Shown here: piece by piece, positions 1 through 64,000 of the stretch
How the letters are laid out: each line of letters opens with the position of its first letter
Numbering within the stretch: position 1 is the first letter of the stretch
Origin: Verrucomicrobiia bacterium
GTDB lineage: Bacteria; Verrucomicrobiota; Verrucomicrobiia; Verrucomicrobiales; DEV007
Length of the DNA stretch: 64,000 nucleotides
Reading direction: 5' to 3'
NCBI GenBank assembly: GCA_030425385.1
Contig: JAUIAH010000010.1
Coordinates: 62,001-126,000, forward strand
Translations under genes and position numbers: made by a program
The notes under the pieces: model-generated
Seen by the model: the letters and a program-made list of their open reading frames with translations, nothing else
What the model was told of the DNA's origin: nothing
Databases searched by the model: none

Positions 1-1
1 A

Positions 2-2467
2 ACAGTCTTCATTCAACTGGCCAAGAAAGCGGCGGCCTTGCGCAACCCAGCCAGTCTCGCCTCATGGCTGTATCGTAGCGCCGTCCTCGAGTCCTTGCAT
101 CTGTTGCGCCGACGCAGCCGGGAAAGGAAGCATCGAGAGCGCCTCATGGAAGCGACAAGATCGCCGGATGAGCACGCTGACAGTTGGCGCGAAGTCATTC
201 CCTGCCTCGACATCGCCTTGAATCAACTCTCACAGAGTGACCGACAGATCATTCTAGCGCGGTTCTATCATGAACACAGCTATAGTGAGATCGCGGCCCA
301 CTTGCAGAAATCGGAAGCGGCTTGCCGCAAACAAATTTCCCGCGCATTGAAGAAGCTCTCGCGCCTCTTGAAAAGACAAGGAGTGCTCGCGTCGACAGCA
401 TTGTTAGCCCAAGGACTCCAGCCCGAACTCGCCGCGGCAAGCCCCGTGGGTCTGGTGGATGTCATCGAGGGACGGGTCGCCGATCTCTCTGGGCACAGCG
501 CGCTGTCGACAGTGAGTGCCTCTCTCATGGCTGCGATCTCCAGCAAGACGATGTTAGTCATCGTGGCCGGACTTTCCGCCGTGGCACCAGTCGTTGCCAG
601 CAAGCGCGAGACCCTGCACGATCAAACCTCGGCACCTGCCGCCTCGTATTCGGTCCTGCCTTCGACCCGTCTCGCCCCCCTTGTGAATGACACTGTCAGT
701 GTTGAGGATATCCTTGCCGCTCTCGGAACAGAGCAGTTGGCGCTCCTCCTGCGTTGGTTGCCTTCGGCCAGCAACGCCGACCTGGAGAGACTCGCCACAA
801 CCCGCCTGTCAATGTTGCAGGTAGAGGGTGTTGCGCTCAACTCTGTTAGCTTCTGGAGTCTTCTCTTTCAACGCTGGGTGACGTTGGATTCCCATGCTGC
901 CCTGACATTTGCCGAGGACTCCAAAAAGACGCTGCGTGGCCATCGCGGACAAGAACTCTTTGATCTGGAAATGATCTTTCTGGCCTGGGCCAAGGCGGCC
1001 CCCGATAAGGCACTGGCGGCTGCCGAGCAGCGCTCCGCACCATTGGTCGTGATCGTGCTCAATGAACTTCAGAACCGCGATCCTTGGAAAGTCATCGAAC
1101 TCAGTAAGCAACTCGATCCTGGCATTGCCTCCTTGATAAATTGGGGAGATCTCTTCGAGACACTGGCCAAGCGTGATCTGACAACCGCCACCGAAGCCGC
1201 TCAAGCCATGCCTCCGTCGCGAAATCAAGATCGCGCGCTCTTCGCCGTCGCCATGGCCACGATGGCATCCGATCCTCAAGCCGGTCTCGCCATGTTAGAG
1301 GGACGTTCGAGGGTTCCACTCCTACAGAAATGGTTGGCGGCCGATTGGGAAGGTGGCTTTCAAGCGATCCAAGCGGAACCGAAGTCTATCGGGAAACTCA
1401 CATTGATGCGTGAGACAGCTGGGGACTATTGGAAGCGCCATTCCGAAAAAGCCAAAGCCTGGGCCTTCGCGATCAAGGATCCCCAACTCCGCCGGGCTGC
1501 TCTATCCGGTCTCGCCGTCGCCGCAGCCGAGAGCGATCCACTCCAAGCCAAAGCCATCTTCGATGCCTTGGGATGGGATGTGCGAGACCCTGACGCGACC
1601 ACGAGTTATGTCTCAGGAGGCTCAGGACAGGTGAGAGGTTCTGTCGAAACACTCGAAAACGCCGCCCAACAGGTGATTACGGCTGTGAGCAAGTCAGACC
1701 GTCACGAAGCGCTGTCCTTGTTAGGCAATGTCAAGGGCATTGGGAACGAGCAACGCCTTCTCGACGTGATCGCCACGCCGTGGATGTCGGAAGATCGCCA
1801 GGGCTTTGAGAAAGCCATCCGCGCGCAGCCTTCCGGGAAGCTCCGCACATCGTTGGCCCGCTGGTATGCGAGTGCGTTAGTGTCTGACAATCCTAACGAA
1901 GCCCTGCAATGGGTGACGGAGAACGCGGCGCTCAGTGAAGAAATCGTGATACAACAGGTGTTCGGGGACTGGCAACAGTCCGATCCTCAAGCAGCAAGAG
2001 AGGCCTACCTGGACCATGAATTCCCCAATAGCGCATGGAAAGACGCCTGCTTTGAATCTGCCTTGAGGACCTCACTCAGTGATCCAGCTGATCTTGCCAA
2101 GCTGCAGGACTGGCTCGGCTCCCAAGCAGATCAATACGATCTCCCTCGGATCCATGAACGTTTGGGAAATGCCCTCGCTGAGCATGATCTTGAGAGTGCT
2201 GCCGCCTGGGTGGATCGCCTCGAACCCTCACAGGCTCGCCAAAGCGCCATCCAAGGCGTAGTCGAACAGCTCTTCAATGGAGAACACGCCAATCCCCAAG
2301 AAACACTCGCTTGGATCGAGCAACTTCCTGACAGTTCCACCCAACAGTTCTGGCTCAATCACCTTGCGAAGCAATGGATAACTACTGACGCCGAGACCGC
2401 CTTCGCCACGCTGCCGAACACCGCTTTGTCTGAACGCAACTTCAATCGCTTAGCTGGGAGGCACTAG
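2..2467 (+). CDS. ECF sigma factor fused to a membrane segment and a C-terminal repeat region (5' end outside window)
   Basis: The frame is open to the left edge, so the N-terminus is missing; the visible VFIQLAKKA matches the end of sigma region 2 in the paralogue at 5916-7838. Counting from the TTG at 38, region 4 with its helix-turn-helix (QSDRQIILARFY, then YSEIAAHLQKSEAACRKQISRALKKL split across two helices) spans residues 58-113. A hydrophobic stretch at about 170-188 could cross the inner membrane. The remaining ~600 residues are imperfect alpha-helical repeats of about 32-38 residues of the form W-A-x-x-D-P-x-A-A-L-x-W-L-x-x-L-P. I infer a membrane-tethered sigma factor with the repeats in the periplasm. 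The next gene starts one base after the stop. Sigma identity is secure; topology and the role of the repeats are inference. Confidence 0.85.
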   Translation, partial: TVFIQLAKKAAALRNPASLASWLYRSAVLESLHLLRRRSRERKHRERLMEATRSPDEHADSWREVIPCLDIALNQLSQSDRQIILARFYHEHSYSEIAAHLQKSEAACRKQISRALKKLSRLLKRQGVLASTALLAQGLQPELAAASPVGLVDVIEGRVADLSGHSALSTVSASLMAAISSKTMLVIVAGLSAVAPVVASKRETLHDQTSAPAASYSVLPSTRLAPLVNDTVSVEDILAALGTEQLALLLRWLPSASNADLERLATTRLSMLQVEGVALNSVSFWSLLFQRWVTLDSHAALTFAEDSKKTLRGHRGQELFDLEMIFLAWAKAAPDKALAAAEQRSAPLVVIVLNELQNRDPWKVIELSKQLDPGIASLINWGDLFETLAKRDLTTATEAAQAMPPSRNQDRALFAVAMATMASDPQAGLAMLEGRSRVPLLQKWLAADWEGGFQAIQAEPKSIGKLTLMRETAGDYWKRHSEKAKAWAFAIKDPQLRRAALSGLAVAAAESDPLQAKAIFDALGWDVRDPDATTSYVSGGSGQVRGSVETLENAAQQVITAVSKSDRHEALSLLGNVKGIGNEQRLLDVIATPWMSEDRQGFEKAIRAQPSGKLRTSLARWYASALVSDNPNEALQWVTENAALSEEIVIQQVFGDWQQSDPQAAREAYLDHEFPNSAWKDACFESALRTSLSDPADLAKLQDWLGSQADQYDLPRIHERLGNALAEHDLESAAAWVDRLEPSQARQSAIQGVVEQLFNGEHANPQETLAWIEQLPDSSTQQFWLNHLAKQWITTDAETAFATLPNTALSERNFNRLAGRH

Positions 2468-2468
2468 C

Positions 2469-4379
2469 ATGTTTTTATCATTGCCTCGCCTCATATTACG
2501 CTTGGTCGCCGCCTGTGTCATTGGATATTCCATCGGTCTTCTCGTGAGACAATGGCCATTAGGAAATCCGACAGAGTCTATCACCGTCACCGAAGAATCA
2601 TCTCGAACCGGCACATCACACCCGACGTCTCGATGGACGGGACTCATGCACCGCTTCCACGAAGGCCTCAGCATCCGTGAACAGCAACAGTTTGTCATGG
2701 CCTGCCAGCATGCGAATCCCTCTGAGCTGAAAGACCTTCTTGATCGTATCGAGTATTTCCGTGATGGCATTCAACACGCCTTCGCTTCCATTGCGCTCAA
2801 GCGATGGCTTGAGGTCGATGCTTCGGGAGCGCTCGCCTACGCCAATCAGCGCGGTGGACAGTGGCCTGGCTTGTGTATGCTGCAGTGGGCCGAAGTCGAT
2901 CTGCCAGCGGCTATTAAGGCGGTTCTAGAATCTCCATCAGCGAATTCCCAAACCAATTCCCGAAGATTCCAGTCAGAACTCGGTCGGAACGTTCGCGGGT
3001 TGCTACTTCTCAAAGTTGCGGAATCAGATCCTCTCGCAGCTCTCGAACTCAGTGACAAGATGCCTCTCACAGGTGCCGAAGCTCATCGGGCTTACAATAT
3101 CATCTTTCAAAGACTCAGCGCAAAGGACCCAAGCATCGCGGCGTCAACGCTCGATGCCGTGAAGGATCGAAATGCTAGGCAGATTGCCATGACCCAAATC
3201 ACCACCGAATGGGGGAAGCGCGATCCTGAGGCCGCGCTCGCGTGGCTACGGAAACAACCAGCATCAGCCATGGGGCTCTTCTCTCTCGGCAACGCTTGGG
3301 CCACTCATGATCCGCAAGCCGTACTTGCCCGGCTCGACGAACTGTCAGAGTACCCTGGAAGTCGTGCCACGCTCCTCGGCACGGCTCTCGCCACGTGGTG
3401 GGAGGACGATCCCACTGCGATGCAGATATGGCTAACAGATGCCGATTTGAATGAGAAAACCGCCCAGCGTGTACAGGCCAATCTCATCACAAAAGTCGCC
3501 GCATCCGACCCTGAAAGTGCCGCGATACTCAACTCCCAGGCAGTGGCCCAAGGGCACCCCTCACAAGAGCACGTGATTTTCCAATCGTGGGCCGAGGAAG
3601 ACCCTCACGGTGTGCTCGATTGGGCAAGCGCCCAGCCCAAAGGCGCCCCGAGAGACGATGGCATGCTCGCTGCCATCAGCGTTCTCAGCAAGCGCGATCC
3701 TGTCGCGATGCTAGAAGAGCTTCCCCTACTCGCCGAGACGATCGACTACTCAGGTGATTGGTGGAAGATGGAGATCGCCGGACCGCTCATGAAGGTTCTC
3801 TCAGCCCGAGGGCAGAAGGCTTCAGAAGACTGGATCAAATCGCTGCCCCCGCCCATTGGGAGAGAATTCTTGGAGGCCTACACGGGTCAATGGCAGTTCC
3901 GTGCCCCAAGTGAAACGCTCGCGTTTCTTCTAGAGCAGCCTCTCAGCGACGACTTGGTGAGCACGGCACAAGGCGTGCTCAGCGCTAAACTCGCCCGAGA
4001 AGATCCAGCCGCGGCAGCAGAAATCGTCACCGCTTTTGAAGACCAGCAAATGCGCGAGATCGGCACGCAGAATCTGATGTCCAGCTGGCTCTCGATTGAC
4101 CCCAATTCTGCGGAGGAATGGACGCTGACCCTCACCGATGCCCCCACCCGCGACAGCGCCCTAGCCATGCTCGCCAATCATGCTGCCGAACAGAATCTCG
4201 ACAAGGCCTTCGCCAAGCAGCTAGCCGATCCCTACGAGCGCCACGATGTCGTACGACAGCTCCTCCAGCGGGTGCACGATCAAGACACCGCCACCATCTA
4301 CGTCGATCAGGCAAACCTCTTAGAGGCAGATCGAGCCGCCCTCCTCTCTGGATGGAGATTTCGAACGAAATCCCCATAG
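2469..4379 (+). CDS. Membrane-anchored repeat protein, partner of the upstream sigma fusion
   Basis: A 636-residue protein with one N-terminal membrane anchor (residues ~6-26) and no cytoplasmic domain. The rest consists of the same helical repeats as the sigma fusion, with motifs such as WGKRDPEAALAWLRKQP, WATHDPQAVLARL and WAEEDPHGVLDWA at roughly 30-40 residue spacing. The ATG lies one base after the upstream TAG stop, so the two genes are probably translationally coupled and made in fixed ratio. I recognise no enzyme motif. The repeat style suggests a solenoid for protein-protein contacts, and the neighbour suggests it senses or titrates something in the periplasm together with the tethered sigma factor; that role is inference. 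Confidence 0.8.
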   Translation: MFLSLPRLILRLVAACVIGYSIGLLVRQWPLGNPTESITVTEESSRTGTSHPTSRWTGLMHRFHEGLSIREQQQFVMACQHANPSELKDLLDRIEYFRDGIQHAFASIALKRWLEVDASGALAYANQRGGQWPGLCMLQWAEVDLPAAIKAVLESPSANSQTNSRRFQSELGRNVRGLLLLKVAESDPLAALELSDKMPLTGAEAHRAYNIIFQRLSAKDPSIAASTLDAVKDRNARQIAMTQITTEWGKRDPEAALAWLRKQPASAMGLFSLGNAWATHDPQAVLARLDELSEYPGSRATLLGTALATWWEDDPTAMQIWLTDADLNEKTAQRVQANLITKVAASDPESAAILNSQAVAQGHPSQEHVIFQSWAEEDPHGVLDWASAQPKGAPRDDGMLAAISVLSKRDPVAMLEELPLLAETIDYSGDWWKMEIAGPLMKVLSARGQKASEDWIKSLPPPIGREFLEAYTGQWQFRAPSETLAFLLEQPLSDDLVSTAQGVLSAKLAREDPAAAAEIVTAFEDQQMREIGTQNLMSSWLSIDPNSAEEWTLTLTDAPTRDSALAMLANHAAEQNLDKAFAKQLADPYERHDVVRQLLQRVHDQDTATIYVDQANLLEADRAALLSGWRFRTKSP

Positions 4380-4756
4380 TGCCTACGACCACATCGCCGG
4401 ATACATCAGCAAGTACAGGGAAACGGCGAAGCCTGCCCCTTGGACTGCGTGCAGCCTGCTGCCGCTTTACCGAATGCAGCCCCGCTGCAAAGGCCACAGC
4501 AGTGGCGCGAAAAGAACCTGGATGGAGGTCAGACCCAGCCCATCCTAACATCGCGCCACATCTTCATCAACATCAATTAGCAAGAGCAGAGCGCATCTCC
4601 CTTGAGAGTCCGCCACTCTCCTTAGCCAACCAGGCCTCAGCACCTGCGGGATCTTGGCGTTTCCAATGCTCGAAGCGATACCGTGCCACTTCACGTGCCT
4701 CTTCCGTATGGTGCATTCGTTGGAGCACCTGAATCACAGTGTCGAATCCATGATAG
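4281..4756. repeat. Direct repeat, intact copy: meeting point of the two convergent operons
   Basis: This segment holds the 3' end of the plus-strand repeat protein, the ~190 bp gap between the convergent genes, and the 3' end of the minus-strand repeat protein. It is repeated in the same orientation at 7901-8278, with high identity outside one ~98 bp deletion. The gap itself (4380-4572) shows no gene. I saw no strong terminator hairpin with a T-run there. Confidence 0.85.
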
Positions 4757-5919
4757 GTATGGTTGGACAGATACTTGAGCGCGGCGTCATGCGACTCCGG
4801 ATAGGGAAGGCGTTCTACCCAGTCGAGTGCGCCTTGCCAATTCTCGCGGGCCAAGCGCTTGGCAATGGCCTCACTCGCATTCTCGTGGTGTCGTCCTGGA
4901 GGAATCGCCTCGATTAATGTCAGAGCTGTATCAACGGGAAACCGATCTGACGCAATGGCCATGGAAAGCCACTGGCCTTGCGTTGCTTCAGGAAGGAGCG
5001 CGGCCGCCTCCACCAGGGCCTGCGCATCGTGCCCGGCAGTCCAGTTGGTGGTAGCGCTAATGCAGCTTCCCTCGGAGACCAGATGCGGATACATCTCTAC
5101 GAAATGACGCATGGCTCCCTCGAGATCGTCTCGCGCCCACAGTCCAATAGCCCTACCAATGCCCTCGGTCACTCCCATCGATGCGATGCCTGCTAGAGCG
5201 GCGTGGGGATCCTGTTCGGCCCAAGCCTCCGAAGCCATGGCAAGAGCCATCTTTCGTGGGAAACCTGCCTCCAGCCGGAGGGCTCGGCGATAGGCTCCCT
5301 CTGGATCAATAGCCGCGTAGCTCTCCATGAGCACCTCGAAATAGCGATTTCTACTCTGTCTCCCTTCAAAGGAATCGACAAGGTCTAAGGCCCTAGCAGG
5401 ATCACGGCGCCCCAACGCCTTAATATAGGCCTCTAATCGGGGATCATGATCCGAAGGCGATTGCTGTAGCATCTCCATGATCTGAGCATCGGTCAATTCA
5501 AGAGAGATCAGGCCAGTGACACTGTCTTGAAATGCTTGAGGAAACCGTGCTAGAGCCGGTTGGAGCACTTCCAATCCACCGAGTTCCTGCAAGCGTTCAC
5601 AAGCAGCTCGAGCGACAAGCTCTCGAAAGTCATCCAACGCCATCGATGACAAACGCTCCAGGAGTTCTTCCGTGTGAGAGCGTGACATGGTGTAAACTTG
5701 GCTAACCAGTGAGGCCGATTCCCCTCGATCCAGATGCCAGACTTGAAGATCCAGCATTCTATCCAGCTCAACGGTGCCCTCATCTGCTCGTTCCAGTTCC
5801 GTTTCGGACGAAGGCGCACCCTTCCCATAACACAATTGCCATGTTCGATAGCCTTGAAACGCCATCACACCCACCAGCACCAAGAATAGAACCGCCCGCC
5901 ACCAGAGTTGCCCTTTCAT
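4573..5919 (-). CDS. Membrane-anchored repeat protein, partner of the minus-strand sigma fusion
   Basis: A 448-residue protein with an N-terminal membrane segment (residues ~8-22: AVLFLVLVGVMAFQG) followed by helical repeats such as WAEQDPHAALAGIASM and LARENWQGALDWVERLP. Its ATG overlaps the stop of the upstream sigma fusion in an ATGA arrangement, so translation is probably coupled. It mirrors the gene at 2469-4379 in position and architecture but is shorter and clearly diverged. The last ~60 codons are duplicated in a decayed copy near 8.1-8.3 kb. No catalytic motif is visible. Function is inferred only from the paired sigma factor. Confidence 0.8.
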   Translation of the reverse strand: MKGQLWWRAVLFLVLVGVMAFQGYRTWQLCYGKGAPSSETELERADEGTVELDRMLDLQVWHLDRGESASLVSQVYTMSRSHTEELLERLSSMALDDFRELVARAACERLQELGGLEVLQPALARFPQAFQDSVTGLISLELTDAQIMEMLQQSPSDHDPRLEAYIKALGRRDPARALDLVDSFEGRQSRNRYFEVLMESYAAIDPEGAYRRALRLEAGFPRKMALAMASEAWAEQDPHAALAGIASMGVTEGIGRAIGLWARDDLEGAMRHFVEMYPHLVSEGSCISATTNWTAGHDAQALVEAAALLPEATQGQWLSMAIASDRFPVDTALTLIEAIPPGRHHENASEAIAKRLARENWQGALDWVERLPYPESHDAALKYLSNHTYHGFDTVIQVLQRMHHTEEAREVARYRFEHWKRQDPAGAEAWLAKESGGLSREMRSALAN

Positions 5920-7838
5920 GGCAATCCTTCCTCCTTTGCCGTGTAGACTGCTCGGGCATCAATGGTGAGATCGCCACGGGTCCGCATGCGCCCCAGAAAG
6001 GCCTCAACGAGTGCATCGCTACCATTACTCTGGAGTAATGACAGCGCTTCCAGTGGCTCATGACGGCGAACGAAGGCGGCCTCCAATAGAAACGCGGACT
6101 GTTCCTCAGGTGCCAATACTTGGCCATATTCCATGACCTCGGCGGCGGTCAATCCCTGCGTCCGCTTCCCGAGTATCGGTGCCCCTGCCAGTCTCACGGA
6201 CCCGTCCTCCGTCTGCGAGATGACCCAATCGAAAGCATCGGAGAACGAATTTCTCGCGAAGACGTCAAGAGCACTGGTCACGGCACGCGTCCTGAAGCTG
6301 GCTTCTCCCACAGCAAGAGCAGCGCGCAACGCCTCATCCTGATTCTCCCTCGCATAGCGCAACATGACCTGGCCAACCGCTTCATAACGTTCTCGGTGAT
6401 CAGAAAGGGTGTTCACCCACTGCCAGGCTTGAACAGGATTCGCCCTCGCCCAGCCATCGACAATCTGGCGGAAGGCACTCCCTCGTTGGATCGGCTCATC
6501 GATCGAGTCTAACAGAGCAATCGCCGCCGATGGATTCTCTTTGGCGACACCCTGCAACAGTTTCGATTGAAGGTCATTGCGAATCCTCGGGGCCACCGGC
6601 AATTCGCGAATCGTGGCGAGCGTTTCTAGCGGGTGCACAAAACCCAAGGAATCGATCACCGCTTCGAGTGCCACCAATTCATGCCCATCATCCCAACCCG
6701 GGCCAAGCTCGCCGATCATTTGGAGAGCTCGATCTTTCGCGGCGTTCAGGTCGACCTTTCCCCAATAGAGAAACACCTCACGACAAAGCCCATCGGCACG
6801 TGCGAGACGTGAAACGGCCACCAGATCGGCCGCCTTTGGAAGATCGCTAGGATGGAGAGCATGAAGGACCTTCAGAAACTGGATCCTCGGTTTAAGGAGA
6901 TCAGGTCTTTTGATGCAGGATTCCAAGGCATGCCGGAAGGCGAGCAGGCTCCTGCTCTGATTCATGCCCCCCCTCTTCGCCAATCCGTCTAGCAGCGAGC
7001 GCCGTTTCTCACTTCGAACCTCTGCAACGCCACTCCCGCTTTCCAACTGAGCCGCGAGCATGTGATTCCCTATTGACTGACACATCACCACAATTCCGCA
7101 TGCGAGCACGCACCGATTCAGCACAGAGACAGGGCACACAGAAACGCTCCCCACTCTGGCAGCACCAATGATCTCGCGGACATCAAGCGGATGTCCACAC
7201 CTGGCAAATTCACTAGACAGACCAAGCGCTAGGGCTCCCACCGAAAGAGTCGTTCCACGCCTTTCTAACATCGCGCGTAATTTCTGAAGTAACCGCTGAC
7301 ACTGTTTCTCACACGCTGCCACGGACTTGCCTGTGATATCAGAAATCTCAGGAAAACTGCGCCCCTCGAAGAATCGCTGGAATAGGAATCGCATTTCTGA
7401 CAGAGTCAGCTGACCGATCACCTCATCCAGTGCCACAAGCGCCGTGTGAGGAAGTGACGGCTCATTCGGTGTTTGTCTCATCGCATTCTCATAAGCTACC
7501 AGTTTCCGCAGATGACGCCGTTCCCGCCGCCGAACCGCACGTGCTTGGTGAGACGTTGCGGTGTAGAGCCAAGGAGCCAACGCCGCATCCTTCCCCGCCA
7601 AACGAGGAGCTTTCTTCGCCAACGCCACAAAGACCTCTTGGCTCACCTCCTGGGCCAACTCTTCCTGCCCTGTGAGGCGAAGGGCGGTGTGGTGGACCAA
7701 GCCTCCATAACGTTCAAGCAAGACCGCCAATGCCCATTCGTCCGCCCCATCCGCGAAGCGTCTGAGCAGCACACAATCTGGAGGATCATCTCGGTTCACA
7801 CCAAGAACCTGCCAGAATACCCTGAATCCGGACAACAC
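5916..7838 (-). CDS. ECF sigma factor fused to a membrane segment and a C-terminal repeat region (complete)
   Basis: A 640-residue protein from a GTG at 7838; a second GTG at 7799 (product beginning MNRDDPPDCVLLRRF) gives a more usual ECF start and is the likelier one. From the first GTG, sigma region 2 covers residues ~35-105 (LLERYGGLVHHTALRLTG, VSQEVFVALAKKAPRLAG) and region 4 covers ~140-192 (FPEISDITGKSVAACEKQ). A hydrophobic segment at ~236-256 follows, then about 380 residues of weak helical repeats (WARANPVQAWQWVNTL, YARENQDEALRAALA). The order sigma - membrane segment - repeats equals that of the first gene, so this is a second complete copy of the same design on the opposite strand. 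It is coupled by ATGA overlap to the repeat protein downstream. Periplasmic placement of the repeats is inference. Confidence 0.85.
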   Translation of the reverse strand: MLSGFRVFWQVLGVNRDDPPDCVLLRRFADGADEWALAVLLERYGGLVHHTALRLTGQEELAQEVSQEVFVALAKKAPRLAGKDAALAPWLYTATSHQARAVRRRERRHLRKLVAYENAMRQTPNEPSLPHTALVALDEVIGQLTLSEMRFLFQRFFEGRSFPEISDITGKSVAACEKQCQRLLQKLRAMLERRGTTLSVGALALGLSSEFARCGHPLDVREIIGAARVGSVSVCPVSVLNRCVLACGIVVMCQSIGNHMLAAQLESGSGVAEVRSEKRRSLLDGLAKRGGMNQSRSLLAFRHALESCIKRPDLLKPRIQFLKVLHALHPSDLPKAADLVAVSRLARADGLCREVFLYWGKVDLNAAKDRALQMIGELGPGWDDGHELVALEAVIDSLGFVHPLETLATIRELPVAPRIRNDLQSKLLQGVAKENPSAAIALLDSIDEPIQRGSAFRQIVDGWARANPVQAWQWVNTLSDHRERYEAVGQVMLRYARENQDEALRAALAVGEASFRTRAVTSALDVFARNSFSDAFDWVISQTEDGSVRLAGAPILGKRTQGLTAAEVMEYGQVLAPEEQSAFLLEAAFVRRHEPLEALSLLQSNGSDALVEAFLGRMRTRGDLTIDARAVYTAKEEGLP

Positions 7839-7900
7839 CCACTAAATTCATGCCTCAAAGGCACCGAAAACGCCCTGCTTGTGCGCGCAGAATGCGGAAT

Positions 7901-8278
7901 CAAGACCCCGCCACCACCCATGTCGATCAGGCAAACCTCTTAGAAGCAGATCGAGCCACTCTCCGCCCGTTGGATTGCGTGCAGCCGCCGCCCCCCGGAC
8001 TGCCCCGCTGCAAAGGCCACAGCGTTAGCGCGAAAAGAACCTGGATGGAGGTCAAACCCAACCAATCCTAACATCGCGCCACCTCTTCATCAACATCAAT
8101 CAGCGAGAGCAGCACGCATCTCCCTTGAGAGTCCGCCACTCTCCTTCGCCAACCAGGCCTCAGCGCCTGCGGGATCTTGACGTTTCCAAGCTCGAAGCGA
8201 TACCGTGCCACTTCACGTGTCTCTTCCGTATCGTGCATATGTTGGAGCACCTGAATCACGGTGTCGAATCCATGATAG
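7901..8278. pseudogene. Decayed second copy of the convergent gene tails (duplication scar)
   Basis: The sequence follows 4281-4756 almost base for base, starting at the shared CAAGAC.CCGCCACCA and ending at the shared GTCGAATCCATGATAG. It lacks about 98 bp that include the stop region of the plus-strand gene. On the minus strand it still encodes a recognisable tail (VLQHMHDTEETREVARYRFE), but the frame shifts after RYRFE compared with RYRFEHWKRQDPAGAEAW in the intact gene. Neither tail is attached to the rest of its gene. It is best read as what remains of a second tandem copy of the locus, or as the product of a duplication that inserted or bracketed the minus-strand operon. Confidence 0.85.
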
Positions 8279-8315
8279 TCGTTCCGCCAACTGAGAAGTC
8301 GTGCCGTGCCTCACT

Positions 8316-8953
8316 TCCCCTTCGTTTCCTTCTGTTTCCATCTGTCCTCAATACCCGTTCCCTTTCTCGGGTTACAGCAGCGGTGGAACAGAAGAAATCA
8401 AAGGAACCGAAGGCTAGATTGCTTGGGTTGGACAGCGTTAGAGACTAATCTAAGAAGCCAAGATTTGGACCACAGATGGTCACAAATCAAGAGTGGTGCT
8501 GCGGGATCTGCTATCTGTGATAATCGGCGTTATCTGTGGTTTACTGAACTGCCGCGGATTGACCCGTTCCCTTTCTCGGGTTACAGCAGCGGTGGAACAG
8601 AAGAAATCAAAGGAACCGAAGGCTAGATTGCTTGGGTTGGACAGCGTTAGAGGCTGAGCTAGGAAGCCAAGATTTGGACCACAGATGACACAGATCGTCA
8701 CAGATCAAGAGTGGTGCTGCGGGATCTGCTATCTGTGATTATCGGCGTTATCTGTGGTTTACTGAACTGCCGCGGCTTGACCCGTTCCCTTCCTCGGGCA
8801 ACAGCAGCGGTGGAACAGAAGGAATCAAAGAAGACGAGGGCTAGATTGCTAGGGTTGGACAGCGTTAGAGGCTAGGCTAGGAAGCCAAAGTTTGGACCAC
8901 AGATGACACAGATCGTCACAGATTAAGAGTGGTGCTGCGAGATCTGTTATCGG
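8316..8953. repeat. Three tandem ~210 bp non-coding repeat units with internal inverted repeats
   Basis: Units begin at 8354, 8563 and 8781 with CCCGTTCCCTT(T/C)CTCGG, giving periods of 209 and 218 bp; the 9 bp difference is an extra ACACAGATC. Each unit carries GGAACAGAAGAAATCAAAGG, a GGTTGGACAGCGTTAGAG block, and a right half in which ACCACAGATG is mirrored by ATCTGTGGT after ~70-85 bp, so the RNA or single-stranded DNA could fold. The stretch 8316-8340 resembles the reverse complement of the GGAACAGAAG block, which suggests a truncated inverted copy at the left edge. No open frame is convincing. It resembles a miniature or REP-like element family, but no terminal inverted repeat with target duplication was proven. 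Confidence 0.8.
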
Positions 8954-9386
8954 TGGTTAAATAGGTGCCTCGAGATTGGCATCCTCGTTTCGCGCCAACA
9001 GTTCGGCGATGTCTCCGCAGCATCCAGGATGGCTTCAGGGTGACTCATGAGATCGCTTCGAAAGCGGCGTGGGCTGCAGTCCTGCAAACTTTGATTTCAT
9101 CCCCAGTGCTGCAAGTAGGCGTTCTTCCACTGATATCCGTCACACGCGCTCGGTTTCTGCCCTTAAAGAAGCCGTCACGCAGCCACTCGGCCGACGATTT
9201 CGCATGTCTGTTGGACGATTGGAAGCAGGCACATTGGGATTATCGCAAGTATGGGAGGGTTTGCAAATGAATCCCAACTGACACGTTTCGAGAAAGTCCA
9301 TGGGTCCCGTCGCTCGGTCGTCACGCTCGCCACGCGGCAGGAGGCACTTTTGTAAACGAATCCGTTCGGCGACTCCGTCTTTCTTG
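8954..9386. other. Gap of about 430 bp before the third sigma factor
   Basis: I see no convincing gene here. Short open frames exist (for example on the plus strand at 9069-9281, ending ...LQMNPN), but none shows a recognisable family or a start with a ribosome binding site. They could be chance or the end of a decayed gene. The promoter of the sigma factor that follows should lie in the last ~150 bp, but I could not pick reliable -35/-10 boxes. Confidence 0.4.
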
Positions 9387-9902
9387 ATGATGAACCAGCG
9401 CAAACGGCATCTCAGCCATCTCTACGATCTGCACGCGGAGGCCGTTTACGGCTTCCTTTTGCAGGTGGCTCAAGTGCCCGAAGATGCTCGCGATCTACTA
9501 CAAGAAGTGTTTCTGCGAGTCTCACAGAATCTGAAGCGCGTTCAAGGAGCGCGATCGCCGCGCGCCTATATCCTTAAGATTTCCTGGCACCTTCACCTCG
9601 ACCACAGTCGCCATCGACAGGCCCAGCAGCGTCGCGAACGACGTTTCATGGAGGAGCAACCGAAGATCTACGAAATCACCGAGGATCCCGATGCGCAGGC
9701 CTTTCGGCATCGGCTTCAGGAGATCATGGCCGCATTGCCACAGGAACAACGGGCCGTGGTTCATCTCCATCTTTGGGAGGATCTGACCTTTGATCGCATC
9801 GGAGAAACGCTCGGCATCAGTCCAAACACCGCTTCGAGTCGTTACCGATACGCCCTCACGAAATTGCGCCATCATATGAACACACTTCGCCACCAACTCT
9901 AA
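9387..9902 (+). CDS. RNA polymerase ECF-type sigma factor (stand-alone)
   Basis: A protein of about 171 residues from the ATG at 9387 (a second ATG follows at once at 9390). Region 2 is clear near the start (LYDLHAEAVYGFLLQV, ARDLLQEVFLRVSQNL, AYILKISWHLHLDHSRHR). Region 4 lies near residues 115-165 (LPQEQRAVVHLHLWEDL, FDRIGETLGISPNTASSRY). Length and domain order are normal for the family, unlike the two fused sigma factors to the left. An in-frame extension to 9300 has no family support. The next gene, 19 bp downstream, encodes a membrane-anchored protein that may be its regulator. The stop TAA sits in CTCTAAC, the recurring pentamer of this window. Confidence 0.9.
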   Translation: MMNQRKRHLSHLYDLHAEAVYGFLLQVAQVPEDARDLLQEVFLRVSQNLKRVQGARSPRAYILKISWHLHLDHSRHRQAQQRRERRFMEEQPKIYEITEDPDAQAFRHRLQEIMAALPQEQRAVVHLHLWEDLTFDRIGETLGISPNTASSRYRYALTKLRHHMNTLRHQL

Positions 9903-9921
9903 CTTTGATCCTAGTATAACT

Positions 9922-11025
9922 ATGCGAGATCTTGAGAAACTGATGCGGGCCACGCCTCTGCGCAAACCCGATCCAAGCTGGAAGGCGATCATCCTGAGCC
10001 GGAGTGTGGCTATCGACAGCGGATGGTCAATAGGTGCCAAAGCCGTTTCCTCTCTTGTCTTCGGAGGATGCCTCGCCTGGGGACTCACTAGTTGGCTCTG
10101 GCAAGATCCAGAGTCTAAGTCTCAAGACTCTCCAAGAGCGCATGAGACGAGAAAGGGCGTATCCACAGGATTGGTGTTAGAGAGGGGCCCAAGAGGGACA
10201 AGCCTGGATTGGGACGCTGCCTTGCTGAGCGAAGACGACGAGCGCTTCGATGAATGGCAGGATCCAAGGATCGATGTTGCCTTAGCCGATGTGCATGAGG
10301 TTCTCACCAAGTTCAAAGAAGCCACCTTGCGACGGCTACATTTTCCCGAAATCGTCCCACTCAAGCGTATTGGAATCACGGCGGAAGCCATAGCTGCAAG
10401 GGCGCATGTTGCCCTCGCAAGCGATGGTGAAGAGGAAGCGGCGCAGGCCTGGCAGGATTGCATGACTTTGTTTCGACTGACGCACCTTCTGCAACAGCGT
10501 CAGACCATGGACGCGAAGAAGCTTGCGGTGGGTATTGCGGGTATTGTCATCTTTCCCATCGGAAAAGGCTGGCGCGATCATCGCTGGACAGAAGCGCAAC
10601 TGGCATCATTGCAGGGCCACTTGTTAGGCCTGCGATCCTTGGAGGCAATCGCTGAAGTGGCTGCCCAGCAATCGGAAGCCTTCGAGATCTTCCAGGATAC
10701 ATGGGACCCGAAGTATCAGGTCTGGGTCGGGCTCACGAATGAAGATTGGCTCGCCCTGGGCGAGAAAGATCATTGGCTGCATCGCGTGATCACTGATTCG
10801 ATGGATGTTGATGGACGTGTCCGGCAGACGGCAATCATTCTCGCCTTGGAGCGCTATCACCGGCAGCATAGCGAACTGCCTGAGCAGATCGAGGACATCC
10901 TCTCAGAAATGCCCTACAATCCATGGACAGGAGCCCCTTTTGTCTATGAGAGGACGGGGCCTGATGAAGCACGCCTTGATGGATCGGAAGGATCCTGGAT
11001 GGCGTTCAGGCCCCACCACAACTAA
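9922..11025 (+). CDS. Membrane-anchored protein downstream of ECF sigma factor, possible anti-sigma partner
   Basis: A 367-residue protein with ~40 polar N-terminal residues, one membrane segment at about 43-60 (VSSLVFGGCLAWGLTSWL), and a large C-terminal part predicted outside the membrane. The topology (short cytoplasmic N-terminus, single span, long extracytoplasmic region) and the position 19 bp after an ECF gene are those of an anti-sigma factor, but no zinc-binding HxxxCxxC motif is visible at the N-terminus. The C-terminal part has a stretch seen in PVC exported proteins: a helix (RQTAIILALERYHRQH), then LPEQIEDIL, then NPWTGAPFVYER. A functional link to the sigma factor is inference. 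Confidence 0.65.
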   Translation: MRDLEKLMRATPLRKPDPSWKAIILSRSVAIDSGWSIGAKAVSSLVFGGCLAWGLTSWLWQDPESKSQDSPRAHETRKGVSTGLVLERGPRGTSLDWDAALLSEDDERFDEWQDPRIDVALADVHEVLTKFKEATLRRLHFPEIVPLKRIGITAEAIAARAHVALASDGEEEAAQAWQDCMTLFRLTHLLQQRQTMDAKKLAVGIAGIVIFPIGKGWRDHRWTEAQLASLQGHLLGLRSLEAIAEVAAQQSEAFEIFQDTWDPKYQVWVGLTNEDWLALGEKDHWLHRVITDSMDVDGRVRQTAIILALERYHRQHSELPEQIEDILSEMPYNPWTGAPFVYERTGPDEARLDGSEGSWMAFRPHHN

Positions 11026-11052
11026 CATTCCACCAGACACCTCCTTGAGCAC

Positions 11053-11463
11053 CTACATACATACTTCAGGTTGCTCCTGATTGTTTGTCTTGTGGCGGTA
11101 TTGCCAGAGTGCCGCTGGAATCACTCCGAAGAGGTAGGCGAGCATGTCGAGCCAGCCGAAATGGGTGCCGAGGGCTCGAGAAACGAGTTGTGACAGAGAG
11201 TTAGGATGTTGGGCGAGGTTGGCGGGAATGCCAGTCAGTTGGAAGACTTCAATCGCGGCGACAGCCAGAAGCGCCATGGTGGTGCGGGAAGAGATTGGTT
11301 GACTAGGCCAGAGGAAACCGAGTCCCACGTAAAGCATCGTCGCGTAGAGCGCGTCCCCAAGATACTTGTCCCAAAGAATGTTGCCGATCGGGTAGAGTCT
11401 GGAAAGGAGGCCGACTGCAATGATTAGGATAAGTGCAAGTAGATAGCGTGTGCGAACGGACAT
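11053..11463 (-). CDS. DUF2809-like small membrane protein
   Basis: A 136-residue protein with about four hydrophobic segments. The pattern YLLALILIIAVGLLSR, then YLGDALYATMLYVGLGFL, then an E-x-F-Q-L motif and a final LDMLAYLFGVIPAAL segment fits the DUF2809 family, whose biochemical role is not known. The start lies 6 bp after the stop of the upstream minus-strand gene, so both probably share an mRNA. It converges with the anti-sigma candidate to its left, with a 27 bp gap. Confidence 0.75.
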   Translation of the reverse strand: MSVRTRYLLALILIIAVGLLSRLYPIGNILWDKYLGDALYATMLYVGLGFLWPSQPISSRTTMALLAVAAIEVFQLTGIPANLAQHPNSLSQLVSRALGTHFGWLDMLAYLFGVIPAALWQYRHKTNNQEQPEVCM

Positions 11464-11469
11464 CGTTCT

Positions 11470-11985
11470 TTAGGGGTAGGTGTTCTCTCTCACGGAATGA
11501 TAGGGTATCTTGCTAGTTTCGATATCATTCCGCCAGTCTTCGTTGATGGTCCGTGTCGGGAAGCGGAACCCGTTGGTTTGATAGACCAAGATACATTCAT
11601 CAACGAAGCCGACACTGATGAGATAGTAAGTTCTGTCCGTTGACCTAGAGTCGATCGACGCCATGACCCGACCCGTTAGTGGGTGTAGGTTCTGTGCTGC
11701 GATGCGGTGCTGGAGGAAGATGGTGTCGACAAGGTAGATGACACCATACAGTGTCAAGACAGTGCACAATAGTGGGCGTGATGGTTTCCCAAGTAGACCA
11801 ATGAACGTTAGCAACACGAGAAGAAGATAGAAGAAGAGGTTATGCCCATAGAGAACGAGGAAGACTGGCAGAGCGGCGATGAGGAGGAGCGTGAAGACGC
11901 ATCCACAATATCGAGAGCAGTCGATGTGATTGAAACCCACTTTATCTAGTCCGTAAGTTTGCCATATGTCTTTACTTTGCCACAC
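11470..11985 (-). CDS. Hypothetical membrane protein
   Basis: A 171-residue protein with two to three hydrophobic segments (residues ~28-90: VFTLLLIAALPVFLVLYG, FFYLLLVLLTFIGLLG, TVLTLYGVIYLVDTIF) followed by an ~80-residue soluble tail rich in charged residues. I do not recognise the family. It is the first gene of a two-gene minus-strand unit with the DUF2809-like gene. Its local base composition looks more AT-rich than the neighbouring genes, which could hint at separate ancestry, though I did not measure this. Confidence 0.6.
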   Translation of the reverse strand: MWQSKDIWQTYGLDKVGFNHIDCSRYCGCVFTLLLIAALPVFLVLYGHNLFFYLLLVLLTFIGLLGKPSRPLLCTVLTLYGVIYLVDTIFLQHRIAAQNLHPLTGRVMASIDSRSTDRTYYLISVGFVDECILVYQTNGFRFPTRTINEDWRNDIETSKIPYHSVRENTYP

Positions 11986-12053
11986 AAAGCAAAGATGGCA
12001 AGTGAAGGTTCTCGTGCCCCTTCAGGGCTGTGGCATAGGGGTCACTCTCTAGA

Positions 12054-12073
12054 CCAAAGGCTGAAGCCCTTGG
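12054..12073. repeat. Short near-palindrome in the intergenic gap
   Basis: The 20 bp starting CCAAAGGCTGAAGCCCTTGG is an imperfect inverted repeat. A partly related block, CCCTTCAGGGCTG, lies ~30 bp to the left. Together they look like a degraded copy of a dispersed intergenic palindrome, or a bidirectional terminator for the minus-strand pair. The rest of the ~190 bp gap (11986-12179) shows no gene. Confidence 0.35.
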
Positions 12074-12179
12074 CTGTGTTCTCTAGGACTTTCGGCCCCA
12101 GCACTTAATCTATGTTGAAGCGCTCAGTCTGGGCACGCAACACGCCGCGACCGCCTCCCGTTCATAGGGTTTCTTCTCG

Positions 12180-14381
12180 GTGCGCTATCGCCTCGTTCCA
12201 ATCCTTGTCTTCCTCGTCTGCAGGTTGCCGTTGGTGGCTTGGGCGGGCGAGGTCCCGGAGCCGATCAGCTTCGTCGATGATGTCTTGCCCGTTCTGAGCA
12301 AGGCGGGCTGCAGCGGTTCGGCCTGCCATTCTAAGCCAGCTGGACAGAATGGCTTCAAGCTGTCTGTCTTTGCCTACGATCCGGAGGCGGACTACGCGTC
12401 CATTGTCCATGATCGGCAAGGACGCCGCCTTTCACTCAACGCGCCTGAGCAGAGCCTGCTCTTGCTGAAGGCAACCCAAGCCGTCCCTCACGAAGGCGCC
12501 CAGCGATTCCCGGTCGATTCTAAAGCCTATGCTATCGTGCGGCAATGGATCGCGGAAGGTGCAGTGTATGCGCACCCAGACGATGCTCCACTGGAAAGCA
12601 TTTCGTTGAGCCCTGACAAAGTCACTTTCACTAACGGAGATGCTGAAGTGGCTTTTGAAGTCATCGCCCATTATGCCAATGGCAGGACACGCACGGTGAC
12701 GCAGCTCGCGAGTTTTGAGACGAACAAGGAAGCGATCGTGGAGATCGGCTCCGATGGCCTTGCGCGTTTGTCGGATCACCCCGGCGAAGCCATTGTCGTG
12801 GCGCAGTTTCTGGGCGAGGTAGCCACCGCTCGCGTGATGATTCCGCGTTCGACTTCCAATCACTTGAAAACGCAATTGGCGTCCAAGCCACGCGCGAATT
12901 TCATCGATACGCTTGCCTACCAGCGGTTCGAAGAGTTGGGCATCGAGCCCTCGCCGCGCTGCTCGGACAGCACGTTCTTGCGCCGCGTTTCTCTGGACCT
13001 GATCGGGCGTCTGCCAGAGCCTGAAGAGGTCCGCGCGTTTCTCCAAGATCACGCACCAGACAAACGCGCAACCCTGGTGGACCGTTTGTTAGAGTCCCCT
13101 CTCTATGCCGATCATTGGGCGGTGAAATGGGCGGATCTCCTGCGTCCCAATCCCGATCGCGCGGGAGTGAAGAGCGTGTATGTGCTGGATCAATGGCTCC
13201 GGAAGGTGTTTCGAGAGAATTGGCCCATGGATCGCTTTGCCCGAGAGGTGCTGACCGCCCAGGGGAGCACCCATCGGCATGGCCCCACCGTGGTCTATCG
13301 TGATCGACGCACCCCGGAAGACCTCACCTCGATGATCAGCCAGGTATTTCTCGGTGTTCGGTTAGAGTGCGCGCGTTGTCATCATCATCCCAATGAGAAA
13401 TGGAGTCAGGAGGACTACTACCAGATGGCGGGATTCTTTGCGCAGCTCAAGCGGAAGGGCAAAGGCGTATCCCCACCCATTTCCGGGGGGTGGGAGGTCT
13501 TCTATCACGCGCCGGGTGGCACGGTGAAGCACCCAGTGACGAACGTTGCCTTGCCGCCCAAAGCCCCTGACGGCCCGCTCATGCCTGCAGATCTCAACGG
13601 GGCCGACCCGCGTGCGTGGTTTGCCAAATGGCTTACGGAACCCCACAATCCTTTCTTTGCCAAAGCGATCGTCAATCGCGTGTGGGGCGAACTCATGGGG
13701 CGCGGCATCGTGCATCCTGTGGATGATTTCCGCGAGACGAATCCACCAAGCAATCCGGAATTGTTAGACGCCCTCGCAGAACACTTTGCCGCGCTCAGCT
13801 TCGATCACAAGAAGCTGCTCCGATTGGTGGTCATGTCAGAGCTGTATCAACAGGACTCGCTTCCCACCGCCTCCAATCGCGGGGATCTTGAGAATTTCTC
13901 CCGTTCCTATCGGCGACGGCTCCCAGCGGAAGTTCTCGCGGACGCTCTCGCTGACATCACTCAGATCCCTAACACTTTTGAGGGACTCGCAGAAGGTTCC
14001 CGCGCGACGCAGGTGTGGAATTTCAAGATCGCGTCTGACACTCTAGATGCCTTTGGTCGGCCTGACTCGAGCAGTGACTGCCCCTGCGAGCGCAATCTTT
14101 CCACCAGCGTCGTGCAAGCCCTGCATTTGATGAACGCGGAGTCGTTGCAAGCCAAGCTCAGCGCGTCCGCGGGACGGGTCGCCGCCCTCACCGAGAGCTC
14201 GCGGACACCGGAAGCGATCATTGAGGAACTCTACCTCCTCGCCTATAGCCGCTACCCTTCCCCAGCCGAGCGCGCCTTGGCCCTCGCAGAATTCCAACGC
14301 GAGGGGTCGGACCGTCAAACCGCCACGGAAGACATCCTCTGGGCGCTGCTGAACTCGGCTGAGTTTGTCTTCAATCACTAA
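12180..14381 (+). CDS. Exported DUF1549/DUF1553 protein with N-terminal cytochrome-like and Big2-like domains
   Basis: A 733-residue protein with a GTG start and a signal peptide (residues 1-22, cut after AWA). An N-terminal planctomycete-cytochrome-like motif follows: GCSGSACHSK has the spacing C-x4-C-H and is followed by QNGFKLSVFAYDP, as in this family. Residues ~135-225 form a Big2-like beta domain (ISLSPDKVTFTNGD). The DUF1549 region (FIDTLAYQRFEELGIEPS, RRVSLDLIGRLPEPEEV) and the DUF1553 region (FFAKAIVNRVWGELMGRGIV) complete the usual order. Such proteins occur with DUF1501 partners in PVC bacteria and are suspected to act on polymers outside the cytoplasm; the reaction is not established. 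Whether the C-x4-CH motif binds heme is uncertain. Confidence 0.9.
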   Translation: MRYRLVPILVFLVCRLPLVAWAGEVPEPISFVDDVLPVLSKAGCSGSACHSKPAGQNGFKLSVFAYDPEADYASIVHDRQGRRLSLNAPEQSLLLLKATQAVPHEGAQRFPVDSKAYAIVRQWIAEGAVYAHPDDAPLESISLSPDKVTFTNGDAEVAFEVIAHYANGRTRTVTQLASFETNKEAIVEIGSDGLARLSDHPGEAIVVAQFLGEVATARVMIPRSTSNHLKTQLASKPRANFIDTLAYQRFEELGIEPSPRCSDSTFLRRVSLDLIGRLPEPEEVRAFLQDHAPDKRATLVDRLLESPLYADHWAVKWADLLRPNPDRAGVKSVYVLDQWLRKVFRENWPMDRFAREVLTAQGSTHRHGPTVVYRDRRTPEDLTSMISQVFLGVRLECARCHHHPNEKWSQEDYYQMAGFFAQLKRKGKGVSPPISGGWEVFYHAPGGTVKHPVTNVALPPKAPDGPLMPADLNGADPRAWFAKWLTEPHNPFFAKAIVNRVWGELMGRGIVHPVDDFRETNPPSNPELLDALAEHFAALSFDHKKLLRLVVMSELYQQDSLPTASNRGDLENFSRSYRRRLPAEVLADALADITQIPNTFEGLAEGSRATQVWNFKIASDTLDAFGRPDSSSDCPCERNLSTSVVQALHLMNAESLQAKLSASAGRVAALTESSRTPEAIIEELYLLAYSRYPSPAERALALAEFQREGSDRQTATEDILWALLNSAEFVFNH

Positions 14382-14407
14382 CCAGAAAGAGAGCAATCGA
14401 GAACGTG

Positions 14408-15736
14408 ATGAGTGTATTTCAACGAAATTGTCAGGGTATGGGGCGTCGTGATTTCCTTCAGATCGGTCTGCATGGATTCTGCGGGCTGGGCCTAGCGGAT
14501 TTGTTAAGCATGCAGGCGCAGGCCAAGGCAGCGACGGGAAAGAGCGCCGACACGCGCTGCATCCTCGTCTGGCTCGATGGCGGCCCCACACATCACGAGA
14601 CCTTTGATCCGAAACCAGACGCTCCGGTAGAGATTCGTGGTGATTTCAAACCGATCCCTACCGCCGTTCCCGGGGTCCACTTCTCGGAAGCGGTGCCACA
14701 CTTAGCCAAAGTGGCAGACAAATTCACCCTCGTCCGTTCCATCTGTCACAAAGATCCCAATCATGGCGGGGGCAATCACTACATGATGACGGGCACGCCC
14801 ACGCCGGTGCCCGTGAGCTGCGGTGCCTTCGTCACCTTTCACCCTTCCTTCGGCTCCATGGTGGCCTATGATCGCGGCGTTCAGAACGGCATCCCCTCCT
14901 ACATGTCCTTGCCGCGGCAGTCACGTTCGGGCGGGCCGAATTTCTTAGGGGCCGAACACGCACCGTTCATCATCGACGGCAATCCGGATCGCGAGGGCTT
15001 CCGCGTGCGCGATGTCGTCCTGCCAAAAGCGATCAGTGAAGGGCGCGGGATGCGTCGCCGTGAATTGCGAGCATCGTTAGACCGACTCGTTCGCATCCGA
15101 GAAAGGGAAGCTCAAGATCCCGCCTTGGCCTTTGATTCCTACTATGATCAAGGGCTTGATCTGCTCACGTCAGCGTCTGCACAAGCCGCCTTTGATATCC
15201 AACGCGAAGATGTGAAGATGCGTGAGCGCTATGGTCGCAACGATTTCGGCCAGCGTCTGCTCCTCGCACGTCGCTTGGTCGAAGTAGGCGTGCCCTTCAT
15301 CACCGTCTACAACGGCGGCTGGGATCACCACACGACTATCTTTGACCGGATGAAACGGCAGATGCCCGCTGTGGATCAAGGCTTAGCTGCCCTGATCACT
15401 GATCTCGAAGAACGCGGGCTGATAGAGAAGACTTTGGTCATCCTGCTAGGTGAGTTTGGACGCACGCCCAAGATCAACAAAGACGGAGGGCGTGATCACT
15501 GGCCGCACGCGATGTCCGTGGTCATGGCCGGGGCTGGGATTCCCGGTGGACAAGTGGTCGGCGCGACGGACCGCGACGGTGCCTATGCCAACGAGCAGAT
15601 CCATTCGCCCGAAGATTTCGCCGTTTCTCTCTATCAAAAGATGGGCATCGATCCTCACCAAATCCTCCACAACTCTGTCGGTCGTCCCGTGCCTTTGGTC
15701 AACGGAGGCGCCCCGATTCCCGAGCTCTTCGTGTGA
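14408..15736 (+). CDS. DUF1501 exported protein, alkaline-phosphatase-like fold
   Basis: A protein of about 442 residues. The ATG at 14408 follows a GTG in the same frame, and the start is 26 bp after the preceding gene. The N-terminus has a twin-arginine motif, GRRDFLQIG, which indicates Tat export. The family core is visible: CILVWLDGGPTHHETFDPKP, later WDHHTTIFDRMKRQMP, and GEFGRTPKINKDGGRDHWP, whose Asp/His residues fit a metal site of the phosphatase/sulfatase fold. It is the standard partner of DUF1549/DUF1553 proteins. The stop overlaps the start of the next gene (TGATG). Confidence 0.92.
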   Translation: MSVFQRNCQGMGRRDFLQIGLHGFCGLGLADLLSMQAQAKAATGKSADTRCILVWLDGGPTHHETFDPKPDAPVEIRGDFKPIPTAVPGVHFSEAVPHLAKVADKFTLVRSICHKDPNHGGGNHYMMTGTPTPVPVSCGAFVTFHPSFGSMVAYDRGVQNGIPSYMSLPRQSRSGGPNFLGAEHAPFIIDGNPDREGFRVRDVVLPKAISEGRGMRRRELRASLDRLVRIREREAQDPALAFDSYYDQGLDLLTSASAQAAFDIQREDVKMRERYGRNDFGQRLLLARRLVEVGVPFITVYNGGWDHHTTIFDRMKRQMPAVDQGLAALITDLEERGLIEKTLVILLGEFGRTPKINKDGGRDHWPHAMSVVMAGAGIPGGQVVGATDRDGAYANEQIHSPEDFAVSLYQKMGIDPHQILHNSVGRPVPLVNGGAPIPELFV

Positions 15737-17145
15737 TGCGTGGCACGGCGATTCTCGTTCTCTTGCTCACACTCGCCCACACCACGGCAGATCAACCGAC
15801 GGTGGATGCGTTCTTTCCCGCGGGAGCTTCGCGAGGAGCGACTGTGCCCGTGAACGTGATCGGGAAGACGCATACAGACACCTTGCAATGGTGGGTGAGC
15901 CATCCTGGCCTGACCATCGTGAAGACGTCCGAGGAGAAAGCGCCTTGGCGCTTTTGTGTGGAGCATGACGTGCCCCTCGGTGCGCATTGGGTGCGCGCCT
16001 ACAACGAGGAAGGTTCTGCCCTGCCTCAGCTCTTCCTCGTGGGAGAAGGCAGCGAAAGCCACGAAGTGGAGCCTAACGATTCTCACATCAACGCGCAAGC
16101 CATCGAGTCCTGGCCTACGACCATTCATGGGCGCTTGGCGAAACGGGGTGATGTCGATGCCTTCGCCGTTGCGTTAGATGAAGGACAATCCGTGCGCATT
16201 TCCGTCGATGCATATCGGATCGATGCGCCGATTGATCCCCTCCTCCACATCACGGATGCAGAGGGGCATCAGCTCGCCTGGAATCATGATCGCTACGACA
16301 GTCTTGATCCAGAATGCACCTTTCAGGCCCCTGCAGCGGGTCGCTATGTGATCCTGTTAAGCGGATTTGCCTATCCACCACAAGCGCGCAGTTCCTTTCA
16401 AGGAAGCGCCGAGACCGTCTACCGGCTGCGGTTGCTAGAGCCACTCGCAGAGGAAATAGAATGCCCACCCGAACCCCAAGCGCTTTCGTTTGAGACCACA
16501 ATTCAGGGCGTCGTGTCGCAACCCGGAGAAGTGGATCGCTACGCCTTCGAAGCCGTGAAGGACGAGCGCTACGTCTTCACCGTCAACGCACAAGCGATCA
16601 ACTCACCGCTCGATGCATGGTTAGAGATTCAAGACCACAAGGGGAAATCTCTCGCCAAGAACGATGACGCTTCAGGCGCGGACGCCTCACTCACCTGGAA
16701 AGCCCCGAGTCAAGGTCCTTACACCCTCACACTACGCGATCTCCTGCGCGATGGCGGGCCCACCTTCCGCTACGAGCTTGTCGGATCCAAGGCGCACCCA
16801 ACCGTCACGGTGACCACGCCCGATCATGCGTGGACCGTCAAGCGCGGTGAGAAGGTGGAGATCGCAATCAATCTTCAACGTCGCCACGGACATCAAGAGC
16901 CTGTCATGGTGAAGATGGTAGGATTAACCAACACTTGCCAAGCAGAACCCGTTACGATCGCAGGCGAGGAGAAGAATGGAACGCTAAGCATCACCGCGTC
17001 GGAAGCATGTCCGCTCGGCTCAAAGATCGTTCAAATAGAAGCGGACGGGAAACCCATCCGCTGCGCCTTCAAGGGAGCCACGACCGAGGCAGGCGCGCTC
17101 CATCGGCAGGATTTGAAGCACTTTGTGCTCACAGTAACCGAATGA
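15736..17145 (+). CDS. Exported PPC-domain protein
   Basis: A protein of about 469 residues with a signal peptide (MRGTAILVLLLTLAHTTAD). Two bacterial pre-peptidase C-terminal (PPC) type beta-sandwich domains can be seen: the first begins VEPNDSHINAQAI and continues DVDAFAVALDEGQSVRI, and the second has GEVDRYAFEAVKDERYVF and DAWLEIQDHKGKSLAKNDD. It is the third member of the DUF1549/1553 - DUF1501 set, and its ATG overlaps the preceding stop codon, so translation is likely coupled. PPC domains usually help exported enzymes bind or fold; this protein has no catalytic domain of its own. A GTG three bases earlier is an alternative start. Confidence 0.85.
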   Translation: MRGTAILVLLLTLAHTTADQPTVDAFFPAGASRGATVPVNVIGKTHTDTLQWWVSHPGLTIVKTSEEKAPWRFCVEHDVPLGAHWVRAYNEEGSALPQLFLVGEGSESHEVEPNDSHINAQAIESWPTTIHGRLAKRGDVDAFAVALDEGQSVRISVDAYRIDAPIDPLLHITDAEGHQLAWNHDRYDSLDPECTFQAPAAGRYVILLSGFAYPPQARSSFQGSAETVYRLRLLEPLAEEIECPPEPQALSFETTIQGVVSQPGEVDRYAFEAVKDERYVFTVNAQAINSPLDAWLEIQDHKGKSLAKNDDASGADASLTWKAPSQGPYTLTLRDLLRDGGPTFRYELVGSKAHPTVTVTTPDHAWTVKRGEKVEIAINLQRRHGHQEPVMVKMVGLTNTCQAEPVTIAGEEKNGTLSITASEACPLGSKIVQIEADGKPIRCAFKGATTEAGALHRQDLKHFVLTVTE

Positions 17146-17247
17146 CCTTACCGTTCCCGTGGGAGTTGGAAGCCCGTTGCCATCTCAATCGCCCTTGTTG
17201 AGGAGTAGATTCCTGGTAGATTTACTGACGTTAGTCAAGGAGACCAA

Positions 17248-17745
17248 ATGAAATCCTCACTTATTACCCTATTCATCACCACAAGCATCCTCTGGCTCGG
17301 ATGCACCTCATGCTCGACTAGAACTGAAGACGATGGTCTAACATCTAAGCCAGAGAATATCCTTAGGCTTGGGCCTTTTACTGAAGGGAACGTCATTGCT
17401 GATGTGAACCCTCTGAGGCCCGAGCACACACGAGACCTGCGCGAGGTCGCCCTGAGCTTGCCGATATGGGAGTCTGATAGTGAGGCGGCTATGGAGTGGG
17501 TATACAAGTATTCTGAGGACGGTATCCACGTCGATGAATGGACGAATCCCGCAGATGGTGCTCAGCACGCGGTGACGTTGAAGCGATTGGAGGACTCTGC
17601 CCAAGGACAGTTACGCGTAGAAGTCCATCATCCATCGTTGAAGATCTATACGCCTAGTGGCGGGATCTACTATCCATGGGTGGCCATCTTAGAGCGGAGG
17701 GAAGGCGGGTGGCTGGTCGAGTCTGCCAAGAAGAAAGAAAGCTAA
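17248..17745 (+). CDS. Small lipoprotein, hypothetical
   Basis: A 165-residue protein with a lipoprotein signal: hydrophobic segment SLITLFITTSILWLGC with the candidate lipidated cysteine at residue 19 (a second Cys at 22). The remaining sequence has no motif I recognise. The ATG follows AGGAGACCAA with good spacing, one of the clearer Shine-Dalgarno sites in this window. It stands ~100 bp after the PPC gene and ~50 bp before the ThuA-like gene, so its operon membership is open. The stop codon lies in GCTAACG. Confidence 0.7.
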   Translation: MKSSLITLFITTSILWLGCTSCSTRTEDDGLTSKPENILRLGPFTEGNVIADVNPLRPEHTRDLREVALSLPIWESDSEAAMEWVYKYSEDGIHVDEWTNPADGAQHAVTLKRLEDSAQGQLRVEVHHPSLKIYTPSGGIYYPWVAILERREGGWLVESAKKKES

Positions 17746-17795
17746 CGGAATCTCTCTCTTGCATCCATTCACTCGGAAAGCATAGCCTATCCAGC

Positions 17796-18569
17796 ATGAG
17801 ACTGCGATCCCTCTTCCTTACCGTCCTCGTCATCTGCCTCAGCATGATCTGTTGGGGAGCTGACGGCGAGGCTCCCAAGAAACTTTATGAGGGAGACACG
17901 CTTCAGGTGCTCCTCATCACAGGCGGCTGCTGCCATAACTACCTCTTTCAATCGCTCGCCCTTACCAAAGGCGTGGAGGAACGTGCCGACGTGGAATTCA
18001 CGGTCGTCAATGATGGCGGCACGGGCACGCGCGCCAAGATTGATCTCTATGATGATCCCGATTGGGCCAAGCCCTATGACGTGATCATTCATAATGAATG
18101 CTTCGCCGACACCCAAGACCCTGACTACATCCGCAAGATCACCGCCGGTCACAAAGCGGGCAAACCTGCCGTGGTGATCCATTGTGCCATGCACACGTAT
18201 CGCTCAGCGGAGATCGATGATTGGCGTGAATTTCTCGGCGTGACCAGCCGACATCACGAGCACCAGAGCCGCTATCCTGTCAAGGTGACGAAAGAAGATC
18301 ATCCCGTGATGAAGGGGTGGACACGTGACTGGGTGACGCCCAAGGACGAACTCTACATCGTGGAGAAGCTATGGCCCAAAGCGACGGCTCTGGCGACCTC
18401 CAAGAGCGAGAAGACGGGGGAAGATCAGCCAGTCATCTGGGTGAATGACTACGAAGGCACACGCGTCTTTGGCACCACTTATGGCCACTCAGACGACACT
18501 TTCCGCGACGCGGTGTTTATCGATCTAGTGACCCGAGGCCTCCTCTGGGCTGCTGGCAAATTGGACTAA
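17796..18569 (+). CDS. Exported ThuA-like protein
   Basis: A 257-residue protein from the ATG at 17796, chosen because it begins a clear signal peptide (RSLFLTVLVICLSMICWGAD). The mature part fits the ThuA-like family with a class I glutamine-amidotransferase-like fold: LQVLLITGGCCHNY near the start, DVIIHNECF, KPAVVIHCAMHTY, and near the end GTRVFGTTYGHSDDTF. ThuA proteins are linked to sugar use, and exported PVC versions commonly accompany DUF1501-type genes; the substrate is unknown. It leads a run of four plus-strand genes with short gaps. The open frame extends further upstream, but without signal-peptide logic. Confidence 0.88.
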   Translation: MRLRSLFLTVLVICLSMICWGADGEAPKKLYEGDTLQVLLITGGCCHNYLFQSLALTKGVEERADVEFTVVNDGGTGTRAKIDLYDDPDWAKPYDVIIHNECFADTQDPDYIRKITAGHKAGKPAVVIHCAMHTYRSAEIDDWREFLGVTSRHHEHQSRYPVKVTKEDHPVMKGWTRDWVTPKDELYIVEKLWPKATALATSKSEKTGEDQPVIWVNDYEGTRVFGTTYGHSDDTFRDAVFIDLVTRGLLWAAGKLD

Positions 18570-18589
18570 CATTTCCCCACCATACATTC

Positions 18590-19300
18590 ATGAACCGATT
18601 CCCCCTCGTGATGCTCTCCAGTCTCGTCGTCTTGGCTGCCTGGGCAGAAACTCCGCCTAAGAAAGAAACCAGCGTCAAGCCTGGCATCAACAAGAACTTC
18701 CTCAGTTCTGATCTCATTATTGAAGATTGGTTAGGTCGTTTTGAAGTTGAAAGCCGAGAAGTCTATCATTGTCAGGACGAGGTGCTGAAGTTGTTGGAGA
18801 TTGAACCCGGATCAACGGTCGCCGATGTCGGTGCGGGCACTGGACTCTACATGGAGCCATTCGCCAAGGCTGTGGGTGAGAAAGGGAAGGTCTATGCGGT
18901 GGACATTTCAGAGGCCTTCATCAAGCACCTGAATACGCGACGGGAAAAGAAGGACCTGAAACAAGTGGAAATCGTGCTTTGTGCGGAGGATTCGGTGAAA
19001 CTGCCAGAAGCAAGCACCGACCTCGTCTTCATCTGCGATACCTATCATCATTTCGAATTCCCCAAGTCGACGCTGGCCTCCATTTGGAAAGCGCTGAAGC
19101 CAGGAGGGCGCATTGCTCTCATCGACTTCGAACGCATTCCCGGGGTCTCTCGTGAATGGTTGTTAGGGCATGTCCGTGCGGGAAAAGAAGTGTTTCGCAA
19201 AGAGATTGAGGATGCCGGATTCAAACTTGTGAAAGAGCTCACCGTGGAAGGCTTCAAGGAGAACTACTTCCTGATATTCGAGAAACCGAAGGTTTCGTGA
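18590..19300 (+). CDS. SAM-dependent methyltransferase with an N-terminal signal peptide
   Basis: A 236-residue protein with a type 11 methyltransferase core: motif I VADVGAGTGLYMEPFA, then VYAVDISEAFIKHL, then LVFICDTYHHFEFP and LKPGGRIALIDF. The first ~20 residues (MNRFPLVMLSSLVVLAAWAE) form a typical cleavable signal peptide, which is odd for an enzyme that needs cytoplasmic SAM. A later internal start would lose this segment, but the first possible in-frame ATG lies well inside the core. The start is 21 bp after the ThuA-like gene, and the stop overlaps the GTG of the permease. The substrate is unknown. Confidence 0.85.
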   Translation: MNRFPLVMLSSLVVLAAWAETPPKKETSVKPGINKNFLSSDLIIEDWLGRFEVESREVYHCQDEVLKLLEIEPGSTVADVGAGTGLYMEPFAKAVGEKGKVYAVDISEAFIKHLNTRREKKDLKQVEIVLCAEDSVKLPEASTDLVFICDTYHHFEFPKSTLASIWKALKPGGRIALIDFERIPGVSREWLLGHVRAGKEVFRKEIEDAGFKLVKELTVEGFKENYFLIFEKPKVS

Positions 19301-20574
19301 ATCCACGCGCTGGCGGAAGCTATGGCCTAACGACACTCACGGGCCTGGTCATCGCCAATATGATCGGGGCGGGTGTCTTCACGACATCTGGGTTCGCCCT
19401 GGCAGATCTGGGCACGCCTAACCGCGTCCTGTGGGCCTGGCTCGTCGCAGGAGGCATTGCCCTCTGTGGGGCAGCCGCTTACGGTGCCATGGCTCGCGCC
19501 TTGCCCCGCTCTGGGGGGGAGTATGTCTTTCTCTCCACCTGGGTCCATCCAGCCCTCGGCAATATCGCGGGTTGGGTGTCTTTGTTAGCTGGATTCACGA
19601 GTGCCATCGCGCTATCGGCCCTAACATTGGAAACTTATCTCCGTCCCATGGGCGGTTGGCTAGCCACTGGGGCCATCCTCCTTGGCATCGCCCTGCACGG
19701 TCTCCGCAAAGCGCCTGGCGCTTGGGTTCAGAACTCAGCAGTGGTCGCCAAGCTTTGCTTATTAGTTGGGTTCATCTTCCTGGCGGCGCAAGAAGGCGTG
19801 CTGACCGGCGCTGCTCCCACTGGCACTGCCTCAGCAGCCGCGCCTCCCTTCTCGTGGGCGATGTTCGCACAGAGTCTGATGTGGATTTCCCTCAGCTACG
19901 CAGGCTTCAATGCCGCCGTCTACGTCTCTGGCGAAGCCCGATCTCCCATGGTCGTGTCGCGAGCGCTCTTGTTGGGCACCTTCGTGACTATGCTCCTCTA
20001 CCTGGGATTGAATGCGGTCTTCGTGAGAGCCGCGCCTGCGGAAGCCCTGGCAGGTCAAGAGGCCATCGCTGCTGTTGCCGCTGCCTCGATGAACCACCCT
20101 TGGTTGGAAACCTGCACGAACATCGTCATTCCCCTCGCCCTCTTCACCTCGGTTTCCGCCATGATGTTGGCGGGTCCTCGTGTGTATGCACAGATGGCCA
20201 CCGAGGGCACCTTGCCCGTCTGGTTGCGCTTCCATGGAGAGACCCCGCTGCAAGCCATCGCCTTTCAAGGACTGCTCGCCATTGTCGTCGTGTGGATGGC
20301 ATCCATCCGAGAATTGCTCAACTACCTGGGATTCACGCTTTCCCTCTCAAGCGCAGCTGCCGTCGCAAGTCTGGGATTGGCATGGTATCGCGGACGCGTG
20401 ACCACCTCTCATTGGATACTCGTGGCCGCCGGAGCGTATGTCGCCATGACGCTGGTCAGTGCCTGCATCGGTGCCTGGTTGAATCCTTGGCAAGGGATAG
20501 CCGGACTGATCACCCTCATCATAGGCTGGGGCGGATACGTCTTCGCCAACAGGAAACCGCGTCCCGCTTCGTGA
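19297..20574 (+). CDS. APC-superfamily amino acid permease
   Basis: A 425-residue integral membrane protein with about twelve hydrophobic segments. The first helix carries the APC signature NMIGAGVFTTSGFAL, and SGGEYVFLSTWV follows in the loop after helix two, both typical of amino acid/polyamine transporters. The GTG start overlaps the stop of the methyltransferase (GTGA), so expression is probably coupled. The substrate cannot be told from sequence alone. Confidence 0.88.
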   Translation: MNPRAGGSYGLTTLTGLVIANMIGAGVFTTSGFALADLGTPNRVLWAWLVAGGIALCGAAAYGAMARALPRSGGEYVFLSTWVHPALGNIAGWVSLLAGFTSAIALSALTLETYLRPMGGWLATGAILLGIALHGLRKAPGAWVQNSAVVAKLCLLVGFIFLAAQEGVLTGAAPTGTASAAAPPFSWAMFAQSLMWISLSYAGFNAAVYVSGEARSPMVVSRALLLGTFVTMLLYLGLNAVFVRAAPAEALAGQEAIAAVAAASMNHPWLETCTNIVIPLALFTSVSAMMLAGPRVYAQMATEGTLPVWLRFHGETPLQAIAFQGLLAIVVVWMASIRELLNYLGFTLSLSSAAAVASLGLAWYRGRVTTSHWILVAAGAYVAMTLVSACIGAWLNPWQGIAGLITLIIGWGGYVFANRKPRPAS

Positions 20575-20655
20575 TCGTGCCCTCCCCATACGATACCAGT
20601 CAACCTCAGTTGCGAAAGGGGTCGCTAAGAGAGAGGAGCGCGTCATGGTGTTGCC

Positions 20656-22074
20656 ATGAAATCGTTCGACTTTGTGGTGATCGGAGGCGGTAGCGCGGGC
20701 TATGCTGGTGCGCGGTCCGCCGCAGAACTTGGCCTGTCCACGGCGGTCATTGATGGTGCCGACACACTCGGAGGGCTCTGTATTCTCCGCGGTTGCATGC
20801 CGAGCAAGACACTTATCGAGTCGGCCAATCGCTATCAAGCGATGCGCGAAGCGAACGAGTTCGGTCTGCGAGCGGGTCAACTGGAGGTGCATCCCGAAGA
20901 GATCATCGCTCGCAAGCGACGTCTGATCAGCGAGTTTGCCGAATATCGCCAGGAACAATTAGAGTCCAAACGGTTCGATCTCTTTCGAGGCCAGGCACGT
21001 TTCCGCGATGCCGAGCATTTGGAAATCTCCCTGCGCGATGGCGGAACGGAGGTCGTGCACGCCAAGACGGTCCTGGTGGCGACTGGCAGCGTGATTGCTC
21101 ACCTTGATATCCCTGGATTGGACGAGGCGGGCTATCTGACGAGCGACGACGTGTTGGAACGGCCTTCTCTGCCCAAATCGATTGTCGTGCTCGGCGGCGG
21201 GGCCATTGCCTTGGAGATGGCGCATTACTATCAGGCTCTGGGCACCCAAGTGCGGCTCATTCAGCGCAGCCCCCAGATTCTCAAGGTCGCTGACAAAGAT
21301 GTGGCGGACGCTCTCCAGAAGGCGCTGGAGAAGCGCGGGATGGAAATCCACACAGGCACTGAATTATTGGGCGTTGAGATGAAAGATGGGCAACGCTGTG
21401 TGCGTTTTAAGCAGGGCGAAGCCGAACACATGGTCAGCGCTGATGAAATCCTTATGGCAACCGGACGATCTCCCAACACCGCTTCCTTGAATCTCGAGGC
21501 CGCTGGCGTCGCCACGTCGAGCCGTGGAAGCATTACGGTGGGCTCGGACCAGGCCAGTAGTCAGCCTTCTATCTTTGCGGCTGGCGACGTGGCTTCTCCT
21601 CTAGAAGTCGTTCACGTGGCCATCACTCAAGGTGAGAACGCTGCGCACAATGCCGCCATCCACCTCGGTAAGGCGCCCGAAGACTCACGGAAACATACGG
21701 ACTATCGCCTGAAATTGTTCGGCATCTTTACGGAGCCGGAAGTGGGCATGGTCGGCATGACCGAATCCGAGGCCGAAGAAGAGGGGATCCCATTTATGAG
21801 TGCGACCTACCCTTTCGATGACCATGGCAAATCCATGGTGAGCCATGCCCTGGACGGCTTTGTGAAATTGATCGCCCGCAAGGACGACGGCCGTTTGTTA
21901 GGTGGGGCGGTGGTCGGTCCTCATGGCGTCGAATTGATTCATGAAATCACGATAGCCATGCACTTCCACGCCACCGCTAGTCAATTGGCGACCATTCCTC
22001 ACTATCATCCAACACTAAGCGAAATCTGGACGTATCCCGCTGAGGATCTGGCAGAAATGTTGGATTCGCATTAA
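20656..22074 (+). CDS. FAD-dependent pyridine nucleotide-disulfide oxidoreductase (class I, lipoamide dehydrogenase/mercuric reductase-like)
   Basis: A 472-residue protein with every landmark of the class: FAD-binding VVIGGGSAGYAGARSA, redox-active disulfide GGLCILRGCMPSK (C-x4-C), NAD(P)-binding IVVLGGGAIALEMAHYY, a second FAD motif SIFAAGDVA, and the dimerisation domain ending in HYHPTLSEIW, which supplies the catalytic His/Glu. No N-terminal heavy-metal domain and no C-terminal vicinal cysteines are present, so mercuric reductase is unlikely. No lipoamide complex genes lie nearby, so its true electron acceptor is open. It starts 81 bp after the permease. Confidence 0.9.
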   Translation: MKSFDFVVIGGGSAGYAGARSAAELGLSTAVIDGADTLGGLCILRGCMPSKTLIESANRYQAMREANEFGLRAGQLEVHPEEIIARKRRLISEFAEYRQEQLESKRFDLFRGQARFRDAEHLEISLRDGGTEVVHAKTVLVATGSVIAHLDIPGLDEAGYLTSDDVLERPSLPKSIVVLGGGAIALEMAHYYQALGTQVRLIQRSPQILKVADKDVADALQKALEKRGMEIHTGTELLGVEMKDGQRCVRFKQGEAEHMVSADEILMATGRSPNTASLNLEAAGVATSSRGSITVGSDQASSQPSIFAAGDVASPLEVVHVAITQGENAAHNAAIHLGKAPEDSRKHTDYRLKLFGIFTEPEVGMVGMTESEAEEEGIPFMSATYPFDDHGKSMVSHALDGFVKLIARKDDGRLLGGAVVGPHGVELIHEITIAMHFHATASQLATIPHYHPTLSEIWTYPAEDLAEMLDSH

Positions 22075-22128
22075 TGCTCATCGCCCCGATTTCTTTTGAC
22101 TTTCATCCCCTAGAACCGATTCTTACCC

Positions 22129-22698
22129 GTGCTCAAAAAGATCATATCCACTACTGCAGAAGACGAATACGCCACTTCGGAAGAGGCGGCCACGTCTGAG
22201 TCCACCGCTTATGAGGCTGCTGCGCCAGCCGTTCCCGATGCTTCGGCATATCAATCTTATTCTGATACATCCTATTCCTCTGCCCCTGCCCAAATGAGTA
22301 AGAATATTCTCTCAAGCGATGTTCAAATTAAAGGTTCCTTAGCTTTTGGAGAAGAATTATTGTTAGACGGCATTGTCGAAGGCGAAGTGAATTCTGAGTC
22401 TGGCCATCTCACCGTTGGCGAGAATGCTAGAATCAAGGGTGAAGTCAAGACGCGTGCCGTGATTGTTTACGGAAAGATCGATGGCAACATCACCGTGACC
22501 GAGCGCTGCGAGCTCAAAGCCGATGCAGAAATCGTCGGGGACATCCGCGCCGGAACGCTCTCAATCGAAGAGGGAGCCGCCTTCATGGGACAGTCATCAG
22601 TCGGCAGCGCTGCTGTTGCCAAGGCCAAGTCTGGAAGTGGATCCTCGGCAAGCAGCAGTTCCTCCTCCTCCAGCAGCAGCGGATCGAAATCTTCTTGA
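22129..22698 (+). CDS. Bactofilin (polymer-forming cytoskeletal protein)
   Basis: A 189-residue protein with a GTG start. An acidic, alanine/serine-rich head (residues 1-55) precedes the bactofilin beta-helix core at ~58-155, recognisable from KNILSSDVQIKGSLAFGEEL, the repeating GEVKTRAVIVYGKIDGNI and GDIRAGTLSIEEGA. The last ~25 residues are a low-complexity Gly/Ser tail with a run of ten serines. Bactofilins polymerise without nucleotide and scaffold cell shape or envelope proteins. It is followed after ~40 bp by a second bactofilin with zinc ribbons, an arrangement that suggests co-assembly. Confidence 0.9.
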   Translation: MLKKIISTTAEDEYATSEEAATSESTAYEAAAPAVPDASAYQSYSDTSYSSAPAQMSKNILSSDVQIKGSLAFGEELLLDGIVEGEVNSESGHLTVGENARIKGEVKTRAVIVYGKIDGNITVTERCELKADAEIVGDIRAGTLSIEEGAAFMGQSSVGSAAVAKAKSGSGSSASSSSSSSSSSGSKSS

Positions 22699-22740
22699 TC
22701 TTCCGGCCTGATTGCCTCCTAGTCTCAAAAACAATTCGCT

Positions 22741-23775
22741 ACGCTAAGTAAACTCTCACAACTGAATCGCGGAAAGAAGGTCGAAGTTGAGTGTCCTCAC
22801 TGTCACTCACGGCAATTCGAGCCCAAGCTTTCGCTATCGACCTTCTGCAAATCCTGCGGTCAGCACTTTAAGATCGACCGCACTGTCAGCGTCATCTCAA
22901 AGAAGCGGCGGGATCTTGAGGAACTGAGTCGAGAAGTGGGAGGCACGGTTTCCCCGCCGACGCAGCCTCTTCCAGTGCCAAACGGCACACCAGCACAGGC
23001 GAACGGGCACAGAAGCCAGGCGCTTCCTGCCCGGCCCGGGCCCTCGGTGAAGTATGCGAACGGTGACGGCAAAGGGCAGCCGTCCTCACCAGATCCTTCC
23101 GAAGAGAAAGCATCCCCTGCGCAGACGGGTCCGATCGCGAGACCTTCCGCCCAGGACACGCAGAATTTCCGGATGGTTCGTTCCGTCCGGAGACACGCCG
23201 CGAGCGGATTGAATCGGCACCAGCCACGCAAGGTCGGCTGTTTCCATTGCGATGGCGAGGTGGAGGTGAGCTACGCAGCCAAGCTGGCATCGTGTCCGAA
23301 ATGCGGCGAGGAGATCAATCTCAACGACTACGAACTCAACAAGCCCCTCCATGAAGACATCTTCACACGAGGCAACGTGACGATCAACAAACTCGGAGCC
23401 CTCACGGGGGAAAGCCTGGTTTGTCACAATCTCAAGGCTTATGGCGAAGTCACGGCGCTCGTTCACGCCACGGGAGACGTCATGATTCGATCGAACGCCC
23501 GCCTGCCCGGTGGCTTGCGATGCCAGAAATTGCTCATCGGGCGTGATGCACGGGTCATCGTCGAAGGCGATGTCTTTGCTTCCGAAATGGACGTCGACGG
23601 TGAGATCACAGCCGACGCCTTTCACTGTCAGGGGAAGACTCGCATCGATGAACACGGGGCGATCAATGGTCCCCTGCAAACCCGCGCCGTAGCCATGGAG
23701 AATGGCGGGGCCTTGAATGGGGCCCTGCAAATCGTCTCCGCCGCGGCGCCTAGCGATCCAGCGAAAGAAGCGTGA
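22741..23775 (+). CDS. Zinc-ribbon bactofilin with a non-canonical start codon
   Basis: The first standard start in this frame is a GTG at 22936, but the frame is open and protein-like upstream, back to a TAG at 22720. The extra ~65 codons encode a complete zinc ribbon, VECPHCHSRQFEP...TFCKSCGQHF, with two C-x2-C knuckles. A second ribbon (VGCFHCDGEVEV...SCPKCGEEI) and then a bactofilin beta-helix (RGNVTINKLGAL, ARVIVEGDVFASEMDVDGEI) follow. No ATG, GTG or TTG exists between the TAG and the first ribbon. Candidates are ACG at 22741 (product T/M-LSKLSQLNRGKK) or CTG at 22762. The start is therefore uncertain; the domain content is not. Confidence 0.75.
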   Translation, partial: TLSKLSQLNRGKKVEVECPHCHSRQFEPKLSLSTFCKSCGQHFKIDRTVSVISKKRRDLEELSREVGGTVSPPTQPLPVPNGTPAQANGHRSQALPARPGPSVKYANGDGKGQPSSPDPSEEKASPAQTGPIARPSAQDTQNFRMVRSVRRHAASGLNRHQPRKVGCFHCDGEVEVSYAAKLASCPKCGEEINLNDYELNKPLHEDIFTRGNVTINKLGALTGESLVCHNLKAYGEVTALVHATGDVMIRSNARLPGGLRCQKLLIGRDARVIVEGDVFASEMDVDGEITADAFHCQGKTRIDEHGAINGPLQTRAVAMENGGALNGALQIVSAAAPSDPAKEA

Positions 23776-23803
23776 GCGCTCGGCGAGCCACGCTGAGACC
23801 TTG

Positions 23804-24850
23804 ATGAGAGCCGTCCGGAAACGACTCACCGGCTTCCAACGGGTCGTCCTGGCTACCTGGGTCGCGCTCGTGATCCTTATCTTCATGGGCGCCATTGTCC
23901 GGGCGACAGGCGCCGGGCTCGGTTGCCCGGATTGGCCCACTTGCTGGGGCAATTGGATCCCCCCCACATCCGTGGATCAGGTCGATTTCGAGAAGATCGA
24001 TCTGGAACGCTTCCGCAAGAAAGCCGAGCGCCTCGGTAATGATCCTAACACCCTCACCGAGGACTTTCTCCGTCAACAGTTCAATCCCGTCCACGTGTGG
24101 ACAGAGTACGTGAACCGCCTCACGAGCATGCCTCTGGGGATCTTCTCGCTCTGGCTCGCGGCTTTGGGCGTGGGCCAATGGCGCCGTCGCCGACCCGTAG
24201 TGGCCATCAGCGCCTGGCTTTCGCTCGCCATCGTTCTCATCAATGCATGGCTCGGGAGGATGGTCGTCCTGAGTGGGCTCCGCCCCGGGATCATCACCCT
24301 TCACATGGCGCTTGCCATCCTCATGCTCTGTTTGTTAGTCTACGCTGGCTGGCGTGGATGTGAGGATCCTTGGCGTCTCCGCATGCGACCTGACCATGAT
24401 CAACACAGGCGCCGAGTCTATCTCTTCGTCATCCTGCTAGCCTTTCTCACCGTCTTCGAAGGCCTGATGGGATCTCAAGTGCGCGAGATGACGGACGCGC
24501 TCGCCAAACGCTACGCTGATATGCCGCGCGCGCACTGGACGGCAGAATTAGAGCACTCGTGGATGTATCTCGTGCATCGCAGCTTCTCGTGGCTCGTCCT
24601 CGGCGCAGCGATTGGGTTCTATCTCAGTGCTCAGAGAGCCCTCACCAAAGGGTGCCGCTGGTTGGAGAAGCTCATTCTCGGCCTCATCCTCGCCCAGATG
24701 TTTCTCGGATTGATCCTCGCCAACGTCGGCATCCTCGCGATCGCCCAGATCTTCCACATCGGCCTGTCGTCGATTCTTGTCAGTGCCCTCGCCCTTTGGA
24801 TCCTTGGGAATCGCCATTCCCGCAAAGACATTGCGTCCTCACCAATCTAG
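23804..24850 (+). CDS. ctaA: Heme A synthase, CtaA/Cox15 family
   Basis: A 348-residue integral membrane protein with seven to eight hydrophobic segments. It has the family hallmarks: FMGAIVRATGAGLGCPDWPTC near the start (read as two adjoining pieces, MGAIVRATGAGLGCP and DWPTC), an EYVNRL motif with conserved Glu, a helix with IITLHMALA, and VHRSFSW and IFHIGLSS, whose histidines bind heme in this family. It converts heme O to heme A for cytochrome oxidase. The ATG at 23804 is 28 bp after the bactofilin stop; longer frames lack family support. No oxidase subunit genes are in the window. Confidence 0.92.
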   Translation: MRAVRKRLTGFQRVVLATWVALVILIFMGAIVRATGAGLGCPDWPTCWGNWIPPTSVDQVDFEKIDLERFRKKAERLGNDPNTLTEDFLRQQFNPVHVWTEYVNRLTSMPLGIFSLWLAALGVGQWRRRRPVVAISAWLSLAIVLINAWLGRMVVLSGLRPGIITLHMALAILMLCLLVYAGWRGCEDPWRLRMRPDHDQHRRRVYLFVILLAFLTVFEGLMGSQVREMTDALAKRYADMPRAHWTAELEHSWMYLVHRSFSWLVLGAAIGFYLSAQRALTKGCRWLEKLILGLILAQMFLGLILANVGILAIAQIFHIGLSSILVSALALWILGNRHSRKDIASSPI

Positions 24851-24873
24851 ATGCGAGCCTAACAAAAGCCGCT

Positions 24874-25599
24874 TCAGGAGTGGCGACGAACGACTCGGGG
24901 CCAGGTTGTTTCGAGTTCTGTGAGGAGTTTCTCAAGCGCCGCCCTCTCTGCTTTCTTGCGAGCACGTCGCATGGCTTCTTCATCACCCCATGCAGTTGCG
25001 AGCCCACGTTGATCCGCACGTTCTTCCAAGACGGCATAGAGGTATCCCGTTCGCGTGTCCATGATCAGAGCGGAAGCGGTCGAGATCGCCTTGAACGATT
25101 TCGTCGGTGCCAACCCTAACGAAATGGTTGTGAGAGGTTTGAGCACATCCCGATCTTCGAAATGCGTATCGAAGGTGTAGAGCACCATCATGTCCGTGTG
25201 CAGTTTCGCACCTGCGTTCCGCAACTCGAGGTCTGAGAGCAACTGCGAAGGCAAGAGCATCCGGTTGATGCGCACGACATCCGCGACCCCTTTCATCTTT
25301 GCCAATCGCTCAAGATGCGCGTCGTCAGCCACGTCCTCCGTGGTGACCACGCAATAACGGCCTTCACCGAAGCCTCGCGTCTCGTCGTTCCGGTAGCCGC
25401 TGCCCTGAACGCGCACCACCGCAAGGTGGGCGGGAAACCTCGCGGCTGCTCGTGCCTGATACGCCTTCTTTAGCGAAGGATCTGTGAAGGTCGTGAAGTC
25501 AGCCGGTCCGCCGGGGGTGACGTAGGACGCACAGGAGACTCCCACGACAAAGACCATCGCGCTCAGCGCGATCCAACTCAAACTGTTGAGAAGGTTCAT
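24874..25599 (-). CDS. Lipoprotein, hypothetical
   Basis: A 241-residue protein with a lipoprotein signal ending VVGVSC (candidate lipidated Cys at residue 23). The mature part is alpha/beta in character with a lysine/arginine-rich C-terminal helix (EEAMRRARKKAERAALEKLL). Recognisable pieces such as VQGSGYRNDETRGFGEG recur in exported proteins of unknown function in PVC genomes as far as I remember, but I cannot name the family. It converges with ctaA (23 bp gap) and diverges from the small exported protein to the right. Confidence 0.65.
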   Translation of the reverse strand: MNLLNSLSWIALSAMVFVVGVSCASYVTPGGPADFTTFTDPSLKKAYQARAAARFPAHLAVVRVQGSGYRNDETRGFGEGRYCVVTTEDVADDAHLERLAKMKGVADVVRINRMLLPSQLLSDLELRNAGAKLHTDMMVLYTFDTHFEDRDVLKPLTTISLGLAPTKSFKAISTASALIMDTRTGYLYAVLEERADQRGLATAWGDEEAMRRARKKAERAALEKLLTELETTWPRVVRRHS

Positions 25600-25750
25600 G
25601 CCGGAGAGCTTGGCACCTCGCGCGCTAATGGCAATCTTTAATTGCTAATATTTCAGCATTTAATACCCTATCACCCGAACACATGCTTAATTAATAGCAT
25701 TTCGACGCTTACTCTGGCAATCGCGACCGAGCGTGTCCACACTACTATTT
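25600..25750. promoter_or_regulatory. AT-rich divergent promoter region
   Basis: The 151 bp between the divergent genes are clearly more AT-rich than the surroundings (around 25631-25700). They contain an inverted repeat, GCAAT-CTTTA-ATTGC at 25631-25645, which could be an operator or a hairpin. Runs such as TTAATTAATAG offer several possible -10 boxes, but I could not assign one with confidence. Both neighbours encode exported proteins. Confidence 0.45.
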
Positions 25751-26278
25751 ATGAAAGCGTTGTTGATCCCCATTCTTGCCTGTCTTTCCATTGCAATCAT
25801 CGCCGTGGCGGAAGAGGATGCGGCGACCTTCAAAGCCGGTGGACTACGCTTCGCCGTGACGGAAGGTTGGAGCGCCAAGAAACAGGCGCGGCCCATGAGC
25901 GCTGGCGGTCTCACCTACAAGACAGATGCTGTGGAGAAAGCACTTGATGCCGATTTCTATCACTTTGGCAAAGGTCAAGGTGGCTCCGTCGCGGCCAACA
26001 TCGCTCGTTGGAAAGGGCAGTTCGAAGGCACCCCCAAAGAGATCGAGCATTCCAAACTAGCGGGTGACAAGATCGAGTTTCTCCACCTGGAAGGTACCTT
26101 TCTCAGCGGCTCCCCTTTCGGGAAGAAGACGCCTATGAAGGATCACACCATGCTCGCGGCCATCATTGAGAATGCTGAAGGCGCCGTTTTTGTGAAGATG
26201 ACAGGCCCGAAGGACGATGTGGCTCAAGCCATTGTCGCCTTCAAAGCGCTCGTGGAGAGTGCCTTCAAGGATCAGTAG
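25751..26278 (+). CDS. Small exported protein, hypothetical
   Basis: A 175-residue protein from the ATG at 25751, which starts a signal peptide (KALLIPILACLSIAIIAVAE). The mature part is a single domain with GGLRFAVTEGWSAKKQARPM near the start and a C-terminal helix (AQAIVAFKALVESAF). The layout resembles small exported proteins of PVC bacteria that start with a W-x-x-x-x-P strand, but I do not know the function. A GTG six codons upstream is in frame but would spoil the signal peptide. Confidence 0.7.
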   Translation: MKALLIPILACLSIAIIAVAEEDAATFKAGGLRFAVTEGWSAKKQARPMSAGGLTYKTDAVEKALDADFYHFGKGQGGSVAANIARWKGQFEGTPKEIEHSKLAGDKIEFLHLEGTFLSGSPFGKKTPMKDHTMLAAIIENAEGAVFVKMTGPKDDVAQAIVAFKALVESAFKDQ

Positions 26279-26297
26279 CCCACGAGCTGCTAACGAA

Positions 26298-26462
26298 TCA
26301 GTTCCGCCGGTGACGGAGCTGGAAGAAGATTGGCCATTCGTCGAGCGCGCTAGCGGTAACATCGTGCACCAGCACGCCCCGCGCATGCGTCCTGACTTCC
26401 ATCTTATCTGACAGATTCGCCACATTACTAAAGGCATTCTGCCTGACTGAATCGTCATCTAA
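26298..26462 (-). pseudogene. 3' remnant of an exported-protein gene
   Basis: Fifty-five codons are open on the minus strand between two stops, with no usable early start. They encode a protein-like sequence including VRQNAFSNVANLSDKMEVRT and ending FFQLRHRRN. The end is very similar to FFQLRYRRK, the C-terminus of the 1,334-residue protein at 46331-50335, and the DNA around it (CCGCCGGTGACGGAGCTGG) parallels that gene's end. It is most likely the last piece of a lost gene of that type. A wider open frame overlaps on another frame but reads as low-complexity serine, so I reject it. Confidence 0.55.
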
Positions 26463-26505
26463 TCACATTGGCTCCGCATGCTGGACGCTGGCATACTCGC
26501 ATCTC

Positions 26506-27135
26506 ATGCGATTGCCGCCCACACAATCCGCAGGCTTTACCCTCATCGAAATGTCCGTAGTCGTTGTTCTGCTGGGCATTCTCATGACCATTGGGATGAG
26601 CGCCTTTCAGGACAATAAGGGCGGGCGGCTCCGTACCGCAACCTACGCCAGCGCACAGCTCTTTGAAAGTGCTCGTGAAGTCGCGCTCAGCGAGATGGCC
26701 CCCACCCGAATCTTCATTAGTAACGAACATGGGAGCGATCACCGCCGGTTGCGGTACATGACTGTGGCCGTAGGCGAGTCCGCTGAAGCTGAAGGTGTAA
26801 TCGTTTGGAAGCGACGCGGAGAACCGGTCCTCTTGCCGGAGGGGATCTATTTCGACATCACCAAGTCTCGGCTTGGCGAACCCAACCACGGCCCCAGGGA
26901 AATGTTAGTCGATCTGGAAACCAGTCCTACCGACGGCGCGGGCGAGTGGTACTACTACGAATTCAGTGAAGCGGGCATTGCACGGAATGCCGGAGCCCGC
27001 TTTATCGTTGCCGCTGGCAGAATCGCCAACAACGCTCACCAACTTCAGTTAAAGGAAGAAGAGCATCGCGACGGATTCGTCATCCATCGTGCCGGACGCG
27101 TTTCATTCATCCGAGATCCCAAACAGATTCTCTGA
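26506..27135 (+). CDS. Prepilin-like protein, Verru_Chthon cassette protein D type
   Basis: A 209-residue protein with a short positive leader and a type IV prepilin cleavage/methylation motif, AGFTLIEMSVVVVLLGILM (cleavage after G, Glu at +5). The rest resembles GspH/FimT pseudopilins (ARFIVAAGRIANN near the end). It opens a four-gene unit of prepilin-type genes (gaps of 7, 1 and -4 bp). The combination fits the Verru_Chthon cassette known from Verrucomicrobium and Chthoniobacter; the letter D is assigned from size and prepilin type, not from a search. Confidence 0.8.
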   Translation: MRLPPTQSAGFTLIEMSVVVVLLGILMTIGMSAFQDNKGGRLRTATYASAQLFESAREVALSEMAPTRIFISNEHGSDHRRLRYMTVAVGESAEAEGVIVWKRRGEPVLLPEGIYFDITKSRLGEPNHGPREMLVDLETSPTDGAGEWYYYEFSEAGIARNAGARFIVAAGRIANNAHQLQLKEEEHRDGFVIHRAGRVSFIRDPKQIL

Positions 27136-27142
27136 CTCGAGC

Positions 27143-27736
27143 ATGAAGCAATCTCTAGCAAAGCCCTCCACGACTCTCGGCTTCTCCCTAGTGGAAGTCG
27201 TCATTGCCCTAGGGGTGGCGATCACCGTTCTCGTGCCACTCGTCGCCCTCATCGGGAGCGCATCGACGAGCACCGCCCGGGTCCTTACGCAAGATGAAAC
27301 GCTCAAGCTTCAAGGAGCTGTTGAAACGAAACTGGGTCAAACCGAGTTCGAAGAGATTTACCGATGGATCCGTGAGAAACAGCCTTTGTTTGCTTATCTG
27401 TACCGAGCACGAGAAGAGCTTCGCCCAGATGGCACCCCTCTTGCTTCCGACTGGGAGAATGTGACTTCCCTCACACATACCGCATCCATCGCAAGATCTG
27501 TGGACGAAGCAGATGCCATCCATGCCGATCTCCCCTCGCTCGAAGGCAGACTGTATCGAGTGGATCTCACGCTTTCAGACCGAAACTTTGAGAAACTCCT
27601 CCCCGAATCTCCAGCCAAGTATCCGGACCCCACACTGACTTTGGAAGCGACCTACGCTGCGGTCAGGAATAAGGCAAACTACCAGGACAGTGAAATCGAT
27701 ATCCAGTTTCGCCGTGCATTGACGGTGTTCCGTTAG
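27143..27736 (+). CDS. Prepilin-like protein, Verru_Chthon cassette protein B type
   Basis: A 197-residue protein from the ATG at 27143, seven bases after the previous stop. The N-terminal motif LGFSLVEVVIALGVAITVLVP is a prepilin signal, read as LGFSLVEVV plus a hydrophobic helix. The body has no recognisable domain; it includes RAREELRPDGTPLASDW and ends IQFRRALTVFR. Order and size make it the B-type member of the cassette. The next ATG follows the TAG stop after one base, so coupling is likely. Confidence 0.75.
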   Translation: MKQSLAKPSTTLGFSLVEVVIALGVAITVLVPLVALIGSASTSTARVLTQDETLKLQGAVETKLGQTEFEEIYRWIREKQPLFAYLYRAREELRPDGTPLASDWENVTSLTHTASIARSVDEADAIHADLPSLEGRLYRVDLTLSDRNFEKLLPESPAKYPDPTLTLEATYAAVRNKANYQDSEIDIQFRRALTVFR

Positions 27737-27737
27737 G

Positions 27738-28607
27738 ATGAAGAGAACAATTACTCACGGCTTCACACTCATCGAAATCATGGTCGCCGTAGCCGTGTCG
27801 GCAGCGATCATTCTCTTCTCCTCCAGCGTGGCCAACGTGGCTTTGCGTTCTTGGAATAAGGACGGTGGACGGCTTCGTAACAACATTGAAGCTCGAGCCG
27901 TCTTTGACACATTGGCCACCGATTTAAGGACGGCCATCTTTCGACAATCCGAGACAGAATGGCTCCGCGTGACCTACGACAAGGCCGTGGGACGTGCCAC
28001 CACCTATCAGATTCCCCAAACACCTTGGATACGGTTCTTTGTCCCCGCCCTCGACCGCGATGAAACCGCAGGAACGCTCTCTGCCATCTCCTACCGCGTG
28101 GCCTTTGATGATCCCGTCGAGGCAAACGGACCTCATCCTGTATTCGGACTCTACCGTGCCATTACGGATCCCGAGAAAACGCATCTCCAAGCCTTCGGCA
28201 GCCCAGAAACCGTGCAGACTTTCTGGCGAGAGCGCCAAGCATCGACCACGGCTCCAGGAAATCTCGTCGCGAGCAACGTGATCGATTTCGACCTAGTGTT
28301 GTGGTATTGGCCAGAAGAGAACCGGCGATTGGGAACAATTGATTCTAACACTCGCAAGCCAAAGCGGCTTCCCACTGGGACATCGTTGCGAGTTGTGGGC
28401 ATGCATGTCGAAACCGAGCCCGCTGTCCCTGATCTGCGCCATGTCAGTCAACTTTACGCAGCCGACATTGACCTGACCATACTCACTGACAAGGGCTCTC
28501 TTGAGCTAGGGCGAAATCACGCATCTAACAAAGACATCATCCAGCGTCACGGCTATCGTTACGGGGGACGCGTCGAGTTTCTTACCACTGGGGCTTGCCT
28601 ACCATGA
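27738..28607 (+). CDS. Prepilin-like protein, Verru_Chthon cassette protein C type
   Basis: A 289-residue protein with the prepilin motif HGFTLIEIMVAVAVSAAIIL at its start and a long extracytoplasmic part (LRNNIEARAVFDTLATDLR, then WIRFFVPALDRDE). It resembles PulJ/GspJ-type minor pseudopilins in size and in the helix after the signal. The stop overlaps the ATG of the large cassette protein (ATGA). Letter C is assigned from size and position. Confidence 0.75.
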   Translation: MKRTITHGFTLIEIMVAVAVSAAIILFSSSVANVALRSWNKDGGRLRNNIEARAVFDTLATDLRTAIFRQSETEWLRVTYDKAVGRATTYQIPQTPWIRFFVPALDRDETAGTLSAISYRVAFDDPVEANGPHPVFGLYRAITDPEKTHLQAFGSPETVQTFWRERQASTTAPGNLVASNVIDFDLVLWYWPEENRRLGTIDSNTRKPKRLPTGTSLRVVGMHVETEPAVPDLRHVSQLYAADIDLTILTDKGSLELGRNHASNKDIIQRHGYRYGGRVEFLTTGACLP

Positions 28608-31600
28608 GCATTCGAACTTCCCACAGCCAGAGTGAACAAGGCTACGCGCTAATATCGACGATGATGATCCTTTCCATGGCATCGCTCGTCGTGGTGTCAT
28701 TGCTAGCATTAGTCACCCGTGAACTCGCTTCGAGCCGTGTCCATGGACGTCGTGCCGAAGCGAAGGCAAACGCGATCTTTGCGGTGGAAACAGCTCTTGC
28801 ACAACTGCAGAAATACGCCGGTCCCGACCAGCGCATCACGGCACCCGCTGGGATCCTCGACAGCAATCCCAAGACTGAAGACATCGATGGCGTGCAGAAT
28901 CCACACTGGACAGGCGTCTGGCGGACGACCTTGAATGAAGAAGGCGATCCCATCGTGCGCCGCAATGATAGGCGCGGCGGCCTGTTAGACTTCCGCACCA
29001 ACGCTCCCATCAACACGCCGGAGAAGAAGGAGAACAAGGTTCTCACATGGCTCGTGAGCGGGAATGAACTGTATGAGCCCGAAGATCCAGAGTTTCTCAG
29101 TGCACGAAAGACAGAAGTGAGACCAAAGGATTCCGCCACTGATGACGTCGTCGAGGTCGTCGGAACGGGTTCAGTCACGGAAGAGAAGGACCGCGTCTAT
29201 GTCCGCAAGGTCCCCATTCGGGACGATATGTATCGCCGCCCCAAACCAGGAGAAGCACCTTTCGCAGCCGGGCACTATGCCTACTGGGTATCTGACGAAA
29301 GCACTAAAGCAAAGATCAATGTTAGTACCCCATACGAGGACTTCAACGCAGAACCCACCCAAGCGCAGGCAGGTGGTTTCAACACCTTTCTTGCTTCTCA
29401 ATCCGTTTCGACCGAAGTGCTAGAAGACTCCATGGCAGTCAAGCATACGGAGAAGGAGCGCCTTCATTACCCAGAGCAGCTGGATGCCGTGGAACCCGAT
29501 TTCAAACGGAAGCGCAAACAACATTTCCATGACGTCACTACCTATTCCATGGGCGTGCTCGCGGATGTCCGGGAAGGAGGCCTCAAACGCGATCTCTCCG
29601 CGTACTTGTGGGATGAGGATGGTGAGATTGATCACCTGAAATCCAATGGCATCATTGTCAGTCCAGGCATCAGTGATAGCGACAACCTGGTTGGACCGCC
29701 AAATCAAGATGTTGCGGCGCTGCGCGAGATCTCTTGGGGACGCACCTATCATCGCAACGCGGGCCCACGATTTGGACGTCTGCGAGATTGGGCCCGTCTC
29801 AACGAAGATCTATCCTTTAAAAAGAGCGAGATCGAAACGCGCCAGCCCACGCAAGCCGTCGTGGGCGACAAGGACGTCGATTTCTCCTATGACTACACTG
29901 TTAAGAAGATCGCTGATTTCGGCAACCAGACGGAGACCGCCCTAAAGCCTCTCCTCGTCGAAGGCTCCGTCTACTACACCATTAGCTACTACGAGGTCGA
30001 GGGAAGCACGCAGCTGCGATTGCACATCTATCCCCGCGTGGTGATGTGGAATCCCTACGGCGTCACGCTCAAACCTCAAGGCTACGCCTTGTTTCTCGCC
30101 GTGTTAGGCCAACAGAACCTGACGGTAAAGCTAGAGGATGGGAGTGCGGTTCCGTTGAAATACATTCTACCGAACACGTCGCAACCGACGGTCATTGGCG
30201 ATGTCGATCCCACGGAGGGGAATCTGTGTTTCCACCTAGAGCCGATCGAATTCGGTCCCGGCGAGTGTCTCGTCTTCAGTGCCAACCACCGTGGAGCCAA
30301 GGAATATAGTCTTGGAAACATTGGCTCTAACAGATTATCTGCTCAGAAATTCCCAGGAGTGCAGAACTTCTTCCTCGACGACTGCTTCTTTCCTCCAACA
30401 GGGCTGTCCTCCATTCCCAAGGAGTTTCGTTTCGAAGCGAGCTTTGCCGAAGACCATCGCATGATCCTCAAGTCCCTTCCCAAAGGAAGCATCGGCACCT
30501 TCTCGGTAGAGGATATGAAGCGCTTCCCGATGGCGCAGGTCGTCTCGTGCAGTTTCTCAGCAGGCGGTCGAGACTACGCTCATGGAAAGTGGAACAACTC
30601 ACTCGCCTTGCCAATCACTCAGAGCCAGACGCAGTCACCGCACTATAAGACGCGGGATGGTTATCGTTTGCGATGGTTTCGGGAAACCGGGGGCAACCTT
30701 GGCTATTGGTCTCCGGAACGTCACATGGAGAGCGCTCCGATCGCGAATTACAATCTGCACGCAACGATCAGTCTTCGCACCCCCTGGGAGAACTTGGCTC
30801 ACCGGCCGGGTGCCGGATTTGAACTATTCACCGTCTACACGCGCGATGTCTGGGACAATGATGTCGAGTGGTCGAACCTCAGTCCGATTCCCTTACGCCA
30901 AGGCAAATGGGGAGGCAACCCGTTCGCTTCACCACAAGATTGGGCAGCCGAACGCTATATCCTATTCGATGTACCACGGAAAGAGACCGGTGTGCTTTCC
31001 CTAGCACAATTTCAGCACGCCAAGCTCTCAGAGTACATGTGGCACCCGTCACTAGCCATCGGCAATTCCTTTTCCGACCCCCGAGCGCCTCTCATTCAAA
31101 CCTCCCACAAATACGATCGATCCTTTGGTGGTTGGAATGCGAAGAATTACCTCAACGACGAATATCATGCACGCCTCTTCCGCAGCATGATGATGGAACT
31201 CACGGAAGACATTCTTGTCTTCGATCTGAGCTACGAAGTGAATCACTCCCTTTGGGATAGCTTCTTCCTTTCGTCAGGTTCGCCCGAAGACAAACGCCTG
31301 TTCGCACGCGACTACCTCCAGGAACCGTTGCCAAACGCGCGCATGCGTCTGAACGGATTCCGTGGATTTGAGCACCTGGAGGAAGACTTGTTAGACTACC
31401 ATCGGTCGGCAAGTCGACTCCTTGTAGACGGCGCATTCAACGTACACTCGACTAGCGTCGACGCGTGGAAGGCCATCCTCGCGGGAAACCGGGAGCGCCT
31501 CTTTGCCGGCAACACCCATGCCGCACAAACGCCCTTTCCGCGTATGCTCGCACCCGACCAGGCAGTGGTCGAACCTGGCCGTGACGACAGCGAATCCGAA

Positions 31601-32176
31601 GCCACTTGGTTAGGCTACCGTGCTCTAACAGATCTGGAACTCGACGAGCTCGCACGTGAGATTGTGGAAGAGGTCAAAGTGCGGGCCCCCTTCTTCTCTC
31701 TCGCCGACTTCATCAATCGCCGCCTTACTCTCCACGATGATACGGGCAAGAAGGGTACGCTCCAGGCAGCCATTGATCGCACTCGAATCAATGAAGCTTA
31801 CGAAGACTACGAGATCGACCAGCGCCCTATCGAATCGAAGAAAGAACTACACCGACTCTTACAACAGCACAAGCCGGAACACAAAGCAGCAGGTGCTCCT
31901 GGTTACCTCATGCAAGGCGATCTGTTGATCCCGATGGGCCCGTTCCTTTCCCCCCGCTCAGATACCTTCAAGATCCGTGCTTACGGAGACGCCGTTGATC
32001 CCGATGGCAAGGTCGAAGCGCGCGCCTGGTGCGAAGCGATCGTCCAGCGTACTCCTGAACCCGTCGAGCCCGACGAAACTGGATTGAATCCCATTGTGAA
32101 GAAAGACAAACGCCTCGACTTCGGTCGACGTTTCAAGATCGTTGCTTTGCGCTGGCTCAAACGTGACGAAATTTGA
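28604..32176 (+). CDS. Large prepilin-like protein, Verru_Chthon cassette protein A type
   Basis: A protein of about 1,190 residues from the ATG that overlaps the previous stop; a TTG three codons earlier is in frame but less likely. The N-terminus has a PilX/GspK-like segment, QGYALISTMMILSMASLVVV, followed by a helix with SSRVHGRRAEAKANAIFAVE. Thus a very large protein appears to be processed and inserted like a minor pilin. The body lists many Trp/Tyr-rich stretches (SYLWDEDG-like, YWVSDESTKAKINV). Size, N-terminus and neighbours match Verru_Chthon protein A. No assembly ATPase or prepilin peptidase is nearby. Confidence 0.85.
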   Translation: MSIRTSHSQSEQGYALISTMMILSMASLVVVSLLALVTRELASSRVHGRRAEAKANAIFAVETALAQLQKYAGPDQRITAPAGILDSNPKTEDIDGVQNPHWTGVWRTTLNEEGDPIVRRNDRRGGLLDFRTNAPINTPEKKENKVLTWLVSGNELYEPEDPEFLSARKTEVRPKDSATDDVVEVVGTGSVTEEKDRVYVRKVPIRDDMYRRPKPGEAPFAAGHYAYWVSDESTKAKINVSTPYEDFNAEPTQAQAGGFNTFLASQSVSTEVLEDSMAVKHTEKERLHYPEQLDAVEPDFKRKRKQHFHDVTTYSMGVLADVREGGLKRDLSAYLWDEDGEIDHLKSNGIIVSPGISDSDNLVGPPNQDVAALREISWGRTYHRNAGPRFGRLRDWARLNEDLSFKKSEIETRQPTQAVVGDKDVDFSYDYTVKKIADFGNQTETALKPLLVEGSVYYTISYYEVEGSTQLRLHIYPRVVMWNPYGVTLKPQGYALFLAVLGQQNLTVKLEDGSAVPLKYILPNTSQPTVIGDVDPTEGNLCFHLEPIEFGPGECLVFSANHRGAKEYSLGNIGSNRLSAQKFPGVQNFFLDDCFFPPTGLSSIPKEFRFEASFAEDHRMILKSLPKGSIGTFSVEDMKRFPMAQVVSCSFSAGGRDYAHGKWNNSLALPITQSQTQSPHYKTRDGYRLRWFRETGGNLGYWSPERHMESAPIANYNLHATISLRTPWENLAHRPGAGFELFTVYTRDVWDNDVEWSNLSPIPLRQGKWGGNPFASPQDWAAERYILFDVPRKETGVLSLAQFQHAKLSEYMWHPSLAIGNSFSDPRAPLIQTSHKYDRSFGGWNAKNYLNDEYHARLFRSMMMELTEDILVFDLSYEVNHSLWDSFFLSSGSPEDKRLFARDYLQEPLPNARMRLNGFRGFEHLEEDLLDYHRSASRLLVDGAFNVHSTSVDAWKAILAGNRERLFAGNTHAAQTPFPRMLAPDQAVVEPGRDDSESEATWLGYRALTDLELDELAREIVEEVKVRAPFFSLADFINRRLTLHDDTGKKGTLQAAIDRTRINEAYEDYEIDQRPIESKKELHRLLQQHKPEHKAAGAPGYLMQGDLLIPMGPFLSPRSDTFKIRAYGDAVDPDGKVEARAWCEAIVQRTPEPVEPDETGLNPIVKKDKRLDFGRRFKIVALRWLKRDEI

Positions 32177-32179
32177 CGG

Positions 32180-32923
32180 GTGAAGCTCCAGACAACTGTA
32201 TTAGCCTTTTCCATCGGGATAGTGGTCAGTCTCCATGCCCAGAAACCAACGGAGACGATCAGTCTCCGCGTCCTTGCCACGGGACAACCCCCGACGACTG
32301 AGATCGAGGTCCGAGGCAACGAAGGATCCGTTGAGAAGGAAGTCGATCCTGATCTCCTTCCGCCCCGAGAACTCTTCGTCAAAGACGGAAACGAATACCA
32401 TTCATTACGCATCTCCCTTGGCGTTCTCAGCAGAGCAGAGAGTTGCAAGCGTATCGGCAAAGGGATCACCCTTTATCAACAAGCTGGCGGCACGCCGCAG
32501 AAACCCGCCTATCGTGCGTGGGCCCAAGTCACCGTGCCTCCAGCGGCAACATCGGGAACGTTGCTCATGCATCAAGCGCCCAAGCAGAACGACTGGAAGA
32601 AGCCGGTATTAAAGTTTCTGCCTGATGATGAACAGATCTTTCCTAACGGATCCATCCGTATCGTAAACACCTCTGCACTCACCATCCAAGCCACTCTTGG
32701 AAAGGAGAAGGCAACGCTCTCACCTGGCGCTACCACTGTTGTGAAGGGACTTTCCACTGATGAGCCCGTGCGTTATGCCATTTCTGCCAAAGTGAAAGGC
32801 AAGGGCATGAAGATTGCCAACAGCGCGCTTCCGTTAGACTCTCGTGCCACTTTGGCCATCGTCCCGCAGTCGAAGGCCAATTCCAAACGTCCTGTGCGCG
32901 TGTCTGTGTTTCGCGACGAATGA
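32180..32923 (+). CDS. Exported hypothetical protein at the end of the Verru_Chthon cassette
   Basis: A 247-residue protein with a GTG start three bases after the stop of the large cassette protein. It has a signal peptide (TTVLAFSIGIVVSLHAQ) and then beta-rich sequence with LRVLATGQPPTTEIEVRG, YRAWAQVTVPPAATSG and FPNGSIRIVNTSALTIQATL. I do not recognise a named family. The tight spacing says it is made together with the prepilin-like proteins, so it may be a fifth cassette component acting in the periplasm; this is inference. Confidence 0.7.
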   Translation: MKLQTTVLAFSIGIVVSLHAQKPTETISLRVLATGQPPTTEIEVRGNEGSVEKEVDPDLLPPRELFVKDGNEYHSLRISLGVLSRAESCKRIGKGITLYQQAGGTPQKPAYRAWAQVTVPPAATSGTLLMHQAPKQNDWKKPVLKFLPDDEQIFPNGSIRIVNTSALTIQATLGKEKATLSPGATTVVKGLSTDEPVRYAISAKVKGKGMKIANSALPLDSRATLAIVPQSKANSKRPVRVSVFRDE

Positions 32924-33013
32924 TAGAGTGCTAGACTGTCTGTCACCTTGACAATATCGTGACCGAACAGGGGTCCAGCAAGCGAGGCTATTGGGATCTC
33001 ATGATGAGTAGTG

Positions 33014-34924
33014 ATGCCTGTTGGTAACCCATTCCCCTCCCTCATCATGCCACTGGCGGTCCTCTTGGCCAGCATCTTGGCAGTTTCGGTGGTGTGGGCT
33101 GTCTTCTCGAATCGCGATCGGGTGAAGTCTCAGGCTGAGCTGGTCCAACGGCTTCCTGCGGAGCGCGATGACCACTATGCGTCTTCGAATAAATGTCAGT
33201 CTTGCCACCCGGGAGAATACCATTCGTGGCACCAGACCTACCATCGCACCATGACGCAGCCAGCCACGCCTGAATCCGTGCTCGGTGAGTTCGACGGCAC
33301 CACGGTCGAATCCGAAGGCCTCGCCTATCGGGTCTACCGGAAAGAGGATGAATTCTGGGCAGAGATGCCGGATCCTGAGGAAATGATGTACGTCGTGCAG
33401 GGCGGCAAACCGACCCCGCTTGAAGAAATCCCGCGAGTGCACCGGCGGGTAGTCATGACCACAGGCTCGCATCATTATCAAACCTACTGGGTCACCGGTG
33501 ATCCCAAGTATGGCAATCTCCTTCAGACCCTACCACTGATCTATTTGATTAAAGACAAGCAATGGATCCCGCGTGAAGAAGGCTTCATGCGGGCACCTGA
33601 CTCCAAACGAATGATCACGCAGTGGAATAACCACTGCATCAATTGCCACAGCACGGGAGGCAATCCCGGGTTGCTGACGACCACGAAAGAGGGCCGTTTC
33701 AACACGCAAGCGGCTGAACTTGGCATTTCGTGCGAAGCCTGTCACGGCCCTGCAGAAGAACACATTCGCGCCAATCAGAACCCTCTCCGCCGTTATGGGC
33801 TGCATCATTCGAGCACTCATGATGACACCATCGTCAATCCAGCCAAGCTCGACCACAAACGCTCCAGTCAAGTTTGCGGACAATGTCATGGTGTCTACAT
33901 TCGACAAGGGGATCAAGGCATGACCTATGCCTCGGAAGGCGTACAGTATGAAGCGGGCGATGATTTGCATGCCTTGCGCTACTATATCACTTTCCCAAAT
34001 CAAGCTTCTGAGAAAGAGCGCTGGGAAGATTTCAAACGAAACCCGAAATTCTTTCGTGAGCGCTGGTGGGATGACGGGACCATTCTCGCAGCTGGCCGAG
34101 AATACACGGCCATGTCGGATGCTGCCTGTTTCACCAAGGGTGAGATGTCCTGTCTTTCGTGTCACTCCATGCATCACAGCGATCCTAACGATCAACTCAC
34201 CCCTGAAGGGGCCACATCAGCGTCATGCACCAGCTGCCATACCCAGCCTGAATACAACGAGGCCATCCAGGACCACACCTTCCACGCACCCGCATCCACT
34301 GGGAGCAATTGCCTCAACTGTCACATGCCGCACACGAGTTACGCTCTCTTCAGCGCGATTCGGAGCCATTCCATCCGATCACCCAACGTGTCCTCCAGTG
34401 CCAACCATGGCGTGCCCAACGCCTGCAACCTCTGTCACTTGGACAAAACCCTCGCCTGGACTCAGAAGCATCTCACTGAGAATTACGGGCACGAGCCTGT
34501 ATCGCTCTCACAGGAACACCAAACCACTTCTGCCGCACTGCTCTGGCTGCTTAAGGGCCACGCCGCCCAGCGCGTCATCGTCGCGTGGCATGTCGGATGG
34601 TCCGCGGCTCAAGGTGCCTCGGGAAGTGGCTGGCTAGCGCCGTTTCAAGCGGAACTGCTCAAGGATCCCTACGGAGTGGTCCGCTATGTCGCCCACCGCA
34701 GCCTGCTCACTCTTCCGGGCTTTGAGGAATTTGATTACGACTTCCTCGCCGATGATGCGGAACGGCAAGCCAAGACCGCCGAAGCCATCCGGCGATGGCA
34801 TGCCGAAGACAGCGAGCGGCACGGCAAGGCCATTCTACTAGATCGAGAGAAGGAACTCGACGTGGGAGAGGTGGCTCGCCTCCTGCGGAATCGCGACGAC
34901 CGGCCGGTCGATATCAAGGAATAA
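33014..34924 (+). CDS. Membrane-anchored octaheme c-type cytochrome with C-terminal helical repeats
   Basis: A 636-residue protein (the ATG at 33014 follows an in-frame GTG). One N-terminal membrane anchor (residues ~12-31) leads into a region with eight CxxCH heme sites: CQSCH, CINCH, CEACH, CGQCH, CLSCH, CTSCH, CLNCH and CNLCH. Spacing and the motif NCHMPHTSYAL fit multiheme cytochromes related to cytochrome c554. The last ~150 residues carry no heme site and look like HEAT-type helices (DPYGVVRYVAHRSLLTLPGF). The role is electron transfer on the outer face of the inner membrane; donor and acceptor are unknown. A small membrane protein starts four bases after the stop. Confidence 0.9.
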   Translation: MPVGNPFPSLIMPLAVLLASILAVSVVWAVFSNRDRVKSQAELVQRLPAERDDHYASSNKCQSCHPGEYHSWHQTYHRTMTQPATPESVLGEFDGTTVESEGLAYRVYRKEDEFWAEMPDPEEMMYVVQGGKPTPLEEIPRVHRRVVMTTGSHHYQTYWVTGDPKYGNLLQTLPLIYLIKDKQWIPREEGFMRAPDSKRMITQWNNHCINCHSTGGNPGLLTTTKEGRFNTQAAELGISCEACHGPAEEHIRANQNPLRRYGLHHSSTHDDTIVNPAKLDHKRSSQVCGQCHGVYIRQGDQGMTYASEGVQYEAGDDLHALRYYITFPNQASEKERWEDFKRNPKFFRERWWDDGTILAAGREYTAMSDAACFTKGEMSCLSCHSMHHSDPNDQLTPEGATSASCTSCHTQPEYNEAIQDHTFHAPASTGSNCLNCHMPHTSYALFSAIRSHSIRSPNVSSSANHGVPNACNLCHLDKTLAWTQKHLTENYGHEPVSLSQEHQTTSAALLWLLKGHAAQRVIVAWHVGWSAAQGASGSGWLAPFQAELLKDPYGVVRYVAHRSLLTLPGFEEFDYDFLADDAERQAKTAEAIRRWHAEDSERHGKAILLDREKELDVGEVARLLRNRDDRPVDIKE

Positions 34925-34928
34925 GCAC

Positions 34929-35366
34929 ATGGGCAAGAAGACGAAAGAAGGGCCAGAGTCTAACGTCCTTGAAAGGCGTCACCTCATCATCGGGTGGTCG
35001 GGGCTTCTCATCTTCCTCAGCTTAGGGATCCTGTTAGAAATCCTCCATGGACTTAAACTAGATCTCTACCTCGACGTGCGCAACAGCACTCGGCGCCTCA
35101 TGTGGACCCTGGCACACGCTCACGGCACCCTCTTTTCACTCGTCCACATAGCCTTTGCCGTCACGGCCACTCACCTCGACAACAAGCGGCTCATACTCGC
35201 CTCGCGTTGTTTCACCTGGTCCCTCGTGGTGTTTCCGATGGGATTTCTGTTAGGTGGACTATGGCTTCACGGAGGCGACCCCGGACTTGGCATCTTGCTC
35301 GTCCCCGTGGGTGCCATCCTCATGCTGATAGCAGTGGCCAGCACGCTGCGCGAGTTGAGGCAATGA
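34929..35366 (+). CDS. Small four-helix membrane protein paired with the octaheme cytochrome
   Basis: A 145-residue protein with four hydrophobic segments (LIIGWSGLLIFLSLGILLEI, a central LAHAHGTLFSLVHIAFAVTA, FTWSLVVFPMGFLLGGLWL and ILLVPVGAILMLIAVAST). The second helix has three histidines (AHAHGTLFSLVH), which would allow heme b binding and a quinone-to-cytochrome link, but this is a guess from position and residues. It starts 4 bp after the cytochrome stop, so co-expression is very likely. It converges with the giant minus-strand cluster (17 bp gap). Confidence 0.75.
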   Translation: MGKKTKEGPESNVLERRHLIIGWSGLLIFLSLGILLEILHGLKLDLYLDVRNSTRRLMWTLAHAHGTLFSLVHIAFAVTATHLDNKRLILASRCFTWSLVVFPMGFLLGGLWLHGGDPGLGILLVPVGAILMLIAVASTLRELRQ

Positions 35367-35383
35367 ATGACTGAAATGCCGAC

Positions 35384-38300
35384 CTACTTCCGCCGCACCC
35401 TAAAGTAGAGTTCAGTAAGCCCCTCAAGCGGGCCCGTCGCGACCGAGGTGGAATCGCCTTGGCTGGGAACATCTTCCAACCCTGGTTCCCAGTTGATCAG
35501 GTCTAACGAGGTGTCAACGTCGTAGGCCTCTCCAGGAATCGAATCCCAGGCGAGCGAGACTGCTCCTGTTTCCCGATCACGTTCAATGGTCCGGATGGCG
35601 AAGATTTGCCCAGGAATGTCGGCGGTGATGCGAATGTTATCCAGTGCCCACCACCAATCATTCCCCGCTTCTGTGAGGGCGAATGTAAGGACGACGGACT
35701 CGGCACCTTCCGGATTGCGGAGTGAGGTCGCGAAGCTTTCGTTGATAAAGGTGTCGTCGGGTTTGAAGTCTGGAGAGGCCTCGTCCGATTCGAAACGCGC
35801 CACTTCAAAGGGTTCTCCACCGTCAAAGACAGCCGTGACGACGCCCGTCTGATTGGCGTAAGGCCGCCAACTTGAATTGAATTGTAAGACAGCCGAGCCA
35901 GGCTGCGCGCTGCCTAACGGAATGGGGGCGGTTGTTAAGAAAGTGTTGAAAGTGCCAGGGGCGTGGCTCACATCGTCCCACTCATCGGGGTCGGCGATGA
36001 GGACAATGCCAGAGCCGCTATCAAATTCCGAGCGGCGTTGATCACCCGCGGTGCTTACCCACCAATCTTTGTCCGCGAAACTCCAACCTGCCCATTCGGA
36101 TACGCCGTCCAAATCGGGCCAACCATCACCATCAGCGTCTTCACTGTCGTTGCCCGCCATCTGACTGTTGTCGAGTGTCCATCCTTCAGGGGGCACATTG
36201 GTCCAGACCATCTCTCCGGCAACCCCTTCATCGACATTGGGTCCTAATGTCAGACTTTCAAAGTCTTGAGCATAGACGAGTCCGGTGCCCGGCAGCGGTT
36301 GAACGCTAAGCTTCACCTCGGCGCTGATCACTTCGCCAAAGGCGTTCGTGGCGCGCACACTGTAGAAGCCTTCATCGGACAGGCTGACGGCAGGCAACTC
36401 CAATCGGAAGTTGTTAGAATCCGCGATGGGCTCAGCTTCTGCAGTGCGATTGCTACGGAAACGCCATTCGTAGGTGATGGGCTCTTCGGCATCAATGACG
36501 ATTCCGAAGTTCACGTCTTCACCCACGTTGACGGTGTTGGGCAAGGGCTGGTCATTGATCAGGAGGGGAAAGACATCGAGGGTGACTTCTTGGCTGCTGA
36601 CGAGACCAAACTCATTGGAGATATCCACGCTATAGACGCCAGCATCCTCGAAAGTGGCTGACAAGATCACCAACTCAAAGGTTGCCGCGGTCGGGTTGTC
36701 CTCTGCGTTCATCGGAACTCGATCAGCGCCCGCACCTCGATACCATCGGAAGGTGAAGGGATCGGCGCCTTCTGGGACGGCAAAGAAACAGGCTTCATCG
36801 CCTGCGCTGACGGCGAGGTTCTGAGGCTGCTCCGTGATGAGCAACGGACCGACGATGAGCTGAGCCTCGCAGCTCGTTAGGGTGCCTACCTGATTGCTCA
36901 CATCAACGGTGTAGAAGCCCGTGTCTTCAACCGCGGCAACAGGAATCTCCAGCGCTGCTGAGGTGGCCCCATCAATGGCAGTCCGTTCGCCACCATCCTC
37001 ACTTCTATACCATTGGTAAGACACCGCACCCACAGTGTTCTCCAAGTCCACCTCGACCGCTAGCGCCGCGCTTTCGCCCGCGCTGACTTGCAGGTCATTG
37101 GGGTTGATGAGAATGGCAGGGGGCGCTGCGCCGGTGAAGACGAGCAAGTTATCGAGGGCCCACCACCAATCGTTGCCGGCATTGAGCAACTTGAAGGTGA
37201 GCTTCACGTTGGAAGCGCCTTCGGGGTTCTGCAGATCTACGGTGATCGATTCGCTTGTGGTATCTGGGCGATAGTATTCACTTTCTGCGGAAGACTCCAG
37301 CCTTAGGACTTCGATAGGATCAGCCCCGTCGTAGGAGGCTTCGATCAGTCCCAAGCTGCGGTCATAGGGCCGCCAACTCGAGTCGAATCGCAGTTTCACC
37401 GTCCCGGCCGCAGCTCCTTGCAAGGCGATGTCTCCCGTAGTGGCCACATTGTCCAATCGCACCTCGTCCGTGACCGGCGTGTGGGGCAAATCATCCCATT
37501 CATCTGGATCGGCAATCATCACTGCGCCACAGGCGCGCGTGAAGGTGGAACGTTGCTGATCGCCGGCGGTCTGCGACCACCAGTCCTTGTCTGCGAAACT
37601 CCAACCCGCCCACTCCGTGACCCCATCGAGATCGGGAATGCCATCACCATCGGCATCTTCTGAATCAATGCCAGGCACTCCACTGTCATCAAGGATCCAA
37701 CCTTCCGGCCCTCTATCAGTCCAGACGTTGGGGGCAGCCAATCCTTCATCAACATTGGGACCAAGTGGCAAGCGATCGAAGCCTTCGCTGTAGAGGATCT
37801 TGGAATTGTCTAACCCTTGCACCTCTAACGTGACCAGCTCGCTGAGAACTGGCGTGAGACCGGGGCCAGAGATCTCCACTGCGTAGGAACCGCCATCCGC
37901 CGCAGACGCAGCGGCAATCTCCAGGGTGGCTCCGGTGGCTCCAGCAAGCAGCTCGCCATCTTTCTGCCATTGATAGGATAAAACGCCCCCGTGCGCTTCC
38001 ACACCGAACGCAACCGCATCGCCAGGCAAGGTTTCGACCGGCACCGGTTGAGCAAGAATGACGATCTCGTTAGCGGTCACCTTGAGATTGTCGATGGCCC
38101 ACCACCAATTGTTGCCCGCCTCGTATGTGAATGATAGAGTCATTTCCTGAGCACCTTCCGGGTTACTTACAGGAAGGAAGACCGTTTCATTGATGCGGGT
38201 AGGGGTCGTGTCATCATAGCGGAGGATTTCCTCAGGCTCGCCACCATCGAAACTTACCGTCACCGCCCCTGTTTGCGGTTCGGCGTTCCAGCTAGAGTCG

Positions 38301-38740
38301 AACTGCACCACAATCGAGTTGGGTTGTGCCGATGCTAGTGAAATAGCAGGTGTGGTGAGCACCGTCTCCATGCGTGCGCCGGGACCGGAATCATCCCATT
38401 CATCGCCGTCGGCGACGAGAACCACTCCCGTGCCTTTGACGAAGCTGCTGCGGCCTTGCCCCGCAGTGGCGTTCCAAGAGACGGGATCGAGAAAGGTCCA
38501 TCCCGCAAATTCCGGCACGCCGCCTTCCGGGACATTCTCGTGATTGGCTTCCCAGCCTGCTGGCACGGCTTGCGTCCAATCAGTGCCGTCCCCGTTGGAT
38601 TCGGTGTCGGAGATCCAGGCCATCAATTCCGGCTCCAAGATATCAAAGTTCTCTTCAAACAGGATTTCAGCCTGACAAAGTCCCATGGCAACCAGGAATA
38701 AGATGAATGGCGTTCTCATGATACGGAGAAAGGGCGGCAT
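35384..38740 (-). CDS. Exported modular protein: three jelly-roll-like modules with Ig-like domains
   Basis: A protein of 1,118 residues from the ATG at 38740, or 1,111 from the ATG at 38719, which begins the signal peptide MRTPFILFLVAMGLCQAE. Three ~190-residue modules start with F(E)ENFD/EGFD/QDFE and end with the motif GN(D/N)WWWA(L/I)DN; the second and third carry a Ca-loop-like DSEDADGDGxPDLDG. Ig-like domains (YQWQKDGELLAGATGATLEI, TYEWRFRSNRTAEAE) separate them. The last ~65 residues (YDVDTSLDLINWE ... YFRVRRK) are shared with its neighbours. The start region lies inside a strong hairpin. Role: probable surface or matrix protein. Confidence 0.85.
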   Translation of the reverse strand: MPPFLRIMRTPFILFLVAMGLCQAEILFEENFDILEPELMAWISDTESNGDGTDWTQAVPAGWEANHENVPEGGVPEFAGWTFLDPVSWNATAGQGRSSFVKGTGVVLVADGDEWDDSGPGARMETVLTTPAISLASAQPNSIVVQFDSSWNAEPQTGAVTVSFDGGEPEEILRYDDTTPTRINETVFLPVSNPEGAQEMTLSFTYEAGNNWWWAIDNLKVTANEIVILAQPVPVETLPGDAVAFGVEAHGGVLSYQWQKDGELLAGATGATLEIAAASAADGGSYAVEISGPGLTPVLSELVTLEVQGLDNSKILYSEGFDRLPLGPNVDEGLAAPNVWTDRGPEGWILDDSGVPGIDSEDADGDGIPDLDGVTEWAGWSFADKDWWSQTAGDQQRSTFTRACGAVMIADPDEWDDLPHTPVTDEVRLDNVATTGDIALQGAAAGTVKLRFDSSWRPYDRSLGLIEASYDGADPIEVLRLESSAESEYYRPDTTSESITVDLQNPEGASNVKLTFKLLNAGNDWWWALDNLLVFTGAAPPAILINPNDLQVSAGESAALAVEVDLENTVGAVSYQWYRSEDGGERTAIDGATSAALEIPVAAVEDTGFYTVDVSNQVGTLTSCEAQLIVGPLLITEQPQNLAVSAGDEACFFAVPEGADPFTFRWYRGAGADRVPMNAEDNPTAATFELVILSATFEDAGVYSVDISNEFGLVSSQEVTLDVFPLLINDQPLPNTVNVGEDVNFGIVIDAEEPITYEWRFRSNRTAEAEPIADSNNFRLELPAVSLSDEGFYSVRATNAFGEVISAEVKLSVQPLPGTGLVYAQDFESLTLGPNVDEGVAGEMVWTNVPPEGWTLDNSQMAGNDSEDADGDGWPDLDGVSEWAGWSFADKDWWVSTAGDQRRSEFDSGSGIVLIADPDEWDDVSHAPGTFNTFLTTAPIPLGSAQPGSAVLQFNSSWRPYANQTGVVTAVFDGGEPFEVARFESDEASPDFKPDDTFINESFATSLRNPEGAESVVLTFALTEAGNDWWWALDNIRITADIPGQIFAIRTIERDRETGAVSLAWDSIPGEAYDVDTSLDLINWEPGLEDVPSQGDSTSVATGPLEGLTELYFRVRRK

Positions 38741-38755
38741 ATCTGCCGCCCTTTC
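38728..38755 (-). terminator. Strong hairpin between two giant genes, overlapping a start codon
   Basis: A 12 bp perfect stem (GAAAGGGCGGCA / TGCCGCCCTTTC) with a 4-base loop lies 31-58 bp after the stop of the 2,436-residue gene on the minus strand. It is probably that gene's transcription terminator, since the stem ends in A's and T's, though no T-run follows. The same stem covers the AAAGGG Shine-Dalgarno-like sequence and the ATG at 38740 of the downstream gene, so it could also gate translation. Confidence 0.7.
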
Positions 38756-38785
38756 GAGGTTGAATAGGTGATCTTTCTGTAGCGT

Positions 38786-41700
38786 TTACTGAACTCCGCG
38801 GTAGTAGCCGTCGAGGTTAGCCGCCCGGGCGGCATCGCTCTCCTCGAAGGAGCCGGTCACGCCCGTCGCGATCGTTTCCCAATCAATCAGGTTCGTAGAG
38901 AACTGAATGTCGTAACTCTCGCCCTCAGGAATGTTGATCGAGAGGTTGCCGTTGGCCCCGATGCTCACAGGGCCAAACTCAACGATCCCCGTTGGTCCGC
39001 CAGGCGTCTCACCCCCGACCGGCCCACCCGGAAGGAGAAAGCGATCTGCCAATCCTTTGATCTGGGTGGCACCGAGCGCAGAATCGTAGATCGCCACGTC
39101 GTCGATTTCACCGTTGAAGAAGTTGCCCTCCGCATCGTAGATGCCACCGCCTCCGATGTTGAAGCCGAAGTCAGACTCACCCGCTGGAGCAGGTTCGGCA
39201 GACATGACCGCTTCTCCGTTGACATAGAGTGTCCTACCATTGATGTCATTGGCGACCGCAATGTGCGTCCACTCAGGAGCACCATCGAAGGTGTAATCTA
39301 ACGCTCCGACAATCGGCATCCAGTGCTGAATCGTGGTGGCATTGATCATGCCGAACTCCACGGAATCATTCTGACCAAAGAAGCCCGTTCGATCGGCTTG
39401 AGTTTCATCAAACCTGACCCACCCGGCAAAGGTGAAGGCTTGCGATGCACTCACCGATGCCGCTGTGCTAACATAGTCATCCACACCATCAAAGCTCATG
39501 GCGAAGTCGCCAGCTTCACCGGAATGTCCCGACACATAGCTCGGCTCTCCATTCACCATGCCATCGTTCCTACTAGCACTACCATCAGCAGTCGTCGCGG
39601 CCCCCTGATCGTCGAAGGACCAGTAACCGATGAGGCCGGGGATACCGGCACCTTCGACATTGGCCGTCACTTGCAGGTTATCGATGGCCCACCACCAATC
39701 ATTGCCAGCATCGATGAGGCCGAAGGTGATAACCACGTTCTCAGCGCCTTCGGGATTGAGAAGGGCCACGGTGAGGCTTTCATCAATGAACTCTTGGTCC
39801 GGCTTGAAGTCAGGTGAGTTGGAATCCGATTCCCAACGCAAGACCTCGATCGGCGCACCACCATCGTAGGAGACGCGGATGACAGCCGTCTGGTTGTTGC
39901 CACCAGGGACGTCGTTATCTGCCTCGGGACGCCAACTGGAGTCGAGCGCCAACACGGCGCTCCCAGCTGCCACCTTTTCCAAGGAGATCATTGGCGTGCT
40001 CATGAAGGCATCAAACCCATCGCCCTGCATGAATGGCGTGTGACTATCATCATCCCACTCATCGGGATCCGCGACGGCGACGACGTTCATGCCTTTCGTG
40101 AAGCCAGATCGCTGCTGGTCGCCTGCGGTATTGGTCCACCAAGCCGCGTCCGTAAAGGCCCATCCGGCCCACTCGGTCACCCCGTCAAGATCGGGAATGC
40201 CGTCGCCGTTCTCGTCTGCGCTATCAAAACCAGGAACCCCACTGTCGTCCACGGACCACCCACTTGGCGGCGTATCCGTCCACACCGCGTCACCGGCCAC
40301 ACCTTCATCAATGTTAGGCCCGAGGTCCACGCCGTCGAAGTTCTCAGCGAAGATGACAGAACTTCCTGTCGGAGGTTGCACCGTGAGTTTCGCATCACGG
40401 CTCGTGATTTCGCCAAATTCGTTGACAGCCTTCACGCGGTAGAAGCCCACATCGGAAAGCTGGGCATTGGCAATCTCCAATCGGAAGCTCGTCGCGCCTT
40501 CAATGACGGTGTACTCCGTTCCACCAAGAGGACGAAACGACCACTCGTAGGTCACTGGCTCTTCGCCATCCACGGCTACGACGAACTCAGCCATACCCCC
40601 TAACATTGCCGTCGTCGGTTGGGGTTCCCCTTCTCCCGGAGGTGAGAAGATGATGGGCTCGACATCGAGGAAAGCCTCCGCGCTGGCCACCGTGCCAAAC
40701 TCATTGCTGATCTCGACGCTGTAGTAGCCCTCATCATCGAACGTCGCGCTGTCGAGGACGACCTCGAAAAGCCCGGCGGTAGGATTGGCGTTCGCATCAA
40801 TGGGTGTCTTGCCTTCGCCTTGGCCCTTAAACCACTGATAGGTGAAGGGACGCTCACCTTCCGCATCGACAAAGAAGCAAGCTTCATCGCCAGCGCTCAC
40901 TAACAGATCAGTAGGTTGCAGCGTGATGATCAACGGACCGACGATCAACTGTGCCTCACAGCTGGTCACCGTGCCAGGCTGGTTGGTGACGTCGACCGAG
41001 TAGAAACCACTATCCTCTACCTGCGCGCTCTCGAACGACAGGGTCGAAGAGGTGGCTCCTTCGATGGCTACGCGATCGCCATCGGTGCGCTTGTACCATT
41101 GATAGGTCACATCTCCCAGCGTATTGGCAGTGTCGACTTCGACGCTGATCTCTGCAGGACTGTTGGAAAACACCTGCTGACTCACAGGAGGCGTCAGAAT
41201 GGAAGGCGGCTCGAGACCAGAGTAGACGAGGAGATTGTCGACGGCCCACCACCAGTCATTCCCCGCATCGATCAGGCCGAACTCGATCTTCAAGTTCTCA
41301 GCGCCTTCTGGGTTGTCTAACTGAAGCACCACGACCTCATTTGTCTCATCAGGCTTGAAGTTCGGAGAGCCACCGTCGGACTCCCAACGCATGATCTCCC
41401 TCATCTCGCCGCCATCGTAGGAGACGCGAATGACTGCCGTCTGGTTGTTGCCACCGGGAACATCATTGTCGGCCTCGGGACGCCAGCTCGAATCGAAACG
41501 CATCTTCAGGGAACCCGTGGTGACTCCTGTTAGAGAAATATCAGGCGTGGTAATGAAGGCATCATACCCGTCGCCTTCGGTAAACGGTGTGTGCGCGGAG
41601 TCATCCCACTCGTCGGGGTCGGCAATCATCACCGCGCCACAAGCGCGGGTGAAAGACGTACGCTGCTGGTCGCCAGCGGCCAAGGCCCACCAACGGGGCT

Positions 41701-44700
41701 CAGCAAAGCTCCAACCGGCCCATTCAGTCACGCCATCCAGGTCCGGATAGCCATCGCCATCGGCGTCTTCACTATCAAAGCCAGGAACGCCGCTGTCATC
41801 TACGACCCAGCCTTCCGGCGGCGTATCCGTCCAGACAAATGGCTCGTCCACTTGTTGTTCATCGACCACATCACCCAAGGGGAGACTATCAAAGTTCTCC
41901 GAGAAGATGACCATCGTGGGAGAGTTGTCTTCCACATGGAGCTCCACCGAGTCACTACGCCGCGAACTGCCTGCCGTATTCGTGATCTCCGCAAAGTAGG
42001 TGCCAGCATCTGACAGAACCACCGGATTGAGTGAGAGCGTCGCCATTGTCGCACCGGCTAGGGGCGCACCATCTTTGAACCATTGATAGGAAAGATCGCC
42101 ACCGTGCGCTTCCACCGACAAATCAAATGCGGCTTCCGTCAGGGTGCTGCCACCAACGGGCTGTTCGATCACCACGACACTCTCGGCAAGCACTTGGACG
42201 TTATCAATCGCCCACCACCAGTTGTTGCCTGCTTCATAGGTGAAACTCACCGTCATCATCGACGCGCCATCAGGGTTGTTGATCGGCAAGAAGAGCGTGT
42301 CATTCAATGCGTCAGGACTTGCGCTGGTGAGTTCTAACACTGTCATTGGAGCGCCGCCATCGAAGGCGATCTCAATGGTTCCCGTTTGCGGCTCGGTGCG
42401 CCAACTTGAGTCCACCTTGAGCGAGATCGAGTTCGCCGGTTTGCCAGAGATATCGATTGCGGGGGAGGTCAGCGAGGTGAACATCCGAGCCCCAGGGCTG
42501 CTATCGTCCCATTCGTCGCCATCACCCACGGCCAACACATGGCGCCCCTTGGTGAAGAGGGCACGATTCTGTCCGGCTGTGGCATCCCACGACTTGGGAT
42601 CGAGAAACGTCCATCCTGCAAACTCGGGCACGCCACCGGCTGGCACTCCCGAGACATCGACCGTCCACCCAGAGGGTGCGATCGCAGTCCAGTCAGTGCC
42701 ATCACCGCCACTCTCTGTTTCCGAAACGAAGGGGCCTAGTTCGAGGCTATCAAAGTTCTCACTAAAGATGGCCTCCGCAGCAAAGGGATCTGTCACCGTC
42801 ACCATGGCAGTGGCACTGGTCACGGTGCTACCCGCACCGTTACTCACGTCGACAGTGTAGACACCGGTATCCGAGGCAAGAGCGCCACCCAGATTCAGGG
42901 TCGCATCTGTAGCCCCTTCAATGGCCACTCGATCGCCTCCGATGCCTTTGTACCATTGATAGAGACGCCCAGCTTGCGCACTGACAGAAATCGCAATTTC
43001 GTCACCAGCCACCGCCTCGACACTCATGGGCTCTTCCAGGATCACTGGGACATTGCCGGTGACGGAGATGTTATCGATGGCCCACCACCAGTTGTTCCCG
43101 GCTTCGTATCCAAAGGTGATGACCATGCTGGAGGCTCCCTCGGGATTATTGATGGGCAGTTTCACCGTTTCGTTGAGCGCATCGGGTGTGTCCACCGTGT
43201 AGAGTCGCAGCGTTTCGCCTTCCCCACCGTCGAAGGACACAGACACGACACCAGTCTGAGGCTCCGTCCGCCAACTTGAGTCAAATTGGAGTGTCACAGT
43301 GTTAGCAGCGATCCCTTCTAGCGCGATCGGCGGCGTGCTCAAGAAGGTCTCCATGCGGGCGCCGGGGGAACTATCATCCCACTCATCGCCGTCTGCCACG
43401 GCCACCACATTGACGCCCTTGGTGAACTGGTCACGATCCTGTCCCGCGCTCGCATTCCACGAAACGGGATCGAGGAATCTCCAGCCCGCATACTCCTCTA
43501 CGCCACCGGCGGGAACAGCGTCGTCGTTCTGCACCCAGCCCTCGGGTGCCATGGCCGACCAGTCCGTACCGTCACCACCCGATTCCGTCTCGGAAACAAA
43601 GGCGGTGAGTTCGATACTATCAAAGTTCTCTTCAAAGATCACGGGGCTATCCTCATAGGTCACGAGTACATTATCGATGGCCCACCACCAGTTGTTCCCC
43701 GCCTCATAGGTGAAGGCGATCGTCATGCTAGCGGCGCTCGTGGGATTCGGAATATCGAGCTCGATGGTGTCATTCAACGCACTCGGACTTTCGCTCGTCA
43801 GCGTTAATAACGTCATTGGTTCTCCACCATCAAAGGATACTTCTACCGTTCCCGTTTGAGGCTCCGTCCGCCAACTCGAGTCAAATGCTAGTTTGACCGA
43901 ATTGCCAGGCACGCCCGAGAGAATGATCGTTGGCATGCTCAGGCGGGTGAACATCCGCGCACCTGGCGAGCTATCGTCCCACTCGTCACCATCAGCCACG
44001 GCCACCACGTTGCGGCCTTTGAGAAACTGATCGCGATCTTGGCCTGCGGTCGCATTCCACGAGACGGGATCGACGAAAGTCCAACCCGCAAACTCGGTCA
44101 CCCCGCCCGCTGGCACCTGAGAGTTGTCCACCGCCCAATCCGCTGGGGCAGTCGCCGTCCAGTCCGTGCCATCACCACCGGACTCTGTTTCCGATACAAA
44201 TGGTTCCAATGTCAGACTGTCAAAGGTCTCACTAAAGAGCACATTTGCCGGAGCAGCCACATTCAGCACCACTTCATCGCTGGTGACAAGGTTTCCGGCA
44301 GTATTAGTGATGTCCACGCTGTAGATACCACTATCCACGTCTAACAACGACCCAAACAGCAAGGTGGCTTCCGTCGCTCCGTCGAGGGGCTGCCGTGATT
44401 CACCCGAACCTATATACCATTGATAGGACAGATCGCCACCGTAGGCGGCCACACTCAGGGACGCCTCAGCACCTGGCTCGAAATCGCCTCCCACAGGCTG
44501 TTCAGCAATCACTACCGTATTGCCCGAAACAGAGATGTTATCGATCGCCCACCACCAGTTGTTGCCAGCCTCGTAGTCAAAGCTGATCACCGCGGAGGTG
44601 GCTCCGCTAGGGTTGTTTAGAGGCAAGACCACTGTGTCATTCAAGGCGCTAGGACTCATTTCCGTGAAACGGATCAGCTCCACGGCTTCTTCACCATCAA

Positions 44701-46096
44701 ACGAGACACTCACGATGCCCGTTTGGGGTTCCGTGCGCCAGCTCGAATCAAAGCTCAGCACGGCACTATGGGTGCCAATCCCGACCAACGAGATTGGCTG
44801 TGTCCTCATCACCGTCTGCATGCGCGCCCCTGGTGAACTATCATCCCACTCATCACCGTCAGCCACCGCGACAACATTCATGCCTTTGGTAAACTGATCG
44901 CGATCCTGCCCGGCCGTGGCATTCCATGAGACGGGATCGAGAAATGTCCAGCCCGCAAACTCAGTCACACCACCAGCAGGGACCTTGGCATTGTCAACCA
45001 CGAAGGTCGCTGGCGGCATCGCTGACCAATCCGTGCCGTCACCATAGAAAGTGGTCTCATTCTCCTTCTCTGTGTCAGAGATGAAGGCTCCGAGCGCCAC
45101 ACTATCAAAGTTCTCCTCGAAGAGCATTGTTTCCGCAGCGGGATCAAGCACGGAAACGCCCGCCACCGCACTGCTAGTCGTGCCGCCATCAGTCACGTCC
45201 ACACTATAATACCCAGCATTGTCTGGAGTGAGGCCGGTCACGGCAAGCACAGGCCCTGTTGCCCCATCGATTGCTGTCCGATTGGCCCCCAGACCTGTAT
45301 ACCATTGGTAGGTCAACGCTCCTCTGCCCACTGCTTCGACGCTGAGGCTTCCGTCATCGCCAATCATGAACTCGCCACCTGACGGCTGTTGCGTGATCAC
45401 TGGCTGTCCTGCGACCACTTCGATATTGTCGATCGCCCACCACCAGTTGTTCCCAGCTTCGTAGTCAAAGCTGATCACCATCGAATTCGCGCCCTCAGGA
45501 TTGTCGATCGGCAAGGCGTAGGTCCGATCATACTCGGTGGGCGAGTCACTAGAAAGCGCTAACAATTCAACAGGATCTCCCCCATCGAAGGCTACTCGGA
45601 CCCACCCAAACTGAGGTTCCGTTCGCCAACTGGAATCGAACTTCAAGAGAACGGAATTCGCAGCCACACCGTCCAGGCTGATAGCTGGCATGCTGAGCAC
45701 CGTCTGCATGCGCGCCCCTGGTGAACTATCATCCCACTCATCACCGTCAGCCACCGCGACAACATTCTTGCCTTTCGTGAATTGGTCGCGATCCTGCCCG
45801 GCTGTCGCATTCCACGAGACCGGATCCAGAAAGGTCCATCCTGCAAACTCCGTGACTCCACCGGCAGGGACCGCGCTCACATCCACGCTCCATTCAGCGG
45901 GTGGAATGGCGGTCCAATCGGAGCCGTCACCGTTGCTCTCTGTCTCGGACTGGAATGCCTCTAATTGGGATCCCAACGCATCAAAGTTCTCAGTGAGAAG
46001 GACATCGGCAGACGCGCCTGCCACTGTCAATAAACTAAAAAGAATGATGGAACACCATCGTGTTTGGCCAGGAATTCGTGAAGGAGGAGGTTGCAT
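38786..46096 (-). CDS. Exported modular protein: seven jelly-roll-like modules, Ig-like domains and a LamG domain
   Basis: A 2,436-residue protein with a signal peptide (IILFSLLTVAGASA). Seven modules end with GN(N/D)WWWA(I/V)DN; on the DNA these sit near 45437, 44550, 43682, 43082, 42207, 41246 and 39689. The first five have SETESxGDGTDW and DPVSWNATAGQ(D/N)R; the last two have the Ca-loop-like DSEDADGDGYPDLDG. Ig-like domains (TYQWYTGLGANRTAIDG) stand between most modules. Near the C-terminus a LamG domain (GYWSFDDQGA ... IDDVAIYDSALG) precedes a shared end (YDIQFSTNLIDWE). No enzyme motif is visible. Likely a surface or secreted adhesin or matrix protein. Confidence 0.85.
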   Translation of the reverse strand: MQPPPSRIPGQTRWCSIILFSLLTVAGASADVLLTENFDALGSQLEAFQSETESNGDGSDWTAIPPAEWSVDVSAVPAGGVTEFAGWTFLDPVSWNATAGQDRDQFTKGKNVVAVADGDEWDDSSPGARMQTVLSMPAISLDGVAANSVLLKFDSSWRTEPQFGWVRVAFDGGDPVELLALSSDSPTEYDRTYALPIDNPEGANSMVISFDYEAGNNWWWAIDNIEVVAGQPVITQQPSGGEFMIGDDGSLSVEAVGRGALTYQWYTGLGANRTAIDGATGPVLAVTGLTPDNAGYYSVDVTDGGTTSSAVAGVSVLDPAAETMLFEENFDSVALGAFISDTEKENETTFYGDGTDWSAMPPATFVVDNAKVPAGGVTEFAGWTFLDPVSWNATAGQDRDQFTKGMNVVAVADGDEWDDSSPGARMQTVMRTQPISLVGIGTHSAVLSFDSSWRTEPQTGIVSVSFDGEEAVELIRFTEMSPSALNDTVVLPLNNPSGATSAVISFDYEAGNNWWWAIDNISVSGNTVVIAEQPVGGDFEPGAEASLSVAAYGGDLSYQWYIGSGESRQPLDGATEATLLFGSLLDVDSGIYSVDITNTAGNLVTSDEVVLNVAAPANVLFSETFDSLTLEPFVSETESGGDGTDWTATAPADWAVDNSQVPAGGVTEFAGWTFVDPVSWNATAGQDRDQFLKGRNVVAVADGDEWDDSSPGARMFTRLSMPTIILSGVPGNSVKLAFDSSWRTEPQTGTVEVSFDGGEPMTLLTLTSESPSALNDTIELDIPNPTSAASMTIAFTYEAGNNWWWAIDNVLVTYEDSPVIFEENFDSIELTAFVSETESGGDGTDWSAMAPEGWVQNDDAVPAGGVEEYAGWRFLDPVSWNASAGQDRDQFTKGVNVVAVADGDEWDDSSPGARMETFLSTPPIALEGIAANTVTLQFDSSWRTEPQTGVVSVSFDGGEGETLRLYTVDTPDALNETVKLPINNPEGASSMVITFGYEAGNNWWWAIDNISVTGNVPVILEEPMSVEAVAGDEIAISVSAQAGRLYQWYKGIGGDRVAIEGATDATLNLGGALASDTGVYTVDVSNGAGSTVTSATAMVTVTDPFAAEAIFSENFDSLELGPFVSETESGGDGTDWTAIAPSGWTVDVSGVPAGGVPEFAGWTFLDPKSWDATAGQNRALFTKGRHVLAVGDGDEWDDSSPGARMFTSLTSPAIDISGKPANSISLKVDSSWRTEPQTGTIEIAFDGGAPMTVLELTSASPDALNDTLFLPINNPDGASMMTVSFTYEAGNNWWWAIDNVQVLAESVVVIEQPVGGSTLTEAAFDLSVEAHGGDLSYQWFKDGAPLAGATMATLSLNPVVLSDAGTYFAEITNTAGSSRRSDSVELHVEDNSPTMVIFSENFDSLPLGDVVDEQQVDEPFVWTDTPPEGWVVDDSGVPGFDSEDADGDGYPDLDGVTEWAGWSFAEPRWWALAAGDQQRTSFTRACGAVMIADPDEWDDSAHTPFTEGDGYDAFITTPDISLTGVTTGSLKMRFDSSWRPEADNDVPGGNNQTAVIRVSYDGGEMREIMRWESDGGSPNFKPDETNEVVVLQLDNPEGAENLKIEFGLIDAGNDWWWAVDNLLVYSGLEPPSILTPPVSQQVFSNSPAEISVEVDTANTLGDVTYQWYKRTDGDRVAIEGATSSTLSFESAQVEDSGFYSVDVTNQPGTVTSCEAQLIVGPLIITLQPTDLLVSAGDEACFFVDAEGERPFTYQWFKGQGEGKTPIDANANPTAGLFEVVLDSATFDDEGYYSVEISNEFGTVASAEAFLDVEPIIFSPPGEGEPQPTTAMLGGMAEFVVAVDGEEPVTYEWSFRPLGGTEYTVIEGATSFRLEIANAQLSDVGFYRVKAVNEFGEITSRDAKLTVQPPTGSSVIFAENFDGVDLGPNIDEGVAGDAVWTDTPPSGWSVDDSGVPGFDSADENGDGIPDLDGVTEWAGWAFTDAAWWTNTAGDQQRSGFTKGMNVVAVADPDEWDDDSHTPFMQGDGFDAFMSTPMISLEKVAAGSAVLALDSSWRPEADNDVPGGNNQTAVIRVSYDGGAPIEVLRWESDSNSPDFKPDQEFIDESLTVALLNPEGAENVVITFGLIDAGNDWWWAIDNLQVTANVEGAGIPGLIGYWSFDDQGAATTADGSASRNDGMVNGEPSYVSGHSGEAGDFAMSFDGVDDYVSTAASVSASQAFTFAGWVRFDETQADRTGFFGQNDSVEFGMINATTIQHWMPIVGALDYTFDGAPEWTHIAVANDINGRTLYVNGEAVMSAEPAPAGESDFGFNIGGGGIYDAEGNFFNGEIDDVAIYDSALGATQIKGLADRFLLPGGPVGGETPGGPTGIVEFGPVSIGANGNLSINIPEGESYDIQFSTNLIDWETIATGVTGSFEESDAARAANLDGYYRGVQ
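44810..44879. repeat. 70 bp exact direct repeat, copy 1
   Basis: The sequence from CACCGTCTGCATGCGCGCCC to ACAACATTC recurs without a mismatch at 45698-45767. The spacing is 888 bp, or 296 codons, which is one module plus its Ig-like domain. It encodes the VADGDEWDDSSPGARMQTV part of the module. Identity at silent positions points to recent duplication or gene conversion. Confidence 0.95.
45698..45767. repeat. 70 bp exact direct repeat, copy 2
   Basis: Second copy of the repeat at 44810-44879, in the first module of the same gene. The sequences around it diverge at scattered positions, so the identity is local rather than module-wide. Confidence 0.95.
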
Positions 46097-46330
46097 GAAG
46101 AGTGAGGTGGTTAAGCCTCACCCATAAGAAACAACTTCAATATCCACATGCGGAATCAGATGACGATTTCGACTAACTAACTTGTTAGGCAATTTCTTCA
46201 GATAGCGCCCGCAATTCATCCTCATACGTCACAGAAACATCAGTGACAAGAACGCCTCATTCCTCCCGGCCAATCCTCACAGAAACGTTGCATCACGTTT
46301 CCTGTCAATGAACCATCCGCAACCAAACCC

Positions 46331-49300
46331 TCACTTTCGCCGGTAGCGGAGCTGGAAGAAGAGGCGCTGCTCCGAACTTCCTGGGATACGGGCTTCGTAG
46401 ACTTGTTCATCGCCTTCCACGGCTCCAGCGGTCACTTCAATCACGCGCGCGTCCTGCGGTGGACCATCACCGCTGTCATACCACGCACCCAAATCAAGCG
46501 ACCACTGGCAATCAGCCTCCGCTCCATTCTGATCGACCGCGCGCCGCCAACGAACGACCCACTCGCCCGTCGCCTCATCGTAGTTCACGGTGTCTAGCGG
46601 AACGTCATCATTCGCTCCTGGATCACGCCCATGATACGCTTCACCAATAGTCGGGTTGCCATCCGTATCCGTGTCGGCGTGTTCTCCCCAAAGAGCTGTC
46701 TGCAAATTGGGATTGCTAAGAATTGATCTGGAAAACTTCTTGTTCAGCCACTGTTGATAGGGCGTTCCCGGCACGGAAATGACCTGGCTGTTCACCGTCG
46801 ACAATCCACCGGCATCCGTGGCTCGGAGGCGGATATCGATCGTGCCCGTGAGATTGTAGCGACAACGCACCTGAAGCTTCTTAGTCGCATTGTCCACAGC
46901 CACCATTTCAAAGGTATCGGTGTCGCCTAACACCGTGACTATATCATAATCGAGCTCGTCGGAGGGTTGCTCGGCATCGGTGAATCCCACCGTGATATCG
47001 ATCGCACTCTCCGCCGCATTCACAAAGGCAACCTTTCGCGGTAAGGCGAGCGCTTGTGGAGGTGTGTTCGGGTCACGCACGATGAGTTTCGTGATGCAGG
47101 TGCTCCCATTGCCAGACAGATCGAAGGCTTCGATGGTAATGGGATACGTCCCTGGCTGGGAAATGCTGGTTCCCGCTTTGGGGGTCTGATCGATGAAGAG
47201 TGCCGTGTTGGAATCGACGTTGTCGTAGATAGAAGATTGAGCAATGACATCCGGCACCAGAGCGAAACAGATCTCGCCATCATACTGACACGTGATGGTG
47301 ATTTCGTCAGGGCAGGTGATCACCGGAGGCGTGATATCAGCGAAGCAGAAACCGCCCGGATGGCCAAAGGACTCATACTCATCAAAGCCATACAGCGTGA
47401 GGCCGAAGGACGCATTCGAACTGAGGAAATTGAAGACATCTCCAGCAGGCAGCGGAAAGCGAGCATAGGCACCTCCCGAAGCGGTCAGCCCGGATTGCCC
47501 CCCAGGAACCGCCAGCACCCCCGTGCCATTGACTGTCACACCACTCAATGCCCCGGTGTCCTCAGCCACCACCGTGGCGTAACTGTCAGGAAAGGTCCGG
47601 CAAGTTTTGTAGCGTCGCATCCACGCACTCCTAGGCTGGATCAGCGTCATGAACGGATCCCCATCCACGACGCCGTCGAAATCGGAACTCTGTGAGAACT
47701 GCGCCACGCATACAGAGAATTCTGCCGAGATGCTAGCTGGCTCCGTGGTCGTGAACTCGAGGAACTCCCCGCGATCAAGGGTCCTATTGATCGGATCAGC
47801 GGAGGTGAAATTCACAAACACAGGGGTGCCATCTCGATGGGCGAGCACACGCACCAAATCTCCTCCACGGGTCATGAGCGGCGCGAGGTCGTGGTTGGTC
47901 CCCCAAGCCGCCGTTGGCAGGAGTTGCTCTAACACCGTGTCACAATAGAATTGAGACGGCGACTGGATATTCGCGCAGCGATGCCCCCCAAAGACGCCAA
48001 TGGGCTTGTTAGACTCGATGCAGGTGCCTGTGATGTCAGCGGGGCTATTGGCTTCCGTGCGCAACTGATAGGTCTCCCCACGCGCCAGGGTGATGGTGAA
48101 TGGCACCCCAGCGGCATGCGAACCAATCTTCTCCTTGGGAATGATCCGCACCTCGGTGTCATCGTAAGGTGCCACGATCCCTAATTGCGATCCTTGCAAC
48201 AATGGCAGGTTACTCTGCACATTCTGATAGCCCATCACGACGTAATCAGTGCCAAGACAATCGATCGGCAATCCCAGGAAAGTGTCCGTCGTATAATCGA
48301 TATGTGATTGCCCATACACCGCCACAAAGTCGCTCGCCACGACACGGATGGCTTTGGCTTCTCGATCGTCGGCCCCCTCTAGCTCCAAGGCTTTGGGAAT
48401 AGCCACCACCGCTTTCCCTGCCGCCCCCAGATTGAAGTTGATCGGAGCGATCGAAAGGCCCGGAAAGGAAACCTGCCCGGTCACGAGGCGATTCCCCGTG
48501 ATGCAAAGCGAGAGTTCGACCGGTGCACCCGGTTCTTCCTCATAATTCTCTGGGAACGCCAACCAGAATTCCTGACCGCGCGTTGTCTTCACACAATCCT
48601 CATGTTCCGGATCACGAGGCGTTTGTCCCGGCTCGAAACACAGCTCGGGACAGATGAGAAAGCGATCCTCATCCACGGTGGCATTCAGCGCATGAATGGC
48701 TAACACATTGGCACCTTGGCGAAGCAAGCTCGCGTCAAGAGCTATCGTTTCTGGCCCCAAGGCAAGACAATCCTCACGATCTCTCAACGCACGTGAGTTC
48801 TCGTTAAGAGTGGCAGGCGCGTTCCGTCGCGCGACCAACGTTCCATTCAAATAAGCCGCGAAGCCGTCATCATAACGGATGCGCATGGTCAGGGTGGAGT
48901 TGGGAGGTGGAAATTGATTGAGAGAGAAGGGAGCACGTAGATAAAGCCCAGGCCGGAGCCCCTTCATAAAGAATTCGACATCCGTGTTAATGAGAGGATC
49001 GAATTTACCCATGCCTCCCATGCTGCCGCCGCCACCGTCTGCGAAACTGATCCCCATGAGCCCCGCCTGATAGATCTCACTCACCTCGACGTCGGTTAGT
49101 TGATGATTCCAAATGGCAAAGTCATCGAGGTCACCACAATAAGGATGTTCCCCTTCGTCATTCCCGAGATATAGCGGGTCTTCACTTTCGAAACCCGTGC
49201 CTGCAGCCAAGCTAACAGGAGCAGGCGTCTGCTTGCCGTCGAAGAAAGTGCGAATCTCCACCTTCGAAGTCCCGTCACCATCAATGACAAAGGCAAGGTG

Positions 49301-50335
49301 GTGCCACTGACTATCCCTGATGTCAGCCAGCGCCAGGCTGGTGGGCTCCCCCGCCGTATCGACAAAACGCATCACCACTTGGCGCGAGACCCCGTTGCCA
49401 GTATTGACGGCTGTCCACAGGATGGACCAACCGGGACTCTGTAGCGATTTCTGCTTGGTCGCGATCACTTGATAGCTTCCTGCCTGCGGCGGAAATTCAG
49501 GATCGGCCCGCACCCAGATGGCAGCGCTAAAGTCCTTATTCTTCTCGGCGGTCAACTCTGGGTGATGCTGATACTCAATGCGCGTCGGTTCCTGACAGGT
49601 GAACCGGAACGCGTCACTGATGATACCAGCAGGATTTGCCCAGCCATTTCCGGCGCGCTGACCATCATGTATCGTGGGGCCGCTGCTATCTGGGATCACC
49701 GTGCCGCTCAACTTGTCCATGCGTGCGTGCAGGACAAGGCCCTCATTGATCGCATTCTCCGCAGCATCATAACCGATACACAATGGACCCCTTTCCCAAT
49801 TGCTGTGATCGTAGCTAGGCTGTCGCCAGGCATCCCCCACATTGTCATTCGGGACAATATAGCGGACCACACTTTTGCCATCAATCAGCACCACGTCATC
49901 GCACTCGCAGTAGTCTGTGAGGTCGCGCTTCAAGTCGATCTGCTGACCACTTTGATAGAGTCCCGCGTAGGGCACGGAACAGGGATAGACGAAGTTTGTG
50001 TGCAAAGGCTTCTCACCTCCAGGAGGACGCCGGTCTTTCCCTGAAGCGAATACTTTCAGTTCCTGCCCTGCGCTGAGTTGGATCCCGTCGGGAAATGCCC
50101 ATTTGGTGGGCGCCTGGGCGTCATCGGTAAGGAACCATCCTGACAAATCCACGTTTCCATTCGCTTTTAGAATCAGGTAAGCAGGAAGGTCATCATCTTC
50201 GTCAGGCGAATCCGTATTCACGACAGCCGGGACCACCGTGGCAATCTCCATAATCGTCTGGCCAAGCGCGGCCGTGATCGAAAGGAGTGCCCACAGGGTA
50301 ACGATCAGAAATCTAGGCGTCCTCATGGTGTTCAT
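46331..50335 (-). CDS. Exported multidomain protein: lamin-tail-like, LamG, IgGFc-binding-like and HYR domains
   Basis: A 1,334-residue protein with a signal peptide (LIVTLWALLSITAALGQ). In order: a lamin-tail-like beta domain (DLSGWFLTDDAQAPTKWAFP), a LamG domain (LVLHARMDKLSG ... LDDFAIWNHQLTD), a beta stretch with LRPGLYLRAPF, then an IgGFc-binding-like region (GQEFWLAFPENY, VYGQSHIDYTTDTFLGLP, GSQLGIVAPYDDTEVRIIP, KPIGVFGGHRCANI). A HYR domain (PPVITCPDEITITC ... FDLSGNGSTC), a cadherin-like stretch and a shared C-terminal end (WSLDLGAWYDSG ... LFFQLRYRRK) follow. The gap to the giant gene upstream is only 25 bp, without an obvious Shine-Dalgarno. About 230 bp of apparently non-coding DNA (46097-46330) follow it. 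Confidence 0.85.
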   Translation of the reverse strand: MNTMRTPRFLIVTLWALLSITAALGQTIMEIATVVPAVVNTDSPDEDDDLPAYLILKANGNVDLSGWFLTDDAQAPTKWAFPDGIQLSAGQELKVFASGKDRRPPGGEKPLHTNFVYPCSVPYAGLYQSGQQIDLKRDLTDYCECDDVVLIDGKSVVRYIVPNDNVGDAWRQPSYDHSNWERGPLCIGYDAAENAINEGLVLHARMDKLSGTVIPDSSGPTIHDGQRAGNGWANPAGIISDAFRFTCQEPTRIEYQHHPELTAEKNKDFSAAIWVRADPEFPPQAGSYQVIATKQKSLQSPGWSILWTAVNTGNGVSRQVVMRFVDTAGEPTSLALADIRDSQWHHLAFVIDGDGTSKVEIRTFFDGKQTPAPVSLAAGTGFESEDPLYLGNDEGEHPYCGDLDDFAIWNHQLTDVEVSEIYQAGLMGISFADGGGGSMGGMGKFDPLINTDVEFFMKGLRPGLYLRAPFSLNQFPPPNSTLTMRIRYDDGFAAYLNGTLVARRNAPATLNENSRALRDREDCLALGPETIALDASLLRQGANVLAIHALNATVDEDRFLICPELCFEPGQTPRDPEHEDCVKTTRGQEFWLAFPENYEEEPGAPVELSLCITGNRLVTGQVSFPGLSIAPINFNLGAAGKAVVAIPKALELEGADDREAKAIRVVASDFVAVYGQSHIDYTTDTFLGLPIDCLGTDYVVMGYQNVQSNLPLLQGSQLGIVAPYDDTEVRIIPKEKIGSHAAGVPFTITLARGETYQLRTEANSPADITGTCIESNKPIGVFGGHRCANIQSPSQFYCDTVLEQLLPTAAWGTNHDLAPLMTRGGDLVRVLAHRDGTPVFVNFTSADPINRTLDRGEFLEFTTTEPASISAEFSVCVAQFSQSSDFDGVVDGDPFMTLIQPRSAWMRRYKTCRTFPDSYATVVAEDTGALSGVTVNGTGVLAVPGGQSGLTASGGAYARFPLPAGDVFNFLSSNASFGLTLYGFDEYESFGHPGGFCFADITPPVITCPDEITITCQYDGEICFALVPDVIAQSSIYDNVDSNTALFIDQTPKAGTSISQPGTYPITIEAFDLSGNGSTCITKLIVRDPNTPPQALALPRKVAFVNAAESAIDITVGFTDAEQPSDELDYDIVTVLGDTDTFEMVAVDNATKKLQVRCRYNLTGTIDIRLRATDAGGLSTVNSQVISVPGTPYQQWLNKKFSRSILSNPNLQTALWGEHADTDTDGNPTIGEAYHGRDPGANDDVPLDTVNYDEATGEWVVRWRRAVDQNGAEADCQWSLDLGAWYDSGDGPPQDARVIEVTAGAVEGDEQVYEARIPGSSEQRLFFQLRYRRK

Positions 50336-50360
50336 GCGTTGGGGTTGGGGAAGTTGAGGT

Positions 50361-53300
50361 TCAAGGCACCTTCACTTCGACGTTCAAATTGGGGATGGTA
50401 AGCGTGAGATTGCCCAGTGACTGGGAGGTGGTGAGGGTCAAGTCGACGGCCACTGTTCCGACGATGCGATCGGCCGCGCCGCCGCCACCGAGTTCGGTGA
50501 GTTCGTCACTGCCTAACAGTTGCGATAGATCAAAGCGGTAGTCATCGTTACCGGCACCCCCAGCGAGATCGTCGTTGCCCGCACCACCCTCCAGGATGTC
50601 ATTCCCCGATCCACCGAGCAGGTCATCGTGCCCCTCTAAGCCTGACAAGAAGACGGATCCAGTAAAGGCAGACGCATTGATGACATTGTCGGAAAGGCCG
50701 CCGGTCAACCGTGCACGCTCGATCAGTGTCAGGGCATCAAGATCCGTGCCCACGTTTAATGAGGCATCCGTAAGGATGAAATCCGCATCTTCTGTCTCCA
50801 CCACCGTATCCAAGCTGCCGCCACCGTTGATGATGTCATTCCCAGGACCACCGGTGAGTTCATTGGCCAATCCGTTTCCGGTCAGGGTATCGTGACCCGA
50901 TCCACCAATGAGATTCTCGATATCATTCACGGCAGTCAGGGTGAGGGTAAGATTGGCAGGATGCACTGACTGCGCAGTGGTGCTCGCCAGGCTCACCGAA
51001 AGGTCCACCGTGGTCGTTTCTCTAAAGTCGAGCGTGTCGATCCCGCCACTATCAGAGACCACGTCACTTCCTAGCACATGATCGACATCGAACGCGTAGG
51101 TGTCGTTGCCTCCGCTGCCTTTGAGCGCGTCATTGCCTTCGCCACCGATGAGAATGTCAGGGCCACTTCCACCGATCAGACTATCATTTCCTCCTTCTCC
51201 TCGGAGGATGCTCGACCCGGAAAAGCCTGAGAGATCGAATTCATTGTCGCCGATGCCGCCAGTGAGATCCAGGGCCTGGATCCCATTCAGAGCATCCGCT
51301 TCACCCCCAATGTCGAGGACCAAATCGGTAGCCATGATATCCAGATCAGCTGTCTCGCGCACCGTATTCACACCGCCACCGCCGGTAAATTTATCGATTC
51401 CTGCTAGACCCGTGAAGACATTATCAAGGGCGTTTCCGGTGAAGTCGTCCGCACCTCCGCCACCGATGATGTTCTCGATGGTCGGTGCGACGATGAAGAA
51501 GTTCGCCACCGTGGCGCCACCCGTGAGCACTTGGAAGCCAGCGGCAAGCGTCGCCGTCACCCCCTGAGTCGCCGTGGATGAGAAATCGATCGTGTCCACG
51601 CCACCGATGTCAGAGAGGACATCCGTGCCGATGTCTGTGTCGGCATTGAAGAGGTAATGATCGTCACCCAAGCCACCGTGGAAATTATCGCCGAGCTTGG
51701 TGCCCGTCAGCGTATCATTGCCCGCCAAGCCCTGAAGCGTCACGCCCAGGGTCGTGAAGTTTTCCGCAGTCAACGCGTTGTCGCCACTGCCTCCTCTCAA
51801 AGTCACATCATCGATGCTTGTCAGTGTCAACAGAGTGGCATCCGTGCCGATCTTGAGGCTCGTATCTGTGAGGGTGATGTCATCGTCAGCCACCACAAGG
51901 AACTCATTGAAGCCACCGTCGCCATCGATCTCCAGACTCGCGCCACTCCACCCAGTGACTTTAAAGTCATCATTCCCCACCCCACCGATCACCAGCAGGT
52001 CTTCGATCTCTGTCAGGGCATCGAGTTCCGAGAAGGCACCGGCCGCCATGGCCAGGAAGGCGTCATTGACCACAAAGGTGATGCCACCTAGGGAAGCACG
52101 CTGAGCAGTGAGTGCATCCATCCCTGCACCACCGTCCACCAGGTCATCTCCAGAGAGCGGCTTAAACGCATCATCACCGCCTCCTCCAATGAGGACATCT
52201 GACCAGATCGTACCGGTGATCACGTCATCCCCACCAGCACCATCAAAAGTGAAGTTTCCACGTGGCACCATACTCGGCGTCAGCGGACTCAAGGCAGAGC
52301 CATCGATCGCATTGCCACTGGCACCACCAGTGATCTCAAAGTCTTCCACATTCACCACGCTGATCGTACCGATAGCGCCACCCACGTGGCTCACGGTGAT
52401 CTCCACTCCCGGGATGGCGAGATTGCCAGGATCAGCATCGTCGAGCACGAAGTCCGCATTGGCCGCAATCTTGAAGAGATCGCCACCATGCCCCGCCCCG
52501 TCAATCGAAGCACTGCCCGTCCACCCCGTGAGATCAAAGGTGTTGGCAAGAGCGCCGCCGGTGAGCGTCGCAAACTCCACATCTTCCAGTGCATCGAGAT
52601 CGCTCCCCTTGATCACTGTCGTATCGGTGAGAGTGAAATCGACGTTCGCCGTCTCGGAGAAGCTGTCCGTGCCGGGTCCCCCATCAAGACGGTCACTCCC
52701 TTCACCGCCATCAAGGAAGTCATCTCCACCATAACCTTCTAACAAATCATTCCCAGGACCGCCCCGCAAGGTGTTGTCGAGATGGTTCCCCGTGATCTCA
52801 TCATCCAGATCGCCACCGATCACTTCTTCGAAGCCGCCGGCCTCGATGACCAAAGTAAGATTGCCAATGACTTGATCGGCACCTGGACTGGTTCCGGTGT
52901 GATTCAAGTCGACCACCACTTCATGCATCGAGGTGGCGGAAAAGTCTAACACATCACGCCCCACGAGATCCGCCGGATCTTCGTAAATGGTCTCTTTACC
53001 CCAAGCTTCGTCCGCATCGAAGGCGTAGGTTTCATTGCCGGCCCCACCGGCCAAGCGGTCATCACCAGGACCACCGCTGAGCTGGTTGTCGCGCGCATTT
53101 CCAGTGATGTCATCATCACCCTCACCGCCAATCACGGCATCAATGTCCTCGCGCTCGAAGATCAGGCTGATCGGCGCTCCCGTATAAAGCGGTGTCGGGG
53201 TGTTCAACGTGCTCAGATCCACGAGGAGATTCTGGGTCATGGCCGAGAGGTCCAAGGTATCGAAGCCAGGATCATTCTCGGCGAGCGTGGCCGCGTCGTA

Positions 53301-56300
53301 ACCAACGATGGTCACGTTGCCCGTATCCGTCGGCAAGATGATGAATGTATCATCTCCTGGGCCCCCTAACAATTCATCATCGCCACCTCTACCTTCGATT
53401 GTCACGTCTCCATCATAATCACTGACATCAATCTTGTTTGCACTGGCCCCTCCAATGAGATGGGCCGTCTCAACACTATCAATGCTGTAGATCGATCCAT
53501 TCCCCAAGGTGAGCGCGCTACTCTGTTCAAAGGTGAAGGTGTTCAATAGAGTCGGCTGATACGTCGCGACTAGATTGAAGACGGAGACCGTGTCCGTCGT
53601 CAGGGCGAAAGAAGCAGCCAAGCTGGTGACAGAACTGAGGCTGATGCCACCGGCCACCCCGTTCCCGAGATTCAAATCGAGGGTCTGGATCACATTACTC
53701 ACCGCCGACTCGATCAGCGCAGGCGGGAAGGACGGTCCAGAACCGACTAAAGTCATGTCCGTGTCATTCTCCACCACTAGGGCGTCGATGCTCGTGTCGC
53801 CTTCCACCTCGGCAAAGCCGACCCAATCGGTGAGAGTGAAGGTATTCTCGCCAGCGCCACCCACCAGGCGCGCATGCTCGAGATCGATCAACGTGAAGCG
53901 CGACTGCGCCAGTGGCTGATCGCGGAAGTCGAGGGTGAGACTATCATGCCCACTAAAGAAAGGATCGGGATCATTCTGCACCAGCGTGAAGTCCGCATCG
54001 GCTTCTGCTAACAGATAGTCGAAACCGTGCCCGCCATCGAGTTCGTCATTCCCCAGCTCGGCGATCAAATAGTCATCCCCCATGCCGCCAAAGAGGAAAT
54101 CGATGCCGCTCTCACCGTTGAGGAAATCGTCCCCTCCCTGGGCAAAGATCATGTCAAAGCTCTCGGCCCCAGTGATGACATCCGCTCCCGGACCCCCACT
54201 GAACTCTAATTCGGCAAATGGATCCAAACCTTCGCCAGTGGACTTGCCAGCAGGCGCTGAACTGGGGAGGAACCGCGCGGGCTGCATGTTTGTGGGGATA
54301 TTGCCAGAGTCACCCAGGATCAGATCCCAATCATCGCCCCCATCAATGAGATCATTATCCGTCAGTCCATCACCCATGTGCTGAATGACCATGGTGGCCT
54401 CATCGAGCGGTCGCCCGGTGGCGGAACGGATGGTCAGCTCTAGACTGACCGTTTCACACTCTGGGATAGACCCACTGGCCAAGATCGGAACCACGAAGGT
54501 CTCCGTCAACTCCCCAACTTCGAAGTGAATAATTCCACTAACATCCTCAAAGTGCGTCCCAGCGAGCGCCGTCCCGCTCGTGAGTGTGTAGACGACCGCC
54601 GATTGGTGATCGGCATTACCACGCTCCAACGTGACCACCGCAAGGGTGTCATCCTCGGCCTGATCAATCGTGTAGACGGGCTTGTTGAACTGCACCCCTT
54701 CTGAAGTCGGGGCAGGCACGCCTTCCTGCAGCGTCGCATTCACCGCCTCGGTATCGCCAGACCCAGGTGAGAGCAGCGCATAGCTGATGCCAGTATCAGG
54801 ATCAAGATTCGCCGTAACTTCTGACCAACCTTCAGGAATCTCCACCTGCACGCGATAGTTTCCTGGGAAAGTAGCAAACACATAGTTGCCTGATGTGTCT
54901 GTCAGGGTCACTCCGACTTCATTGCCTTTGTCGTCGAAGAGATGGACGACGACCTCATCGGCACCACCCGCACCGGACTCGGTAATGGTCCCTTTGACAG
55001 TGGCATCATTGCCCATGGCTGAAGTATCGACACCGAAGATGTAGCCATTCAATGGGAGCACCCAGGGATCCGCAGACGCATCGGCATCAAACAACGTGAG
55101 ATCCGCATCGTAGGCCCCCATGTTGATCGGCGCGTAGTGATTCGTGGCGGTCTGCCAGTGCCCACCCACGATGTGGTCATCACCCGCACCGCCCTCAATG
55201 TAATCGTCTCCAGGACCACCGAACAAGGTGTCATCCGTCCCTCCTCGACCCACGGTGTTGTTCTCCGCTGGAGCAATGGTCTCAAGCGGCGTCGCCTGAT
55301 ACCCGATGTCCTCGACGAGGAACAAACCGGTGCCACCTTGGAAGTCGATACTCTGACTATCATTGCCCGTGGTCGTCTCAAAGCCGGAGAAGAAGTTGAT
55401 CGTCAATCCCCCTTTCACCGGCGATCCCGTGAGGGAATCTTCCTGCACTTCGATGGTGACCTGACCGTGATGCACGGAAGCCGTGAAGACGCCATCCGCA
55501 TCCGTGGTCACGGTGACATCGGTTCCTTGACCATCGCGAATCCTAACATCCACGCCTTCCATCCCATGTTCAGAATAAGTCGCATTGGGATCACCGCTAA
55601 AGTCTTCGAAGAAACCATTGCCGTTCTTGTCCTGGAAGATGCGCCCCGAGATAGTGTCTGTCTCGTCGTCGTAGATGGTGCCAATGGCCGTCTCAGCTGC
55701 CGGATCGATGATGGCATTGACAGGATTATCGATCCATAGACGGACAGACTCAGGAGCCTCGATGATTAGATCATCCTTCACGGCAAGCGTCACCACTTGC
55801 ACCCCTGGCGCCGCAAATGTCAGGGTCCCCGACTTGGGAGCAAGCGTATCCGTGGATTCCGTGGTCAGATCCTCAAACTGGTAGTCCACCTCGACATCAT
55901 TCTGGAAATCGCCCGATACCGATACCCAATAGGTCAAACTGAACACGCCGCCCTCAGTCACCGAATCAATGATAGGCACGATACTTACGACCGGAGTGGG
56001 CTCGTCATCGACAATTGTAAGGGTAGCCTCGAAAGGAGAGGCACTCGCAGGACGTCCAGTTGGCGACCGCAGGCTCATGTGAACGGTCTCATTCCCTTCC
56101 CACAGAGCGTCTTCAATGGTTGGGATCGCGACCGTCTTCACATATTCCCCAGAAGCAAAGCTCACGATCAGCTCCTGCTCGACATAATCCACTCCACCAG
56201 TGGCGGTGATGCCCTGAGTCGTGAAGACCACCACAGCATCCCCCGTGGTACCCGGGCTGCGCACCAAGGTGATCTCAGCTGTCTCGCCTTCTTCCACCTG

Positions 56301-59300
56301 GTAATAGGGCTCTCCGAAACGCACGGATGAGAGCGCGTTACCAATGACCAAACTATCATTGGCCGCAATATTCACAATGCCATGATTGTGCTCGATGTCG
56401 GCGTTATCGGCCCCGAGAATATTGACGAAGAACTGCTCAGCCCCCTCCGGCGCAAAGTCGTCCACCGTGACGATCTCAAAGGTCTTGCTTGTTTCGCCCG
56501 GAGCGAATGTGAGGGTCGCACTGCCATCCTCGGTGCTCGCCGATGCCGAATGATAGTCTGGGGAGGCAAAGAGGAGGAAGAAGATGCCACCCGTTTCCGC
56601 ATAATTCACAGCGGTGCCATTCTGCGTCGCGTAGGTCACGATGACTTCTTTCTCGCTCGCTTTGACGAAGGACCCCGTGGGATCGAGCAAGGTAACGGTG
56701 AACTGAGCAAGGTCGCCCTCATTGATATCCGTCGCATGCGGATCGGTGCCGGATGGCACCACTGGGAGCAGCTCCACCCTCACAGGCTTATCATCATCGG
56801 GAATGATGCCCACACCGTGATCGTCGTCGATGATCGCATTCGTCGCGTCGAAGAGTTGCACGAAGAAGTGCTCGTCGTGTTCGTCCACGTCATCATCAAT
56901 CGTGTTGACCATCACGGTCTTCTCTGTCTCGCCAGGCAAGAAGGTCACCAGTTCATCCACCGCAAGCACCGCTTGGAAATCCACGCCTAAGGTCGCGTAG
57001 TGGGCCTCCCCCTCTGCCTCGTAGGTACTGGAGTCGACCACCTGGTGGCGCACTGTGATCGCGCTTTGGCTAGGATTGGCAAGACTGATTGTGAAGCTCG
57101 CCGGCGTGGCTTCAGCATTCTCCAGGTTGTAGTCGCTGATGCTCAATGCCGGGATCGGATCGTCATCAATGATCGTGCCGATGGCGAGGTCATCATGGAT
57201 CAACGTGGGCAAGCCTGCATTGTCAGGCTCTAGCAGATTCGACAACTGCAAGGTCAGGCCCTCGTGCGCGCCTTCATAACTAAAGTCGCCGGTCACGGGC
57301 ACGACGATCGTCCGCTCTTGCTGCCCCGGCTCAAAGATCAACGTGCCATTCGTCTCCGTGAAATCGACATTGTTTGTAGCCGATCCCGGAGCCGTGGCGT
57401 AGTCAATCGTGAAGGCAAACGTGACCGCCCGCGAGAGGCTCACCACGAATTCCAACTCAGATCCCGTGTTGTTGCCCTCGGTCACGTGAGCATCCGCAAT
57501 TGAAAGCGTGGAGTTGCCGACAAAGCCCGCCGTGACATCGCCGCGCGATTCGTTGGCATTCAGCGCAAACACATCCGTGATCCCGATGTTAGGCGCACCC
57601 GAAGGATTGAAGTCAACATTCACATCCGTGTTGGCATCACTATCAATGGCCTCGTTGTCACCCTGATTCACATCGGTCAGGACCAAGCCCGCCCCCGTGC
57701 CACTGTCATAGGCAGAGAGGAAGGTCATGAAGTAACTGTCAGGATCGAGCCCAGTGAACTTGAAGTTACCAAGCGCATCCGAGACGGTCGTATCCACGAT
57801 CGCATCCGTGAGCATGAGCGCTGCCGAGGGCTGCACCAGTTGGATTTCCACGCCGGCTAGACCGGGCTCTCCATTGTCGCGAATCCCGTTGGCATTCTCA
57901 TCCAACCACACGGCCGAGCGGATCTCGATGCCCGTGTCGCGGTCACCGGTCTTGCCGTGAGCGTCATCCCCAAAGAGCTCGTCTTCACCAGGACCGCCAT
58001 CCATGAAGTCATTGTCATCTTCCTCAATCACCTCCGTCTCACCGCTATTCATGAAATTGCCGCCGAAGAGGAAATCATTCCCTTCCCCACCAAAGAGGAT
58101 GTCGTAATTGCCACCGCCGATGAGTTCATCATCACCACCCGTATCCGCATCGTCATTCACGCCGAGGTCGTTGACGTTCATGGATGCGGGCGGAGATCCG
58201 GCAGCGATGTTCGTGAGCTGCGTGAGGAGGGTTGCCTTGTTGCTGCTATCGAAAGTATCCCCGATAAGAAGGTCCACCCCACCATGGCCTAACAAGGTAT
58301 CATCCCCAGGTCCACCCACCAACAAGTCGTTCCCGCTGCTGCCGGTGAGGATATCGTCTTCCTCGCCACCATCGAGGAAATCATTGCCAAGGCCACCATC
58401 AATGGTGTCCGCACCACTATCGCCCTTCACATCGTCATCCCCGTTTCCGGCATCGATGTCATCATTGCCACTGCCGCCCGAGATGGTGTCATTGCCAGCA
58501 TAGGCAATGATCGTGTCGGCCCCGGCGTCTCCATTCAATTCATCATCATTGGCTGTGCCCGTGATCACGTCCGAGCCGTCACCGCCATTGATGGTCACCG
58601 ATGCCTTGCCTGCTGTGATGGTATCATTGCCAGAATCTCCGTTGAGCACCAAGTTGGGGCCTTCCCCGGTGACCGTGATGGTATCATTGCCAGAGTCGCC
58701 GTTGACGACCCCAGACCCAATCACCTCGCCCGACTCACCGCGATCCTTGAGAGTGATGGTATCGTTCCCCACACCACCACTCAGATCCACCTCGGCAAGC
58801 ACGCCTAACAAGTCGAGAATATCATCGCCTTCACCCGCATCTTCCACCACGATCAAGGTGACATTCTCAAACTCCGCCGTGTAACCGGCGAACGCCACTT
58901 CCACTTTCTCACCGGATCCATCGCCTTCAAGGTGGGTCACCGTAAAGTGCTCAGCGTCGTCTGTCGTATCGATCTCCAACCGATTTGCGGCACGAGAGCC
59001 CATGTTCAAAGTGAGCGTACCACCTGACTGCTCCGCCAAGACGGGCTCAGGACAGGTGATGGTGAATTCAAAGATGGTGAAGCGCCCAAACTCCCAGGTT
59101 TCTTCTATCTTGAAGAAGAAGAGGTCGACCGTGAGGAAGGCTTCGAGGAAGACGTAGATCTCGCCGTGGATATTGAAGATACAGCGTGGATCGATCTGCG
59201 CTTGGGAGATGATCTCACTGATGCGCACTCGGCCGTCTTGGTTCGGATCATTGAGATCAAACCCAACCTCAAGACCGAGGCCACCTCGCACGCCCACCTC

Positions 59301-62300
59301 GGCAACAAACAGGTCAATCACGGCCCCTGCGAAGACTTCTCCATAGAGCCGTAACTCGTCACGATCATTGCCGTTGCTATCGAAATCCTTAATGTAGAAG
59401 CCATCAAAAATGTCGATCACTTTGCCAGAGTCGATGAACTTCTGAATACCAAAGGTGTCGTAGCCAAAGCCCAGATTGATCTCGACCCCGATGTTCCCAC
59501 CAAACTGCGCCGCGAGTGGGCCGAAGATCGGAATGTTGATGGCAAACTGAGCCTCGGCCCGGAAAGTGGGCATGTCCCACTCAATCAAAGCCACCGGCTT
59601 GCCCGTAAAGAGCCCCATAAGCTCTAACGGATTATCCCAAATCGGGATGCTGAAGTTATCAATGCTTCCGACATCACTCGCAAAACCCGCACTGGCTTTC
59701 GCACTCGCGTCGAACTCCGCATCTGCAGCCGCATTCTCCAGGAAATCATCGGGAACCAATTCCTTCACCGCCGCGGCCGTGTCGAAGTCACCCGATGGGC
59801 CTTGCTGAAGAATGAAGTCACCTAACGGAATGACAACGTTCGCTCCGGTGGGAATATTGTCGGCGAGTTCAATGACGAAGAGGGCGACATCAATAAACTT
59901 GCGCACGCCGGGATCAAGGTAGCCGAAGGATTCCATCACATCCAACAGGTTGATGCTACGCCCAGCCAGATCCGAAAGGATGGGAATGGGGGCGGTCACC
60001 GCATCGATGATCGGGCGGACAGGATCCACCGTTTCGTCAATCTTGTTGAGGATCGGTCCAAGGAAATCAGAGATCCACGTGCCAAGATCAATCCCCAGGT
60101 TGTTGAATCCTAACACTGGATCACTCGAGCCGTCACTCAGGCTCCACGACCAGTCGAGATTGAAATCCACCACCACCCGCGGGAACACAGCACTGGTGCC
60201 AAACCCTCCTGAGAGCTTGAGATTGATATCCGCCACCGCCTCGATGTCCGCATCGACGATGTCGCTAAAGCTGGTGCCACCCCCGGTGATCTCGGCGAAG
60301 GTCAGTTTCCCGTCATCGTTTGGATCCATGATGTCGATGAAGAGCCCGCCTTCAAAGATGGAGGGATTGTCAGGATCATCCTGCACCGTCAGCCCGATAA
60401 AGAAGATTTCACCAGTCACGTCCAGACCGGGGATCGCAGCGTGGAAACCAAGCTCGATCTCTTTGTCCTTACTCGTATCGAAATAGAAGCCGTCCTCCTT
60501 GTTCAGACCAAAGCCGAACTCGAAGTCAAATCCTAACATCAGCTCAACACTGCCATCGACTTCCAATCCGAAACCGGGCACGCCAATATCGAGATCAAGA
60601 TCCGCATTCACCATGGCGAGCGCCCAGACCACGCGCAGATCGACTTCAAGGCCGTTCTCACAATCCAACGAAACGGCCAACTGATCCGGCCCCTGATCTG
60701 CATCCAACGCTGAGCCATCCGTGTTCACCAAGACATCCAGTCCACCAGGCCCTAACGAATCCCAGAAGACTTGCTTGATCGCAGCCTCGATCGTCGCCGT
60801 CGCACTCCCGCCATTGTCATCCAACGCTTGTTGGAGATCGGCCAGCATGCCGTCGCGGAACCGTTGGATGAAATCAACCTGGTTACCAAGGGTGTTGCCA
60901 ATCAGGGGGAGATCGATGCTGTTAGCAGCCTCCTGAAGGCCATCCTGAATCGTGCCTAACAGGCTATCGAGGCCATCGAGCAAGAGCCCTGCGCTGCTGT
61001 CGAGGATCGCACAAAGATCGAGGTTATCGAACATTGCCCCGAAGTCTGGCGTGACAATGGTGAGCTTCGCCACTTTGCCAGTCCCATTGTTTCTAGGCTG
61101 CAGTGCGGCGCTGTAACCCGCCTCACCATTGATCGCCGTGATCACAGCCGAAGCCGTGGTTTGACCTGAATTGATCGTCACCGTCAGGGTATCCCCAGCA
61201 AGCGAAGCGGTCGCGCCAGTGCCCACACTCTCATCCTGACGGAACGTCACTTCGTAATCGGCGTTGGGACCCGTGACCGTGATGTCGTTGTGGTCACCGC
61301 GGAAATTGAGATCCAGGGTGAAATCTGCTTCAGCTTTGTCGCTGACAAAGACGCGGATGATGTCCGGGATATCCACCACGAGGTGATTGTCAGGATAGCC
61401 GTCTCCATTCTCGTCCGTGTCCCCGTCCAAGGGCGTTCCTTCAAGCGGCGCGTAGATTGGCAAGTCAGCCGTCAATCCCGCCTCGGCAGTGAAGCCGATG
61501 CTCTCGTGACTGAAGATCGTCTCATGGAAATAGTGCCGCCCGTCCCCGTTGTTGTCCTTGAGACCAAAGCCCACGTTGGCCTTGCCTTCCGTCTCGGGAT
61601 CGCCGTCCGCATCAAACGTCACCTGACCATCGCGAACGAAGATACCCACGACAGACCCAAGTGACGCTTCAAACTCCAGATTTGAACCTAACACTTCAGC
61701 TTCCAAGACCACCCCCGTGGTGTCGTAGAGGAACGGATGCACCGCGCAGGGATCCGTGATGTCGAGACCAAATTCCAAGGTCGCCGTCGCGGTGGCGGCC
61801 ACATCTAAGAGACCATCACCACTCACCGTGACAAACTCTGTGGCTTGCTGGAGGAAGGTGAGCGCTGCGGAGTTGTCTCCCTGGATCTGGTTGAGCAGAT
61901 CATTCACATCGAACTGCAGGTCGATCTGATTTCCGTAGCCCACCATGTATTCGAGCGAGAACTTCATCGCTGTCTTGGTGACGAAGCCGTCTCCCCCACC
62001 CTCTGTAAGCGTCGCGCTCCAGGGGGTCCCCGCGCCACCCAAAGCCGTGACAATTGCATTGGCTGTGGTCTTGCCAGGATCGAGTTTCACCGTGAGCACC
62101 TTCGTGTCGGCATCCCAATCCACGGTAGCCGAGTCACCGCTCACTTCGTGATCGCCAACGATGCGAATGGTAGCATCAGCCAAACTGAGATCGGCGCTGG
62201 TGAACTTGAGGCCGTTGTTTGTGCCATTCGGATTGAAAGTCGCCTCCAAATTGCTGCCAACGGTCGCAATGACAGGATCAGGGGTGTCATCCACCGTGGC

Positions 62301-64000
62301 GCTGAAGACGCCTGGATCCAGGTTGAAGAGTTCCTCCACCTTCTCCTCAAACATCTCGAGCATCGACTCAATGTCATCGACTTCGTTCTCGGCGACGGCT
62401 TCGACGAGTTCCCCGACCTTGCTCGCCCAGTCTAACAAGTCTGAGAAACTCATGTTCACGAACGGAATCTTCTCATCGAGGAACGAGAAGCTCTCCATCT
62501 CAGTGAGCAGATCCGTGACCACGCGGAGACCGTTGATCACATCGAAGAATCCCATCTTCCCAAACTGCCCGGCCCCATCCAGTCCACTCAGAGTGACAAA
62601 GATTCCCATATTGGTGCCATCGTAAGGATCGGCATTGTAGCTCAGGTCATTGATGTCTGGGATGAGCACATTGATGAGCGGCGATGTGCCCAGGGTCACG
62701 AGGCTCGATTGCACTTTGAGTTGAGCCTCGAACGCGCCACTGAACGTCACGTCGCCGATGATGCTATCCACATCCGCAATCGCTTGGGTGAGCTCGGTGA
62801 TGAAGAAACGTTCATCCCCGTTGGTATCATCGAAGAGCGGCACGACCACGGAAATGTCAGAGGTGGTCCCAAAGAAACTCGCGCTCGGATCGGTGGCCAA
62901 TTCCAAGAAGCCCAAGCGAACAGAGCCATCAATTCCAGAGGCCGATGTTCCAAAGCTCAAATTCCCCGACAACTCGAAGTCTTCAAAGAAGAGTCCCTTC
63001 ACGGGAGCCTGCGAAACGGTGGAGTAATACAAGGTGCCTCCGTCATCATAGCCTTCGGCATTGAAACCTAACTCATTGGCAAAGACGTCGTCTTGTTCGG
63101 TGATGACTTGCAAGCGAGTGATGAGCCCTTTCTGCAAATCGAGATCACCATCACCATTGCCTAACGCTTTCTCGTCGACATCCAGGTTCCCATCGCCATC
63201 GATATCTTCATTCTCGCCCACCATGCCATCGTAATCCGTATCCTCGTCAGCGGGCTCGACATCGAGACGTCCGTTATCGTCCAGATCCTCATTCGCAGTG
63301 TCGAGAGTGCCATCGCCATCGAGGTCCTCATGAAGAGCTGAGATCGCAATCGTCGACCCTGCTTTCTGAGCGATGATGCGGTCTTGCAGTCCTGCGTTGG
63401 CAAAGAGCACATTCAGGTCATCCGCGAGATGTTCTGCCGTGGTATTGTCAGAGGTGTGCGGCAATGATCCGCTCGGGTTCCGCAAGAGCGTGAAGGTGTA
63501 AGTCTCAGTGTCATTGATCACCAAGGTGAAATGAGCGTCCTCCGTCAGTTGGCCATCGGAAGGGGCCGGGATTGCTGGCGAGCCTAACAAACGCGGCACG
63601 TCCCCGGGCGTCATGTCGTAGCCCATGGTGAAGGTCATGGTGAGACTAGCCATGGCCTCCAAAGTCGCTTCCAACTCAGCCGCGGCGACTTCACCGATGG
63701 CTCCGAAATCAAATTCAAAGGTGTCCATCCACGACGCCAAACTCAGCGTCACGTCCTCATAGAGGTAGAGATTGGTCGCCGGATCAAAGCTCGGCGGCGT
63801 GATACCCAGGGCAGTGGCGAGATTGGTGACAAAGTCAGGCACTTCGTAACGCGCCGTCTCGACTGCTTGCATCCCGTCGGTGAAGCCCAGGCTCTCCAAT
63901 GGATGGGTGCCCGAATCATCAAAGCTCAGCTTGAGATAGGAGTGCTTGGCCGTTTCCGTCTCGTCCAAGGCGATGGACAAATACCCGTCCTTATTCCGGC
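50361..64000 (-). CDS. Giant RTX / Calx-beta / SdrD-like surface protein (N-terminus outside window)
   Basis: At least 4,545 residues are encoded; the frame runs to the window edge without a stop, so the start and any signal sequence lie outside. From the N-terminal side: a Ca-binding thrombospondin-3-like acidic stretch (DLDGDGTLD, DIDGDGNLDVDE; near 63330-63140), a long beta-rich region (62900-59000) with two copies of an (S/T)LxLxxGxTTAxAxVTA(L/I) module, RTX nonapeptides (58830-58240, GGxGNDxLxG), an SdrD/CNA-B-like domain (57930-57740), five Calx-beta domains (57515-55670), another SdrD-like domain (55665-55410), a sixth Calx-beta (54705-54375), then RTX clusters to the end. Likely calcium-dependent and exported. 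No type I secretion genes are in the window. Confidence 0.9.
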   Translation of the reverse strand, partial: RNKDGYLSIALDETETAKHSYLKLSFDDSGTHPLESLGFTDGMQAVETARYEVPDFVTNLATALGITPPSFDPATNLYLYEDVTLSLASWMDTFEFDFGAIGEVAAAELEATLEAMASLTMTFTMGYDMTPGDVPRLLGSPAIPAPSDGQLTEDAHFTLVINDTETYTFTLLRNPSGSLPHTSDNTTAEHLADDLNVLFANAGLQDRIIAQKAGSTIAISALHEDLDGDGTLDTANEDLDDNGRLDVEPADEDTDYDGMVGENEDIDGDGNLDVDEKALGNGDGDLDLQKGLITRLQVITEQDDVFANELGFNAEGYDDGGTLYYSTVSQAPVKGLFFEDFELSGNLSFGTSASGIDGSVRLGFLELATDPSASFFGTTSDISVVVPLFDDTNGDERFFITELTQAIADVDSIIGDVTFSGAFEAQLKVQSSLVTLGTSPLINVLIPDINDLSYNADPYDGTNMGIFVTLSGLDGAGQFGKMGFFDVINGLRVVTDLLTEMESFSFLDEKIPFVNMSFSDLLDWASKVGELVEAVAENEVDDIESMLEMFEEKVEELFNLDPGVFSATVDDTPDPVIATVGSNLEATFNPNGTNNGLKFTSADLSLADATIRIVGDHEVSGDSATVDWDADTKVLTVKLDPGKTTANAIVTALGGAGTPWSATLTEGGGDGFVTKTAMKFSLEYMVGYGNQIDLQFDVNDLLNQIQGDNSAALTFLQQATEFVTVSGDGLLDVAATATATLEFGLDITDPCAVHPFLYDTTGVVLEAEVLGSNLEFEASLGSVVGIFVRDGQVTFDADGDPETEGKANVGFGLKDNNGDGRHYFHETIFSHESIGFTAEAGLTADLPIYAPLEGTPLDGDTDENGDGYPDNHLVVDIPDIIRVFVSDKAEADFTLDLNFRGDHNDITVTGPNADYEVTFRQDESVGTGATASLAGDTLTVTINSGQTTASAVITAINGEAGYSAALQPRNNGTGKVAKLTIVTPDFGAMFDNLDLCAILDSSAGLLLDGLDSLLGTIQDGLQEAANSIDLPLIGNTLGNQVDFIQRFRDGMLADLQQALDDNGGSATATIEAAIKQVFWDSLGPGGLDVLVNTDGSALDADQGPDQLAVSLDCENGLEVDLRVVWALAMVNADLDLDIGVPGFGLEVDGSVELMLGFDFEFGFGLNKEDGFYFDTSKDKEIELGFHAAIPGLDVTGEIFFIGLTVQDDPDNPSIFEGGLFIDIMDPNDDGKLTFAEITGGGTSFSDIVDADIEAVADINLKLSGGFGTSAVFPRVVVDFNLDWSWSLSDGSSDPVLGFNNLGIDLGTWISDFLGPILNKIDETVDPVRPIIDAVTAPIPILSDLAGRSINLLDVMESFGYLDPGVRKFIDVALFVIELADNIPTGANVVIPLGDFILQQGPSGDFDTAAAVKELVPDDFLENAAADAEFDASAKASAGFASDVGSIDNFSIPIWDNPLELMGLFTGKPVALIEWDMPTFRAEAQFAINIPIFGPLAAQFGGNIGVEINLGFGYDTFGIQKFIDSGKVIDIFDGFYIKDFDSNGNDRDELRLYGEVFAGAVIDLFVAEVGVRGGLGLEVGFDLNDPNQDGRVRISEIISQAQIDPRCIFNIHGEIYVFLEAFLTVDLFFFKIEETWEFGRFTIFEFTITCPEPVLAEQSGGTLTLNMGSRAANRLEIDTTDDAEHFTVTHLEGDGSGEKVEVAFAGYTAEFENVTLIVVEDAGEGDDILDLLGVLAEVDLSGGVGNDTITLKDRGESGEVIGSGVVNGDSGNDTITVTGEGPNLVLNGDSGNDTITAGKASVTINGGDGSDVITGTANDDELNGDAGADTIIAYAGNDTISGGSGNDDIDAGNGDDDVKGDSGADTIDGGLGNDFLDGGEEDDILTGSSGNDLLVGGPGDDTLLGHGGVDLLIGDTFDSSNKATLLTQLTNIAAGSPPASMNVNDLGVNDDADTGGDDELIGGGNYDILFGGEGNDFLFGGNFMNSGETEVIEEDDNDFMDGGPGEDELFGDDAHGKTGDRDTGIEIRSAVWLDENANGIRDNGEPGLAGVEIQLVQPSAALMLTDAIVDTTVSDALGNFKFTGLDPDSYFMTFLSAYDSGTGAGLVLTDVNQGDNEAIDSDANTDVNVDFNPSGAPNIGITDVFALNANESRGDVTAGFVGNSTLSIADAHVTEGNNTGSELEFVVSLSRAVTFAFTIDYATAPGSATNNVDFTETNGTLIFEPGQQERTIVVPVTGDFSYEGAHEGLTLQLSNLLEPDNAGLPTLIHDDLAIGTIIDDDPIPALSISDYNLENAEATPASFTISLANPSQSAITVRHQVVDSSTYEAEGEAHYATLGVDFQAVLAVDELVTFLPGETEKTVMVNTIDDDVDEHDEHFFVQLFDATNAIIDDDHGVGIIPDDDKPVRVELLPVVPSGTDPHATDINEGDLAQFTVTLLDPTGSFVKASEKEVIVTYATQNGTAVNYAETGGIFFLLFASPDYHSASASTEDGSATLTFAPGETSKTFEIVTVDDFAPEGAEQFFVNILGADNADIEHNHGIVNIAANDSLVIGNALSSVRFGEPYYQVEEGETAEITLVRSPGTTGDAVVVFTTQGITATGGVDYVEQELIVSFASGEYVKTVAIPTIEDALWEGNETVHMSLRSPTGRPASASPFEATLTIVDDEPTPVVSIVPIIDSVTEGGVFSLTYWVSVSGDFQNDVEVDYQFEDLTTESTDTLAPKSGTLTFAAPGVQVVTLAVKDDLIIEAPESVRLWIDNPVNAIIDPAAETAIGTIYDDETDTISGRIFQDKNGNGFFEDFSGDPNATYSEHGMEGVDVRIRDGQGTDVTVTTDADGVFTASVHHGQVTIEVQEDSLTGSPVKGGLTINFFSGFETTTGNDSQSIDFQGGTGLFLVEDIGYQATPLETIAPAENNTVGRGGTDDTLFGGPGDDYIEGGAGDDHIVGGHWQTATNHYAPINMGAYDADLTLFDADASADPWVLPLNGYIFGVDTSAMGNDATVKGTITESGAGGADEVVVHLFDDKGNEVGVTLTDTSGNYVFATFPGNYRVQVEIPEGWSEVTANLDPDTGISYALLSPGSGDTEAVNATLQEGVPAPTSEGVQFNKPVYTIDQAEDDTLAVVTLERGNADHQSAVVYTLTSGTALAGTHFEDVSGIIHFEVGELTETFVVPILASGSIPECETVSLELTIRSATGRPLDEATMVIQHMGDGLTDNDLIDGGDDWDLILGDSGNIPTNMQPARFLPSSAPAGKSTGEGLDPFAELEFSGGPGADVITGAESFDMIFAQGGDDFLNGESGIDFLFGGMGDDYLIAELGNDELDGGHGFDYLLAEADADFTLVQNDPDPFFSGHDSLTLDFRDQPLAQSRFTLIDLEHARLVGGAGENTFTLTDWVGFAEVEGDTSIDALVVENDTDMTLVGSGPSFPPALIESAVSNVIQTLDLNLGNGVAGGISLSSVTSLAASFALTTDTVSVFNLVATYQPTLLNTFTFEQSSALTLGNGSIYSIDSVETAHLIGGASANKIDVSDYDGDVTIEGRGGDDELLGGPGDDTFIILPTDTGNVTIVGYDAATLAENDPGFDTLDLSAMTQNLLVDLSTLNTPTPLYTGAPISLIFEREDIDAVIGGEGDDDITGNARDNQLSGGPGDDRLAGGAGNETYAFDADEAWGKETIYEDPADLVGRDVLDFSATSMHEVVVDLNHTGTSPGADQVIGNLTLVIEAGGFEEVIGGDLDDEITGNHLDNTLRGGPGNDLLEGYGGDDFLDGGEGSDRLDGGPGTDSFSETANVDFTLTDTTVIKGSDLDALEDVEFATLTGGALANTFDLTGWTGSASIDGAGHGGDLFKIAANADFVLDDADPGNLAIPGVEITVSHVGGAIGTISVVNVEDFEITGGASGNAIDGSALSPLTPSMVPRGNFTFDGAGGDDVITGTIWSDVLIGGGGDDAFKPLSGDDLVDGGAGMDALTAQRASLGGITFVVNDAFLAMAAGAFSELDALTEIEDLLVIGGVGNDDFKVTGWSGASLEIDGDGGFNEFLVVADDDITLTDTSLKIGTDATLLTLTSIDDVTLRGGSGDNALTAENFTTLGVTLQGLAGNDTLTGTKLGDNFHGGLGDDHYLFNADTDIGTDVLSDIGGVDTIDFSSTATQGVTATLAAGFQVLTGGATVANFFIVAPTIENIIGGGGADDFTGNALDNVFTGLAGIDKFTGGGGVNTVRETADLDIMATDLVLDIGGEADALNGIQALDLTGGIGDNEFDLSGFSGSSILRGEGGNDSLIGGSGPDILIGGEGNDALKGSGGNDTYAFDVDHVLGSDVVSDSGGIDTLDFRETTTVDLSVSLASTTAQSVHPANLTLTLTAVNDIENLIGGSGHDTLTGNGLANELTGGPGNDIINGGGSLDTVVETEDADFILTDASLNVGTDLDALTLIERARLTGGLSDNVINASAFTGSVFLSGLEGHDDLLGGSGNDILEGGAGNDDLAGGAGNDDYRFDLSQLLGSDELTELGGGGAADRIVGTVAVDLTLTTSQSLGNLTLTIPNLNVEVKVP

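Follow-up and report, generated by a model that had tools for sequence, protein, structure and literature searches.

The window, i.e. the whole stretch of DNA analysed (64,000 nucleotides, positions 62001-126000 of its contig), belongs to an 8.0 Mb Verrucomicrobiota assembly and encodes, at its left end, two convergent two-gene operons (A-B and D-C; Table 1). Gene A is cut at its 5' end by the window edge, its start lying 203 nt to the left of window base 1; the full-length gene (L001:5798-8467) encodes 889 aa, and the window holds its 3' 821 codons. In both operons the two genes are tightly spaced: 1 bp separates the stop codon of A (2465-2467) from the ATG of B (2469), the stop codon of D and the ATG of C overlap as ATGA, and ribosome-binding-like sites (GGGAGG, AAGGAGG) precede both partner starts. 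The places of all four genes, the sigma-membrane-repeat order and the coupling, by 1 bp or ATGA, to a second anchored repeat protein had been described in an earlier note on this DNA and were confirmed here. The same note described the operons as mirror images. They are indeed convergent, but this is not a special design, as similar modules recur across the genome; adjacent fusions come in all orientations, and a conserved mirror arrangement was rejected. With about 23 such fusions in the genome, 15 of them followed by a coupled repeat partner, the facing arrangement is considered incidental. Over the sigma domain and the transmembrane (TM) helix, A and D are about 36% identical, and neither is a recent duplicate of the other.

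Table 1. Features of the two operons and of the adjacent remnant (window coordinates)
Feature	Position	Strand	Basis or remark
Gene A, ECF sigma - TM - alpha-solenoid fusion	2..2467	+	gene calls, Pfam
A, sigma region 2 (partial in window) and region 4	2..358	+	Pfam
A, internal in-frame ATG (MAAISSK), just before TM	527..529	+	candidate internal or fossil start; weak mRNA signal
A, transmembrane helix (SKTMLVIVAGLSAVAPVVA)	542..598	+	hydropathy, insertion energy
A, tail with helical repeats (8 units detected), inferred periplasmic	599..2464	+	repeat profile; topology from homologues
Gene B, partner of A, N-terminal membrane anchor and alpha-solenoid, 636 aa	2469..4379	+	
B, N-terminal anchor helix, model residues 5-28	2481..2552	+	
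Gene C, partner of D, N-terminal anchor and solenoid, 448 aa	4573..5919	-	
C, N-terminal anchor helix	5857..5913	-	
Gene D, ECF sigma - TM - alpha-solenoid fusion, 640 aa	5916..7838	-	
D, solenoid tail, two-helix repeats	5919..7082	-	profile; pLDDT mostly about 85-95 (residues 300-620)
D, transmembrane helix (VCPVSVLNRCVLACGIVVM)	7083..7139	-	hydropathy, insertion energy; low-confidence model helix 239-264
D, sigma regions 2 and 4, residues 40-187	7278..7721	-	Pfam; region 2 model
Remnant copy of B 3' end and C 3' end (4279-4756)	7899..8278	.	89-93% identity, three blocks

The N-terminal parts of A and D fit ECF sigma factors of the two-region type within the sigma70 family, which have region 2 and region 4 only. 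Indeed, Pfam recognised in A both Sigma70_r2 (41.0 bits; cut-off 24) and r4_2 (49.4 bits; cut-off 25.7), and in D region 2 (41.1 bits) and a region 4 scoring slightly below the same cut-off (r4_2, 23.3 bits). Furthermore, the region 2 model of D resembles E. coli sigmaE (4lup; Z 13.1, rmsd 1.9 over 91 residues), and SigW and SigK are also among the structure matches of the D model.

The sigma domain and the predicted TM helix are connected by some 37-60 residues of linker, which is rich in Ala and has a moderate hydrophobicity (mean KD about 0.9). Throughout the family (e.g. window positions 359-526) it includes a conserved stretch after sigma4, RRGvtstaAALaaaLaaqavxAAPAGLA, which resembles a signal peptide with an AxA site, yet is poorly hydrophobic. 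Topology was surveyed in 177 distinct fusions with a tail of at least 150 aa, taken from this genome, relatives and named Verrucomicrobiota genomes. A hydrophobic peak is located 40-69 residues after sigma region 4 in 149 of the 177, and hydropathy drops sharply past the helix, to about -0.5; the position of the KD peak alone was counted as evidence and its height was excluded, because shuffled linkers reach the same height. The sigma side of the helix carries a net charge of +1.05 and the tail side one of +0.30 (Wilcoxon p 1.8e-7), and the median insertion energy, an approximate value, is -0.35 kcal/mol for the helix versus 3.0 kcal/mol for the preceding linker. The families found after the equivalent helix in homologues are TonB_C (14/82 tails), CarboxypepD_reg (7), Big_1 (7), SLBB (3) and Poly_export (1). 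As relatives carry periplasmic domains past the same helix, an extracytoplasmic location of the tails of A and D is well supported by these comparisons. A hairpin topology with two spans was also considered and rejected on the basis of the insertion energies and of the periplasmic domains in relatives.

The tails and the partners are built from the same repeat unit of about 27 core residues, EALAALAEAWARSDPEAALAWLEELPD, obtained with an iterative profile. This profile detected 132 units in the tails and partners of the 23 own-genome fusions versus 2 in ten shuffle rounds, and BLAST matches link tails and partners (D tail-B, 2e-9; B-C, 8e-8). The unit has no match in Pfam, and A-D match no Pfam repeat family, including the PPR/TPR motif. 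The structure model of D (17 sequences, mean pLDDT 77.6) contains a confident two-helix solenoid, with residues 215-293, linker and helix included, below pLDDT 50, and the model of B (mean pLDDT 78.0) consists of the anchor helix and a solenoid. The solenoid models match PPR solenoids, which like TPR proteins are right-handed superhelices of two-helix units, at Z of about 11-12 with a large rmsd, a level possible from a common arrangement alone; matches to PPR proteins, karyopherins and the like were not taken as homology. A sigma domain tied to the membrane and carrying periplasmic repeats, with an anchored partner made from the same repeats, had been proposed before the present analysis. The single predicted helix, the periplasmic domains of homologues, the N-terminal anchors of B and C and the BLAST and profile matches all agree with this proposal, and neither a lack of membrane segment between sigma domain and repeats nor homologues with cytoplasmic repeats were found.

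The pairing of fusion and partner is frequent. A same-strand gene lies close downstream of 133 of the 163 untruncated fusions, 90 of these 133 genes begin with a hydrophobic anchor, and the 4-base ATGA overlap is the commonest spacing (31/133). Across 42 repeat-bearing modules, tail similarity follows partner similarity (r 0.87; partial 0.79 given sigma); after removal of close pairs, the covariation gives a Spearman coefficient of 0.26 (permutation p 0.0005), and tail and partner lengths are also correlated (0.46, p 0.01). This covariation, for part of which linkage alone could account, is compatible with contact between the two solenoids.

Several features adjoin the operons. The remnant copy just upstream of D is what is left of a tandem duplication, about 3.6 kb long, that has since decayed. 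It is followed by three tandem copies and a partial fourth of a 218-nt intergenic repeat (8262-8955), and then by an ordinary soluble ECF sigma gene and a 367-aa protein without Pfam match (9300-11025), a layout adjoining the fused modules that resembles the usual sigma/anti-sigma pair. Farther along, the window encodes very large proteins with I-set/Ig and Laminin_G domains, one of them with an IgGFc_binding domain (35384-50335), and a protein of more than 4500 aa with Calx-beta, RTX repeats, SdrD_B and CarboxypepD_reg domains (50361-63998), which is probably a giant surface adhesin.

At the scale of the genome, 90 matches to Sigma70 region 2 and 133 matches to the partner profile were found, and 23 of the 24 long sigma ORFs examined show the sigma-TM-tail layout (15/23 then with the coupled repeat partner). 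Outside these operons, 20 further regions encode about 30 repeat proteins; nearly all of them begin with a hydrophobic segment, and a lipobox is found in none. With about 23 such fusions in one genome, the sigma-TM-solenoid proteins form an extensive signalling family, as yet uncharacterised, rather than an isolated case. A single-protein scan with A found no relative in named genomes, and a plasmid search with one paralogue (L017) gave no match. Other tails were encountered as well: (i) an ECF-TM-TonB_C fusion (L067:5947-7419) adjoined by a convergent TonB-dependent receptor-like gene (7834-10980), (ii) ECF-TM fusions (L068, L079, L097, L103, L128, L134) with 700-900 aa of carboxypeptidase-regulatory-like and Ig-like domains past the helix, and (iii) an ECF-TM fusion with an RCC1-like beta-propeller tail (L086:6727-7899). 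In total, 14-15 sigma-TonB fusions were found, mostly in Opitutaceae and related groups; a receptor gene is adjacent to TonB_C fusions at 2/14 loci versus 1/62, numbers too few to weigh.

The earlier note set these proteins against ECF sigma factors that are normally soluble and held by a separate anti-sigma factor. The fusion of sigma domain and membrane segment holds, but not its novelty, as membrane-fused ECFs are already known (ECF48, ECF52, ECF53 and IutY; PMC8999054). ECF52 (SCO4117), ECF48 and ECF53 of Actinobacteria share the C-terminal fusion, one or two TM helices and an extracytoplasmic part, and are expected to be freed by proteolysis (PMC8999054). However, in these groups a zinc-finger anti-sigma domain precedes the helix, whereas Pfam detected no zinc-finger family in the 22 own-genome fusions; moreover, the ECF52 tail is proline-rich and carbohydrate-binding, in contrast to the alpha-solenoid tail and coupled solenoid partner described here. 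IutY of Pseudomonas putida (ECF243) has sigma factor and membrane regulator on a single chain, which Prc/RseP activate by proteolysis (PMC8999054), and its TonB-linked signalling resembles the ECF-TM-TonB_C relatives, but it has a fused FecR-like anti-sigma part. A and D showed no such part, the FecR family having no Pfam match in the window proteins or own-genome fusions. ECF57 and related planctomycete ECFs also belong to the PVC group, have long repeat tails and are strongly expanded (PMC8999054, PMC8567305). Their tails are WD40 beta-propellers, whereas those described here are alpha-solenoids, and WD40 has no Pfam match in the window proteins. Conserved cysteines link regions 2 and 4 in ECF57; in A and D, cysteines are present close to the beginning of region 2 and within region 4, at positions not conserved in the paralogues. 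In the planctomycete Tuwongella immobilis, where most ECFs have WD40 tails, ECFs were detected experimentally in the fractions soluble in Triton and SDS (PMC8567305), an independent observation in favour of the module proposed below. Finally, ECF42 combines a sigma factor with an alpha-helical TPR repeat tail proposed to act by protein contact. The tail is likewise helical here, but ECF42 tails are not described with a TM helix such as that of A and D, and no TPR family was matched by Pfam in the window proteins or own-genome fusions. What is new here is the combination: the anti-sigma zinc finger is missing, the solenoid belongs to no named family, the fusion is paired with a partner, and paralogy is huge. 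The descriptions in PMC8999054 would set A and D apart from the nearest ECF groups, although they could fall under an existing ECF group number.

A further feature of the fusions is a conserved M[ST]xxK motif, seen in the linker alignment directly before the helix. Met occupies this position in 124 of 156 fusions (background 25%) and is nearly always followed by the Lys (93% vs 18%); the base after the ATG is A in 78% (vs 24%), and Ser codons at the same spot are AGY in 37/40 (vs 35%). A minimum of mRNA structure is centred on this Met (-2.6 and -4.5 kcal/mol vs -10 to -14 in the flanks); it exceeds synonymous shuffles (z about 0.7), is like that at true partner starts, is absent at control membrane helices and is present in both subgroups. 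Over the whole family, codon usage and mRNA structure at this point thus resemble those of a translation start. Within the solenoid subgroup, however, the third-position signal does not distinguish members with the Met from the others. As for the window pair, A has the Met (-8.0 kcal/mol) without a clear structural valley, and D has neither the Met nor the signal. Shine-Dalgarno sequences are uninformative at the internal Met, as the surveyed partner starts are likewise not enriched over internal Mets, and for a frameshift at ATGA the alternative frame is open upstream for a median of 12.5 codons only. Many fusion genes could, with somewhat less than an even chance, make two proteins, i.e. the full sigma-TM-tail chain and a sigma-less anchored tail from the internal ATG. 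The latter would share the layout of the partner or, in the TonB_C relatives, be a stand-alone TonB-like protein. One gene giving two in-frame products is known, for example in phage endolysins (PMC9430671). Alternatively, the internal Met could be left over from a formerly separate gene that began there. Should the internal start prove genuine, receptor and sigma-less competitor would both come from a single gene.

Taken together, each operon could encode a two-gene membrane signalling module with a tethered sigma domain and a paired solenoid sensor, in which the sigma domain is released most likely by proteolysis; we assign this reading a probability of about 0.55. The first gene would provide a cytoplasmic ECF sigma domain, the linker, one TM helix and a periplasmic alpha-solenoid, and the translationally coupled second gene another periplasmic solenoid from this repeat family, held by a separate N-terminal anchor. 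Attachment to the inner membrane would keep the sigma domain from RNA polymerase, although tethering alone may be insufficient to silence it, and no recognisable anti-sigma domain was found in the linker. The paired solenoids would bind an envelope ligand or protein and act as one sensor, and binding would trigger sigma release, most likely through a periplasmic site-1 cleavage and a site-2 cleavage in the membrane helix. The genome has genes for M50 site-2 proteases, which is compatible with proteolytic release; M50 is nearly universal, being present in 14/14 control genomes as well. Different tails would receive different inputs, which would explain the presence of about 23 parallel modules in one genome.

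The main rival to proteolytic release, although unlikely, is that the sigma domain acts uncut while tethered, as in one-component regulators of the ToxR/CadC type, the solenoids altering how far it is exposed or how it oligomerises. In favour of this, no cleavage motif was found, the long Ala-rich linker could give the necessary reach, and ECF42-type tails are thought to work by protein contact without cleavage (PMC8999054); however, proteolysis is the presumed means of activation in the nearest studied membrane-fused ECFs (IutY and, indirectly, SCO4117; PMC8999054). It is improbable that the partner is a disguised anti-sigma factor from a drifted canonical pair. The layout, an ECF tightly coupled with a single-span membrane protein, is the canonical one, but in canonical pairs the membrane protein has a cytoplasmic anti-sigma domain, whereas B and C have none according to Pfam and fewer than ten residues ahead of their anchors (MFLSLPRL and MKGQLWWR), leaving therefore no room for such a domain. 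The partner thus cannot be a conventional anti-sigma factor; furthermore, the sigma domain already has its own anchor. Still less credible is that the sigma domains are decaying passengers of ordinary envelope solenoids without a signalling role: divergence is fast (own-genome fusions are 18-27% identical to A), region 4 of D falls just short of its Pfam threshold and a decayed duplicate adjoins D, but sigma regions can still be recognised in 21-22 of the 22 paralogues of this genome and across the phylum, and comparison of the paralogues shows that regions 2 and 4 retain conserved residues. Equally implausible is an amphipathic or hairpin element with cytoplasmic solenoids, for which the Ala-rich linker and a peak height not clearly above that of shuffled sequence could speak, but against which stand the periplasmic families after the same helix in relatives, the separation of linker and helix by insertion energy, and the N-terminal hydrophobic anchors of nearly all stand-alone repeat proteins of the genome.

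The proposed module of tethered sigma domain and paired solenoids bears on a group with a cultivable relative, Verrucomicrobium spinosum, for which an essential-genome study has been published (PMC12283558). As relatives use TonB, Ig-like or polysaccharide-export domains, the inputs of such modules may be readable from their tails. The findings point to a major signalling route into transcription in Verrucomicrobiota that would bypass anti-sigma factors, the sigma factor itself being the transmembrane receptor, with about 23 such receptors carrying interchangeable extracytoplasmic tails in a single genome.

Follow-up and report, generated by a model that had tools for sequence, protein, structure and literature searches.

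In a 64,000-nt stretch of a Verrucomicrobiia bacterium genome (contig JAUIAH010000010.1; hereafter the window), a minus-strand operon headed by an extended ECF-type sigma gene lies between two direct copies of a sequence that includes the 3′ ends of this operon and of the plus-strand sigma operon convergent with it. We regard the repeat as probably the remnant of a tandem duplication, one that came after an older, similarly shaped event recorded in a scar of an FAH-family hydrolase gene and that would form part of a wider turnover of sigma operons. An earlier, sequence-only reading of this DNA had likewise interpreted the repeat as a duplication scar, which is partly supported here, and had missed that the same bracket pattern recurs at other loci. 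Coordinates are collected in Table 1.

Table 1. Features of the two sigma operons and of the repeats around them (window coordinates)
Feature	Position	Strand	Description
ECF-type sigma gene, plus-strand operon	1..2467	+	889 aa, long C-terminal extension; start at C5:61798, 203 bases before the window
Second gene, plus-strand operon	2469..4379	+	636 aa; no Pfam match
Repeat copy 1	4279..4756	+	End of plus-strand second gene, FAH-derived scar, intergenic bridge, end of minus-strand second gene
FAH interior piece	4381..4407	+	27 bp, 96% identical to C5:61241-61267
FAH 3′ piece	4410..4502	+	85% identical to C5:61662-61755 (last codons and post-stop sequence)
Second gene, minus-strand operon	4573..5919	-	448 aa; no Pfam match
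ECF-type sigma gene, minus-strand operon	5916..7838	-	640 aa, C-terminal extension; Sigma70_r2, weak Sigma70_r4_2
Spacer, sigma start codon to repeat copy 2	7839..7898		60 bp; inferred right end of the duplicated unit
Repeat copy 2, decayed	7899..8278	+	Order as in copy 1; 91.6% identity, 90-nt deletion, 1-nt frameshift

The sigma proteins combine Sigma70 regions 2 and 4 without regions 1 and 3, as is characteristic of ECF factors: in the minus-strand protein PF04542 passes the Pfam cut-off and PF08281 falls slightly below it, and in the part of the plus-strand protein within the window both PF08281 and PF04545 pass. Most extended ECF-sigma genes here encode a hydrophobic segment close behind the sigma domains, and many have a second gene downstream. 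That of the minus-strand operon is predicted to encode an all-helical protein with a long N-terminal hydrophobic helix. The minus-strand sigma protein found no match on plasmids, and scans for promoters and terminators in 4250-8400 gave no more than shuffled sequence. The minus-strand operon as a recent copy of the plus-strand one was considered and rejected, since the sigma parts share only ~36-40% protein identity and are therefore far too old for scars that are 85-92% identical.

The presence of a direct repeat on both sides of the minus-strand operon is confirmed by local alignment, which moves its limits slightly from those first proposed, to 4279-4756 (478 bp) and 7899-8278 (380 bp). The alignment comprises 348 matches, 32 mismatches (91.6% identity) and 98 gap columns, and its score of 523.5 is far above chance (maximum of 32.5 in 200 shuffles); a separate repeat search recovered identical segments (families D2, D4 and D5). 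The copies share orientation and internal order, are spaced 3620 bp apart at their left sides and have flanks unrelated to each other. Across the 8.0-Mb assembly no further complete copy of the segment exists; part of it is present at a third place, upstream of the plus-strand operon. A deletion, previously put at ~98 bp, does separate the copies, but it measures 90 nt (4345-4434, missing in copy 2), the other 8 nt being spread over gaps of 1, 4, 2 and 1 nt. The frameshift reported for the second copy is borne out as a 1-nt deletion in its remnant of the minus-strand gene, the stop codon being retained. Furthermore, the copies flank the operon nearly, not exactly as first described: the left one takes in the last 184 bp of the minus-strand second gene together with the last 101 nt of its plus-strand counterpart (4279-4379), and the right one begins 61 bp upstream of the sigma start codon.

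The most economical explanation is that ~3.6 kb were duplicated in tandem and that the second copy has since shrunk to its first 380 bp. A unit spanning 4279-7898 (~3.62 kb), comprising the plus-strand operon's tail, the junction between the operons and the minus-strand sigma operon in full, would have been duplicated head to tail; the operon adjoining the junction would have been retained, and the second unit would have lost everything beyond the 380-bp stub, which may then have decayed through 8% divergence, the 90-nt deletion and the frameshift. Indeed, the repeat borders coincide with those of a unit containing the operon once, and a unit reaching from within the plus-strand gene through the minus-strand operon would be expected to leave both 3′ ends in the repeat. 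From this layout we infer both the tandem route and the deletion of the second operon copy. The only visible trace of that copy is the 184 bp of its second gene's end in the stub; DNA and translated searches of 8279-9300 for the operon body gave nothing significant, so that it is the stub alone that points to the lost copy, a result that is not decisive, as a lost body leaves nothing. Differences between the two minus-strand gene ends fall 4/2/7 over the three codon positions, a slight bias that weakly hints that both ends may have been coding for a time. Of the two histories proposed earlier, an extra copy made and then lost fits best, for the minus-strand operon and junction and not for the whole locus, because at most 101 nt of the plus-strand second gene belong to the unit. 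Origin of the minus-strand operon with the duplication fits less well, the repeat containing the 3′ end of that operon's own second gene. Insertion of an operon through a single crossover with a junction-bearing circle would produce the same final layout. No strain with two operons, as an intermediate, or in the empty state was found among the genomes compared.

The plus-strand operon is bracketed too. The junction holds pieces of the FAH-family hydrolase gene lying upstream of this operon, and the interior and 3′ pieces together form a second copy of the FAH 3′ region, internally deleted by 394 nt; the arms of this bracket lie 42 bp ahead of the sigma start and 2 bp beyond the last stop. The FAH scar predates the 3.6-kb event, because copy 2 of the main repeat carries its tail, and it is also more diverged (85% versus 91.6%). 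The earlier event would have placed the plus-strand operon directly behind the FAH gene and left a duplicate of the FAH 3′ region beyond the operon's other end (4381-4502). The FAH flank lies outside the window, and this bracketing had been overlooked. A genome-wide dispersed repeat as the source of the piece shared by the junction and the FAH gene was rejected: its 27-base core, searched with 3 mismatches allowed, occurs at only 3 places in 8.0 Mb. Separately, the bridge at 4507-4551 resembles the 3′ end of the second gene of a third sigma operon (44 bp, 75%); its score of 31, where 500 shuffles reached at most 27, and an E of ~0.1 in 2.15 Mb are suggestive, and the match was not used.

What follows the FAH gene differs among congeners: a TonB-receptor gene in G001, a PHO4 transporter gene in G002 and an Rhs gene in G003. 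In G003, the one syntenic congener, the Rhs gene is flanked on both sides by 124-bp copies of the 3′ end of this FAH gene (97.6% identical), and the repeat stops ~95 bp before the next conserved gene; this scar is independent of the one in the window. A clean empty site was found in none of these three genomes, and among the relatives there was neither a strain lacking the minus-strand operon with a single repeat copy nor, in 56 of them, an ortholog of its second gene. Its suggestion that recombination between the repeats could delete the operon holds as a possibility, but a weak one on paper, given 91.6% identity and a longest exact run of 32 bp. Gain or loss of the sigma pair between strains is plausible, with no case observed among the relatives.

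The bracket pattern recurs in a sigma family whose matches number 25 in G000 and at least 52 in G003, the two remaining congeners having 1 and 2. On G000 contig 47, a 108-bp repeat (91.7%) has one arm ending 99 bp before a sigma start and the other beginning 11 bp after the stop; on G003 contig 649, arms of 138 bp (89.9%) lie 137 bp ahead of the sigma start and 20 bp past its partner's stop. One neighbour of the contig 47 gene is syntenic in G002, where its 3′ end is present once, the sigma gene is absent and a different gene follows; the other neighbour showed no conserved synteny in the loci seen. Over 2.15 Mb sampled from four genomes, local direct repeats bracket 7 of 80 extended ECF-sigma genes versus 6 of 732 other genes (p=7e-5), under a rule, set after the candidate list was seen, by which the 600 bp upstream of a start must match directly, at 60 bits or more, within 12 kb downstream of the stop. 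Eleven of 91 sigma genes were excluded for short flanks, and two of the seven bracketed loci, on contig 55 (Rhs-like arms) and G011 contig 144 (recombinase arms), may be of another kind. These scars look like footprints of gain and loss in a fast-changing sigma family, whose operons would be gained and lost across the lineage at hot spots beside stable genes, leaving copies of flanking genes behind.

It is quite possible, if short of probable, that the scars mark generally unstable accessory regions unrelated to sigma operons, an explanation compatible with either duplication or insertion. The G003 Rhs locus has the same kind of scar without a sigma gene, a G000 bracket (C55:33639/38124) encloses nucleotide-sugar-type genes, and enrichment is weak in the relatives alone (3/57 sigma genes versus 3/241 others, p=0.09; event-level P=0.20), the signal coming mostly from the window's own genome. 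Against this stand the four genomes together, whose enrichment persists without the two loci that prompted the idea (5/78 versus 6/732, p=0.002) and in an event-level permutation (7/21 observed, 2.2 expected, P=3e-5).

Rather less likely is an insertion in which the minus-strand operon arrived as foreign or episomal DNA and the flank was duplicated in one step, by one crossover of a flank-carrying circle or by homology-assisted illegitimate joining, a second operon copy never having existed. Such insertion is the best fit for the plus-strand operon, contig 47 and G003 contig 649: the arms abut the operon on both sides, one arm running on into a neighbouring reading frame. Also in its favour, the G003 Rhs cargo lies between FAH 3′-end copies, no bracketed sigma gene has a close paralog among those sampled (best match 32-48%), and the pattern is already in print for restriction-modification genes. 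At the minus-strand operon, however, 184 bp from the 3′ end of its second gene form part of the repeat, which requires that a copy of this end was already resident there. The target-type repeats are of variable length, ~100 bp or more (94 + 27 bp at the plus-strand operon, 108 on contig 47, 138 on G003 contig 649, 124 at the G003 Rhs gene), and across all loci they span ~94 to 478 bp, unlike the short, fixed target-site duplications of a transposon. Window positions 1-14000 contain one chance-like pair of inverted repeats of at least 25 nt, none of six proteins tested belongs to a transposase family, and the C5 proteins tested include no recombinase such as an integrative element with attachment sites would use; this lack of a recombinase also counts against insertion. 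The exception is G011 contig 144, whose arms consist of tyrosine recombinase gene segments. An assembly or binning artefact, conceivable in a draft of 74 contigs, is very improbable, since assembly duplicates would be near-identical and these copies, inside a 197-kb contig, differ at 32 aligned positions (8% divergence) plus indels and have unrelated flanks.

By itself the window locus is ordinary, a duplication stub. More speculatively, and on balance improbably, extended ECF-sigma operons may be recombinase-less mobile cassettes that spread by insertion with long target duplication beside stable gene ends. Some bacteria have dozens of ECF-sigma genes absent from close relatives, and a cassette route, if real, would help to explain why congeners carry 1, 2, 25 or more than 50 such operons. 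Each insertion or tandem duplication would also set foreign flanking sequence 40-340 bp ahead of the sigma gene's start codon, which may provide the gene with a new promoter. If the scars are footprints of regulator multiplication, its route and rate would be readable from genome sequences, and testable predictions would follow: a single target copy in empty strains, circles and junction-borne promoters.

The closest parallel is insertion with long target duplication of restriction-modification genes in Helicobacter pylori (Nobusato et al. 2000). As later papers citing that work describe it, both cases involve a gene unit of a fast-turnover family between long, variable-length direct repeats of target sequence, in ours apparently free of transposon signatures as well; here, in contrast, the cargo consists of ECF-sigma operons and one Rhs gene in Verrucomicrobiota, the C5 locus yielded no strain with an empty site, and the minus-strand repeat includes the operon's own 3′ end. 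The head-to-tail unit with one functional copy kept and the other a decayed stub recalls bacterial merodiploidy, but the merodiploids in the consulted part of PMC3784515 are recent and of ~100 to 900 kb, whereas the unit here is old and 3.6 kb long. Transposed Arabidopsis genes with flanking direct repeats (Woodhouse et al. 2010, PMC2869330) are, in the portion consulted, similarly non-transposon genes of particular fast-moving families flanked by repeats of genic target sequence, but in a eukaryote, and with target sites compared in a sister species where we have a single neighbour gene (contig 47). Systems that exchange C-terminal tips share fast-turnover loci and a proposed circle recombination, the congener's cargo here being an Rhs gene, yet they act within a gene, whereas whole operons stand behind a neighbour gene here. 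Finally, ECF41, ECF42 and other ECF sigma factors with C-terminal extensions (PMC8103513) resemble the present proteins, in the part of that account consulted, in having sigma regions 2 and 4 followed by a long extension, and differ from them in that most extensions here carry a hydrophobic segment and many of the genes are followed by a second one.

The junction between two convergent operons, each comprising a sigma gene and a second gene, occurs in two direct copies that bracket the minus-strand operon. Their single local alignment (input 4151-4800 versus 7831-8330) comprises 348 matches, 32 mismatches and 98 gap columns and scores 523.5 against a maximum of 32.5 among 200 shuffles; an independent repeat search of the DNA recovered pieces of the same pair. 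The repeat of the junction with a deletion and a frameshift, as described in the sequence-only reading, is real, with its limits shifted by a few bases. Copy 1, the left arm, spans the intergenic sequence and the ends of both second genes (101 nt from the + operon, 184 bp from the minus operon), and copy 2 retains these parts in unchanged order. Positions 4345-4434 (90 nt) have no counterpart in copy 2, nor do a few single bases; the absence of one of these bases frameshifts the remnant of the minus operon second gene, whose stop codon is retained. Immediately to the right of copy 2 lie 2.8 tandem repeats of a 218-bp sequence (8353-8959, 91% matches), for which no further place was found in the 1.27 Mb of the window's own genome (G000) searched.

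Repeat arms and genes of the two convergent operons
Feature	Position	Length	Strand	Remark	Basis
Copy 1	4279-4756			meeting point of the two convergent operons	local alignment
Copy 2	7899-8278			begins 61 bp upstream of the start codon of the minus sigma gene	local alignment
+ sigma gene		889 aa	+	starts 203 bases before the window	
+ operon second gene	2469-4379		+		
Minus sigma gene	7838-5916		minus		
Minus operon second gene	5919-4573		minus		

Sigma-70 domains are present in both sigma genes (Pfam). The second genes matched no Pfam family and have no orthologs among 56 relatives (best 24-28% identity); the product of the minus operon second gene is predicted, from one sequence (mean pLDDT 70), to fold into successive helices, including a long hydrophobic one at the N terminus. 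With the sigma portion of the minus-strand sigma gene as a query (E up to 1e-12), 25 matches were found in G000, at least 52 in its congener G003 (72 at E up to 1e-8), one and two in the congeners G001 and G002, and 22 and 15 in the further relatives G011 and G037; 21 of 57 genomes, G000 counted, have any match. Sampling 83 pieces (2.15 Mb) from G000, G003, G011 and G037 identified 91 extended ECF genes, whose best identity to one another has a median of 40%. Of the 91, 74 have a hydrophobic stretch of 19 residues (mean ≥1.6), mostly near residues 220-290, and a same-strand ORF of at least 200 aa follows 51 of the 81 with enough flank. Based on these stretches, the following ORFs and the predicted helical second-gene product, we infer that extended ECF proteins may be sigma factors tethered to the membrane, with a helical-repeat domain facing outward, and that their partner may be anchored in the membrane. 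At 9300-11025, the window also contains a third sigma gene, of ECF type (200 aa), together with a second gene whose 3' end weakly resembles the bridge at 4507-4551. Internal repeats that have diverged fill ~10 kb at 35600-45900 and apparently represent long repetitive coding sequence.

A whole-genome search located parts of the repeated segment at a third place, outside the window on the same contig (C5), at 61662-61755 (85%) and 61241-61267 (96%), with order and orientation both conserved. Both pieces fall in or just after an FAH hydrolase family gene (PF01557), the direct upstream neighbour of the + operon. The + operon is preceded by the intact FAH gene and followed by a copy of the FAH 3' region with a 394-nt internal deletion (4381-4502), that is, it is bracketed as well. 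Since copy 2 holds part of this FAH scar, the scar is older than the minus-operon repeat. Among three congeners compared, the FAH gene shares one contig with the counterpart of the gene at window 12180, presumably of DUF1549 type, in G003, where 8.1 kb separates them versus 12.5 kb in G000. The G003 cargo behind FAH is a 2149-aa Rhs gene bracketed by FAH 3' end copies (124 bp, 97.6% identical). As FAH-region DNA is ~71% identical between G000 and G003, the duplication in G003 arose long after these genomes split and is independent of that in G000. Behind FAH, G001 carries a TonB-receptor gene and G002 a phosphate-transporter gene; the site is a hot spot. At the G003 Rhs locus (L089, 5389-13518), a sequence near 13010 was judged by eye to resemble a tRNA 3' end.

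Recurrence was assessed for 80 of the 91 extended ECF genes and 732 further ORFs (≥300 aa), a gene being counted as bracketed when the 600 bp upstream of its start had a direct match of at least 60 bits within 12 kb after its stop, a rule set only after the list of repeat pairs was known. Seven of the 80 sigma genes and six of the 732 other ORFs are bracketed (Fisher p=7e-5; p=0.002 with the two C5 loci removed), and neither group has inverted downstream matches. By genome, the fractions for sigma genes and other ORFs are 4/23 and 3/491 in G000, 2/37 and 1/137 in G003, 1/14 and 2/72 in G011, and 0/6 and 0/32 in G037; the relatives without G000 give 3/57 versus 3/241 (p=0.09). Random placement of the 21 repeat events predicts 2.2 sigma brackets versus seven observed (P=3e-5), and 2.0 versus three of seven for the relatives without G000 (P=0.20). 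Scars are likely linked to sigma operons in G000, and such a link beyond this genome, in general, is unproven.

On G000 contig 47 (108 bp, 91.7%), the upstream arm stops 99 bp short of the sigma start and the downstream arm begins 11 bp past the sigma stop; the downstream arm corresponds to the 3' end of a gene that runs convergently, and the upstream copy still reads as that gene's peptide end. In G002, this neighbour and its upstream genes are syntenic, its 3' end is single-copy and the sigma gene is absent. On G003 contig 649 (138 bp, 89.9%), one arm precedes the sigma start by 137 bp and the other follows the partner's stop by 20 bp; as on contig 47, the right arm coincides with the 3' end of a reading frame in convergent orientation. 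Looser cases are G000 contig 55 (Rhs-like pieces in the arms, 80%), G003 contig 17 (arms 9 kb apart) and G011 contig 144 (arms formed by parts of a tyrosine recombinase gene). Locus L285 has an extended sigma gene between partial and complete tyrosine recombinase genes (3575-4212 and 10526-11207), and contig 55 carries at 24800-38300 a partly duplicated nucleotide-sugar-type gene cluster (by eye) with its own 159-bp bracket. To the right of the sigma operon at locus L248, an otherwise ordinary-looking reading frame has an in-frame stop (~13000), which may reflect either a break in the frame or a codon read in a special way.

The 3' end of the minus operon itself forms part of the repeat that brackets it; therefore, a resident minus operon must already have existed. 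The simplest history, which we moderately favour, is that the unit 4279-7898 was duplicated in tandem and the body of the second unit would then have been lost; a search of 8279-9300 for remains of a lost second operon body found none. Recombination between copies 1 and 2 could delete the operon, and such loss should be slow, given that their longest shared exact run is 32 bp and their divergence 8%. The strong evidence for turnover lies between species, in the differing sigma copy numbers. Within the limited literature searched, no report of long target duplication for sigma operons was found. Insertion with long target duplication is described for Helicobacter restriction-modification genes (PMC1643837, PMC3031569, PMC4978471, PMC2869330), Woodhouse et al. 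propose that circles form via recombination between tandem repeats (PMC2869330), and illegitimate joining is reported to give tandem duplications that activate acquired genes (PMC11111574).
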